Positions 1 to 64,000 of a DNA stretch of 64,000 bases are shown piece by piece. Source of the DNA: Sialis fuliginosa (Eukaryota; Arthropoda; Insecta; Megaloptera; Sialidae); NCBI GenBank assembly GCA_961205875.1, contig OY540816.1:21958701-22022700 (forward strand), written 5' to 3'. Both the position numbers and the translations under genes were made by a program. The notes beneath the pieces are model-generated. The model did not search any database, had not been told where the DNA came from, and was given only the letters and a program-made list of their open reading frames with translations. How positions within the stretch are numbered: the stretch's first letter is position 1; each line of letters starts with the position of its first letter.

Positions 1-323
1 TTATGGTATGTTTACGTACTATATACTTGAAGCAATGTCTATTAAGTAATTTCTAGGCAGTTGTTCTTAATCATGCGTTGAAATCACTCAGAGTAAAGTA
101 ACACACAGGTTTTTGCAATAACACTAGAGCATCGTAATGTTTTCTACACTGACGAAATCTTGTTTATACATTTAAAAAGAAAAACATCACATACCTGAAT
201 TTTTATATGAATATAAATAATATATCATTACGTTAAAAAATATTAAGAAATACGAAAAAAGTAAATATTTTTTTTTAGATTATTTTAGAAGATCTTACAT
301 TATCTTTAACATATCGCTTAGAT

Positions 324-724
324 CAGTGTTTCTCAAACTTTCAATATAGGCGTACACAGATGCGTTATGATAGTTGGGGGCTTCAAACGGAATAAATATT
401 CGAATAAAGAAAATTTCAAAATTTATACAACTTCAAAAAATTTTTATCTTGCAATTTCTTTAGTCCTTTTTTGCTCCTGAATCAATTGTGAGAGTAATGA
501 AATTAATAAAAAGTGTCTTCAATTGTACATTAAAAATTACTCATATCTTCAGCTCGCCTTCGCCCCCCCCCCCCCCCCCCTAATGTGTATAAATATTAAC
601 ATTTAAAAAAATGTATATACCACATTTATTATTTGTATAGTTTTGGATGAAATATTTATAAACATTCAATTGGGTACCCCTTAAATCCTTTTACGTACCG
701 CTAAATATAGTTTGAGAAGCACTG
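324..724. mobile_element. hAT-type MITE, probable
   Basis: Ends CAGTGTTTCTCAAACT and AGTTTGAGAAGCACTG are near-perfect inverted repeats of hAT type. The adjacent 8-mers GCTTAGAT and GTTTATAT agree at 6 of 8 positions, a decayed target duplication. It contains an 18-base poly-C run at 563-580. Confidence 0.75.
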
Positions 725-3068
725 GTTTATATATATCGTTGTAATCTGTATTGAATAGATTCTAGATTCTAGGTTATTTGATATTAATTTTACGTTTGCC
801 GCAAGGTACTTGATATTATAACCATATGAACTAGATGTGCTTTATCTGATGATCAAAAATAATTTAATAAATACTCCGTTTTGAGTTACAGCGTCTACAG
901 ACAGACTGACAGACATCATGGTGAAAATAAATAGAATGGTTTCAGGGAAGGTCTACATGGATATTTCCTTAAAAACTACAAATCGTGGCTTACTATAGTT
1001 TATTTTCTTATTTTCTTTAATTAAGCGATTTGAAAACAAAGTGTATTTTTTATTTCGCGGGGCTTTGTGCCAACCAAGATTGTCAAACACTTCACCCTTA
1101 GGCTACACCAATAGGCCGTCCAAATAGTGCAAATTCTGTATCAACTTTATCAAAGTTTAGTTAGCACAACGGGAATTTATATATTTTTTAGGTTGGTGCA
1201 TTTTGTTTACAATTTTAAACATTTTTCTCTGCTGCGTTCACGTATTTTACAAAACTGATTGTTATATTTTTTGCTACAGTAAGTCCTCGATTAAAGGCCT
1301 CTATACACCATCAAATCTGCAGAGCCGATTTGTATGAGATAGAGGGGGTAAATTTAGATGACCCAATCTACAAATTGGATGTCAAATTAGGTGGTGTATA
1401 GATGCCTTTACACGATTTTTCGACTTACATGAAAACCTTTTGAACGAATTAATCGCGCATTCGAAGACTTACTGTATATGGCCATATAATAAAAAATAAC
1501 AATAAAACAAAAAACTACTCACCAATTATAAAAATAAAAACAGTTCAAATCCAAAAATAACAAAACACTAAACTTCACATAAATAATTTTTCACAAACGG
1601 TTACACACAAAAAAACGGTTTATTTTACCACACCACCACTGTCGGGTCCCCTAACGCCCACCTGACTGCAAGCGGGTGTGTGAGTGTATGTGTATATGTG
1701 GGTGGGTGTGTGTGCGCGCGCGGTCTTTCTCGGTGCTCGGTTCTGCCGATACTGAACCAAAGTTGTGATTCTGTGCGATGGAAGAACCGATGTTAATATT
1801 GCGTTAATTCTAGGGGTGCCCAGTTAATTTTGAATTTTGAAAATCGTATATTTTAATACTGACATTAGTAATGGCGTCAAATCTGTCAGATTCGTATGGC
1901 ACCAGTCTTGGCCGCTTTAAAAGCAAGGTGTTCTCTTTTATGGAATTGATGGGCTTGAAAAAAAACAAGTAACTCTTCATTAAATCAATTTAAATACTAA
2001 AGTCCGCAAATATAGTTTTTTTTTAACTTTAGCCTTTAATTTTGTTTAAATTTTTCTCCAGTAATGGACGAAGTAAAACCAGTAATGGGCACCCAGTGAT
2101 GGACACTTGATAAGTACTACGATACAAAAGTTATAAAATAAAGAATCATTAAATTTGAAACAATATAAAGCAGATGCTACGATAATATAATAATTAATAA
2201 ATAGATTATACTAATAACTATTTTAAATGTCCACCATTTTGACACCCACTGGCCGATTGTTACCATTTTACCAAATTCAGCTGTTTTACAATAAAATGTC
2301 TATAGAATATGATCCAGTAATAGCAGTAATCAAAGATCAACAAATATTTCTAATTTAGTACATTAAATTAAACAACTGTCAAACACTGGGGTATTGTCCA
2401 AAATTGGTGCCAGGCATTACGTTATTTTTTATTCAATTAGATCTAATAAAAATGCATTTTTCGATCATTTTACTTAAAATTCGATTTTTTTGTATAAAAT
2501 TAATTTTTAGCATTGAAATATTTTACCTAGCCCTGCATGTGTTGCAATGAGTGTCGAGTGTGGGCTGGCGGTGACGTCACCCAGGTGAAACAGACAGGTA
2601 AAGTCTGAGGTCGGATTGTTGACTCGAATGACGACAATTGTGTTTCGGCGAACGAAAAATTCACACGAAAAATATAAACGTTCTTGAAAAATTAACAACA
2701 CTTCTGAAAAATCGCTAACAATAGTTTGTTTATTTTTGTTTTACAGATAATTACAACAAGATTTCGTTGTAAATACGTAAAATAATTATTTTATAAAGAA
2801 ATACAGTCGAACATCTAAAAAACGAAACAATTGAAAACGTGAAAATTAATAAAATACGTAAATATCATTTTTGTTTTGTTGAAAATCCTTTTGTATATAA
2901 TTAAATATTTGCAAAGTATGCTATGACTAAATTCGTAATCGGGGAATTAAAAAATACCTGTCTTCACTTTTTATAAAGATATCTATTTACCTATAATATT
3001 TAAAATTCATAGAAATTAGTGTTTTTTTTAAATTACCATTAAGAAAGGTATATTTCATAGTACCTATC
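725..3068. other. Left-edge spacer with two GC-richer patches
   Basis: AT-rich apart from 1620-1790 (GT-rich microsatellite-like, GCGCGCGCGG) and 2540-2660 (CRE-like TGACGTCA at 2571). Possible promoter regions of genes outside the window; see findings. Confidence 0.4.
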
Positions 3069-3330
3069 CACACTAATATTATAAATGCGAAAGTGTCTTT
3101 GTCCCTCTATCCGTCTGTCTGTTTGTTACCTATTCACAGCTAAACCACTGAACCGATATTGATGAAATTTGGCAGCAATATAACTTGCATTCTGAGAAAC
3201 AACATAGGTTACTTTGTATTCCGAAAATGAATTAGATAAAAAAAATGGGTATGTGACATTTGTACGCGCGATAGCTTATATTTTTTTGGGCGTAGACATC
3301 TAGCGTGCAAATGCGAAACTTCAAATAATA
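3069..3330 (+). repeat. Helitron-like repeat copy
   Basis: CACTAATATTATAAATGCGA, CCGTCTGTCTGTTTGTTACC, GATGAAATTTGGCAG and GTAGACATCTAGCGTGCAAA: the most complete left end of the family copied at 34030 and elsewhere. Confidence 0.65.
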
Positions 3331-5269
3331 TTATCATACATCTTTAAAAAAAAGTTTTGCTTTACTTATAGCTTAAATTTAAAAAAAATAAGCTTTAAAT
3401 TTCATTCTGTGAATTTTCAGTCAGTATTCTATGAAACCTTATTGTTAGACTAACGTTAAAATAAAATATAAATAAATATTTTCTAACATTTATTTATAAG
3501 TACCTACTTTTTTTATAGTTTTCAATGACGTAAGTATAATAAAATATTTTAAAAATCTAAAAATACAAATAAACATTTATAAAACAAAGACATATTTTTA
3601 CACCGCTCCGCCATTTCATTATTATAATCATATTACGTAATAACTCACTGAAATTCGTTTGAATTTATGTATTTTTCTACTATAATAAATTCAGTAAAAC
3701 ATGCAATACATTAAAATTAAAATAATTTAGTTTATAGTTACATGTAATAGAGACAGAAACATATTTACAATTTACAAGCATAAACATTTTATTAGGTACT
3801 TGTTCTTTTCAACACATATATATTTCTGTAGATACAGACTAATTGTAAGTACAATATTTAATTTTCAAAGCATATGTAGTTTTTCTCTATTTTTTATTCG
3901 GAGTTTCTGGATATATCACATTTCCTTTTAAATGTAAAAAAAGTTTGTATCTATTCAGCGTCGGTTTTAGGGGGGGCGGGGGTAACTGCCCGGGCCACCA
4001 GGCCAGGTGGGGTGACGCACAATAGGGCATTAGTGACTTTTTTGGTCAAATCAGTTATTTTTGAGTGAACGTTTTTTTTAATCTTTAAATTTTTTGTCGA
4101 TCTGTTCAACCCGATTTAGCAAAAAATATTGCAAAATACAAAAAAATGATTATTTGATAGCTGCTAACTAACGAATCCTTATTCAGGAACCCAGAAAACC
4201 TTTAATAAGGTATTTTAGAGCTAGGGTTAAAGGTTGATATTTATTTTTTCAAACTATTTATTTTTCTTAAAATATTTTCTACAAATTCTTGTAAATGTAT
4301 TTGGAAAGTTGTTAATAATAGGGGAAGGGGGTCTCAACGGTCTTTTTTGCAGAAATCGATTCGGGCTGTCAGAACTCTTACTATGAGTACCTCTAATCTG
4401 TAGGATATATGATGGCTCAAAATTATCACTGAAATACTTTTAAAGGTAATATAAAACATTTAGTATTAATTTTTTCAATGACAAACAAAACCCGAATGAT
4501 GTGCCGATGACATTACGGAGCACATTTTGCGGAGCACAATGGTAACAATGTTAGGTATATAGCATGTTATGAGTCCTATACCTTTCCTTGTCTAACAATA
4601 AGAGTAGAATGCTTTCAATCTAGCCTATTGCTCAAGAGAATTAAATTCTTTTAAAAAATCCAGTCCATTGTGTTTCATACAAAACCTTTTAAGAAATGGA
4701 ATGCCGGAGATTCATTAATTAAAATATTATAACGTAATGAATGGACACATAATCAGTACGTCGCTAATAAATTATTGATCCGATATAGTTTTAATTAAGA
4801 TATAAAATCGCCGGCCTGTTTGTTCATACCGATTATAATTTATTCTTTGTAAACAAAGTTCTTAATGTTACCAATAAATCATTATTGTGTTTACTGTAAT
4901 ATAAAATTATTTACATACCTATATTATGTATTTTATAACAGTGATATTATTTCACCAAACGCTTATGGAAGGGTCCTTTTGTGGAAATTTTTTTAAAAAT
5001 ATTTATTTTTATAAATTATTCTTAATATTTGTAAATACATTTTACCATTTTTTAGGTCATTATTTTTGTTAAATTAAAGGTAATGTGATGTCAACTAACC
5101 AAATTATACAGGCTGAAGCTTTTAAAGTCTTACAAAATGTTATCTCAAAACCATCGCATATTAAAAAAAAAAATGTTTAAAGTAAAAAAATCGAATAGTA
5201 ATATTTATTTGTTATTTTTTTTAATTTGTTTATTTTTTTCTTAAAAATTTCAATATAAATCTAAATTTA
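3331..5269. other. Spacer
   Basis: AT-rich, with one GC-rich patch (3966-4020, GGGGGGGCGGGGG then CCCGGGCCACC). No gene seen. Confidence 0.4.
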
Positions 5270-6140
5270 AGCAAACGTCAAAACGACATTTAAAACGTCA
5301 ACATAATATAGAAAATATCAATTAAAAAAAAACAAATGACGAATTTTTAAAGCAAAATGAGATACATATTTTTAATATATATTTTACAACAAACGTTGTA
5401 GATCTATATTATAGAAAATTTAACGCTCTACAAAAAAGATTCTATAAAATTTTCACGTAAAATGTGTCATTCTTGAAATATCTTGAAAAAATAAATATTT
5501 TGGGATGTCACTCCTCCTCCTTTAAAAGACCCAACCATCCCACCAAGTTTCATTAATATCGGTTCAGTGATTCATGAGTTATGCGTGTGACAAGGATTCA
5601 CGGGACAGACGGACGGACACACGGAAACGGATAAATTTGAAACGATCACAAAGCTTCTCGTATCTTCGATATTGCGAGGAAGCAATACAAATATTATTTT
5701 TGTGTAGCTAGTCGGGTTAGCTTATGAGCAACCCAAATGTCAATATTCTCAACATAAAGAAATTATTTTTGCGTGGCCTTTTTTTATAGGAACTTATAAT
5801 TTTACGTGAAAAAAACACGAATCTTTTATTGAAAATTTTTTTTTTTACCAACTTAAACTTTCCAAGATATCTAACAAAATAATTCGAGATTTTGAATTTT
5901 CATTAATTTTTTACTCAGAAAGAGTGTAAAATAAACATCTGCCAAGTAAATGCACAGTGCTTCCTCGTGTTAAATTCACCAAAGGTAGTTAATTATTGAA
6001 CAATTTAAATAAAAACCGATAGTGTTTATAGATAAATTGCGTGGAATTGGTTAACCATTTAATTTTTATACAATTTTACTAAAAAATATCGATCACAAAG
6101 TTTCTCGTATCTTCGATATTGCGAGGAAGCAATACAACTA
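5270..6140 (+). mobile_element. TGCTTCCTCG MITE family: truncated copy plus deletion copy
   Basis: About 5270-5690 is a 5'-truncated copy ending TTGCGAGGAAGCAATAC. 5937-6140 is a copy that keeps both ends (ATGCACAGTGCTTCCTCGTG and CGAGGAAGCAATAC) but has lost the middle, jumping near 6091. About 70 bases after each end are also shared (GTGTAGCTAGTCGGGTTAGC, AACCCAAATGTCAATATTCT), implying a segmental duplication. Confidence 0.7.
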
Positions 6141-6597
6141 TTATTTTTGTGTAGCTAGTCGGGTTAGCTTATGAGCAACCCAAATGTCAATATTCTCAAC
6201 ACAAAGAAAGTTTGCAGTCGTCATCATGTTACCGGCGCGAGATGCGTCCCACACGTTCGCGAGACCTGTTGATACGGACCACGCTCAGCTCCCGATGACC
6301 AAACATGGATCGCAAGGCTGCGGAGGCTCAAGAGTTGTTACACCCATTGTCGCCAAACTAACGGATATACCAACTGCGAGAAAGTGATACTCAAAAAATA
6401 AATGTATATTGGAAATTCATTAAATATTATTATTTATGTATTGAGAAAAGCATGTTTTTGATAGCAAAAAAACAAAACACGAAGGTGGTGTTTGCTTTTT
6501 TTTTGATTATTAAATATGATAAGGTTCTGTAGCCATTCTCAGTAACATTATCTACTTGATAATACGTATATCAAGAGCTATTTCATATTGATTATTT

Positions 6598-6940
6598 CAG
6601 GGCTTCGAACGGTTATTTTTTTCGTTTCGGTTTTCGTTCCGGTTCGAGTAAAAAAATATATTTCGGTTCGGTTCCGGTTTTCGTTCCGCAAAAAATAACG
6701 GTTTTTCCGGTTTTTTCGGTTTTCGGTTCAGCTCCGAGTGATTAATTTAAAAAAAATTATTTGTATGAAAAAAAATGTTCTACCAATTGAAGTGGGAAAT
6801 AATATCATGTTAACGCGCGTATTTTAACATGTACTGAACCGTAAAAACCGATATTTTTATTTCGATTCTGTCCCGGTTTTCGTTCTGGCAAAAAATAACG
6901 GTTTTTCCGGTTTTCGGTTCAGTTCCAGTTCGAAGCCCTG
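6598..6940. mobile_element. hAT MITE with perfect 8-bp TSD and TTCGGTT-rich interior
   Basis: 343 bp, ends CAGGGCTTCGAAC / GTTCGAAGCCCTG, flanked by GATTATTT at 6590-6597 and 6941-6948. The interior is dominated by variants of TTTCGGTTCCGGTTTTCGTT in both halves. No ORF. Confidence 0.92.
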
Positions 6941-6948
6941 GATTATTT

Positions 6949-8764
6949 GACGATTTATAAAAAAGTATACTTTTCAGTCTATAGAAGGGGAGTAAAAAAA
7001 GTCTAATGTTTTTTATAATTTTTTTTATTGAAAGTAGGTACTAATTCAGAGTTTTTGCATCGATAGTTTAGAAATTAGAGAGGAGGGGCACTCTGATAAC
7101 GACTTTGAAAACACAAAAGGTCCTAAAACATTTTTTCTGGGTCTAAGCCGCGACGATTTGGTCGTGTTATCGGTCAACGTTTCGTCACACATTGCAGTGT
7201 ACATTTTCAGGGCTCTTACATCCTGAAGCCAAGAACCATTTTTGTTATTGCTTTTTAGGATAGGATAAGTGAAAAAAATATACTATTTAGTCGATTGGAG
7301 AGGGTAAAAAAAAAATGTTTTTTCAAAAATCTCATTTATGTGTTTGGGTTATCAATTTACGTCCGTATTTCATCTTCATTGATATATAAATAAGAGTATG
7401 GGAGGGCTGTTACATACAGACAGACAGACAGACAGATGGATGGACAGAGCGAAACTATAAAAATTCCTTGGCTTCTGGGTGAAAGTCGTGTCGATTTGAT
7501 CGTGTTATCGGGTCGATAACACGACCAAATCGATGCGGCTTACACCCAGAAGCCAAGATGCATAAAGATTCCTAGTTTTCTACTGAACCCTTAAAATGAT
7601 ATTTTTGTAAAAATTATAAATTTTGTAAAAAGATTCACAGACTATTATTATTATTATTTTAAACTATCTTATGTATTATTTCAATGAGCCCTTTGAATTA
7701 TGGTAATCAGGAGTAATTTCTTCAGTAACCATCATGTAGGTATGTTAATTTCGGGATCATGCAATGGATATTGACCCACGAAAGTAATTGCCAGCCTTAT
7801 TAAATCTGTCTGGAGGTGGGCTGTTGTACGTTTTTGGAACTCACAAAGCGAAAGTGTACGAAACGTTGCATAGTTTTTATTTTGCAATATAAAAATTTTA
7901 TCTTAAAATAATATTATTAATTTTTCTATACCTATAACATTTTCTAATTAACATATTGATTTTTTTTACAACTCAAAAAATTAATAGGTATAATCGTGTA
8001 TTTTGGGTATATAGGCAGCCATTTTTTGATGGTGTTTCGAAGGGGGGAGGGTCATGATTCTAACATAGTGATTTTGGGACCGGGATCGATGAATTTTTGC
8101 CGCCATCTTGATAATTAGGGGGCATTTCGTTTTTTTTAATTTATCATATATAATAAAATTTACTATAATACCTTTTAAAGTATATACTATACAGCATTTT
8201 TCACAGTAATAAACTAAATACTGAACTATTTCTGGGGTAGAATATTAAATATTTCCTTCCCCCTCCCCTCCACTGCAACTGAATGATCTTTTTTGCTCTT
8301 CCGCCAACTTCTTTCTTCATTAAAAAATATCGATTTTTTTACTTTTCAGTGTACAAATAAAAAATATTTTTTATCTGATTATTTTACACTAGCGCACAAA
8401 CTGATCTCAGTGCGTTACATAAAGTTTCCGAAATGCCCACCCAGTATCTGTCGTAAAACACTAGATGTTATTCACGTTATAAACCCGTTCTATCGACTAT
8501 CATAACAGAAATTTATATTACTTTATCAGAAGTTGTGGGTTAGCATTTAATAAATCATCCTGTACATATAACTGTCGTCATAAATAGTCCAAGTCAGTAT
8601 ATATAAATACATACATATTAAATATGTCAATAATACATAATGGATATTTAGTTGACAATTTTACATTGTCTTTATTAATGTATTCGTTACATATCTATTT
8701 AAAATTAGTAAATAAACAATGATAACTTAAAAAATAGTCAGTTAGTTAATGTTTATTAGTGAAG
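6949..8764. other. Spacer with a dispersed repeat and a head-to-head palindrome
   Basis: 7028-7466 shares blocks with 9124-9521 (ATAGTTTAGAAATTAGAG, CACTCTGATAACGAC, TATCAATTTACGTCCGTAT, ACAGAGCGAAACTATAA). 7467-7557 is a palindrome with 44-bp arms. No gene is seen before the TMEM135-like start. Confidence 0.55.
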
Positions 8765-11700
8765 ATGTCTTTCAGTAAAGAAAAATTTGATTCAATTTTC
8801 AAAAATGCGAAATGTGAAGATCTAATTCACCCGTGGACAAAAAGCTGTTTCAAGTCGAATTTTTGCATTCTTCCAAAACTGTTGTATGGAAGTTATAGAT
8901 TTTTCGCTGATGTTTATTTGGTAAATTATTTTTATATATTTATTTTTGGAAAAATATAACTTATTTAATATTACGTTGCCAGAGGAGTCATTCGAATATT
9001 ACGTAAGTATGTTTAAGAGACTAAAAGTGTTGGGCACGCACGTGATAGGGTTCCATAGTCATTAGGATTTATAATAAAAGAGTTATTTCAAAATTTTTCA
9101 TAAACTATTTTTGTTAGTGTTCGTTATAATTTTCTTTGAAAGTACTAATTGAAAGCTACATTCTGAATTTTTTTTAGATTTTTTGAATTGATAGTTTAGA
9201 AATTAGAGGGGGGCGCTCTGATAACGACATTTAAAAACAAATAATTCGTGACTGAAGGGTTAAAATCAAAAGGTCATAAAATATTTTCTGTTGCATTCAT
9301 TTCAGTAGACCTATCTAAAGACTCAATGGAATGAATTAAAAAAAATGTGAGTTACTTTTTAGTCAAGGGTGGGTGGGGTACAAAAAAATGTGTGTTTTTT
9401 TTTTAAACTATATCATTTCTGTTTTTGGGTTATCAATCTTCGTCCGTATACCAAATGTCATCTTAATCGGTATAAAATTTATATAGACAGACGGATGGAC
9501 GGACAGAGCGAAACTATAAGCTGTTTAATTTATATTTATTTTTTCTGACAAGGTAAACAATAATATTTGTTAGTGTTAAAAAAATTATTTCATGACGAGG
9601 GGGGAAGGGTAATAGGGTAACCTCCCATTAATAATGGTTTATTATTGTATACTTTTTAGAACATTATTTATTTTAGTTGCAACTGATGTTTTACATAAGA
9701 ACTAAAGACAAAACATTTTTAATTGAACATTTTCATAATTATATAAAGTCTGGATACGGTGGATTCAAACTTGCAGTTGCTTTTTTCTCACTACTTTGTG
9801 TTTTCAGGTAATTTCAGTGAATATTTTATATATATTTACACAGTGGCGAGGCGTGAAATTTTTAAAAGGGAAGCATATTTTGTCAATCCTCCCCATCTTA
9901 TTAACAAAAAAAAACTTAGTTATGAAACAGCTTTAATTCAAGCTTTTACTTGTTTAAATAAATTCTTATATATTTATATGGTAACTAAATGATTCTATGT
10001 CTTATTTTTTTGTATTTTAGTCGATATTAGTATGACGAGTTAAAGTTCACTGCAGGAAATTTCACTAAAAAATTTAGAATTTTTGATTTCGTTAAAAGTA
10101 TGTTTATTGTATAGAAAATGACGTGAAAAGTTGTTTGTTTCAAACCGCAGGTCTGTATCTCAAACCGTTCTCGAGATATAGCCTCTCAAAGTTTTAGTTT
10201 TTTCAAATTTTTGGAGAAAAATAGCCATAACTTTTGAACGAGTGGTCGGAATTGATTTTAGTTGGCGGATTTGAAATCAGCGTGTCAAAATCTATATAAT
10301 GACATGTATAATACTTTAAAACTCGAGAAAAAAATTTTCGCGAAAAATCGAAAAAATTCAAAGGGGTATACCTTAAAAAAATGTCGATTTTTGGCCAAAA
10401 TTTTTTTGTCGGATTTTAAAGTATTATACATGTCATTATTTAGATTTTGACACGCTGATTTCAAATCCGTCAACTAAAATCAATTCCGACCACTCGTTCA
10501 AAAGTTATGGCCTTTTTTCTCCAAAAATTTGAAAAAACTAAAACTTTGAGAGGCTATATCTCGAGAACGGTTTGAGATACAGACCTGCGGTTTGAAACAA
10601 ACAACTTTTCTCGTCTTTTTCTATACAATAAACATACTTTTAACGAAATCAAAAATTCAAAAAATTTTAGTGAAATTTCCTGCAACTCGTCATACAAATA
10701 TCGACTAAAATAAGACATATAAGTATTATAGTTTTATAATTGAACGTGTTAATTAATATTAAATGCTATTTTTGATTAAAATGTTTGGGTTGCGCATAAA
10801 GTTGAATATTCTAATAATATTTTTAAATTATTTATTAACTGAAAACACAAATTTATATTAATTTACCAATAAAGAAAGGGAAGCACTGCTTCCCCTGCTT
10901 CCATGGATGCTTCGCCACTGTATTTACAACATACTGAATTGTTGATTCAGTGAGTTATTTAAAAAAAAATTGATTTTTGCAGGAATACCTATAAAGGGTA
11001 TCGCTATTATATGCCTTTTTGTGCAGCAACAGTAGGAGGTATTTTATTAAATTTTACAGAAAAATACTACAGAAGAATCTCCAATAGCAATCTTTTTCTA
11101 TACCTGGTTAGTGAAAATTTTATTAACTTCATCTAGTGACAAATTACTGAAACTCAGTGGTATAAAGCTAGGGTTTATATCTCAGCTAAATTATTTTATT
11201 AATGTAGCACTAGTGTCATCTAGTGACAATTTAGAAAATGTCAAGTTGAGTTTCAAACCGAACTCTGTTGTAATTTTAGGCTTTTGAATCAACAATCAAC
11301 TATTTAGAGGCTTCAAAAATTATCAAAAGAACTAAAATAACTGATACTTTATGTTTTATGTTGATAAATGGCTGTCTTATGTATACTATGAGACAAACAT
11401 CAGGTATAAAAGTCGATAAAAATTCAATTGGGTTATGGTACGTAAAAATATTATGCAAACATAATTAAAAATAATATTATATGTTTAATATGTTTAGGCC
11501 TTTTGTTCCTCCATGTAATAAAAATAATGAAAATGGCATTTGTAAACATAAAGGGAAATGTTCAAAGTATTGTTTGAGGGTGAGTATATTATATTTAAAT
11601 AAAGAAATTTAACAAAAAATCGATTTTTTGTGGCAGACGACTTCTGAAGCCCATAGTACATAATATTTTATTTTATTTTTAGGTAACTTATTCTTATTTT

Positions 11701-12603
11701 GTCAAAGGACTTATTATTAGTTTGGCAAAATACGTATTTTCCAATTTCAATAAACTGAAGAAAACCCCATGGATTTTCTTACAAGATATCTTATCAACAA
11801 AAATTTTGTCATTACCCTTTTTTGTTGGTAGCTACACAGGAATATATAGTGTAATTATTTTAATATTTAATATTTTATACAATCAAGAAACTAGTTGTAA
11901 GTTGCGACCACCGCGGAAGCCTCAAAAAAAATTTAACACATAATTTATATTATTAACTTTTCATTTTCAGTATGTCCATTGCTATCTGTGTAAAACCACA
12001 AAAATAAATATCCCTAAATTTTCATTTATTTCTGGAAGTTTTGCTGGAATTTCGTTTTTATTTTTTCCCAAAATATCAATGGCTTTGGCGGCAGCTTCAG
12101 CAATAATTCATGTAAGTATGAATAATAACTAATTAAAACCACAATAGATATGTTCCATAAAAAGAACGTGTTAATCGAAATTCTAATTTTTTTCGTACAA
12201 TTACCAAATTTTTAGGGCTACAAACAAGATAATTGAACAAATCGTCGACTTAGTTACATTTGCAACTGAATTCATCAATTTTATTTTTATTAGACGTAAA
12301 AAAAAATTTATTATTTTACTTAATTTCAGATGAAAATTGATCTAGCGAAAGAAAATAAAATGATACCAAAGAATTTACCAACATCTGAATTGATATTCGG
12401 TCTATCTACAGGAGTTTTGTTCCATTCTAGGATAGTTCATCCAGAAATTTGCCCGTCCTATATAAAAAATGCCATAAAAACTGTAACCTGCGGATTGTAA
12501 GTTAATTATTTTAATTAATAATCCTTATCTACAATTATTTTTATGTATTTATTCCAGAAGTGAAGATTTAATACAGCAATTTATAATAAAAATGTCTATA
12601 TGA
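8765..12603 (+). CDS. TMEM135-like multi-pass membrane protein, nine exons
   Basis: Exons by splice site and phase: 8765-8920, 9677-9807, 10983-11106, 11280-11437, 11498-11579, 11683-11850, 11971-12111, 12330-12496, 12558-12603; the joined frame stays open for 390 residues and ends in TGA. The N terminus has a cysteine-containing segment (C17, HPW at 22-24, C28, C34) resembling the Cys-rich N-terminal domain of the TMEM135 family. Several hydrophobic segments follow, plus a Cys-rich loop in exon 5 (PPCNKN...CKHKGKC). The length is somewhat below vertebrate TMEM135 (about 458 aa). Family members are reported on peroxisomes and mitochondria and are linked to lipid metabolism and organelle dynamics. 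ATG 8765 is chosen because it precedes the Cys-rich domain; the next gene starts only about 230 bp after the stop. A polyadenylation signal AATAAA is at 12654. Intron 2 is inflated by a hAT insertion. The family call is from motif recognition, without alignment. Confidence 0.8.
9841..10920. mobile_element. hAT-type non-autonomous element with perfect 8-bp TSD
   Basis: The element begins CAGTGGCGAGGCG and ends GCTTCGCCACTG, giving imperfect terminal inverted repeats of the hAT kind. It is flanked by an identical 8-bp duplication, TATTTACA, at 9833-9840 and 10921-10928, the hAT target-duplication length. It lies entirely in intron 2 of the TMEM135-like gene; removing it and one duplication leaves an intron of about 87 bp, similar to its neighbours. 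There is no transposase ORF; the interior is mostly the palindrome listed separately. Confidence 0.9.
9993..10722. repeat. Long palindrome (two arms of about 340 bp, short spacer)
   Basis: From about 9993 (TATGTCTTATTTT) to about 10719 (AAATAAGACATA) the sequence reads nearly the same on both strands. Shared blocks include the ends TCGATATT / AATATCGA, GAGATATAGCCTCTCAAAG and its complement, and TTTTGAACGAGTGGTCGGAA and its complement. As a result the two strands encode nearly the same 62-aa ORF (10262-10450 + and 10285-10473 -), an artefact of the inverted repeat and not a gene. The centre is near 10360. It lies inside the hAT element. Transcribed within intron 2, it would fold into a hairpin of about 340 bp. 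Confidence 0.9.
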
Positions 12604-12834
12604 TTTCTTAATTTCAAAAATAGATATATTTTATTTTATAGTGTACTTGAAAAAATAAATTAAAATTAAAATGTATACCCATCGTAGTAAGCTTTGGATT
12701 TTTACAGCGTTATTCAGATTTCTTTATTGTTTCCACTTTTTAGTTGTCAAACTGTATTTGCTGCACTAAATATTGTTATTTCTTTGACTCTTTCGTTGCT
12801 GGTAGTGTTAAATAGTTTATATTATTTAAACAAA

Positions 12835-15674
12835 ATGGCTGATGTGTCACAAGAAGATAATACCAAGCAACAAACGGTAAATATTCAAAAAATCATTGTA
12901 AATTATAAATATATCGTTGCCAAGATTTTTTCTTTGTGAATTTTTAATATAGAATAACATATGTTTGTGAATTTTTTTACTTATTATACACAGTCTGGAG
13001 TATAATTTTTACGAAAAAAATTCTACATTTTGTACTTTTGTTTTCTTGTTTCAAATATGTTTTTTTTATTTTAATATTTGAAACAAATATTCTATTCATA
13101 AGGTTAATTTTTCGTAGTTTAAAGTTAAATAAGTATAACTTCTAACGCGTTTAATAATGCATTTTAATCTCTTAACATTTAAACATTTTTATAAACCTAC
13201 AGCAAAATGAATTAATAATTGAACCCAATCCAAATCCTGACCCTACCGATCCCTCTATAAAATCAGCTTCTTCTAAAACATCAAACAAAAAACGTGGCGC
13301 TTTGACATTGGTCCCAATCGAGGAAACTTTCCGATCAGAAAACCCTGACCAAGACCCACAGCATCTTGGATCCGGCGATACCCAGCAGATTTGGGAAGTT
13401 AGCTGTTACGAAACCGTAGAATCCGAAACGCCTAGTGTTATAAAGATTCTGGCCGAACAAAAAGACGAAAGCGATCCTTTGGAATTGGATATGGACGATG
13501 CCCAAGCTAACGAGCTGGTTGGGGAATATAGAGTAGATCCAGTTGATGGGAGGCTGGTTAAGATGCACACTGGCCAGGGTAGCTCGAATATTGTGTTTAC
13601 TTTAAGCAATGGCAATTCGTATATGGGAAATGGATATTTTCAATATATGCAGAATGAGGTTTGTAAAAAAAAGTTTGGTGACATAGTACTCTGGAACTAT
13701 AAATCATAAAAACTTCGGGGTAGTCTTAAAATGTTTGTTATTTAATCTAGTTTTATGTATCAAAATTTGAAAAAATTTAGAGGAACTGTTTAATAGATAC
13801 AGCCCTTTAAATAAAGTGGTATGTGCCTTACCCACTTACCCTTTTATACATTTACTTCTCTCTCTCTCTCACGCATAACCGACGTAAAGTGACTTGTACG
13901 TATTCATCTCTCTCTCACGCATAATCGACGTAAAAAAATCATTTGCCTGATCCTTTTGAATTATTTCAGGGGCGCTGTCTTTTTTTCATCCTGTATCTAT
14001 CTATTATTGCAAACACATGTACTTAAGTTTTCAGATAGAAAACTTTAAAATTCATACTGTTTAAATTCTCCATAACGAAATTCCAAGAAAGTAAAAATAT
14101 TTTGTTAAAAATGGAGTTTACAGTTTTAGTGTAATTAATATTTTTAATCAACAAGTGTAAATTGTATCGGTTTATATATTTGTTAGAATTCGACAAGTGT
14201 AAGGCAAGAAGAACCCCAGCAATATCAAATGCCGACAAAAAGGAAGTACAGAAAGCGAAAAAACAAAGTGCAGGTGAACACAGACAGTGATGAGGAATAC
14301 GTGCCAAAGAATTACAAAGCTCCAAAAATGTCTACATCGAGATCCTACAACCTTGAACCTCTTCCTAGTTCCACGGGACATCCTGAACCATTTGGCCCCG
14401 TGGTTCTCGCAGGACCTTCCGGATTTCATGAAGGTTCCGGAACTTCTTCCGGTTACGGGTCTTCCATGCCCCCAGCTTTAGATAATTATGATAAGGTATT
14501 TTATCTTTTTAGAGTTCCGCATCTTAAAATAAAAATAGTATTTTTCTCAGGAACGGAGAGAGGTATTAAGTTGAAATTAATAACAAATACTAATATCTAC
14601 AGTCTTATAGTCCTGTAAAAAAATCAAGTATCTAACTCAATGCAATAAAAAGATACGGCCTTTCAAATCTCATAGTACAAGTAATGAAAAAAATCAAAAA
14701 ATTTTATTAGTCTATGTAAAGACGCCTTTAAATTGGGTCCATTGTCTACGTAATTAACTATTGTCAATAATCAAGTCTTATACAATGGTACGGAACTCTC
14801 AGGGCGCGAGTTTTACTCGCATTTGTCTATTTTTGTTTGTTTGGTAGATTCTAACAGTAAGATGTGTTCTGTAAGGTTGAAGAAGTCTTGTCGGCGGCCA
14901 AGTCCTTGTTCTCGAAGAGGACACGAACGCTGTACCACTGGATGTACCCGGGAACGTCAAAGATCGAGCTGAAGAACGTTGTGATGGCTACTTGGGACAC
15001 GCTGCCTGAAACGGAGAAGCGGTTTTATATATCACAGGTTTTGGGACGTTTTGGTTATCCGGCATCTAGTCTTATGGTGAGTTGTCTTAAACGAACACTA
15101 AAGGCTTTTAGTCGGCCGATGGTTTGATCGGTTTGGCATTTGGCATGGAGATATACAGGGTGTGATTTATGTATGGAAACGGTCAAATATCTCAAAAGAG
15201 CTGGCCGATTTATATTTAATTATAAAGTCAGGCTGCTATCGCATAGTAGAACAAAGTATCGATCGATTTAAAATCTGTAATGTTTACGGAAAAAATAAAT
15301 AATATATTTTTTTATTTTTTATTATTGTTCTTTTTTCAGGTAAATCCTCAAATTGGTGGTGTTGCTTCACGTCTTCCTTATCCAGTATCAATGCAGCCTG
15401 TTAGATATTCTGATATAAATAAACAAAACCAAGATGGTGTATTGGGTGACTGCTTTACCGGTGAAGCTTCAAACGTTAACGAGTAAGGATTTATTGAATG
15501 TCTATGTATTTTTTTTCACTCTGTGTTTTTATTTTCAGCTCGAATTCTCCAGAACAACAAATCCCAATGCAAGAAGATGGAGAAGATTTTATAGATGATC
15601 CAGAATTGAATCAAGAATTGATGCAATTCAAGTATTTAAACAATCTTAATATATTATCAGTTTTGGATAGATAA
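12835..15674 (+). CDS. Uncharacterised 428-aa protein with possible HMG-box-like segment, six exons
   Basis: Exons: 12835-12876, 13203-13658, 14187-14495, 14876-15076, 15340-15482, 15539-15674; phases agree throughout and give 428 residues. Layout: Gln/Asn/Pro-rich N terminus; an acidic stretch; a region around residues 135-165 (ELVGEYRVDPVDGRLVKM); a basic nuclear-localisation-like patch (TKRKYRKRKNKVQ); a Ser/Gly/Pro linker; then a segment with HMG-box-like spacing of aromatics and charges (TLYHWMYPGTSKIELK, W, LPETEKRFY); then an acidic tail. This suggests a nuclear protein, possibly DNA-binding, but I do not recognise the family. The start of exon 4 at 14876 is the only in-phase acceptor before the open frame (TAA at 14858), so it is the weakest junction. 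The frame is also open upstream of ATG 12835 through a hydrophobic stretch lacking an ATG. A polyadenylation signal is near 15819. Confidence 0.7.
13843..13937 (+). repeat. Interspersed CTCACGCATAACCGACGTA repeat, double copy
   Basis: Two consecutive versions of CTCTCTCACGCATAAYCGACG lie in intron 2 of the HMG-like gene. Same family as 23500, 36430 (inverted) and 48294. Confidence 0.6.
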
Positions 15675-16477
15675 TTGATTGGAATATAAATTGTAGTGGT
15701 TTTAAATATGATAATATTTAAATGTGTATTTGATTTCAGGAAGAATTCTGTGAATGTAAGAAATCACTGAAATATTATTTAAGGAATTTTGTATTTGTTA
15801 ATTTTTTGTAATTTTATAAATAAAATCATTTTAAATTGTGTATTTTTAGAAGGGTTGACTTTTAGATCAATATCTTATTATAGTCGTCTACAGATGAAGT
15901 GAAGTATATATTTGTTTTCAGTAATCGGAAGTACACCAACTTCAGAGGAAGTGCTTCGTTTAAAAACAAAAAAAAAATTTTTGCTGAAAATTTTTTTTTT
16001 TAAATGGATAGATAGATGCAGGGGAGGGGAAATAACAAAAGGACTTAATTTGGGTAGCCTTTTTGGAGAACCCCTCCAAACCCTGTAACTTTTAATTCAA
16101 TAGTTTTTCTCAAAAATGCATTTCTTTAAAAATATTGCAGTCTGAAAGTTAAAATGGAACGCCTCTAAAATCATTCAGGTTCCTCTGAATTTAGACCACC
16201 AACCATCTCTAAAATTTTAAATAAAATAAATTTATTTTTGTTGATGTTTACCTACACAAATGCATCTATAGTATTCAGTAAGATAAAAATATAACTGAAA
16301 ACTATAAATTATCATTTTAATTCAAACACCGACCTTCCCCCACTCCGCTAATAAGCGGTTTACTGATTACAGTTTGTTTGTAAACACATGATAGTGTTTT
16401 ACATGCTGTAGATACGCCATGCACAATTTGGTGGACTGTTGAAGACCTCGCTCCAACACGAAAGATATTTTAGACAT
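15675..16477. other. Spacer between the HMG-like gene and GST
   Basis: Includes the HMG-like 3' UTR with AATAAA near 15819. No other feature is supported. Confidence 0.4.
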
Positions 16478-16522
16478 TCAGTATCTGTTTTATAGAAGCT
16501 GGTAGTGTTTTTTTGTATAACG
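16478..16522 (+). promoter_or_regulatory. Probable GST transcription start and 5' UTR exon
   Basis: A TCAGT arthropod initiator lies at 16478-16482, followed by a consensus donor (ACG/GTGAGTT) at 16522/16523. The acceptor TTTTTTAG at 16868 lies 7 bases before the GST ATG. No TATA box is clear. Inferred from motifs only. Confidence 0.45.
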
Positions 16523-16875
16523 GTGAGTTAATTTTACTTATTTTTGAATTGTTTCTATTTAATAATACCTAATTATATAAATATTATAAACTAATATATG
16601 TATTTCTAATTTTAATTCAACCAGTCTTTATTAAATTGTATAACATGCATAAAACATTATAAATAAATACTTTTTATCTTTATTAAATTTTGTTATCTTT
16701 TGCAGCGTCTGAAATTTGATGTTAAATATTTTTCTTTGCTATTTTAATTTTTATTATATACCTATACATTTTTTTTAAATCTCTAATTAATATACCCTTC
16801 CAAAAATATTTCTTAGTTGCAAAAAATTATCTTAATATCTGTAAAATAAATTATGTTATATTTTTTAGATAAATC

Positions 16876-18616
16876 ATGTCGAAACTAAAACTCTACTCAG
16901 TTTCCGATGGACCGCCATCTTTGGCAGTGAGGCAATGCCTCAAGGCATTGGGAGTTGATTATGAACTGATCAATGTTAATTTTAATACAGGAGAACATAT
17001 GACTGCCGACTATGAAAAGGTGTGAATAAAAAAATATAATGTATAAATGTAATATTGATGTAAAAATTGTATTTTAGAAAAACCCTCAGAAGGAAATTCC
17101 AGTATTAGATGACGATGGCTTCTTTCTTGGAGAAAGGTAAGAATATTTCAAGTCAGTCTTTCGCGGTTACAAAAGTTCAAGATTTTTAATTTTTTTTTAA
17201 TTTTCAGTAATGCAATCCTGCAGTATTTAGCAGATAAATATGGAAAAGATGATAAACTATACCCTAAAGACCTTAAAACTAGAGCCATAGTTAATCATAG
17301 ACTATGCTTCAACTTATCTACATACTACGCAAATATTTCTGCGTATACTGTAAGTATAAATAAATGAACTAATATAGCAGGGTCTCATTTTATGCGATAG
17401 ATACGTTCTACAGCAAACTGCATATAAAAAATCGCACAAAAAAAGACATTGCAAACTCAGAGATAGGTACAGTCGCATGCAGAAGTTGTCGATCAGTTTT
17501 CATTCAAATTCGCTCATCACATACTTAGTAGACTCTTCCCATTTGATTATTATAATATTTTTTAAAAAATTTCATGTACCAAACAAAGAAAGATATTTTG
17601 AAACTCATATGCTAGATAAAGAAGTACTCTTCGTTTATAGTACTTATATATATTTGAGCGATTAAATTATTATGAATTGTCTGTTTTCATTTGATTCCCA
17701 ACTCGTCGAATCAGGGAATCCCCTTAAAAGAGACCCAACTGTATTTAGGTACTTAAATAAATTTGCATTTTTTTAGATGGCTCCGATATTTTTCGACTAT
17801 GAAAGAACTCCAATGGGACTGAAAAGAACCCATATGGTTCTTGCAGTATTTGAAACTTATCTGACAAGATTAGGAAAGAAATATGCTGCAGCAGGTATGT
17901 TAATTATAATAGTCAATAAACAAATTAGTTTGTTTAAAGTTTAAATATTAGTTTAAGAGCTGATGACATATTTTTCTGCCCCATCTGAGCACTAGGCAGA
18001 TTTACGGAAACAAACAAAGATTTACGGAAACAAATTAGTTAAAGTTTAAATATGACCAACTGAAAAAAGTTGGCAATCTAAATGCAGAAATAATATATTT
18101 TTCCGATCTTTTAAAAATCAACGAAAAGTGAGAAGAGGCGTAATAAGTAAATATATTAAAACTCTCACAAACTTTTTTCCGACTTGATTTACTATTATCG
18201 TTACTGCTTATTCCTTATTCCTTATACTAAAACCTGGGCAAAGAAGAATTAAAAAACACACGTATTTCGAATAAGTGGTTCTCGAGTGATAAGCGCACTG
18301 ACGGACAGACAGACAGAGAGACAAACGTTGCGTTTTATAATATGTAAGGATATTAATAATTTTCATTATTCCAGACCATGCAACAATTGCTGATTTTCAA
18401 CTAATAACAGCAACCATGTGTTTGGAAGCAATAGATTTCGATTTTTCCCAATATAAGAACATCACACGGTGGTATAATGAATTCAAAAGCGAACACCCGG
18501 ACTTGTGGGCTATCATTGAAGGAGGAATGAAAGAAATCAAATATTTTGAAGCAAATCCACCAGATTTGTCGGGTTTAAACCATCCTATCCACCCAATCCG
18601 TAAACCTAAGAAGTAA
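16876..18616 (+). CDS. Cytosolic glutathione S-transferase (insect epsilon/delta-like), five coding exons
   Basis: Coding exons: 16876-17019, 17078-17136, 17208-17349, 17777-17894, 18375-18616; 234 residues, TAA stop. The N-terminal thioredoxin-like half has KLKLYSVSDGPPSLAVR (residues 3-19), the cis-proline motif EIPVLDD (54-60) and the glutathione-site ESNAILQYLADKYG (67-80). The C-terminal helical half has NHRLCFNLSTYY, MAPIFFDYER and TIADFQLITATMCLEAIDFD, the conserved N-capping region. It conjugates glutathione to electrophiles, typically in detoxification and oxidative-stress defence. The usual epsilon/delta catalytic Ser sits in the S-D-G-P-P stretch, where Gly precedes the two prolines, so the active residue is not certain. 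Length is normal for the family. A non-coding first exon is likely (donor at 16522). Introns 3 and 4 hold transposon remnants. Possible polyadenylation signals are at 19025 and 19034. Confidence 0.93.
17377..17745. mobile_element. Tigger/pogo-like MITE in GST intron 3
   Basis: The left end CAGGGTCTCATTTTATGCG and the right end AAAGAGACCCAACTG, next to TA, are imperfect inverted repeats (GGGTCTC / GAGACCC). The text after the left end, GATACGTTCTACAGCAAACT, also occurs in the tandem array at 61.8-62.3 kb. A 62-codon ORF inside (17477-17665) has no recognisable domain. Confidence 0.5.
17960..18350 (-). mobile_element. Helitron-like fragment in GST intron 4
   Basis: 18270-18350 is the reverse complement of the left end of the Helitron-like element at 47.0 kb: AGTGGTTCTCGAGTGATAAG, the GACAGACAGACAG run and TTATAATATGT all match. 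The fragment is inverted and its outer limit is unclear. Confidence 0.5.
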
Positions 18617-19118
18617 AAAAGACTTGATAGTGGTACCCAATATTTCTCAAGTATCCCCCCCCCCCTATCTTTAATTAAATTTAAAAAAAGTTATACTAAA
18701 GTAAATTTTTTTTTTTAAATAATTGTTTTTTTACAACCCCCCCCCTCTCCCCTCCCCAATGTTTAAATGCTGTGTGATACTTTTTTACCGATTGGGTACC
18801 TTTCATTTAATATATTTGCGTTTTTGGATGTATTCGATTTTTTAAAACTTGTTACAAATAAAAACTCATAAAAATATACAATTTTTACTTTTTTCAGTAG
18901 AAATAAACTATTATTTTCGAAGTTTCTTCAGTATTAGAGTATTATTTTATGTATAAGATTTTAAAAATACACCTATATTCAAGAATTCAGTTTTTTTTTG
19001 TATAATTACATATTTTTGTACTCGAATAAAACGAATAAAGATTTTAATTTTAATTTTATTGAATTGTTTTATAATGTAACCCTTTTACAAGCAAAATAAA
19101 TAACGCCATTATTATTTA
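18617..19118. other. GST 3' UTR and spacer
   Basis: Contains poly-C runs (18653-18665 and 18736-18746) and tandem AATAAA signals near 19025-19039 that may end the GST transcript. No other gene is visible. Confidence 0.5.
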
Positions 19119-19386
19119 TGTTCGGTATTATAAAGGAGCTTACCAAAATTAATTAAAAAGCACTTTCAACGGGGTATAAAATATTACACAGTTGACTCTG
19201 ATCATTCGAAATAATTTTTATAATATCACCATTGTTTTAATACCGTCAGTGTTTACTTACTGCGCGTGCGAGAAAATTGTCAAACACTTTATGATACTTC
19301 AAGGGAACTGTCATATTGGTTTAATACCTCATTTGAAAGTGCTTGCTAGCTAGCAAATTTTTTTAGCGCCTTTAAAATACCGAACA
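19119..19386. mobile_element. TTA-flanked MITE (PIF/Harbinger-like), copy 1
   Basis: Ends TGTTCGGTATT and AATACCGAACA are inverted repeats flanked by TTA on both sides (19116-19118 and 19387-19389). Sub-terminal AAGCACTTTCAA and TTGAAAGTGCTT are also inverted. A second copy with similar ends lies at 38009-38325. The 3-bp TTA target fits PIF/Harbinger. No ORF. Confidence 0.8.
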
Positions 19387-19562
19387 TTAGAATGGTTGAT
19401 TTCTAACTAAAAAAAATGAACAGGAAGAAAGAAGAAAAAGAAGAAATAACATTTCTACAGGCTAGTATGTACTTTAACCATAGATATATTATACATAATA
19501 GCAGCCAAAAAAGTAAATATTTGGTACAAAAAAAAAATAAAGCGAAAGACTATCTTTGTTAA

Positions 19563-19814
19563 ATGTCAGAAGACAAAGACAAAACCACTCACAAAGCTTT
19601 CTCTTATTATTTAAACATCGCTTCCGCTTACATGAAGTGCAATGGTATACCTCTCTATGTTATTATCTCTATAATTTTAACAGGTGTATTTCCATATATA
19701 TTTTTGACAGTAAGTAATTATTTTTTTTTACAAAAATATTATTATATAAAATTATGCTTTCTTTTTTAGTTAATCTATTTTATAAATAAAAATAAAACAT
19801 ATCCGATGAACTAA
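19563..19814 (+). CDS. Candidate 63-aa two-exon membrane microprotein
   Basis: Exon 1 (19563-19709) starts at ATG and ends at a consensus donor (ACA/GTAAGTAA). Exon 2 (19770-19814) follows a pyrimidine tract and CTTTTTTAG, stays in phase and ends in TAA. The product has a charged hydrophilic N terminus (MSEDKDKTTHKAFSYY), one strong transmembrane helix (about residues 31-55, PLYVIISIILTGVFPYIFL) and a short basic tail (NKNKTYP). No family is recognised. The clean short intron and codon-like composition favour a real gene, but the small size leaves chance possible. Confidence 0.5.
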
Positions 19815-20315
19815 TGTTATATATAAATTCACTTTTGATATATCGAGTGAATAAAAAATACCTCTTAAAATTCTTGTTACAATTTAGAAAGCAGTTGATG
19901 AATTTTTAAACACCTCCAGGCTGATTTTTACGAAATATAGATGATTATTTATTCTACTAAATTTTGAACTACATTAATTCATCTATTATACATATAATAT
20001 AAAATAATTTATGCTTTTTACGTTAGGTCCTCTAGAATTCAAAAAATGTTTTTAATTTTTAATGCAAAATACTTTACACGACTGTATTTTCAGTTACATC
20101 ATTTTTAAAATGTGAAAGGTAATATTTTTGATTTATTTTTTACAGTTTTTTTCATAGAAATAAACAGGTATTACCCTCCCCTTCCGGTTTTCAATTTTAA
20201 TAAACCACTTAAAATATAAATTAACAACATTTGATTTTTTCTTTCGATATCCGAAACATTTAACAAGAAAATTACAAATATTTATTTTATTTTTAGGTAA
20301 CTTTAATGTAATTTT
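19815..20315. other. Spacer
   Basis: AT-rich sequence with no ORF or repeat that I can support. Confidence 0.4.
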
Positions 20316-20515
20316 CTATAAATAATAGTCGTATTTTTCGCAGGCTTTCGCGGTTGTTATTTTGACTGAATTTGATTCAGGGGTTTCTTCTGCTATGGAA
20401 AATGACGTTTCAACTAACATTTTGTAGTCTTCTTTAAAAATGAAAATTGTGTTTTTGGATTTAGTCACTTTTCCTTCTGATATTCGTTCAGAAGCCAATA
20501 CAACTAACTGTTAGT
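20316..20515 (-). pseudogene. Orphan terminal exon or gene remnant (minus strand)
   Basis: Reading the minus strand from an acceptor at 20516 (TACTAACAG, a branch-point-like string next to AG), the frame is open for 65 codons to TAG at 20316. It encodes a Lys/Glu/Ser/Thr-rich polypeptide (SERISEGKVTKSKN, IFKEDYKMLVE, EETPESNS) with protein-like composition and no recognised domain. I found no start exon with a matching donor within 600 bp upstream. It may be the last exon of a gene whose first exon is distant, or a remnant. Part of its end (ACCGCGAAAGCCT) matches an interspersed repeat tail, which weakens the case. Confidence 0.3.
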
Positions 20516-21128
20516 AAATCATCCGTTAACCAAGATTAATTTAAGAATTAACGTTAGTTTGAAACTAGATTACTTTTTATTTTACTATAAATCCGAACGA
20601 CACTGCCTTAATTTAGGACGAGACGATATAAATTTTATTTATATGTCTCGTCTACAGTCTCAGTTTTAAAATATTATAAAAAAGAAGAAGCACTTTTCGA
20701 GAGTAAAAGTAAGATTTTTAATTTTAACACGCACGAAGAATTCTCCTCTTTTCAATACAATTTTTGTTTTTCCAATAACTGCATCCATTTGAAAATGACA
20801 GATTAGTTTCAACATCTTCCCATGGGACACCCTGTATCTTATTTAGAACATAACCTCAAAATAGTTTATTATAATGGTCCTACCAAATAAATTGATAACT
20901 TTTAACGATCCTATTATGACATAAATTATATTGCATAACTTTATGAATTTATTAATGAACTTGTTACTAATTTTTTTCGGTCTAACAACTCGCCGACATT
21001 TCAATGCAAACATTGGTATACATTAATACACATAGAGCTCTTCGTACGTCTGTTTTTTTTTGCACGCCTTCTAACCATTTCTTTGCTAAGAAATGGAACT
21101 GATGTAGAGAGTGGAAACGTATTCTCAA
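20516..21128. other. Spacer with a short perfect-type hairpin
   Basis: At about 20620-20655 ACGAGACGATATAAA is followed by its near-complement ATATGTCTCGT, a compact hairpin around an AT core. Nothing else is supported. Confidence 0.4.
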
Positions 21129-21176
21129 TCAGTCAGTTATTCTTTATCTGTTTGAATGAACAATCTGGAGGGAAAT

Positions 21177-24100
21177 ATGGTTCCAATAGTGAGTTTTTTT
21201 ATATCGTTTTTAACTATATTTATTTTTATTTGAAATTAATGGAAGAAATGTGAATTTTTGTGCCAATTTTTACAATATTTGAATTGATTTTTAAAATCGT
21301 TTTGAGTTTATTTTTAACTATATTTATTAATGGAAGCAATGTGATTTTTTGTGTCATTTTTTACAATTTTTGAATTATATTAGTTTCAATTGTATGTTAT
21401 TTACTGATTTTTTTAAATCGATTTGAGTTTATTTAATTAATGGGAGAAATGTGAATTTCAAAGTATTTAAATTAAAGATAGTAATATTAGTTTCAATTGT
21501 GAGTTATTACGTATTTTTTTTAATAGTTTTGAGTTTATTTTATATTATGTTAGAAATGTGAAATTTTGTGGCAGATTTTATGATATTTTTAAAATAAATA
21601 TGGTAATTTTAGTTTCAATTGTGGATTTTTTTGAATTGTTTTGAGTTTGTTTTATTAATTAGTTGAAATGAATAATAGAATAAATAAATTGTTATTAAGT
21701 TAATGGAAATATGCGATTTTTTAATCAAAAGAAGAAGAAGAACAAAAGTGTGGTTCAATTTAAAAGCTTTATTTATTTTCTGTTAACAAATTAAATAATA
21801 TTTTTTACGTGTGTTATTATTAATAAAAAGTGAGAGTTTAAAATTATTGATATTACAAATATTTTAGTATGATGAAAATGTATTTAATATGTATGGAAAT
21901 AATACTAATTATGCGTGATTTTAAAAGTAATTACAGAATGTGTCATTTAATTACGTTAAGCAACAGTTTCTAAGGTCATATAAATTGTACCATGTGTTCT
22001 TAATTTTAAATACTTATATACTTACAATATGGTTTAACTATTTTTTGATTCAAGATATAAAATGATACTTATCACCTACCCCCTACCCCCCCCCCCCCCC
22101 ACAAAAAAAATTATTTATTTGTTATAAAAAAATGATTTCTTGTATATTTATATATTTTTTGAAAAAATCGAATCATTTTTACAAAAATTTCCTTTGTCTT
22201 ATTGAGAATTTAGATAGGTGCAGTTATATATAATTAAATTAATTATTGAGAATGTTCTAGTATTGAATCATTCGTAATATTCTAAAATGTGAATTGAACT
22301 TTTTAATTATATATATCAGCACATATCTACATTTAATTCCCAAGATACTGTTTCAATTAGAATAAAGAATTTATCTGAGAAATATTGCATTTTAATTTTA
22401 AATTCAACAATGCGAAAATTATATAGGTAGAAAATAATATTATTTAAAACGCCCTCTTTCATTGTTACGTCACATTTTGCGAGTGTGTGTGTGCGTCAGT
22501 CTGATCTAATAATCGTGCCAAAGATTAATTCTCAATGTCTAGTTTAAAATGAAAGTGTGCTTCTAAAATCTAAGTTTCCTATATAATCTAAATAATCTAG
22601 TACGTGTTACACAACTGAACGTTAAATGTCGCGAGGGGGGAAGCGGTAGGAGACGGGGAAAACGCACCCAAGGCGTGGTCGAGGTCCAATTGTTTTAATT
22701 TATTTATCGAAGAAAAAAATCATGAACTTTTTATTGTTGATGTTAATATTAGATTCAGAAATAACAATTGTTATACAGTAAAAGCTCTTTATTCGCGGGG
22801 TATATGTTCCATAAATATGCCGCGAATACAGAAACCGTGAATACGGAATGGTAGTTTATATGGGATTATAGGGGATACGTTCCTAGGTGACAAAATAAAT
22901 AAACAAATACAATATAAAAAAATCAATTTAATTGAAGTTTTTGACCATATTGATTAATTATTATCTTCAGGCTTAGGCAATGGTTTAAAGAATTTTGTAA
23001 TTTTTTCTTGCTTGGCAGTTTTTAAAAGCTCCTTCAATTCAGATTGATATTCAGCAGTGGCATTAGCAATTTGCCTCTTAAAAATAAGACTTCGTTCCAT
23101 AGACGGATCAATTTTCATAAAGAAATCACAAAGCTCATTTGCCATTCTTAAACCTTCACTAAGATTTTTCAAATTAAATGTCACGTTTCCTGATTAGATC
23201 CGCGAATAAAGAAATCTTTAGCCGCGAATATAGGAATTGGGTCGCATTTTTTTAATCCGCGAATAGTGAAAACGCGAATGAAGGAAGCGCGAATAAGGAG
23301 CTTTTACTGTACAGTAAAATAAGCAATAAGGGAAAAAGTGGTGTGTACCTCACCTAAATAAGCGTACGGTTGAAGTGAAACTTCTTTTGTTTTCATCAAC
23401 CATACGAATTAAATACACAAATAAAGTAAAATATTATTAAATTAATAGCCAAACGTATTAGTAGTGGCTTGTATGCCTGCGCTATTCACCATTACTCTTT
23501 TATACATTTACTCATCTCTCTCTTACGCATAACCGACGTACAGTGGCTTGTATTGTGACTTATACTATATACTATATACTATATACTTATACTATCTACT
23601 CACGCATATGCCATACTTTCCTTACTAAAAAAAAAATGTTCCTAAACAAAAAAATGGTAATCTTTTACAGGGTACTTACCAAATTATATTTTGTTGTCTA
23701 TAAATGTGTCCCAAATCAACCACTAATTAAATAAGCTTCAGAAAAAGCCCATTCCCGCATCGGAACAATTATTTTTTCCTTAATGGGCGATTAAATTATA
23801 CAATTTAAGAAAAAAATTATAATTTCGATAAGAAAAGTATAAACCTTAAATTATCTTGAAAAATACATACGTCCTACGAAAAAACTTTACTGGACCTTTT
23901 TGGAAGCTTATTTAATGAGAAATGACATGATAAGCAATTTCTTAAATACCAACGGAAATATTTCTATGGAAATTTTTGGTTTGCTTTTGTATTAATTTTA
24001 AAAATCACTCTTCCAGATATTCTTCTTGGCGATTGCCTTCACAAAGGCCCAGTACATGAACAATTACCCAACAGTCTACGGAGGGATGGAGTACAGGTAT

Positions 24101-24588
24101 TACGACTCCCGTTTCCAATCGGCCCCGAAAATGGCCCCAATGACCCGACAGGCCGTGCCATTTTATCAGAGAGTTCAACCCGTTCAAACTCCTGCTGCAA
24201 TTTTGTCGAATAAGTTGTTCGAACCTGAAAGATACCAATCTCCAGCTGCTTCACTTGGTCAAGTACGTTTTTTGTTATTTTTATTGACGTACTGATTGTT
24301 CAAATCTGCTTTGATAGGGATTTAGCAACTTCCATTTTATTTGTTTGGTAATTTTTGTATATTCAGGTACAAAACTACAAGAAAGATTTAATTGAAGAAG
24401 AAAAAGAAAAATTTGAAGGAACGCCAAAATACGATGAAATTTTTGGAATTGCCCCAAAACCAAGTTATATGCCATACAGTTTTGCTCCTGATTTTCAACA
24501 AGGGAAACCAAGTAATGATCGTCCTTTATCTAAAATAGCTGTCAGTAATGGAGACTCGGCCTATGAAATCGTCCTTAACTATAAATGA
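21177..24588 (+). CDS. Secreted protein of 159 aa (cuticle-type architecture), three exons
   Basis: Exons: 21177-21188 (M-V-P-I, ending at donor GTGAGT), 24017-24262, 24367-24588; all junctions are phase 0. The signal peptide MVPIIFFLAIAFTKA is split after codon 4; the mature protein begins near QYMNNYP. It is rich in Tyr, Gln, Pro and Ala (GGMEYRYYDSRF, VQPVQTPAAI), then has a charged central segment (KKDLIEEEKEKFEG) and a Pro/Tyr-rich tail ending EIVLNYK. It has no R&R chitin-binding consensus and I do not recognise the family. The tiny first exon and split signal peptide are typical of insect cuticular and other secreted proteins and match the two cuticular genes further right. TCAGTCAGT at 21129-21137 is a likely initiator. 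The 2.8-kb first intron contains a Tigger-like element. Confidence 0.75.
21189..22775. other. Large intron 1 of the secreted protein, left part
   Basis: Holds loosely repeated phrases (AATGTGAATTTTTGTG..., GTTTTGAGTTTATTT) every roughly 100 bp at 21210-21660, a poly-C run at 22087-22100 and a GC-richer patch at 22440-22680. No exon is recognised. Confidence 0.4.
22776..23309 (-). mobile_element. Pogo/Tigger-like element, copy 1, with transposase-tail ORF
   Basis: 534 bp with terminal inverted repeats CAGTAAAAGCTC / GAGCTTTTACTG and TA on both sides (22774-22775 and 23310-23311), the target of Tc1/mariner/pogo elements. The minus strand carries a 76-codon ORF (22954-23184) of acidic/basic composition ending [16 protein letters not shown], which looks like the C terminus of a Tigger/jerky-type transposase; the catalytic part is absent. 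A near-identical copy lies at 56871-57405. It sits in the first intron of the secreted-protein gene. Confidence 0.85.
23500..23560 (+). repeat. Interspersed CTCACGCATAACCGACGTA repeat, copy
   Basis: TTATACATTTACTCATCTC, TCTCTTACGCATAACCGACG and GTGGCTTGTA match copies at 13843-13937 and 48294-48345 and an inverted one at about 36430-36500. Confidence 0.6.
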
Positions 24589-27500
24589 AATCTATTTTGT
24601 ATATTTAAAATGTAAATATAATTTGTTTATACTTGTACACTTTTTAACTAGAATATAAATTATTTTTTAAATAATCTTTTACTTGTAATTAAGAAAATAT
24701 AACTAAAATGTTGCAAGGATTACTTGAAATGTCCTGGAACAATTAGGGCAAGAAATAATTAATATTAATAAAAAATTGTGTGTCTTTCTCTTGAATACTT
24801 ATCACTTGCATAACTTATGAACTACTGAACCGATTTTGATGAAACTTGGTTATGTATTTGGAACTGGCATGTAGATAGCCCCATATAAAAATCATCAAAA
24901 TCGTGTGTAGAGGGGAGGGATAGTGAACTGGTGGGTTAGGGCGCCACCACTGAAGGGTAAATTAATAAAATGCTAGTCATTTGGAGTTCAAAAGGGTTCA
25001 GTTTGTCTGGCAGAATAAGAAGTTCTTGAAGGTTTGAACAAGACAAAAAACAAAGTAGATTGAATAATTTTAATGTTTACCTATATACAACTTTATTTGT
25101 TGTAAAACAAACGTAAATGATTTGCAATTATTTTTAATGAGATTTGATTTTTAGTTATTTTAGTGAAAGTGAAAGAATTTGAAAGTCATATCAAGGCTGT
25201 CTTCGACAATGCCATTGTCAAGTATTACAATTGTGACGTAATGTACCTACAGTAGTTACCGTTGTTAAAAGTACAGTGGCGTAATTATTATGAAGCAGGG
25301 CTTATTTTAGTGTGTAGTTATAGCTTGTTTCTGTAGATCTAAAAATAAAAAGTGCAGTTGTAAAAGTATAAAAGCAAAAAAAAATTATTGCAGTTATAAA
25401 ATTTTCTTAAAATAACCTCTGCTATGAAGTAAAAGGTAAATATTTTAACCCTTAACCTGACATGAAATAACCGTTTTATTGATGTAAATATATATATGCA
25501 ACATGCATTTATAACGATTAGATTTCGATATGGATGTACCTACCAAAGATACGAACCACTATAAGTCGCCATCTCTTAGGTATACTTTGAACTACGAATA
25601 TATTTGCATAGTAAATAAAATTATTTAAAAAAAAAATAATCGTTTTTGGTAAAATTATTTTGTTTCATTCAAGATCCACTCAAAAACTAATCGATTGTAC
25701 TGTGAATTAACCCCCCTCCCCCCTTTCTTCCCCAAAAAAACTAAAATATTACCTTTATATTTTACTTCATCAATAATTTTTTGTGCAAAAGTGTGTCAGT
25801 CTGTCTGTTTTTCTTTCACGGCTAAACTTGATACAATTTGGTACGGAGATATGGACTACTTTGTATCCCGAAAATTTATTAGATAAAAAAATGTACGTAT
25901 TATAGGTTATACATTTTTGGCATAGACATCTAGCGTGTAAATTCGAAACTAAAAACATGTTTTATCGATTATCATTAAAACAGAAATCTGTATTATCTAA
26001 CATTCTTCTTCTTTTTTTCTGAGAGCTCCTACCTAACCTAAATTCCACGCGAACGAAGTCACGGGTAACATCCAGTTTATAATAATGAATACCTATATGT
26101 ATAATATTAAAACTACTATGTCACTATGATTATGTTCAACTCTTGTACTTTTTTATTTACTGCAAAACAAAGAATTTGAAGTTCAAGGTATTTGTAATAC
26201 AGGTTGTGACAATTTAAATTGTATCTCTTATAAAACATAACTAACTGAACTGAAGGTTAAATATCTTTAGTATAACATTAACCATTTAACAATTTAATTA
26301 AAAGTAAATACATAAACTTACTAAAAAACATATTCGGCAGGCGTGGGAATATATTGAGGTGTGTCTAACTAACCGTTTTAGATGAAACTTGGTGTATATG
26401 TATATAGTTTAATTGAATCTAAAAAATGAGAACACTTATTAAATATCATGAAAAATTGTTTTTTAATAAAAATTTTTTAATCCGGTGAGCCTAAGGGCGG
26501 GTATAATATACCTAAATAATCGCTCGATATTTTAAAATCCATAAAAATACAATGGTTTCTAAAAAAGTTTTTAACCTTTTTTTGTGTAATCTTTTATTTG
26601 AGGGGGGGGTCCAAGTTCTGTGACGTTTTGGGGTTTAAAAAAATGTGATGGGGGAGTGGGGGGTTAAAAATGCATGAATTTTGCATGACGTATTTTATGG
26701 GTGCCCCCTCACTATTCTAAACGTGAATACAGTATAATATATAATATATATTATATTTTATACTTATATTACAAAGTCTAGTTGACCCTGTAAAAGTTAA
26801 GGCGTGCCGGATTTAGATCTATTGTCTTTATTTTTTACATATTTCCTCTACAGTTGTATCACTAACCTGTTACTCTAGATGTGACATTTAAATTGTTTAG
26901 TTTTTTGTCAAACGTCTCTGCAAGAAATACGGCGACATGAAAATTAGAATATTTATTCGAGTTGATTGTAGTTTATGACTAAATTTGGTTGCAATATTTT
27001 TATAAATTATTTATAATCGACAGGTGTCGTTTATAATATTTAAATATTTAGATTTCAATCATATTTTAAGGAAATATATTTTTACAATTTTTTTTGAGAA
27101 TATGCAAAATATTTTTATATCATATTATAAGGAAGCTTATGAAACATTTTTTTTTTATAAATAACTTTTTACTGCTTTTAATTAATCAAAAACTCGGAAC
27201 GTTTTAGCAGATATTACAGTGAATACAAAATTCTACCATATAATTATAATCGTCCTTGAGTTTTTTTTCATTATGTGTCTATAAAAATTATAATTGAATT
27301 TTCTCTGAAGCAAAAGCTAAACTAACTCTTTCTGCGAGGTGTCAAATCGTTATGAATTTGTTCGAAAATTTAGAGCTGTACTAATAAATGTACATATAAA
27401 TAATATAAATTCCTTTTTTATGGTGTACACTTGTCACAACTGCTTTAAGATCGCTGATTTCTACTTAATATGAATGCTTTAAAGTAATTCATATAAACTA

Positions 27501-27727
27501 ATATACCATTTGTTAAAACTGCTAATGTTTATTCGAGAACAAATTTTTTATAATTTATAATACTGGACTTTAAAGTGCTTTTACTTATAAGCACTTTATT
27601 AAAATTATTTGAAATTTTTATTTGTACTAGACTTATATAATGAACATTGAAAAACAATACCAAAATTTGTGTGATTTAAATTTACAAAGTACTATGTCGC
27701 TCAACAAAAGACATTTTTTTTAAAAAC
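24589..27727. other. Intergenic, repeat-rich
   Basis: No gene seen. A remnant CAGTGGCG hAT-type end occurs near 25274. 25780-26065 is a copy of the GATGAAATTTGG / CTAGCGTG repeat family. 26600-26720 is G-rich low-complexity sequence. The rest is AT-rich. Confidence 0.45.
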
Positions 27728-27855
27728 ATTATTGAGCTATTAAGGTATAATAAAACGTGAATTAAATCAATTTGGCTTCTGAACGGTTTATATTATTGAG
27801 CTATTAAGGTATAATAAAAAGTGAATTGAGTTAATTTGGCTTCTGAACGGTTTAT
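27728..27855. repeat. Tandem duplication, 2 x 64 bp
   Basis: ATTATTGAGCTATTAAGGTA through GGCTTCTGAACGGTTTAT is repeated at a period of exactly 64 bases with a few substitutions. Confidence 0.85.
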
Positions 27856-29340
27856 ATATACAAAACTTTATCTATGTCCGTAAAAAATCTTCGTTACACT
27901 TGAAAAAGAAAGGTTCAATGAATAGATTTAAAATATTCTAGTCATGTACCCACTACAATACTATATTATGGATATTTTAGTTCACCAACTTTCCAAAAGA
28001 TGGCGTCATTTGTATTATATTTGATTTGTTTTATTCTTCTATAATTATTTCCATTTAATATAATTCATTTCGCGTTTTTTTTTTAATATGAAATTTTTAA
28101 TTATGTTTTAATATAAAGTAAAAAATGAAACGTAAAATGAAAGTTAAAATATTTTATTTATGATTTTTGAATAAATAAATATGTACAACGTTTCGTTCCG
28201 CATGGCTTTATTTTTTATAAACTTTACTCGAATATCCCCACAGTTTCGACCTAGTATATCCCTTTAAATTTATTTTATTTTATATTGTAGAAATTAGTTA
28301 ATTTTGAAATGATATGTCCAACACGAACTTGACCGTTTTATTTTCAATAATTTCAATAAATGAGGAAATGCTAATGCACCTGTCAGATCAATATTGTACC
28401 TTTATCACACCCATAGCAATTAGTAATTAGTTTGTTTCTAGTTTGTTCACACTCTAATTATTTTTACTATGTTTACATATTACAATTGCATCTATTTTTA
28501 TGTAAAACAATTACACACATTTTTTATTTATATTTACACAACTGGGAGCGTGTTGAAATGGAATTTTTAATATTTAACCAACCGTTAAGTATGGATTAAA
28601 ATATCATGTATGTATAATCTATTTGTTTATCGAAAGTAGTTCTATATCATTGCCATATATATTATATAAAATTAATATGGGAGAAGTGAAGTTCTTTTTT
28701 GTTGTGGATATTGTTTTAAATGTCAACACCCACAATATTTAACATATTTCTGACTAAGAGTTTATTTTACAGGTAATGATATTTTGTAATTATTTTCTTT
28801 AAGGAAATACTACATTAATATATTTTTATTATTTTACAATAGACTCTTTAAAATAAATAAGGTAAGATAAAATATTTTGTTTATATAATATTAGGCAGTA
28901 GTGTAACCAGGGGTGGCAAGGGGACTCCCCCCCCCTCTGGAGTGGGGTGAGTAGTTAATGGGCGATATAAAATATATATATGGAGAAACACTTTCGTTTG
29001 TTGGTAGTTAGTGCCCCTCTCCTCTTCCCAGAAATTTTGTGAAAATTTAGGTTTGAAGAAAAAAATTGTAAAACATGAGAGTTTTGCAAAAATGGTAAAT
29101 TAAGTTATTCAGTAACACTATAAGATTTTCTTTTGTGAAAAAGCGAAAAAATGTATTTTAAAACAATGGGTAAAAAAATAAATGATACAATAAAATAATC
29201 TAAAGATTGGCGTTTAGACCGTAATTATTTTCTAGCATAGATATTTTTACCTAATATTTAAAAAAAAAATTCAGAATTTAATTAAATTATTTATTTTTAT
29301 TTAAACAATTTTCATTTGTTCCTTTTTTAATACAGTAGAG
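27856..29340. other. Intergenic spacer
   Basis: AT-rich with no gene visible. A partial hAT-like end (GTGTAACCAGGGGTGGCAAG) occurs near 28903. Confidence 0.4.
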
Positions 29341-29545
29341 CAACGGTTCTTAAACTTATGTGGTCTAGGGACCTTATTTTGAACAATTATTTTTCATGGA
29401 CCCCCTCCTGACAGAGAAACAACGAAGGTAGTTAGATACTAATTAATAATTGGTAAATAGAAATGTAAAAGTAGGTACTTTAATTTATGCCAAATATGTT
29501 TCACGGACCCCTGGGGGTCCGCGGACTTTAGTTTAAGAACCTATG
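29341..29545. mobile_element. Short hAT MITE with 8-bp TSD
   Basis: 205 bp with ends CAACGGTTCTTAAAC and GTTTAAGAACCTATG, the common hAT GGTTCTTAAAC type, flanked by CAGTAGAG at 29333-29340 and 29546-29553. The interior has GACCCCCTCC and GACCCCTGGGGGTC. No ORF. Confidence 0.85.
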
Positions 29546-29895
29546 CAGTAGAGCATTTATAATTTGATAATTTCATTTATATTAAATATTAGTTTTTAGT
29601 AGTTTTTTCCCGCGAATTTATATATTTTTTTTATCTAATCAATTTTTAGACACAAAGTTACTTAAGTTAATTATATCCCTACCAAATTTCATTAAGATCG
29701 GTTTAGCCGTGAAAAGGTAACAAACAGACATCGCATTTATAATATTAGTATAGATTTTTGGGTAATAAAATAAAATAATTGTATAAATAAATAAAAGAAG
29801 TAATTATTTATTTACTTAAATATTTACATCACACAACACTGTCCAATAAAAAATATAACACAAACAATTAAATAATATTGACTAAATAAAGAAAA

Positions 29896-31854
29896 TTACG
29901 CCTTATTGAAAGAATAGCTGAAACCATCTGGATTCCTTTGGAGGTTGAGTTTACCGGGTGGGAAGAATCTGTGTGGGGCTGGGGTAGTTTGTTGGTATTG
30001 CTGGGGTTGGGGTTGATATTGTTGTTGTTGGGGTTGGGGGGCGAAATGTTGCTGTTGTTGTGGAGCAGCGGCGTATTGTTGAGCTTGTGGGAAGTGTTGT
30101 TGTGGAGCAACTGGAGCAGCTCCAACAGAGTTATAGTTCTGTTCATACAAAGATGGGTTGTAAGATCCATCGTCGTAACGACCTTGTGCCTGGTAAGCTT
30201 GCTGAGGTTGGTGGTAAGCCTGTTGTGGCTGGTAAGCAGCTGGAGCTGGGGCAGCTGGCGCTGGTGGAGCTACTGGAAGATGATCTCCAGTTGCCCGGAA
30301 ACCGTCCTTACCGGCTGTGTAGGTGACAGTGCGTCTTTGACCGCTGGGGTCTACATAGCTGTAAGATCCTTTACGGTTTCCGTTTACGTCGCTTTCTTCT
30401 TTGAATTCAACGCCATCTTCTTGGGTGTAGGCTGAGCCGAATGTTCCGTCACCGCTGAGGTACCTCTGCTCGCTGAGGATTGCCGCCGTTTGGGGGTCTC
30501 TGTTGTAGTTGTGTTGCTGCGCTAAGCAGACTGCTACCAGTGACAAAAGAGCGACCTGGGAAAATTTACGGGTTTTGTAAAAATATTTAACTGAAGATGT
30601 AACCATGAATATTTTGTCTAAAATATTTTTTATGAAAATTCGTTATTTTGGAAATAATCCGCTGGAAAGTCTTTAAATTTTTTTTTGATCTATTGGCAAT
30701 AAGTATTAAAAAGTCAGGGGTTAGGTTTTTTTATTTCCGGTTTTTATATGAAATTTTTTTCAAGTTCGAAGGCGTGGTGATAATAAAAAATAATGCATAT
30801 GATTTTATTGACAAAAAAATAGATTTGACAATGAAGATAATATCTTTCATTGAAGGTTAACTTGTTAAAAAAGACTAACTGTATTATTTGCAATGTTATA
30901 ATTAATAATGTTATATTTTTAGAAGATTATTTTTTATGTTAGTTTATTTTATTAAATATTGCACCTAGTTTTTTCAGAGCCATTTTTTTATTAGTATTTA
31001 TAAGAGATTATCTTGTTCAACTTAATCTGTATTAGAACCCCCCCCACCCTTAAAATTACAAAAAAAATATTTCTTTTATCTTACTTAAAAACATGCATTT
31101 TTTTTGTCTTGAAGAATTAGTTCATTTTTGTTAATAAATTAACTTTAGTTAAGAAGAAAAACCCCGACTTCAAAAACTGTTAAATTTTATTATTATAAAC
31201 ATTCAAATATTTTTAGAATTAAAAGGTTTTATTTCTCAACCAATTAGTTACCCTAGAATTTCCTTTAATTTTTTTTGTTAATAGATTAAACTTAATTTTT
31301 CAAGCAAGTATTACTTGTAAATTATTAATTTAGGTAATCAAAAAATTTAAGAAAATTTTCTAATTATTATATTTTAAAAATCAAATTATTTATCCCAATC
31401 TTCCCCTAAAAAATCCTGTTAAATTTCACCAAAAAATGATAACTACCCAAACCAATCAGTTTATTAAATAATAGGTTTTCCCATTTTCACTTTTATCTAA
31501 CTTAAATTGTAAGTGAGTTAAGTTAAGTAATACAATACTAACGGTTCTATTTGTACTACCATTTTTTCTAATTATTATATTTTAAAATATCAAGTTATTT
31601 ATCCCAATCTTCCCCTAAAAAATCCTGTTAAAATAACTACTCAAACCAATTTTTTTAAATTTTAAAATATTAAGTTATTTATCCCAATCTTCCCCTATTA
31701 AATTTCACCAAAACCAATCAGTTTATTAAATAATAAGTTTTCCCATTTTCACTTTTATCTAACAAGTAACTTAAGTTAAGTAATACAATACTAACGGTAC
31801 TATTAGTACTACAAACCAGTTAAAGCAACAATAATTACTCACAATTCTGAACAT
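29896..31854 (-). CDS. RR-1 cuticular protein (Chitin_bind_4), two exons
   Basis: Exon 1 is 31854-31843 (M-F-R-I, donor GTGAGT at 31842) and exon 2 is 30555-29896 (acceptor CCCAG), phase 0; 223 residues. Signal peptide MFRIVALLSLVAVCLA, then the R&R chitin-binding domain at about residues 38-99: GDGTFGSAYTQEDGVEF, GSYSYVDPSGQRRTVTY, AGKDGFRATGDHLP. The motif is the RR-1 type of flexible cuticle. The rest is a low-complexity tail of Ala/Pro/Gln with many QQ and YQPQQ units and a final Asn/Phe/Ser segment. It is secreted by epidermis and binds chitin in the procuticle. Reading exon 2 straight through from an upstream ATG would give a false N terminus (MVTSSVKYFYK...); the spliced version restores a signal peptide. 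A polyadenylation signal is near 29812 on this strand. Confidence 0.95.
30556..31842 (-). repeat. RR-1 gene intron with internal duplications
   Basis: 31365-31800 carries two to three partial duplications of a block containing TTATTTATCCCAATCTTCCC, AAAATCCTGTTAAA and AACCAATCAGTTTATTAAAT. No exon is seen. Confidence 0.7.
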
Positions 31855-31900
31855 GGTGAAATGTATTAGCGTACAGTGGTCTACCAGTGTGGCAAACAAT

Positions 31901-31936
31901 GACTGATTTGATGCCGGGGCCGCAGTCCCTTTTATA
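31901..31936 (-). promoter_or_regulatory. Core promoter of the RR-1 cuticular gene
   Basis: On the minus strand TATAAAAG (31936-31929) is followed about 25-30 bases later by TCAGTC (31906-31901), an arthropod initiator. The ATG follows about 50 bases downstream at 31854. Confidence 0.8.
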
Positions 31937-32010
31937 CATCATCGGCAACCTTGATCCGACCCTGGTTACCCACCCTAGCTACTGAAGACAACTTCTTTCC
32001 ACTTTGTCTT

Positions 32011-32880
32011 CATTGTTGTTAGGACTTATAGATTGTAACTATGCTCTTTTTTGGTATAGATTTTGAAATTTTATGTACTGTTAACTTATTTTTAATAATT
32101 CATAAGTTTATCTAAGATTTTTGTTTTTGTAAATAAAATTTTTCGAATTTGAGATTTTGAAGGAAATATTCATGTAGATCTTCCCTGAATCTATTTTTGA
32201 TTATTTTTGACATGTGTCTGTCTGTCTGTCGGTTGATCGTTGACAATTTTAACTCAAAAATAGTGAAAATGTTTATTCGGATCAATTTTCTTCAAGAAAG
32301 AAAATTTCTTTTTTTAACTTTATTGTTGTTAGGACTTATAGATTGTAACTATGCTCTTTTTTGGTATAGATTTTGAAATTTTATGTACTATTAATAATTG
32401 GTAAATTTAGGATCTATCTAAGCTTTTTGTTTTTGTAAGCCAAATTTTTTTAATTTGAGATTTTGAAGGAAATATTCATGTAGATCTTCCCTAAATCTAT
32501 TTTTGATTATTTTTGACATGTGCCTGTCTGTCTTTCGGTTGATCATTGACAACTGTAACTCAAAAATAGTGAAATTGTTTATTAGGATCAATTTTCTTCA
32601 TGAAAGAAAATTTCTTATTTTTTTTAACTTCATTGTTGTTAGGACTTATAGATTGTAACTATGCTCCTTTTTGATATAGATTTTGAAATTTTATGTACTG
32701 TTAACTTAATTTTAATAATTCATAAGTTTAGGATCTATCTAAGCTTTTTGTTTTTGTAAGCCAAATTTTTTTAATTTGAGTTTTTGAATGAAATATCCAT
32801 CTGAATCTATTTGATTATTTTTGACATGTGCCTGTCTGTCTGTCGGTTGATCATTGACAATTGTAACTCAAAAATAGTGA
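32011..32880. repeat. Tandem array, about 2.8 x 310 bp
   Basis: Units starting ATTGTTGTTAGGACTTATAG begin at 32011, 32321 and 32631, an exact 310-base period. Each contains TGACATGTGYCTGTCTGTC and AACTCAAAAATAGTGAA. The third unit is shortened. The array begins about 75 bp upstream of the TATA box of the RR-1 cuticular gene. Confidence 0.9.
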
Positions 32881-35770
32881 ATAGGTATAAGTCTATATTA
32901 ATTTAATAGCAAATATTATCATTTTATTTTTTAATCCAACGTTTCTTTATATGTTACAGTACACATATTTTGAAAGTATTTTAATATTATGAAACCATAC
33001 AGTTCATTAAAATTTTAATTAGTCTAAATAAATGGGTATACCTATCAGGAAATAATACATTCATTTTAAAATGTATTAAAAGAGAAAAAAAAATAATCGT
33101 ATTTTAAAATCATGCGAAATTCGCACGCTTCAACTTGTATTGCAGTAAAAATTGGAGCATTCTCTGTAATAAAAAAATTGCAGTAATGAATAATTAATTA
33201 GAATGTTTTGTACAAACACATTTAATTACATTTTATTTGGTAACTTAAGATGTCCAAGTGAAGAAATATTTATAAAGTGATTTTACTAGAGTTACACACG
33301 TGACAACTGCATCTCTGTCTCGTCCCAGTCTCGTCTCCTTTACCTGACCGAGACGAGAACAAAAAATCTCCATGTAATTTTTGAATAAAAAATGTAAATT
33401 TATAAAATATTATTATAATATTACAACTGTAAAATAGAATGCATCTTTGGTTTCTAAGAAAAAGTCACGTCTTCTTGTTTGTATACATGGGCCAAGTGTT
33501 TCTAAATAGTTTTTAAGTTGTACCTATATCCATAAAGATTTTGGAGCAAGAATATTATAAAATCATGAACTTTTTAGGAAACAAATTTTTGAATGAAGCT
33601 TCGGAATAAATTTTATAATACATACACTGCAATGTGTGACGAAACGTGGGCCAATAGAACGACTTAATCAACGCGGGGTGTACCCAGAAGACTAGAGCTA
33701 TAGAATTTTAATGTTTCCATTGCAATTTTGGATGAAATGTTGGTTATAATGATTGAATTATTTCATAGTTTACTTTGACAAATTGTAATCTCAAAGATAC
33801 ATTTATAATGTCAACATATCTTATAGAAATGCAATAAGGAAAAAATACTATCTAATTGATTTTTTTATGTTGCTTACAAATTAAATATTTAATTAGCTGC
33901 TCATATATGCCATGTCCATTAACTTATAAATAAATGTTTTACACTGTTCTTTATCAATTAAATTATTTATTTAAATTTGCTTCGATTATTAATTAGTAGT
34001 CATTAAAAAATGTAAGAATTTACATTACATCCATACTACTACTGTCTGTCTGTCTGTTTGTTACCTTTTCACGGCTAAACCGATCTTGATGAAATTTGGC
34101 AGGAAGATAGCTTACATCCTAAGGAAGGGCATAGGCTACTTTGTATCCCGAAAAATGTAATAGATAAAAAAATGTGTGTGACATTTGTTCGCAATATTAT
34201 TTATACATTTTTGGCGTAAACAGCTAGCATGCAAATGTTAAACTAAAACCTGTTTTATCGACTATCATAACAGAAATCTGTATAACCTAACTTGTATTCC
34301 ACGCAAACGAAGTAGCGGATAACGGCTAGTAGAAATACAAACTGAAATTTCAGAAAATAAAACTAATTTTAATTAATAATATAGGGCTTTTGGAAGTAGG
34401 GGTCTAAATCATACGAATATTTACAATGGGGGAAGATGGATCAAACGTTACTAACATTAACTTCCGCTTTCTTATAAATTATTATTAAATTTAGTTACAT
34501 AAGCCAATTTTGATTTAAAAATTTTTTATATAAAATTCAAAAATTATTTAAAAAAAAATAATAATAAATAAAAACAATCTTATTAATATATATATATATA
34601 GCTAATAGATGATCTAAATAAATAATATTTAATCAATTTCATGGACAATATCACGTGAAAAAAAAACGACAAAAAATATTGACAAGGTAATATTTTTGCT
34701 ATCAAAAATTCACTCATCGAATATTCTTCAAATTTGCTACAGTTTTTTTTCTTCAGACATTTATTTTTAATGTCAATGAAACTTCATCCGTTATAATTTA
34801 AAGTTTATCATATAATAATAATTACTTTATTTATTAGTAAAACTTGATTTAAAAGCATCAGCTTATATAAATATTAATGTCTTATTATTATACTTCTAAC
34901 CGGAAAGTTTCTTTAATGAAGGTTTTTGTGTACATTTTTGCCCGAGGATCTTCGACAACGACGAATTTGTTGACATTGTTGTATCTAGATCATTTACTTG
35001 TATGTAGTTATTGACGTAAATACGACTTAACAGTGGCGTAGAGAACTTTTACTTTTTAATTTTGAAAATTAATTATTTTATTGAGTTTTGCAATGTATAC
35101 AATGATTTAAATTTTAAACCAGAGGTGTCAAATATATATATGAAGACGTGCTATCAAATTCAAAGAGTTGGCAAGCCGCTACCCTACCAAAAATGGTATT
35201 TTTAAAAGTCAATTTATATTTTTTCAATGGAAAACGACAAAAATAACAACTTTTGCTTAAAATAATTTTTCAGCAAATGAACAAAATAGTTGTAGATTTT
35301 TGGATATTCATGAATTTTTTAATAGGTTTATAACCATTAAAATAAAAAGATTAAAGAATTTAAAAAAATATCTAATAAAAGTAAGAGAAATGTTTTTTAT
35401 TTTATTTTGTATTTACCTTTGCTATTTAATTTTTTTATAAAATTAGTTTTGGAAATGATTGATTCTTTTATTAACATCGAAAATACATATAAGCAGTGGC
35501 GTGTTAAGCAAAAGGCACTTTAGGTAAAGTTGGGGGGGGGGGCAGGTCCGTAACTACCAAGCATAGAGGGTTTCCGAACAAACGAAAGTGGATAGATAAA
35601 GATCCGATGGATGACTTGTTGCTCCAGGGCCCCAGAGCCTCTAGTTACAACCCTTTGGCGGGCGGAGGGGTGAAGAGTAAAAAAAATACGATCTTCAAAA
35701 AAAAATATGATAGAACATAAAAAATTTAAAACTACTATTCGATTGCCTCTGTTGCACTTTTACACGAGCC
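32881..35770. other. Intergenic, repeat remnants
   Basis: Holds a 33634-33700 fragment of the GATGTCCACTGCAATGTG repeat family, a Helitron-like tail at 34030-34333 ending GGCTAGT, and CAGTGGCG-type hAT ends near 35032 and 35495. No gene seen. Confidence 0.45.
34030..34333 (+). mobile_element. Helitron-like / CTAGT-ended repeat copy
   Basis: CTGTCTGTCTGTTTGTTACC, ACGGCTAAACCGATCTTGAT, GATGAAATTTGGCAG and CATAGGCTACTTTGTATCCC, ending AACGAAGTAGCGGATAACGG then CTAGT. Other copies: 3069-3330, 25780-26065, 29660-29752, 57420-57640. This layout resembles Lep1-type Helitron-like repeats of insects. Confidence 0.6.
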
Positions 35771-35865
35771 CTGAAGATGTCCACTGCAATGTGTGACGAA
35801 ACGTTGGTTGATTACACCCAGAAGCCAAGATCCATATCAAGATCAAGATCACCGCGGAAGCCTTA
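35771..35865 (+). repeat. CTGAAGATGTCC...GAAACG repeat family, near-complete copy
   Basis: CTGAAGAT, then a stem-loop (GTCCAC, six-base loop, GTGTGAC), GAAACGTTGG, ACACCCAGAAGCCAAGATCC and the tail ACCGCGGAAGCCT. The best inverted copy is at 43919-44042. Degenerate copies: 7141-7210, 33634-33700, 39535-39617, 44816-44893, 51919-51998 and about 60424-60480. Confidence 0.8.
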
Positions 35866-35983
35866 ATACTTGTACTATTCGATTTTTCATTCAGAAACAA
35901 AAAAAATATTTTCTAAAGAAAATTTTTTTTTAGTTCCTCCAGCACTGGCTAATAATTTCCGCATCATTTCCTGTAACTGTTCG

Positions 35984-35985
<2 letters not shown>

Positions 35986-36017
<32 letters not shown>
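35986..36017. repeat. (GT)n microsatellite
   Basis: About 16 GT units in a GC-richer block that also contains GCGCTCCGCCTGCGCTACGG. Confidence 0.95.
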
Positions 36018-36019
<2 letters not shown>

Positions 36020-38008
36020 GTGCGCTCCGCCTGCGCTACGGAATCTGTAACAATACATATGTACAGTACCTACACATATTATACACAGCGCCTCCTACAA
36101 GTTGTTAACCTTGTAGGTAGACATATCACGTGGTCGATTAGTGCGAACTACGGCCGCTAGGTGTCACCGCACGATCAAATGTCACACTTGTAGCTAACTG
36201 GATCAACAACAACATAATATAACTGGATCGCTTGGAAGAATTTTTCATTCAGTGTCATAGACGAGCTATATTGAAAAATTAATGAAAATTTTTATTTTTT
36301 ATTTATTTTTAGTAAAATAATTTTGTTCGGGGTAAATTATATTGGGGCCTATTTATAAAAAAAATATTTATTTTTCAAGAGTCTGGAAGAAATTTTTTCA
36401 AGATAAAACGCTAAAGAGAGTGTACATATACGAGAGAGAACAAAATACAAGTCAGTTTACATCGGTTATGCGTGAGCGAGCGATGAGTAGATGTATAAGA
36501 GAAAGATGGATGAAGATTTGATTAACATTAAAAATTGTTAAAATGTTAATCAAATGGGAAAAAGACTCGGTTTGCGTCGTCCACAGGTTTGATCTATGAG
36601 TCTGAAATTTTGGGACAATTAACTTTTGATTCAAAACTAAAACATAGGTCTGCGGGACCGAAAAAATAAAAATAAAAAAAACACCCTAGCGTCAGTTTTG
36701 TATGCGTCAAAATAATCCTTATTAATTTAATACGTTAAACTTGACTCCCTATAATTAATTGTCTATTTTTCCTACTGTATTGGCTTTTCTTGGTTTCTGA
36801 GTATAAGAAGAACATTCTAACCAGTGGTGGTGAAACGGGTAGGGGTATAGGAGGCAATACCCCCCCTTCTACTGTAGAATGTCAAATCGAAAAATTTACA
36901 TTAAATTTTTTTAAATCGTATTTAATTTGTTAGTTTCCCCCTTTATTGATTTTATTGTTAATGCCGGTCGTTGATTCGTTTAGAATTTTTGACTGGGTGA
37001 ATTTGAAGAAGGGGGGGGGTATGAAATGACTGTTAAGAATAATTAATTAATTTTTGTTATAGAATGTAGTTTAAATTATTTTTTTTACATTTTCAACACA
37101 TTAATAAATATTAAATGTAATAGGAATTTTTATTTCTGACTGGGTGAAGGGAAAGAGAGGGGGGGGGGTATGAAATGACTGTTCAACTGTTTAGAATAAT
37201 TATTTAATTTTTGTTATAGAATGTAGTTTATAATTTATGTTTATTTTTTTACATATAGACAAATGTAATAAGTATTTTTAATATTTTTTAATGAGAAAAG
37301 TAATTAAATAATCTAAAACATTTTTAAAATTAGCATAATATGTTTAATGAATTAATACACTCCTCAGTGAATATAAACTTTAAATAATCTTATCAACAAT
37401 ATTTAATTATATTTTTAATGTCTTCTTCAATACTCATAAACAATTACATACAAACCAAAATAAGTATTAAATTATATACTGACTTCCTCAGGTCTAAAAA
37501 ATGATTGATGGCATTAATTTCTAATAGAGTACTTCACGTAGACATTAATATAAAACGAATAAATCAATTTGTTGTATGAAATTTATAATATCTTATGTAA
37601 AAAAAAACTCAGTTAACGACGACTGAAAAAAACTTGATCTGCAAAAAAACTGCTACCAGTCCACCGTGAAATATAATTGGCAAAAGCTTTCAGGCAAAAT
37701 TAAAGCAGTTGTTACTATAGAATATAGATGACTATTTTAGCAGTAACCATTTCTTAACACTATATAGTTATTTCTTATTTATATTGTTGTATGTTAACGC
37801 AATTATAGTATATTTGTTTGCATGTTAAGTGATGTTATATATTGTTTAAAAGCAGTTTATATTAAAATATGCAAATATATTTATTTAATAATTTAATTAA
37901 AGAATGTAAAAACAAATACTTGAATACGTCTTCGTGGTGACGTCAATTCCCGCGCCAACGCTGATTGGTCAAGGAGCTGATGAGACTACCTTGTTTTTAT
38001 ATACCTTA
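36018..38008. other. Intergenic with one tandem duplication
   Basis: An inverted copy of the CGGTTATGCGTGAG family lies at about 36430-36500. A 147-bp tandem duplication begins at 36991 and 37138 (GACTGGGTGAA..., G-run, TATGAAATGACTGTT). No gene seen. Confidence 0.5.
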
Positions 38009-38325
38009 TGTCCGGTATCATAAAGGACCTAACAAATTTGTTAGCTAGCAAGCACTTTCAACTGAGATATTAAACTTATATGACAGTTCTTTTGGAGTTT
38101 GTTGATGACTTTGACAAGTTTCGCGCACGCGTTGTAGGTAAATACAAACGGTATTAAAACAGTGGTGATGTTATGAAAATTATTTTGTACGGTCAAAGAT
38201 GCCAACTGTGTTACAATTAGTTGAAGTGTCACTGCTCTAAATTCCATAACTAATCCATAGATGCTAGTACAGAATTAATAATTGCTAGCTAGCAAATTTT
38301 ATTAGGTCCTTTATAATACCGGACA
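38009..38325. mobile_element. TTA-flanked MITE (PIF/Harbinger-like), copy 2
   Basis: Ends TGTCCGGTATCATAAAGGAC and TCCTTTATAATACCGGACA, TTA on both sides (38006-38008 and 38326-38328), sub-terminal GCTAGCTAGCAA / TTGTTAGCTAGC. It is related to 19119-19386 but its interior lies in the opposite orientation. Confidence 0.85.
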
Positions 38326-39869
38326 TTAGTGTTAAATATTTTTTGAGTTATATTTTATTTAAAATTAATATACATAATGTAATTTTTGGATCATCCTAGT
38401 GCAATTGCCCTTCCCTTTTCGGTAATCCATATCTGGTGATAGTTTTGTATCGATTTACTGACTATATTAATGTCTTTTTGAATGCCAAAATGAGAGGAAA
38501 ATACATATGTTTCTTTCGTAAAGTTAGTTGTAATCATTTTTGAATAGTTCAAAGATGAATTCAACAAAGACAATCGATAGATATTGAATATTGATACATA
38601 TATATTTTATAACCTGTTACCTCAGAATAATCAGTTTTAGACTGGAACATGTCACGACAAGTACACGTAATTATAAAATTTTGATTTTAATGTTTCTAGG
38701 TGCAGGCCACGTTTGAAAACAATCGGTTAAAATATAAACTATATAATTATATATCCGTTGATGATTTTTTTACAATGTGTGCATTCTTTTTAATTGTTAT
38801 TGATTTAACACGCCTGGTAATAAATTTATTTTAACTTAATGATGTAAGGATATATATAGGTGATTATTAAGTTTCTTACTTTTGTTTTGTTTTTAGTTTT
38901 AAATTGTTAAATGAAAAATGGAACCCTTATATGATCACTTTGTTGTTGTCAGTCTGTTTTTCAAGAACGGCTAAAGGTATCAAGTTGAAATTAATATCAA
39001 ATACTAAGGTCTGTAGTCTCATAGTCCTGTAAAAAAATTAAGTTTCTAACTTAATGCAGTAAAAAGATACGGCCTTTTAAAACGTATTTTGATACTGACA
39101 GACTGATTAGATTAGATTAGATTATATAGTGATTGATGAGGAGGGTTTAATGCCTCTAACACTGCAGCCTTTGGCTTATTGTGTTCTTCATCAATTCACT
39201 CATTCAGTAAAAAGGTTTACCATTCCTATCAGGTTAAGTAGCCTTTTCACCAGATTTTCTCTTATTAGAGCTTCTCGATTATTGGCTCCTGCTTGGAGTG
39301 CATTTCTCTGACTGTCTAATTAACCAAACCTATAGGGTATTTCCCCTCGACCAAAAATCTTGAAATTTGGCACAAAGGAAGGTCTTTTAGCACAAGTAAA
39401 GGAAAAAACCCGAAAATCATTCATTTCTAAGTGGAATTATTTTACATGAAAAACTTAATTTTGTTTTTTCTACGAATAAAGACGCCTACAATTAATATTG
39501 AAGTTTTGAGGCTTCCTCGTTGATATGGATATAGATCTTGCCTTCTGGGTGTAAGCCGCGTCAGTTTGATCGTGTTATCGACGGCCAACATTTCATCACA
39601 TATTGTAGTGGACATCTTCAGGTATCTTCTAAAATAAATAAATAAAATCATCAAAATTCTATAACAGTTATAAAACTAAAAAATTATCATAAAATAAAAA
39701 ACACCGCGGAAGCCTCATTTTTAAAATCTAATAAAAATAGTATCTTCATTCAGATATAAATCATAATATATCTACTACCGACAATGAAAAAAAAAATATC
39801 GAAACGACTATAAAAAATTAATGTAAAAGTTAACAAGTAAAATATTTTAGCAACAACTATATAATCGTC
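38326..39869. other. Intergenic, repeat remnants
   Basis: 38965-39090 shares a block with 14553-14670 (AAGTTGAAATTAATA, TAGTCCTGTAAAAAAAT, AAAAAGATACGGCCTTT). A (GATTA)n stretch lies at 39106-39123. 39535-39617 is an inverted, degenerate copy of the GATGTCCACTGCAATGTG family. A GC-richer 60-codon frame at 39129-39311 has no recognisable domain. Confidence 0.5.
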
Positions 39870-39877
39870 TATATAAA
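39870..39877 (+). promoter_or_regulatory. Candidate TATA box of the repeat-bearing secreted gene
   Basis: TATATAAA lies about 110 bases upstream of the ATG at 39981, placing a start near 39900. Motif-based inference. Confidence 0.45.
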
Positions 39878-39980
39878 TCAATGCAGTGTAGTTGAATGAC
39901 AGACCTCTCTTTCCTACATAATATGTATATATTCATTATCCTTCCGTATCATACCTAACAGTTTTAGGTGTGTCTCTGAT

Positions 39981-42078
39981 ATGGATATTTTCATTCGGGT
40001 AAGTCACGATTGTTAAAAATTACATTCATATAAAATTTGTACAATGTATATAGTATATAGTATATATATTTATATATATATCTGCGATATGTATTTTTTA
40101 TTGTTTTTATATATATTCTTTTGTTTATATTGACAGTCATATTATGTTTGACCTTAGAACTTTTGTTTACAAAATTTTGACTGGTAAAATTGTAATAAAA
40201 TACATTATGTTCTTCTGTAAGCTTTCGTATAGCTGTTGTTCATAAGAGTTAACTTTTCGGGCTGTTTTCGACTGTGTCGGAGTCTTCTTCAGAAGTGTTT
40301 CTAAAACTCGAAACGTCAAGATATTCACTAATATACAAAAATTTAGATTTTATGTAATACATTAAGTTTTATATTTCTTGATCAATAATTTTTGGAAGTA
40401 GTGTCATTAGGTCAAATATGATAGTTTGTCGACTTTTAGGGGGTGAAAATTGAATGAAAATGTTTCTACTTTTCGAATTTAGGGATATTTTTCTATGTTA
40501 TTTAATGTTTTTTATGACCACATCGCGATTGACTAAACAATTATTTTGAAATTTTCAAAATTATCAGTTTTAAAAAATTTTATTTTTAGTCAAAGAATAT
40601 TAATACAGTTTTTCAGATGTTTTCGGAACAAATTTATTTTTAAAAGTGCACTTTTTTTAATTCAAACTCGAATATCTCAGCACCAAGAAAGCGTTTTAAG
40701 TTTCCTTAAAATAGCTATCTTGAAATTTGAAAAAAAAATACTTTGTTATGTGGGCCAGATCGAACAAATTTATTTAATTTTTTAAATAAAATTAAAATAA
40801 ATAAAATGTTTGCTTTGGCCGCCTCTACCGCCCCTCATATTTGTACATTATGTTTTTAAACTTCCTGTATATTGCTATACAGACCTACCAATTTTATTTT
40901 AAAAAATTGGTATAAGAAGACATTTTTTCAGTTTAAAAGTTTTAAATCAATTACATTTTCTATAATTTAAATTATATCATTGTAACATACATTAATTCTT
41001 GTTTTCACGCATACGCAACAAGAAATATCCAATGCCAAAATAATCAATACTTTCACTTACATATCTACATATCTTTTATCCTACAACACTCAAGAATTTA
41101 CGAAAAATAACACACTATTTATTATTACAGTTAACGATACTATACATTGCCGTTTTTACGGCAAGTACCTCATGCCAGGACATTCTTGAAGACTCGCGCA
41201 TTCTACCGGGAACTGACGGAAGCTTTGGGTTCCTCTACCGGACACAAGATGGCATTTCTCACGGCGCTAAATCTGCATCAGACGGAAAAGTTTCTGGGAG
41301 ATTCACTTACACTGATCCTTCTGGATTCAAAATAAATTATAACTATAATACTGCAACTGTTCCTCAAAGAAGACCAACAGCTGCTAGAAGAATTGCTGAA
41401 GATAGTAATTATAACTATGAACAAACAAGGCCAGTTTCGAGGAGATTAGGTGAAGGTAATAGTAATAACTATCAACAAGCGACACCAGTTTCGAGGAGAT
41501 ACGATGAAGGTGATAGTTATAACTATCAACAAACGACACAAGTTTCGAGGAGATTAGGTGAAGATAATAGTTATAACTATCAACAAACAACACCAGTTTC
41601 GAGGAGATTCGATGAAGGTGATAGTTATAACTATCAACAAACGACGCCAGTTTCGAGGAGATTTAATGGAGATAATGTACCTCAAAGACCTGTATCTAGA
41701 AAAATAAGTGAATTTAGTTTTGGCACAGAAAATAATTACAATTCCCCACAATCTTCTCAAGAATTAAACAACCAACGTTCAATAATCGACGATGAAGAAT
41801 TGTTTAGGGTAATGCCAAGATCTTTACTCGAAGAAGACGAAACTAAAAATACGAAGGTAATATATAGAAGACCGCTGGTTGAAGAAAATGATGGAGATGT
41901 AGTTGTTATTGCACCTAGACGAAGAACTTCACCTAGTACTAGTAGAAGAACTCAAAAACCAATTGTTGTTAATGATAGGCAATTGTTGACACTATCTTCA
42001 ACAATGGGACCAATTGTTGTCAATGAAGATTTTGCAGATGATCCCTTGTTTAAATTGTTAGCTAAGGCATATGTTTAA
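39981..42078 (+). CDS. Secreted R&R-like cuticular protein with five 18-aa repeats, two exons
   Basis: Exon 1 is 39981-39998 (M-D-I-F-I-R, donor GTAAGT) and exon 2 is 41131-42078 after TTATTACAG, phase 0; 321 residues. Signal peptide MDIFIRLTILYIAVFTASTS; mature start near CQDILED. Residues 35-80 (DGSFGFLYRTQDGISHGAKS, GRFTYTDPSGFKINYNYN) resemble the core of the R&R chitin-binding domain but are divergent. Residues about 90-185 hold five tandem repeats of exactly 54 bases each, consensus PVSRR-(L/F/Y)-x-E-G-(D/N)-SYNYQQTT; the VSRR codons begin at 41434, 41488, 41542, 41596 and 41650. The remainder is acidic and basic with paired arginines (APRRRTSPSTSRRTQK) and a tail ending AKAYV. Likely a structural extracellular matrix protein. 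A polyadenylation signal is near 42229. Confidence 0.88.
39999..41130 (+). other. Intron 1 of the repeat-bearing secreted gene
   Basis: AT-rich. It includes the overlapping head-to-head CTGAAGAAG / GAAACG motifs at 40261-40317. No further exon is recognised. Confidence 0.5.
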
Positions 42079-43615
42079 TTAAATGTTAACTATATATTTT
42101 TATTGCAGTTTTTTTGTTGTATTATAAATGCTAAATATTGAAAAGAACTGTTTTTTAATTGATTAATGGTCATTATTTTTATAAGAACCTTGTAAATATG
42201 TCGTACCTGTTTACTTTTATACTGTTACAATAAATATAGTAATTTTTTATTAATAAATTTATTAACCAAAAGTATCCGCTGTAGTGGGGGTCTTCTTATT
42301 ATTTGGGGGGGGGGATATGACATAGGCTTCAAGTCAAGATATTTATATATTTTATATGCATAAATTTTATAGCAGAAATTCTGTTTTCTTGTCTTTAAAT
42401 ATTATATTGAATTAGATATAAAAAAGATAGATAAATCGGTAAAGGATCGATTTCATTGAGCGAGTTTACAAGCTAACAAGCCAGATTATTTACAAGCTGC
42501 TTGTAAACTCGCTCAGTGTAATCATGTTCACTAGCTAACTAGCCTGGCTTGTTAGCTTGTAAACTCGCTATTTTACATAGGGCCCGAGGGGGGCCATCCA
42601 AAATCAATGGAAATGTGCTTACGAGATACTATTTTTTTCAACTGAAATTCTGTTTTCTTGTCTTAAAATGAAACATCGCTATACGAAGTATGATAACATA
42701 GGTACCTACCCGATACAAAATGTAACATAAAGTATATGTGTATATATATATATCGTTTATGCAAACAAATCACCGCACGGTATATTGTGTATGAGTGTAG
42801 TGGAGCATGGGGACTATTGGGGACGTACACTAAAGTCGCCTCCAGGCTAGAACCAAAGCCTACTGACATTTTATTTAACATTGAAAAAGCCAAATGCCAT
42901 TAATACAGGGTTGTTTTGTATGGGTGCCCTAAACGATTATACCGACCCCCTTAGGGTGATGATTTTTGTTTCAGGGGTTACCAAAATGTTGTGTTTGTGT
43001 ATCGATGTTTACACAGTTCGGCTTTAATTGATTTAAAGTTGATGATATGGTTACAATTAAAAATTTTAAAGTTTATTTTGAAATACAGGTAAGTTAATTC
43101 AATTTATTTTACTTATAGTTAAAGAATTAAAATATCTTAACAATTTTTAGGATGCAAGCTATCTTCCTGCCAAATTTCATCAATTAGTCGTCAAAAGGTT
43201 ACAAAAAAATTATAATATTAGAATAGATATACATAATTTGTTATAACTTGATATAAAAAAGTTGATATAGATAAAATAAAAAATAGTATACCCCTGGTTT
43301 CTATTGTACAATAAATTCAATAACAATGAACATTACTTAATTTCAGTAGATTATTACAGAGGGGTATTAAGTTGGATTCTTTTTAAAATTTGAATTTTTT
43401 TATTAAAAAAGTAAAAATATGAAAATTTAAAATGATTATGATAAAAATCTCGTTTAAACAAAATCAAGACCGAAAATTTTGACGGAAAGAGATCGTCGAG
43501 AATCTCCATTCTAAGGGATTTCTATATGAATTAGTATTTTAACATGATTTTGGATAAGATATAATTTTTTCAATACCTACTTATAATATTTTTTGTTTGA
43601 TTGTTTAAAATTCTT
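42079..43615. other. Intergenic spacer
   Basis: Holds a strong hairpin at 42459-42569 (listed separately) and otherwise AT-rich sequence. No gene supported. Confidence 0.4.
42459..42569. repeat. Perfect 26-bp inverted repeat with nested hairpin
   Basis: Arms 42459-42484 and 42544-42569 are exact complements over 26 bases (AGCGAGTTTACAAGCTAACA... and its complement). The 59-base spacer holds another hairpin of the same words (TTTACAAGC / GCTTGTAAA at 42489-42507). No target duplication was identified. Confidence 0.9.
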
Positions 43616-43644
43616 CTGAAGAAGATCATGAGATGATCGAAACG
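43616..43644 (+). ncRNA. Hammerhead-core-like motif, compact version
   Basis: CTGAAGAA, then stem GATCAT / loop GAG / ATGATC, then GAAACG. The six-pair stem is perfect. The order CUGANGA - stem - GAAA is that of the hammerhead catalytic core, but with one extra base before the stem. Flanking stems I and III were not demonstrated. Structure call only; activity unproven. Confidence 0.35.
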
Positions 43645-43918
43645 TCAAGTGCGAACGGGATAAATCCCAAAAATACTAAGTTTGAGCAATATGTATCGTA
43701 ACATATTAGGTGACCACAACGTTAATAAAAAAAATTATATGTTCAACTGTTGAAAAGATTTATTGATAAAAAAATAAAAGAAAAATTATCTAAAATCGTT
43801 GTTACGATGATTAACAAATAATTCAGCCATAAAAAATGTGACTTAAGGCACTAAAACAGTTAAACAAAAATATTAAAATATTTCTTTTTGTTTTAAAATT
43901 TGACTTTAGTATACACGT

Positions 43919-44042
43919 CTTGAGGCTTCCGCGGTGATCTTGATATGGATCTTGGCTTCTGGGTGTAAGCCGCCTAGGTTTGGTCGTGTTATCGGCCAAC
44001 GTTTCGTCACACATTGCAGTGGACATCTTCAGGGCTCTTCTA
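43919..44042 (-). repeat. CTGAAGATGTCC...GAAACG repeat family, complete inverted copy
   Basis: The full unit on the minus strand: CTGAAGATGTCC, GTGTGACGAAACGTTGG, CGATAACACGACC, GGCTTACACCCAGAAGCC, AAGATCACCGCGGAAGCCTC. It is the best complete copy in the window. Confidence 0.85.
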
Positions 44043-47016
44043 AAAGTTAAAGTTAAAATTATTAACAAAAAAATTTTTTCGAAAAAATAATCCAGATCCA
44101 CCCCTGTGCTAAACTAGATTCACTCCACACATATCTAGGTACCCAATACACAACAAATGCCAATTTGTCAGAGGATCTTCACGTATACAATACAAGGATT
44201 ATCCATACAATACATCTGTATGCACTGTACCACAATATGTATACATCGCTTTCCTTATACAAGTATATTACTCGGTTATACCACACTGTACTGATATGTG
44301 ATTGTGGTACATGTATGCTACATATATTGACCTGCCTTTTCAACACTTCACCGTACGGGGACTTCATTATTTAGACGTTATATGAGCTTAGACTGTGAGT
44401 GTGTTGAACAAAATGGTGGATATATGACCTGATTTTTATTTTAATTTTAAGGATGTTTTTTTTTTAATTGATTTTCTATCAATTGTTTTATTTTACATAC
44501 AAAATACTTTGAATTGAAAATTAATAATTAAATTTAAAATTGTTTGTAGTCTTTTTTCTTAGATTGGCTTTAAAATTACGCAACCTCAAAAACTAATAAA
44601 TTTAATTTTTATTTATGTATATTACTTATATATTTTATTTTTATACTTTTCAATGTTTTTAGGGTTTTTTAAGTCAGTTTTTTTAAGTTTTTATATTTTC
44701 CCCTTTTTAATAGCGTAACTAAGAAATCTATAGTCAGTTTCTGATAAAAGTAACCTAACAACCGAATTCTGAAAAAAACTATTTTTTACAATCTTTTAAA
44801 AAATCTGAAACTATCAACTGCAATGTATGACAAAACGTTGGTCTACGTAAAAATCAAAACAAAACGTGACTTATACCCAGAAACCCATCGCAGAAACTTT
44901 AAAATGTTTTCGTTACTAGATAAAGTTTAAATTTTTTTATAGAACAAAAATCTCATGGGAAGTTTTTCACAAAATTGGAAATACAAAAAAAAATTTCTTG
45001 ACCCCCCCCCCCCCCCCTAAATTGTTTAAAAACTTTGAATACCTAAAAAAATTAATATAAATCAATTTATCAGTATGAACATAATCGTAAATCATATTTA
45101 TTAAACATCAATTACACACATATTATAAGTACGGTGTGTCACAGTCTAAGCGTTGCACCCTCTAAGTCGGCCATCTTCAACAGTGTTACCACAATGACAA
45201 CTCGCACGCACGACGCTGAAAAAAGCGGCGAATTAATTTAGTAATCGCGTTACGTCTGACAGCTACATACTATTTGTGACTGGCCCTTTTTATAAATTAG
45301 GGGGGGGGGGGGGTACTGCAGCGTATGTTACACGAAATATTTAAATATGGAGAGCATAATTGAAAATACAACTCGTTGTCTAGTACAGGGATTACCAACC
45401 TTTTTCAAAAAGGGCCACGTGTAAAATTTCAAATATATGTGTATAGTAAAAATATTTTTGCTTCCTCGCAATATCAAAGATACGAGAAGCTTTGTGATCA
45501 TTTCAGATTGAAACAAAAAAATGTTTAAAATTTATCTTTCCGTTTTACGTCAAGACAAACACTTTTCGTTCCTTGTCTGTCTGTCTGCCCGTCCGTGTGT
45601 CCCCTGAATCCTTGTCACACGCATAATTTAGTCAAATGATTGGGCCTGTCTTGACATCTCAAAATATTTATTTTTTCAAGATATCTCGCAAGAACGACAC
45701 ATATTTTATAGAATATTTTTTATAGAGCATTAAGTTTCCTATACTATGGGTCTACAACGTTTGTTGTAAAATATTCCCTTACAAAGATTTATCTCAATTT
45801 ATTTTTAAAAATCGTGTTTTGTTTTTCTAAATTGATATTTGCTTGGACATATTAAATGTCATTTTGACGTTTTAAATGTCATTTTGACGTTTGGATAAAT
45901 TTAGATTTAGATTGAAATTGTCAAAAAATTAAAAATATACGAAAACATAATCAGGTGCGTTTTATTTTGCGTAAATTTTTTAGTAATATTGTATAAAAAT
46001 TAAATGGTTAACTAATTTCAGGCAATTTGTCTAAACACTATCGGTTTTTATTTAAATTGTTCAATAATTAACTTCCTTTGGTGAATTTAGCACGAGGAAG
46101 CACTGTGCATTTACTTGGCAGATATTTTTAAACTATCTATAAAAATACATTACATATATCGTCAAAATATTTTTATTCTTTTTGAAGGGCTATGTAATTT
46201 TTATATTCAACTTATTATATAGACAATTAGACATTCTCCCCACTACATAATAAGACTACCAACCATACAGAGATGACCGCGAAAGCCCCATTTGTAAACG
46301 AATTGGAATAATATTCAGTTTCTAATATAATCTGACATTTCTTTCAATTTCATTGTAAATACAATTTAAAAAGAAAAACAGATATATTTTTTATGAGCAA
46401 GAAAAGGATGAAAATATACATAATTATCTGCCAATTAGAATACATGGCTTATTTTTTTGTTTGGTGACCGCCGCCGACAAAGCGAACGAAATCTGTATTT
46501 CCTTCTTTAAAATTCACTGATGTATAAAAACGGTATTACGTTTCTTGTAATAACTTTTTGATTCTTTCAGTATGTTACAAATTTGTGGGTAAATTTCAAT
46601 ACACATGTAGATAATTCTTTCTTTTTTTTAGAGGTTTGTATTTATACGAAAATTTGAAGCGTTAAAAATTATAGAGCGGTTTTTCTTTGAGAATTTTTGA
46701 GATAAAGAATAAATAAAATTTTGGTTATCTTTTCTCAAAAAACGATATAGATTGAGCATGGATTCAAAAATCGAGTTTTCACAAAAAAGAGAATTTATAA
46801 AAAATACCTATATATTTAGAAAAACACCAAAATATTTTAATTAAAAATATTTAAAAGGTTATAGAAAACAGATGAAGAAATAAAAATAAAATATTGTGAT
46901 ACCCCGGTGACCTTAAACGGAAATTATGAGTTTTCAATAACTCATATATTATTATCATTAATTTTTCAATTATCTAAGGAGATATTATTAACTAAAGTTA
47001 GTGATTATGTATCCTT
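44043..47016. other. Intergenic, repeat-rich
   Basis: Poly-C (45003-45017) and poly-G (45301-45312) runs, a degenerate GAAACG family copy at 44816-44893 and the MITE at 45457-46126. No gene supported. Confidence 0.45.
45457..46126 (-). mobile_element. TGCTTCCTCG-ended MITE, fullest copy
   Basis: About 670 bp between GCTTCCTCGCAATATC and CACGAGGAAGCACTGTGC, inverted ends. The interior has CTTTGTGATCATTT, a CTGTCTGTCTGCCCGTCCG stretch and two ATGTCATTTTGACGTTT units. A 5'-truncated copy (about 5270-5690), an internally deleted copy (5937-6140) and a fragment at about 50905-50955 belong to the same family. Confidence 0.75.
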
Positions 47017-47017
47017 A

Positions 47018-47896
47018 ATATATATAAAGCTCAACGTCTCTCTGTCTGTCTGTCTGTCTGTCTGTCCGTTAGTTGCCTTATCACTCGAGAACCACTTATC
47101 CGATTTACGAGTTTTTTTTTTTAATTCATAGGTACGTTCTCTGGCCAGGTTATAGGCTATATTTTTTTACGTTAGGTAACATAACAACAAAGCAGTGACG
47201 ATAATAGTAAATCAAGTCGGAAAAAATTTTGCCGTCGGCGCGCTGTTTTGTAATACGCTGCCTAAACCGTTCAATATAGAACAAAATAATGTATTAAAGA
47301 ATTGTGTAGAATCAAAAGTTCTACAATTAAGTCAGCGACACGATATGTCTAACTTTTATATTTAAGCCACAATGACTGCTTTTATGTTACAAAAAAAACA
47401 TAAAATATTTGGGTTTTGTTTACATGGACTTATGACCTGCAAAACATTAATCCTTATCGAAATAAATGATTTCATCGTCATAAGTACTTAATGTAGATAT
47501 AGTTTGCCATTTACAGCATCCAATTTGGTCGTATAGTTTAGAAAATATCTTAAAATATATTTATAAAGGTAAAATTTTAAATGTATGGTGTCGTGCCGCA
47601 TCGAAGCGATGTACATCAGACTGGATTCGCTTACGTTCGGTAGATATTCGGAGTCCCTCGGCTGACGTTTGAGTTAATTTTGTTTTCAATAATTAACATT
47701 TAAATTTAAACAGAACACAAATTATTTGTACTTTTTTCTTCTGATTCGTTTTTGTTAGGTAATTTAGGTATTGATAAATTATTATTACAATAATAACTAA
47801 TCGTGTTTGTACTTAATTAATTAAACTATATTTTTCAAAAATCCTAAACAATAATTCCGTAGTCTACGCGAGCGAAGCCGCGTGGGCCCAGCTAGT
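47018..47896 (+). mobile_element. Helitron-like element ending CTAGT
   Basis: Starts ATATATAAAGCTCAACGTC then (CTGT)n, ACTCGAGAACCACTTATCCG; ends TACGCGAGCGAAGCCGCGTG, GGCCCAGCTAGT. The GC-rich palindromic GCGAGCGAAGCCGCG just before CTAGT is the Helitron-like terminal layout. No transposase/helicase ORF, so non-autonomous. Confidence 0.55.
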
Positions 47897-50800
47897 ATAC
47901 ATATATATTTTAAAAATGAAAAATCCTAATGATAATCCATAATAGATAATCCGAGAAAAAGTATTATGTAGGTACGTATTACTCGAAGCTAAAAAGTTTT
48001 TAACTCACTTACAAAAACAAAAAATAATTACCTTTAGTGAAGAATACCCAGTTACAAATCACCTGTTCTTCTGTTCGAATATTTCTAGGCGGTATGTTGA
48101 CAAGTCTTAAGTTCCTAAGCTCTCAGTAGGGATTTTAACTTTTCTAAAACATGTATCCTAATATGGCTTCAACTAATTTGCCAAAAACATTTCTACAGGT
48201 TTTAAAACATACTTTATTAGTTCTTCTGAAATCAAAACGATCTACGAATTAAAAAAAATATATTAAGAATATTTCCGTTGATTTTGATATTTATATATAC
48301 ATTTACTCATCTCTCTCTCACGCATAACCGACGTAAAGTGACTTGTACATATGCGATATTCATCCACCTTTCTTTTATACATTTACTCACGCATCTATCT
48401 CCTTAGCGTTTCATCTTTAAAACGTGTCAAATATTAAAATCTGTTGAGGTCATTCAAATTTACTAGTCTTACTAAAGAAGTTTCACTTCAATAAGAAAAA
48501 TCAAGCCTCCCCCCATCCTCTAAACATACATACATACGTAATTCTTAAATCACCCCAATCATTTTTTGTATATATTCTTCAAATCATTTTTTCAAGTACC
48601 TACTTACTTAAATTTACTGCAAGAAAAAACGATTTTTTTTATTAACAAAACAACCAAAAAGATTTCTACAAATATTTTTACCAATAACTTAAAAATCTCA
48701 AAAAAACACACTTAAAAACTCAATCCCGCATAATTCTTTTGTATCTCAATTAAATACATTTAACACAAAACCGATGCCTTAGGATACTATCAAACAAAAA
48801 AGGGAAGCAGCAATCGAACTGATTGTAAATTCCACAGGTTACTTCCGGTGATCTCACGGGAACCACGAGCTGAATATGCGGGCCAGGACATCTTCAGATA
48901 TGAAATATAAAATCACATAAAAACCTTATAGCTTCAAGTGGAGACTTGAACGATCGGTCGAGACACAAACTCTCCCCTATAAGTTTTGTGTTTTTGTGTT
49001 TCAGAATATCGTGCTGTGTTGTATAATAAATAAGGCACTCGATTCTGTAGTGTCGTGGTTTTAGGTCATTAGCGCATTGAGGACTTTGTGATTCGAGAAA
49101 TTGGTTGTGTGATATTTTTGTTTATAATTTTAACCGACTTAAAAAATTTATTTTCCGGTATAACTGCGACAAATATGCATCGATTTGTATGTTTTTTTGA
49201 AAAAGTATACTCCCTAGGTGATCCCATATAATTTTTTGCAAAATCTGACCATGGGCTTATACACCATTCAAAAGGTAATACAAAAACTTTTTGAAAAAAA
49301 AAAAAAATCTACGTACAAGAAACTAAAAATACTGAAAAATATATAATAATTAAATTTAACAGTTTTTGAAGGAGGTGCCAAGCCAATAAAACTTTTTTTT
49401 AAATAAAAAAATAAAACCAACTTCAAAAATATTTCAATTTAATTATTATATATCGTACTTTTCAATTTTTTTTATTCAAATTAGTGAATAGTATATTTAT
49501 TAGATATAAATTATTTTCTGAACCCCAACCCCCCTTCTGAAAAATCCTATACTGAGATATAAAAAATGATAAATGTATAATGAATTATAAAAATCATGAA
49601 TATCTTTTTAAAAGCTGCCCAATTTGGTTAAAAATATATCCAAAAACTGTCCAACAATACGTCTATTGAATCCTCTGCTATTTTTTCCTTTCAAAAGAAT
49701 ATTCCAAATTAGCTTTTTCAAGATCGGTAAACAAAAGTTGCGGTGAGCGAAGATTCAAAGAGATTATTTTTGAAGTCAGATCAACATCAGGGCTACCGGT
49801 GGCGTTTATTATCTTTACTAGAGATATAATCCCTAGACTGGACTAGTTACTTCTTGGAAACTGCAAAAAAAAAACTTAAGAAAAGTGTGTTTTTAAAAAT
49901 GCATATATATTTTAGAATTTTTTGAGTATAGTTGTAAACGATTAAATTATTTGGGTAAATTTAAATTATTTTCAATTTACAAATAATGTACTGGCACCAG
50001 TCTTGGACAATACTTCAGTGTTGGACACTTGTTTTATTAAATGTACTAAATTAGAAATATTTGTTGATATTTGATTACAGCTAATACTGAATCGTAATTT
50101 ATATAGACACTGCTTAATTTGATGACAATCGGCCAATGGGTGTCAAAATGTGATTCTTTATTTTATAACTTTTGTGTCGTAGTACCTATCATTTTGTAAT
50201 CATCAGCAATGGAGAAAACATAAACAAAATAAAGTAATTTACAGCAAATAATTCGTTTTATAGAACAACAAAATCGATGCAATTATACCTAGAAGATAAG
50301 TACTATATCAGATAACCGCGAAAGCCTTAAATTCTTAAATTATATTTATAGATACATACAATAGAATCTTAAAATCACTTGAGACATCAGTAACATAATT
50401 TTTCCAACCGTTTTTTCTTCATTCTTAAAATCTTCGGCACCCTAACGAACCAAAAAGAAAAAAAAAAGCACTTACTAACTTATAAATTTATTAAATAAAA
50501 ACAAAAACAATGCAGGTATGTACACAAAAACATTACAATTCATTTCAAAATGTATTGTAGTAGAAATAAAAACAAATTGTTACAAAATCATAGGTGGCTA
50601 TTGGAAAACAAAATTGTGTTACATTTTATTAAAACAATATCACTCGAAATTATAGTAACAATTTGTTTGAGTAGTTATTGAGATTTTATTAAATAGGGAA
50701 CTAAAGGGAATCATTGTTTAAAGGTAATAATGTATGAATATGTAATTGGGTGAAGGGACATTTTACTGGAAGTATGTATACTTAAAACTGTTCTTAAGTA

Positions 50801-52168
50801 GGTTGTTGAATATATAAAAAGGGGACAGATGTTTTTACTGATCGATTTTTTTATTTGTATATGGATTTATTCTTGGTAGTAGATATTTGCAACAGTAAAT
50901 AAATATTGCTTTCTCGCCATATCGCAGATACTAGAAGATTTGTGATCGTTGTAAAATGAGAACAAAAATTGTTTCAAAATTTTAACTTGGTCTTTTCGCT
51001 TCCACATCAAGTAATATTTAAAAAATGGATCATTTTGACAAAATCGAACATACTATTTAGGTAAAAAAAATAAACAAGCGTTCGGCAAAAATTGTTTTGT
51101 AAAAAGTTTTTGTGACATTTTGACAAATATGTCTTTAATACAGCGATCTTCTGTAAGAGGCTTAACAATTTGTCCGACGTTTCTTTTCACATCACAATGG
51201 CAAACTATTTCGCTATTAGGGGAAGTTAATACCCCTACATCTTTACCTACATATATTCACTAAATTAAAATGTTAAAACATGTTTCAGTGCATTCAATTT
51301 TAAAGGTACCTACTTTAAGAAAAAGGGAATATTTATACCTAGATAGATATGGGGGGGGGGGTAAAATTGGTATTTTGATAGAGTTAAAACAAAATTTTCA
51401 TTAAATTTAATAATTTTATTATATTTGTGTGTGTATTTACAAAAAAATCTAATATTTTTAATAGTATTTACATAATGTGCACAAAATAATTAATTTTACA
51501 TTTTTATACATTTTGAACAAGTATAAATAAAATTGGGGACATTTATTTAAAAACTTAAATACCCAATTTTTAACAAAAAAATATATTTACTATTTATATT
51601 ATATATACACAAAATAATGTATTTCAGTTAAAAATACACCTATTTACTAATATGAAAATATCTTATGTAATTGTTTCTACATATTGCTATATCTATTATT
51701 TATTTTTTTAATTTAAGAGATCAATTTTTATAGTTTAAGAAATCACAGAATTTGTTTAAAATTACTTTATTATCTGGCTTAAGAAGTTTTGCATTCAGTA
51801 TTATTATTATTAACACGTTGATGGCTACACTAAAAAAAAATTTTTAACTGTTTTTTTTAAACTCATTGGCTTTTGATTAAAAATTTTGCCACATTTAGAT
51901 TTTTTTAGTAAAAAATATGCCCACTGCAATGCTTGGTGGAAACATTGGCCTATATATCAACCAGAATGTTGCGGTTTACACTACAAAAATATAACCGCTG
52001 AAGCCTTCTTGTATATATAGGCTTTTAAAATATATTAACTATCGCCATCAATGTGTTAAATTTACTTTAAAAAAACTACAGTCGAATCTGAGATCAATGA
52101 AGAAGAAAAAACATTTATCTAAAAATTCTCGAAGTTCGACTGTATAATGTATATCCGATAAAATCTAA
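47897..52168. other. Intergenic region downstream of tll
   Basis: Contains a CTCACGCATAACCGACGTA repeat copy (48294-48345), a TGCTTTCTCG MITE fragment near 50910, a degenerate GAAACG-family copy at 51919-51998, poly-G at 51352-51361 and the probable tll 3' UTR on its right side. No other gene supported. Confidence 0.45.
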
Positions 52169-55100
52169 CTAAACATCACTGGCTTTATACATATCACAAA
52201 TAATCCTTTCAATCGGGATATTCCCAATTGTCCTCCTGAAGAACAATTCTTCGATAGTGTTATTCGACACAGCTCTCAAAGCTGGAAGAAGTAACAACAT
52301 TTTACCGAATCTTAACGGTTGGCCAGGTTGAGTCGTTGAAATATACTTGTTCAAAGTTAACTGAGTATGATCTTGGAAGGTGGCTATGGTGGAGATATCT
52401 GATAGAGATTTAGTGTCGGAAATGTTGGTGGACGTGGGTTCGGTTGTACCGTTTGTAGGTGTTCCGGTACGGCTGAAGGAAGTCTTGAAGAGGACTATTG
52501 CCCGGAGACAAGCGAATTCGTGTGGGTCAACTTGGAGCTGGGCGAATCTGGTGAGTGTTTCCTGGAAAGAAAATTTGTATTTGTAGAAAATGTTTTAATC
52601 AAGACTCAATTATGTATGTAATAGAATCCTTGAGCCATTCAATTTAAAATTAAAATTTCACCATTTTGGCTATAGAAGATTTCCAGACACTCGAAATGAG
52701 TGATTTTTTTTTATAGAATAAGTATATATAGAAAATTTAAGACAGTACTAGCACAGTTAGTGTTCAGGCCCCACTTAAATTATTGAAAATTTTGGAAAAC
52801 AAATGTTTTTACGTCGAAAAGACTTTTTTCTAAAACCAATGGTTATAGTTATAAAAAAATTAATAATTAAATTGTTTAAAAAAATTGATTGCGTTAGATT
52901 TTTTCAATCCTATGATAATTTTGGCTTAATCTACACCTAATTCGTAATGTTCATGATTTTTTTCTGATTTTTTCGGTGATAAGGGTGGCGGACAGCATTT
53001 TTTCTGAAAAATGTTTTAAAAATGAACTTTTTTTCATTTCCCAATCTACCCCCAGAATCAAAATTCAACTTTGGCTAACCACACTCTATCCCTGTTCTAA
53101 ATTAATTTTTTTTTACGTTAAATAGTTTCAGAGAAAATCTCCTGTGGCAGACGGACGGACATCAAAGTGATTCCGTTGGCACGGAACACTAAAAAGTAAT
53201 ATAAATAAATACTTACTTGGAACACCTTCACCTCCTGCAACAACATCATAGCCTTGGACGAATTCGGATCACGCTCTAGCGTCCCACAAGTATGAACAAG
53301 TGGCGCCAGATCCAGCGGAACTAGAAACTGTGCAGCTCCGAGAACAAATAGCTCCGTCCAGCTCTCTTCCAGTAACACCAGCTGGTCTGCGAGAGGTAAC
53401 GTTGTAAACGCTGGTACATTCTTAGCCCATTTGACATTCATGAAAAGTAACCTAGCTGCAGATTCGCAGATCGATTCTACTGACGGTGGGATCGTTATCG
53501 TCGTAGATGCTGTAGATGTAGCAGGTGGGATTATTGAAAACGCTAGCGGGAACTGAAATTGAAAAAAAATTAAATTAGTGACCGCACCACGATAAACTCG
53601 TTTTTGTTGTGAAGTTATCGATAACAATAAAAGAGTGTGGCTCAGGGGCAGACAACGCGTGCGAGTGCAACACGAAAGTTATCGAAAGTGTAGCGTATAT
53701 AAATTATACAGTGTATTTCAAGTTGATTAAGACATAGGAAATTTAACATGGGGACAATTAGAAATGTTGGCCAAATTTAACGATGTGTGATTGGTGTAAT
53801 TTGAAATGCCGCCTAGAAACTAACTGATAAATTTTAAATTAATCAACAGTATTTTGTTTTCAACTTTAATTAAACATCCTAGATAAAATTATGATAATAT
53901 TTTTTGACAGATATAAATTTGAAAACAAAATAATACTAATGACTATTTTATTAAATTTTGTGGCGGCATTTCAAAATGTACCAATCACACATCGTTAAAT
54001 TTGACCAAAGGTTACTACAACTCTTCTTATTGCTCCCATGTTAAATTTCCTATGTCTTAATCAACTTGGAATACACTGTATGTACTTTTGTGAAAAATAG
54101 TAGATAGTGAAAGTTACATTAAAACTCCGAACATTTGAAAGCCAATTACTTAAATTTAAATAAAACGGTGTGAAAATGAGAAGAGCGTTTAGTTTAAATG
54201 GCGTAGTGTCTTCTTATTAGCCACGAGGGTTATAAAAATTAATAAGTGCTTAAAATATTTGAGGTTAATTTTTCATAGTTGCTTTTCAATAACGCCAAAG
54301 AAATAGAACTTTTTTTTTTACTTACTCGTGGAAAATGCGCAGGATTGCACATGAAAGGATGAGGTGGCATCATCATGGTCGGAGGTGGTGGAGATGTCTG
54401 AGATAAGCTGAGATCCAATGGAGGTAGAGAAGTCAAACCTGGAATACCGGCTTCGCTGGGATCTTTGAAGAAAAGGGCCATTTGTCTTCGTAAAGTAGAA
54501 TTTCTTGGACCTCGTTCATGTTGTACAGCTATAACAATAAGTTAATTTATTAATATGCATATGTCCGTTATTATTCCGATGAAATTGATAAAAATTTGCT
54601 AGTTTGCAACTTACTTTAATTTATCAAAAACACAGTTGGTAACTCTGACCGTATTATATAAAATATTTTTCAAGTTTTTTTTACTTTCCGCGTATGCGCT
54701 AAACTGGCAATTAACTTCGTGGAAATGTCATATAAGTTTGTTACCCCGTTAGAAAATGCTTGATTTTATTATTTTCTTTATAATATATACCGTAGATATA
54801 TATCGCAAGCAATCTGAGAGTAAGGGAAGTTGCGAATACTTAAAGAAAAAATCAAAGAAATTGAAACATAAGTAAGAAACCAATAGACGTAGGCCCAATT
54901 ATCGGTAAGTGTATATTATCTTTGAACATTATCTTTTCTCTTATAACACACTCAAACCACTGAATTCACTCTCCCCTACCTACTAACTGCATATTTTCTT
55001 TTTACAAAGTCCCTGTTTAACTTATCATTGGAAACTTAATCAATTAAATTTCGTAATAAAATAGTTATTTGATGTATGATCCCGAAATATTAACTATAAT

Positions 55101-58100
55101 TTAAAACTCACCATCTTTATTCATGCCGGCCTCTTGGCATTTAGTAAGTCTGCACGCCCTGCACTGGTTCCTATGGGTTTTATCCACGACACACGTTCCT
55201 TCTGCCTTTGCCTTGCAGACATACTGTCTATTCCTGCGGATAGAGCGCTTGAAAAATCCAGCGCAGCCGTCGCATGCGAATATGCCGTAGTGTTTGCCGG
55301 ACGAATGATCGCGGCAAACTGCACATGGAACGTCGTACAGAATACGGCCTAAAGAAAACACAAAATATTACTAAAACCAAGACGAAACTTTTAAAAAACT
55401 TATTCTATACCCACCTAATTATGTGTAATATATTTATTAATTATTATATTATCATAGCATCTGTTTTACATTGTTTCAAATTTTGGGATTCTTTATTTTA
55501 TAACTTTTGTGTCATAACAAAACTGTATACCTTACTTTTAAAGCAGCCAAGATTATATGGCTAAATAATTATCAATTAATTTCATCAAATCTTTTTCATA
55601 TTCAAATACTATTTTAATGTTCGTAGATCCTTAAAAAAATATTCTAAGTGTATTTACTTAAAATGCCATCTCCCTATTATTCTTTCGATACTAAAAACAA
55701 AAAAGCTTACATCAAATAAAAAATACGTGTCGTGGCATAAAAAGCTCAACGGTTTAAACGGTGCAAGGGAAGCAAGAAGCGTTTAAGACCATAACTGTCG
55801 CAGTGCCTTAATAACAACAACAAGGACACGCCTACTCGGATCAAGTGGGCACAACAAAACACAGGATGTGATTGCTCTTTATATTATTGCAAGGCCCCCT
55901 TGTTCTGGGATGGTTTAAAAACTTTCAAATGACGATCGTGTTTTGTTATACATAACTGTCTATTATTCTTTAAAATGAATTTGAGTGAACTGGAAATTAG
56001 AATCGTCTTTTTATACAGTGTATTCCAAGTTGATTAAGACATAGGAATATTAACATGGGGACAATTAGAAGCGTTGTAGTAACCTTTGGTCAAATTTAAC
56101 GATGTGTGATTGGTGCATTTTGAAATGCCGCCAAAAAATTTAGTAAAATTGTCATTAGTATTTTGTTTTCAATTTTATATCTGCCAAAAAATATTATTAT
56201 AATTTTATCTAGGATGCTTACTTTAATTTCATTAATGTACTTTATTCTTTACTAAAGTTGAAAACAAAATACTGTTGATTAATTTAAAATTTATCAGTTA
56301 GTTCCGAGGCGGCATTTCAAATGCACCAATCACACATCGTTAAATTTGACCAAAGGCTACTACAACATTTCTAATTGTCCCCATGTTAAATTTCCTATGG
56401 CTTAATCAACTTGGAATACACTGTATATACATTATACATACTATATTATTACATACTTTTTTAATCTTATAAAACAGTAAAATTTCCGATACGACTTCAA
56501 TCAAAAAAAAAAAAAAAATTCTAACACCAAAACCAAACATTCAAATAAATATTAATCATCATATCACAATAATGCAAGTGTGCTTTTGATTCATTTAAAA
56601 CTGCGTCCCGTTTAGCCTACCGTAATTATTACTAACCCTCTCACCCTATTGCGAGGGTGTGTGAGTGTATCGCTTCCGGTCTGAGTACAGCACCACGTGA
56701 CCCGTCGGCTGTCATGGCCCGCTAGACCAAATATATTGACAACCGTTTTAGATATGTTGATCATGGTCAGTATTTTTTTGGCCGACTGTAGAATCGTCAT
56801 GTAAATGAGTGTATTAACGATGTGCATTTAAATTGCAGTAAATTATTAGTCTTGTTAACAATTATGTGTACAGTAAAAGCTCTTTATTCGCGGGGTATAC
56901 GTTCCATAAATATGCCGCGAATACAGAAACCGTGAATACGGAATGGTAATTTTATATGGGATTATAGGAGATACGTTCCTAGGTGACAAAATAAATAAAC
57001 AAATACAATATAAAAAAGTCAATTTAATTGAAGTTTTTGACCATATTGATTAATTATTATCTTCAGGCTTAGGCAATGGTTTAAAGAATTTTGTAATTTT
57101 TTCTTGCTTGGCAGTTTTTAAAAGCTCCTTCAATTCAGACTGATATTCAGCAGTGGCATTAGCAATTTGCCTCTTAAAAATAAGACTTCGTTCCATAGAC
57201 AGATCAATTTTCATAATGAAATCACAAAGCTCATTTGCCGTTCTTAAACCTTCACTAAGATTTTTCAAATTAAATGTCACGTTTCCTGATTAGATCCGCG
57301 AATAAAGAAATCTTTAGCCGCGAATATAGGAATTGGGTCGCATTTTTTTAATCCGCGAATAGTGAAAACGCGAATGAAGGAAGCGCGAATAAGGAGCTTT
57401 TACTGTATTAAATAATTTATACATATGTTTGTTTGTAACCGACCTTGATGAAATTTGGCAGATAGCTTGCATCCTGAGGAAAGACATCTCGAAAATGTAT
57501 TAGATAAAAAAATTATCTTATATAATATTTTGGCGTCGACATCTAGCGTGCAAATGCGAAACTAAAAACCTGTTTATCGACTATCATAACAGAAATCTGT
57601 TTTACCTAACCTGTATTCTACGAGGATAATACATATATTTTACATTGATTTAAAGATATCAGTTTGTTTATTTTTTGCTAATCCTTGACTAGACTTATAA
57701 ATGAAAATTGAATATTAAAATTTTAGACGGTCCAAACTCGATTTTGTTTCATTGAAATTCGAGTGGTATCGTCCCGGTTTCGTCACATCCAAATTTAAAC
57801 CAATTTCGTCTTGAGAGGGAAAAGCCGTGTTATTTTTTCCAAGCAGAAGCTAATTTTCTTTATAAAACTTAAACATTAATCTATGTTTTTTAAATCAAAT
57901 ATATTTTTTTAATTCTGGGTAAAAGTGACGTCTTATTAGTTGTATTTATCGACATAATATGACCAAATAGCATCCAAAAAAGTTATTAATGTTTCTAAAT
58001 TTAAATTAAAACGGCTTAATATTTAAAAAAAATAATTTCATTCCAAACATTTTTTTAAATATCACCATTTTAATGACAAATGTATTCCCATAAATTAAAT

Positions 58101-61100
58101 AAAATTCCCATACTAGTTTTGTGAGGGAGGCTGAGATTTTTAAGGACCATATGGTCAAGCAATGATCACAACTTTCCCCTAATCATGCGAATACTTTATC
58201 TACGGACATTTAAAAATATATTATTTAACCATATGGTTATTTTTTTTGTAAATTTTCTCACACTAAATTTAAATTACTATACCTGTGTTATGTGATAACA
58301 TTAAATACATAATAAAACATGATAAATTTTGAATAGAAATAAATATAGTTTACTATAAATGCTGTACTTTATTTTGTATCTAAAAATTAGACCCTCTTTT
58401 TACCATTAAAAACGGGACAAAGAATATTTAGATTACCTCATATTTGATAGGTCACCTAATTTTGTAAATTAGATGCATATATTCACAAATTATACACCTA
58501 AACCTTTCTCGTGAGATACTCTACCCATTAGTGAAAACCGGAATAAAATCCGTACAGACAGACAGACATACATATCTCAAAAAATATTAAATAATTTATT
58601 AGAAAGGTTATACAAAAATAACAACGAAATTGAAGTTATAAGATAGCTAGATCGACTTGAAATATCTCATATATGTATTTAAAAAACATTTTTGTAGGCT
58701 TTTACGTAAAAACTATTGCAAATTTAATAGAACTATTGACCAAATTGATTTCGAAGGTAATAAATCTGAAAACTAATGTATTAATTACAAATTAACTACT
58801 TCAATATATTTTTCTACAATACTTGTCAAAGTTTCCAAAATATTTTATGAATGAAACCTTGAAAATATAAAATATAAAACGATATATTCCTAACTAATAA
58901 TTGCTATAGTTTTAACCTGTCAACAAAGATTTTATTGCCCCATACAAAATTCATTCAAGAAACCCCAAGACAGGTACAAACTTAAACTAAAAGCACTAAA
59001 TATTCATAATTTTACAACCGACGCTACGCGAAATATAATAGCAGGCGTTGGAAAATCCAGTAAACCGTTCCGCCCACTTCCTCTAGAAACCGACGGTTGT
59101 AAAACATTTGTTTATTGTCGAACCAACTCATTACTAAGGCTTTCGAGGTTTCTTTTGTAAAGGTTTTTGAATAAATAAGCAAGCACGCGACAGGTATACT
59201 AGAATTTGAAAATATTTAAGAGTTTAACCTTGGGTTACATAAGGCAAAATTAATCACAATTAGTTAATCAGTTGTTTTAAAAACATTATTACGTTAATTC
59301 TAAAAAAAGAACCACAGTTATGATATATTTTATAAAGGTAAAAAATGATCATATTTAGTGAATTTTTCATTTATAAATTGAGATTAAGTTTAGAATAAAC
59401 ATTAACTCAATATTACTGATTTTTCTGTCATTAATTCATACCTATCTAGGTATACTAAAACTCCGAAACGTTGGTAATTGCATTGTTGATGTATTCAGTC
59501 CAATACTCGAAAATAAGTATGATTTTAAACCCGTTCGAATTAAAATAATCTTATATACATCAAACGCAAAATCTTAACAAAAGCGATCTGTTACATATAC
59601 TGGGCACGATTGGGTTAATCATGGTTTGAAAAAACAACTGATTAACTAACTGTAGTTAATTTTGCTTTATGAAACTCGATCGAGTAAGGTAAATTCCAAA
59701 TCAACATATTGTTTTTATTAGTAATTGGTAAGATTGGATTGAGACAAATATGTATGTGTTTATAAAAAACCGTCTTAATTTTTAACAATAGGAATATATT
59801 TCCATTTTTTATCCACGATAAGTCTTGGCATATAATAGTAGAAATTATGCCGTATTACCCGTGTTTAGACTAGAAAGACAAAACAGCAACTTTGTGTTTT
59901 TTTAATAAAATTTAACAAATCCTAAACATTTTTTTTTTATATATTGCTGTTTTGTCATTTTGATCTAAACACAGAATTATTTCAACTTGTACATTTTTAA
60001 ACATATTTCATTTTTTTGTTATTTTGTTTTGCCATTGTATATAATTTTCTTGTCTCAAAAAAATTACTTTGTTAAAAAAAGCAATTACTTAATTGAAATT
60101 TTTCGGTGGGGAACTTAAATTCAGAAAAAGATGCATACAAAAAAATTAGTCAGAATTTATTTTTTGCAACAAAAATTATAACCGACGTTGTAGAAATTTC
60201 GCCGGTCTCATTTTAAAAAACATTTACAAAAATTCGTGCTAAGCCTAACTGATAATTTTACAAATTGATAAAAAATTTAAAAATATTCGCCTGAGCGAAT
60301 AATCTTAAAAGTTTTAATGTAGATATGAATATTTGTATTATATTTTAAGCCTAAACCGACATTTAAATATATTAATAACATAAACATAATAAATATCTGA
60401 TCATATATAAACATAGACTTATTTGAGGCATGGTTTCTAGGTATAAGTCGCGCTGATTTGGTCGTTCCATCGGCAAAAGTTAGTATGGATTTAATCCAGA
60501 AACATAAACTTGTTTCGGACGTATTTAATTGTATATCAACTGATTTAACAATACTTCAACATTTGATACACAATGATGATTTTGATATGAATCTTGGCTT
60601 CTGGGTAAAAGCTGCGTAAACTTGAGCAGATAGAACAACCAAATCCACTCGTCTTATATAAACCCAAAATACATCTGTCATGCAAATCAATTATTGTGCG
60701 TTTAATCTATTAAATTTTTTGTATAACATATAAAAAATATAGTTACAACTAACATATTATGTCAAATTTTCGTCGATTGCAGAAATAAAAATGTATTTGC
60801 TAATTAAAAAATAGATCTATCTATTAAATATTAATAAAAACAAAACAAAAACTATCTTTTATCGTTCCTGCCGAAGTTACTTCGCATTAACAATTTGAAG
60901 ATATTAAAAACAAAATTTCAATACAGAAGTTATTAAATCAGTCATAATTATAAATAAACAAATACAAAACACATTTTAAACCACGTGTAATTCCCAGCTT
61001 CAATGATAATCTCAAACAACATTTACATTATCATCTACGCTCATCGCAGATTTATCTTAAAATTCGGATTATAACAGTATTAAAAATTCGCCCGCGCATT

Positions 61101-61219
61101 CAAGTCACCAAGTCAAGACAAACACACTTACTTGAAGATTGTACCGGCATTTTCAACTGCATCCTTGGATCCATCATCCTCAGAGTCGGACTAGTCGTAG
61201 AAGAAGGTGAACCGAACAT
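52169..61219 (-). CDS. tll: Nuclear receptor tailless (NR2E), five exons
   Basis: Minus-strand exons: 61219-61132, 55348-55112, 54528-54326, 53552-53217, 52561-52169; phases agree and give 418 residues with TAG stop. The DNA-binding domain (about residues 38-105) has two C4 zinc fingers with the tailless P-box context [38 protein letters not shown] and the NR2E hallmark [21 protein letters not shown] Pro/Met-rich hinge follows, then a ligand-binding domain with [39 protein letters not shown] and a C terminus [21 protein letters not shown]-box alanine (CDGCAG) separates tailless from dissatisfaction (CDGCSG). tll is a transcriptional repressor patterning embryonic termini and brain and maintaining neural stem cells. 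ATG 61219 begins a short exon ([11 protein letters not shown]) ending in a consensus donor. Introns hold several MITEs. Confidence 0.96.
53709..54078. mobile_element. TA-flanked fold-back MITE in tll intron 3, copy 1
   Basis: 370 bp with ends CAGTGTATTTCAAGTTGATT and its complement AATCAACTTGGAATACACTG, flanked by TA. The inverted arms extend well inward (GGAAATTTAACATG, AACGATGTGTGATTGGT, CATTTCAAAATG...). Mariner-type target; no ORF. Confidence 0.88.
54610..54780. repeat. Degenerate TTA-MITE fragment in tll intron 2
   Basis: CACAGTTGGTAACTCTGACC, GCGTATGCGC, GTCATATAAGTTTG and GAAAATGCTTG parallel the interior of the element at 19119-19386 in the same order. Ends are lost. Confidence 0.5.
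56016..56423. mobile_element. TA-flanked fold-back MITE in tll intron 1, copy 2
   Basis: Same family as 53709-54078: CAGTGTATTCCAAGTTGATT to its complement, TA flanks, shared TAGTAACCTTTGGTCAAATT and AACGATGTGTGATTGGTGC in the arms. Slightly longer at 408 bp. Confidence 0.88.
56871..57405 (-). mobile_element. Pogo/Tigger-like element, copy 2, in tll intron 1
   Basis: 535 bp, nearly identical to 22776-23309, with the same CAGTAAAAGCTC ends and TA flanks. Its 76-codon minus-strand ORF (57050-57280) differs from copy 1 at only four residues (M/T, F/I, P/L and the like), so the open frame is intact in both. Confidence 0.88.
57420..57640 (+). repeat. GATGAAATTTGGCAGATAGC repeat copy in tll intron 1
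   Basis: TGTTTGTAACCGACCTTGAT, AGCTTGCATCCTGAGGAAAG, GACATCTAGCGTGCAAATGC and CGACTATCATAACAGAAATC match 34030-34333. Its CTAGT terminus is lost. Confidence 0.7.
57641..61131. other. tll intron 1, remainder
   Basis: AT-rich. Degenerate copies of the GGCTTCTGGGT repeat occur at 60424-60480 and 60590-60640. No exon is recognised. Confidence 0.45.
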
Positions 61220-61280
61220 TTTTTTTACACAAAAATCAATATATATTTATATATATAATAACTAACCCACATTAATTTTT

Positions 61281-61288
61281 TATTTATA
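61281..61288 (-). promoter_or_regulatory. Candidate tll TATA box
   Basis: TATAAATA on the minus strand, about 60 bases upstream of the tll ATG, would put a start near 61252 and a very short leader. Motif only. Confidence 0.35.
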
Positions 61289-61766
61289 CACTTATCGAAG
61301 AAAATTCTTCCGATGAATTTAAAAGTTTTAACTAATTTAACACATATATTTTCACTGCGTATAATATACAAAGTAAAACCAACGTTTCGTTTGACTTTTC
61401 ATTGACAAACTGATCGATGAGTTGAAGATACCCAACATTAATTATGATTGTTAACAGTCAAAATACGTAGTTTTCTAAACAACCCATACTTTATGACTTA
61501 GTTGTTATATCTCGCAGTTGATTGGTCGATTGTGTACCCCACCACGACGCCGAGGGGTTGGACTACCCCTCCCTTCAGCAAGGGTGTGAATGGGAACGCG
61601 CCCGGTGTACGGCAAATTGAAATCCGTAGAAGCTATGTATCCCTCGGTTTTTTCTGTCACTGTTAATGGGATGATCTTCTATATGATTTATTGTTACTCG
61701 ACTTTTTATTAATTTGTTATGAATTCTTTTAATTTATAATTTTTTTATTATACTTATTTTTTTTTT

Positions 61767-62330
61767 ACGCGGTAGATACGTTCCACAGTAAACTGCTTAA
61801 ATATTGCTTATATTGCAAAATTAGGGATATGTTTTATAATTTTCTAACCCAAATAAATTGCATAAAAAATAGTTTTAAAAAAATAATGAAAATTATTTTT
61901 ATTTTCTTTTTACGCGGTAGATACGTTCCACAGCAAACCGCTTAAACATTGCTCATATTGCAAAATTAGGGATACGTTTTATAATTTTCTAAAACTGCGC
62001 AAACACAAATAAATTATATAAAAAATAAATTTTAAAAAAATAATTAAAATTACTTTTATTTTCTTTTTACGCGGTAGATACGTTCCACAGTAAACTGGTT
62101 AATTAAACATTGCTTATATTGCAAAATTAGGGATACGTTTTATAATTTTTTAAAAGTGCGTAAACACAAATAAATTACATAAAAAATAGTTTTAAAAAAA
62201 TAATGAAAATTAGTTTTATTTACGTTTTATAATTTTCTAAAACTGCGCAAAAACGCAAATAAATTACATAAAAAATAGTTTTAAAAAAATAATGAAAATT
62301 AGTTTTATTTTCTTTACAAATTATAAATTG
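61767..62330. repeat. Tandem array, about four units of 145-157 bp
   Basis: ACGCGGTAGATACGTTCCAC begins at 61767, 61912 and 62069; a fourth, 5'-shortened unit follows near 62215. Each unit has GCTTATATTGCAAAATTAGG, ACAAATAAATT and a TTTTAAAAAAATAATGAAAA segment. It lies about 550 bp upstream of the tll start codon. Confidence 0.9.
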
Positions 62331-62744
62331 CATAAAAAATAAAATAAGTGATTAGTTTTTTCAAAACTATTGAAATATCAACAAAAAAATAAGCCTTTGA
62401 TAAAACAACGTTTTTTTAAACAGAAAAATTATTATGCCGATTTATAATAAAATCGTTTGAAAAAAAATCACAGAATAGAATTAAAATATATCTCAAACAT
62501 TAACAAAAAAAAAAAAAAACAATTAATATAATGTAGTTTATATTCAATTTCTTAACAGAAATAGTGTTAAATTATATGTAATTTCTTCTGTATCATGATG
62601 TATATAAAAAAGTCTTGTGCCGACCAGAGCAGTTTATTTGAACTCGATTAAAAGTGACTTTCACAGTGAAAAAAAATGTATACCTGATTATTAGTTTTTT
62701 CAAAATAAAAGTCACTCTTTATAAATATATAAATCAAAATGTAC

Positions 62745-63013
62745 CGAAAGATATAGGTATAATAAAAAAGTGTGATTGAAATTAAAAATCACCCCAATTA
62801 TACTCAAAACATATATATAACGACATATTTTAAACATTAATTTCAGAAAGTCCAAAAAAAACCTTATGTTTATAAATTAAATTTTAACGAAAGATATACT
62901 AGGTAATAAAAAAGTGTGATTGAAATTAAAAATCACCCTAATTAAAGATACATATATACTCAAAACATATACGACGACGTATTTTAAACATTAATTTTAG
63001 AAAGTCCAAAAAA
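62745..63013. repeat. Tandem duplication, 2 x about 143 bp
   Basis: CGAAAGATATA...AATAAAAAAGTGTGATTGAA and TTTTAAACATTAATTT.AGAAAGTCC occur twice, starting at 62745 and 62888. Confidence 0.85.
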
Positions 63014-64000
63014 ATCGAGCAATTTGAAATTTAAATCACACATTCAAAATACGTACATTGCTTAAATTTCAATTTGGAGAATATACAAATTAAAAATATC
63101 CTAAGGGTAGTTTTTCGTTGAATAATATTTTTAATAACTCTTGTACCTTGGAAAAATATAATTCTCCCTGAGGGTGTTTTAATAACTCGATTATTAATAT
63201 CATCTTTCTGCATTCCTACCAACCCCTCATGATATGTGCCCCCTGGAAACACCCCCCCTTTACCCCTCACACATATACGCGTCCATGACACCGCGCTAGT
63301 CGAGCGGAAACAATGGAGTTATTGAAATCAAAATATTGGTATTCAATTTAGAAATCAAGCTTCTGATAATAATAAAAACATGTGTTTAATATTCGAGATT
63401 TTATAATAATATTTCAATTTTTTTTACTCAATTATTCGGAATAAAAATTTATAATGTACTAGCACATTGGACCCGGTATTTTCTACAATATCATATTCAA
63501 CATGCCCACCCAACATGCCCACAACACTTCATGAAATTTACACATAACTTATGTCCTAGCCATTAGTGAAAACCGGGATAAGATCTGTTCAGTAGTTACT
63601 GAGAAAATCGTGTAAAATTATATTTTCAAACTCCCAGAAAATACCAGATTCCGTCTTAGAATTTGTATGAAAATCAAAAAATAAATAGGTTAACAACAGT
63701 TATAATTAATTTCGATATTTTACCTTTCTTGGAAGTGAAATGTTTCTTTATATTTCAATTTTTAATCAATATAGGTGTTTCAAAATATTTAATTGTTAAC
63801 ATATGTATGTCAAAAATCATCCAATTGTTCGACAAAATATTAGAAAGAGACCTGATCATAGTAACCTAAATTAATAAAATAAAATATTGAAACCGTAAAT
63901 TATAGAATTTTGTATTATTATTTCTATGATGGTAAAATTTGTATTTTTTAGGATTTAGTATTTTTGTCACATTAACAGTAGATATCGACTTTAATTTGGA
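63014..64000. other. Right-edge spacer
   Basis: AT-rich. Contains a GC-richer stretch near 63225-63310 and no gene that I can support. Confidence 0.4.

Follow-up and report, generated by a model that had tools for sequence, protein, structure and literature searches.

Putative minimal hammerhead motifs of Penelope-like elements in the genome of Sialis fuliginosa

One stretch of 64,000 nucleotides from Sialis fuliginosa (contig OY540816.1, positions 21,958,701 to 22,022,700; C8:21958701-22022700 in the 392-Mb genome that was searched), referred to here as the window, carries several copies of an ordered motif in which CTGAAGA is followed by one base, a hairpin and GAAAC. The question raised by this locus is whether these copies are hammerhead ribozymes, what element carries them and how that element inserts. 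The data suggest that the motif is, very probably, a hammerhead-ribozyme element of the minimal type I that Penelope-like retrotransposons (PLEs) carry just 3' of the reading frame. This class of element has already been published, and the instance described here is of that known kind. We infer self-cleavage, dimerisation and a role in the processing of tandem PLE transcripts from the sequences.

Copies of the motif in the window and the genome

Direct reading of the window found CTGAAGAAGATCATGAGATGATCGAAAC at 43616-43643 (+), and CTGAAGATGTCCACTGCAATGTGTGACGAAAC occurs twice, at 35771-35802 (+) and 44001-44032 (-). The motif pattern had three exact matches in the window compared to a mean of 0.04 in shuffled sequence, and three were never reached in 100 shuffles, so the ordered motif that had been predicted at these places is real and well above chance. 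The original prediction gave a wider span, 43919-44042, to the last of them; the motif takes up 44001-44032 on the minus strand, and the rest of that span is mostly the element's tail. When the window was scanned with our own covariance model and matches were listed up to an E value of 1, six of the ten listed had E values below 0.001.

The copy at 43610..43652 (+) belongs to family F. It was read from the sequence and scored 45.3 bits (E 1.4e-9) with the covariance model, of which it is itself one of the 16 rows. Its stem I is CTT/AAG, and the core CTGAAGA is followed by an extra A, stem II GATCAT/ATGATC and GAAACGTC; its tail (43647..43690 (+), right end approximate) resembles by eye the short tail of family C. 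Family A is represented at 35765..35811 (+) (E 2.9e-9), with stem I GCC/GGT, an extra T, stem II GTC-CAC/GTG-T-GAC and GAAACGTT. A reading frame that continues through the tail opens at an ATG inside this motif, and the same family is tied to PLE coding sequence in three longer copies (L068-L070, below). The sequence of its long tail (35806..35875 (+)) ends at CTTGTAC. This single-armed insertion lies between two copies of the 12-bp direct repeat TACTATTCGATT, read directly at 35733..35744 and 35873..35884, the first bases of the right copy overlapping the tail end, and the repeats are likely its target duplication. A second family A motif, at 43992..44038 (-), scored 47.4 bits (E 3.9e-10) and has a long tail running outward on the minus strand (43912..43997).

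The remaining copies are decayed. Family A motifs of this kind lie at 7170..7216 (-) (CTGAAAATGTACACTGCAATGTGTGACGAAACGTT; E 3.9e-5) and 39581..39627 (-) (E 6e-4), and a motif that is family C-like by eye and has lost the CTGA of its core lies at 20398..20443 (-) (E 6.1e-4). Two overlapping arms at 40250-40298 (-) and 40281-40323 (+) (E 0.21 and 0.024) are probably a damaged head-to-head copy of family B. The instance predicted at 40261-40292 (-) is present as part of a damaged copy that resembles a truncated family B (CTGAAGAAGACTCCGACATGAGAGTCGAAACGTC), but it reads GAAAAC in place of GAAAC and its covariance-model E value is only 0.21. Weak matches were also seen at 18900-18937 (-) (E 0.053) and 30585-30624 (+) (E 0.067). 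No PLE-like reading frame of at least 110 aa was seen by eye in the window, so the suggestion that these could be dead derivatives also fits the individual window copies, which appear to be truncated insertions that retain the motif and the tail.

Other features of the window are an inverted repeat at 10051-10684 with 314-nt arms that are 94% complementary and separated by a 6-nt spacer, two 98% identical copies of a repeat starting TACAGTAAAAGCTCTTTATTCGCGG (22774-23154 and 56869-57250, about 34 kb apart), and four copies of a 54-nt-spaced repeat (41364-41676) within a cuticle-protein-like frame at 41044-42078. Nuclear-receptor-like frames are also among those in the window.

Genome-wide, the pattern CTGAAGA-N...-CGAAAC had 2,949 matches compared to 57 for the reversed pattern. 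Stricter versions gave 659 compared to 0 (CTGAAGAAG...CGAAACGTH) and 192 compared to 0 (CTGAAGATGV...CGAAACGTH), and CTGANGAG...CGAAAC gave 1,464 compared to 28, with nearly all of the 100 places listed for it belonging to one family, CTGATGAGGACTTCTTGTGAAGTCGAAAC. When the matches listed, roughly the first 100 places per search, were sorted by eye, many families could be told apart by stem II, including GACTC/GAGTC, GACCA/TGGTC, GTCTTA/TAAGAC, GGGG/CCCC, GCTGC/GCAGC, GATCA/TGATC and GACTTC/GAAGTC. Their consensus order is CTGA[A/T]GA, one extra base, stem II, GAAACGTH and a stem I strand. In family L (CTGATGAG-GACTTC..GAAGTC-GAAACACGTGTC, e.g. L096), which appears to be among the common families of the genome, an 8-base palindrome occupies the place where stem III would be. 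The contexts that had been called sequence-unrelated are different PLE families within one genome. The related claim that the stem words differ and still pair is true between families, whereas within families the variants, judged by eye among the matches listed, are mostly uncompensated single point changes, as expected for decaying copies.

In viral contigs searched as a negative control, the strict pattern found at least 120 stretches, and none of the 80 examined had a stem II with all four tested pairs; 76 of them formed at most two of the four and 4 formed three. These 80 matches look like chance. Taken as PLE ends, the motifs account for thousands of repeats in the S. fuliginosa genome.

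Stems, the extra base and the absent stem III

A further 36 copies were fetched, and one representative was picked by eye, for diversity, for each of 25 labels. The labels overcount the families (E2 and G2 have the same stem II sequence, and E, G, H2 and U are related), and the catalytic core found in all 25 representatives was imposed by the search patterns, so that the real test of the core is the count of 2,949 against 57 given above. The single extra base before stem II, as originally predicted, was present in all of these representatives chosen by eye (A in 15, T in 9, G in 1). The search patterns fixed the first stem II pair, and it was not counted. At pairs 2-5, 78 of 100 cells were paired when the extra base was allowed for and 49 without it, compared to a shuffle mean of 42; none of 2,000 shuffles matched 78. 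Pair 2 was paired in 25/25 representatives by four different combinations (T-A 9, A-T 9, G-C 5, C-G 2). Stem I, one of the two stems that were to be looked for, is present, covaries and begins directly after GAAACGTH, where 70 of 92 cells (23 representatives) were paired compared to 30-42 of 92 at seven other offsets and no value as high in 2,000 shuffles. Representatives D, H and Q have no good stem I, which counts against it.

Covariation was measured in an alignment of 16 representatives (D, G2, G3, G4, L, M, N, Q and T were left out). Paired cells made up 85.9% compared to 54.9% after shuffling, both sides had changed in 42 cells compared to 14.8, and the covariation score was 0.801 compared to 0.196 when shuffled and at most 0.223 when slid; these figures are inflated by family relatedness, which the slide control preserves. 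For the number of pairs with changes on both sides and the number of additional pair types, 99 and 61 of 500 shuffles did as well as the alignment. The presence of many families in one genome provides covariation that is unavailable from a single element. A stem II with compensatory changes and a stem I that starts past the cleavage base, weak in D, H and Q, are both features of the PLE minimal type I hammerhead. Together with the attachment to PLE coding sequence described below, this covariation bears out the idea of a hammerhead-like motif belonging to Penelope-like elements.

The order stem I-CUGANGA-(one base)-stem II-GAAA-CGU H-stem I corresponds to a type I hammerhead that lacks helix III. 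In the proposed mechanism, CUGA[A/U]GA, the extra base, stem II, GAAA and stem I would fold in RNA as a hammerhead with no intramolecular stem III; stem III would arise only by pairing, between two copies, of the self-complementary ACGU that follows GAA, giving a double hammerhead; cleavage would fall after the H of GAAACGUH, which in family A is 26 nt past the ATG codon; and the hammerhead would thereby process tandem PLE transcripts. Hammerheads cleave after A, C or U. In agreement with what this predicts, the base after GAAACGT is G in just 12 genomic copies of CTGAAGAWG...CGAAACGT. A base other than G within ACGT was found in 172 copies, and most of the 100 such variants listed were ACAT or ACTT versions of families also seen with ACGT.

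Stem III, the other stem that was to be looked for, is absent within a single molecule. Its place holds self-complementary bases. These are ACGT in 23 of the 25 representatives, for many of which the search pattern required it; family L has ACACGTGT and family T has AATT. A zero-loop palindrome cannot fold on itself, so pairing would be possible between two copies. Both the lack of helix III within one molecule and its self-complementary replacement are features of the PLE minimal hammerhead, and Cervera and de la Pena (2014) reportedly treat the lack of helix III and the cleavage of PLE hammerheads as dimers much as the reviews do. According to the available text of those reviews, PLE hammerheads are minimal, lack helix III, number thousands per genome in many metazoans (PMC6155905, PMC7761336) and possibly cleave as dimers (PMC6155905, PMC7761336, PMC6466107), and a supplement legend describes repeat-type hammerheads whose stem III is palindromic, those of Aedes being the example given (PMC3088659). 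The self-complementary stretch found here is in keeping with the dimer model in the literature. When nearest-neighbour energies were calculated for the structures as drawn, the dimer was more stable than two monomers in 11 of the 25 representatives; L stood out with a gain of 12.7 kcal/mol, and the gain was 0.5-3.1 kcal/mol in A, D, I, J, J2, K, K2, N, O and Q. However, the dimer was worse in the other 14, including B, C, F and T, and the predicted minimum-energy fold of the isolated motif was not a hammerhead in several representatives, both of which count against the model.

The canonical hammerhead is a poorer description. The Rfam hammerhead models had no match, at gathering thresholds or permissively at E values up to 10, in the window, in L033, in L065-L067 or in 19 loci that hold copies, and stem II does not directly follow CUGANGA (49 compared to 78 of 100 cells, as above). 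A standard RNA-family search can therefore miss the PLE minimal hammerhead.

The strongest competing explanation is that the structure is kept because a PLE protein or endonuclease binds it, either as RNA for template recognition and the start of reverse transcription or as DNA, and that ribozyme activity is incidental or lost. The published account of the Anolis element, as far as it was available (PMC11167929), gives this some weight, since the Anolis hammerhead was inactive when protein was left out, hammerhead mutants inserted normally in vitro and the template RNA needed the first 172 nt of the reading frame. The first two of these findings, and the absence of RNA-seq reads with ends at the cut site, count against the hammerhead reading favoured here. 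However, the same account reports that the shortest active 5' truncation began at +20 from the start codon, with the first half of the core gone, and in S. fuliginosa the catalytic core is kept letter by letter (CUGANGA, GAAA and the rarity of G after GAAACGU) beyond what a hairpin would need. Binding as the sole reason for conservation is thus a serious possibility but clearly the less likely one, and the minimal hammerhead is the reading followed here.

Attachment to Penelope-like coding sequence

A GIY-YIG profile search found two genomic loci above the cut-off. One of these, L033, matches RVT_1 (E 1.1e-10) and GIY-YIG (E 1.9e-6) and has CTGAAGAAGTCTGTAGTATGACGAAACGTA about 590 nt downstream of the RT-GIY-YIG region on the same strand. 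The RT of L033 matches 150 scored loci among 460 genome candidates, and many of these related loci have frames of about 896 aa in tandem arrays with a period of about 3.56 kb. The proteins of the tandem PLEs are 50-54% identical to L033 over the RT and 44% over the endonuclease (one compared). Two of them, L067 and L065, carry a weaker motif, CTGATGA-A-GACA..TGTT-GAAA, before the frame (E 0.21), and no good copy was found in a third, L066. In L067 the motif at 3786-3812 (-) and 223-249 (-) reads CTGATGA-A-GACA AAAA TGTT-GAAA-ATT, with AATT replacing ACGT. The intermolecular stem III may have changed here in a compensating way, although by energy the dimer as drawn is not favoured.

Several tandem arrays diverge from a centre, with minus copies followed by plus copies (G000:C10:984974-1019576, C7:62187-89781, C3:36752257-36771949 and others). 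Neighbouring PLE frames less than 8 kb apart, counted in part of the locus list, were arranged -+ in 27 cases, -- in 25, ++ in 19 and +- in 5, and for several arrays the distance to a contig end is no more than about 105 kb.

Family A was followed in three longer copies chosen for having arms 1.3-2.3 kb apart (L068, L069 and L070). All have two head-to-head arms, and their GIY-YIG-like frames end about 40 nt before the motif. Family A coding pieces are 27% (E 1e-17) and 26% (E 1e-21) identical to a tandem PLE protein. Pfam did not recognise RVT_1 or GIY-YIG in the five tandem-PLE frames scanned, which counts against the assignment, and in family A coding sequence it gave only a sub-threshold RVT_1 match in L069 (E 0.0029) and nothing in the endonuclease piece of L068; the assignment of these frames is based on their resemblance to one another and to L033. 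Attachment to PLE genes with RT and GIY-YIG regions was thus found for L033, for L068-L070 and, in a degenerate form, for L067, and it applies to these families only.

These longer copies also bear on two weaker explanations. One holds that the copies are retrozymes, which are non-autonomous elements made of tandem repeats with type I hammerheads and move as circular RNA. Many copies are indeed short, and the available text of PMC7761336 has retrozymes co-occurring with PLEs, but it also states that invertebrate retrozyme hammerheads mostly have helix III, which is absent here. The longest copies seen hold PLE-like genes, and the copies examined are mostly head-to-head or single units and not 150-300 bp tandem repeats, with the exception of L020 (187 nt spacing). 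The retrozyme explanation was dropped and is very improbable. The exceptional locus (L020:1500-2470) is a small tandem array in which six cores of family A, all oriented alike, follow one another at intervals of about 187 nt.

The other explanation, less probable still, is that the conservation reflects shared ancestry of the start of the PLE frame with no RNA structure. The family A frame (MSTAMCDETLADNTTKP), which runs through the tail, does open at the ATG in CTGAAGATG. However, the T of this ATG is A in 15 of 25 representatives and G in family L while the core and stems are kept, and the covariation, though inflated by family relatedness, is far above both controls. The minimal hammerhead of PLEs explains these observations together with the coding attachment.

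Insertion architecture and tails

Among 100 matches listed, all 16 neighbours within 1 kb of each other were arranged minus-then-plus with tails pointing outward. Direct repeats of at least 8 bp flank 22 of 31 head-to-head pairs (median 11) compared to 3.8% of 930 mismatched controls (median 5), and a head-to-head pair is thus most simply one insertion. A DNA transposon or MITE, with the motif as a transposase-binding end of terminal inverted repeats, would share these inverted pairs and flank repeats, but that reading is hardly credible and was dropped given the variable truncation points in the middle of the arms, the unequal tail lengths between arms, the single-armed copy between direct repeats at 35733-35884, and the RT- and GIY-YIG-like coding sequence in longer copies.

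Tails were scored in 31 pairs (9 from L001-L030, 3 longer copies and 19 of 20 further regions) with tail consensus strings and short end points set by eye. The long and short end points are about 30 nt apart. Every pair had one long-tailed arm; its partner was short in 25 pairs and of another kind in 6, and no long-long or short-short pair was found among the 31. The six pairs with other partners (L004, L015, L112, L113, L122 and L123) include, by eye, chance alignment extensions and internal deletions; the long-tail assignment of L117 is doubtful and probably spurious, and the long tail of L023 is itself shortened. By eye only, one long and one short tail were also seen in three additional pairs, which belong to families E, I and J (L114; L088/L089; L085/L086). 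In the family A copy L013 the right tail stops between the two sites, about 7 nt past the short one, with flanks AAAAAAATTG; its left arm has no core and lies outside the tail scoring. L013 may depart from the one-long-one-short rule.

Arms were more alike within pairs than between pairs (0.932 compared to 0.916 in family A, where L124 and L125 are counted twice, 0.969 to 0.953 in B, 0.859 to 0.711 in C and 0.967 to 0.909 in L). This suggests one template per insertion and is compatible with both self-priming and two-site priming, which arm identity does not separate. A tentative model, which we think stands a smaller chance of being right than wrong, is that a single dimeric complex is responsible for each PLE insertion with two arms. 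In the RNA, the hammerhead's palindromic stem III would seed the dimer, and reverse transcription would start at two different fixed sites about 30 nt apart, one per end of a staggered break, leaving exactly one long tail. If so, the working of the PLE insertion complex could be read from tail pairs in the genome. Of the results presented here, the tail rule most deserves to be followed, and if general it would place a testable constraint on the priming of reverse transcription by PLEs that in vitro work has left open.

Comparison with known systems

The published minimal type I hammerheads of PLEs (Cervera and de la Pena 2014; Lunse, Weinberg and Breaker 2017; as summarised in the available text of PMC6155905 and PMC7761336) share with the motif described here the location at PLE ends, the CUGANGA-stem II-GAAA core with stem I and without helix III, the thousands of dispersed copies and a stem III that forms only in the dimer. 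The extra base between A9 and stem II, found here in 25/25 representatives, may be included in the published PLE consensus as well, which was compared by description from partial sources. A viroid hammerhead with an extra core nucleotide, also between A9 and stem II, was reportedly described by De la Pena and Flores in 2001. The additional base is tolerated there, whereas here it is common to all sampled families. The double hammerheads of viroids and the newt resemble the proposed dimer in that a weak or missing stem III is strengthened by pairing of two hammerheads; unlike the present case they are not in PLEs, and the viroid one does possess a stem III, though a very short one (PMC6155905, PMC6466107, PMC7761336 and PMC3088659, in the parts available).

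The insertion architecture is closest to two Penelope systems. The Poseidon PLE of Anolis carolinensis (PAc), as described in the available text of PMC11167929, has the same layout as family A, with the reading frame starting at stem II, and there too two reverse transcription start sites bound the tail and both DNA strands are cut and extended. However, the start of reverse transcription in PAc showed no strand difference in vitro, whereas each scored pair here has one long tail, clearly with a short partner in 25 of 31. The literature searched, seen in part and with older Penelope papers outside its scope, holds no statement of a strict one-long-one-short rule. The Penelope elements of Adineta vaga (PMC3846280), in a text from which the word 'hammerhead' is absent, likewise have head-to-head inverted pLTRs and short target duplications, and the head-to-head structures are attributed there to self-priming. 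According to the part of that text available, a 31-bp tail is found on one inverted pLTR and is called optional, whereas in S. fuliginosa one long tail is present in all 31 pairs (six with partners that are not cleanly short, and one doubtful).
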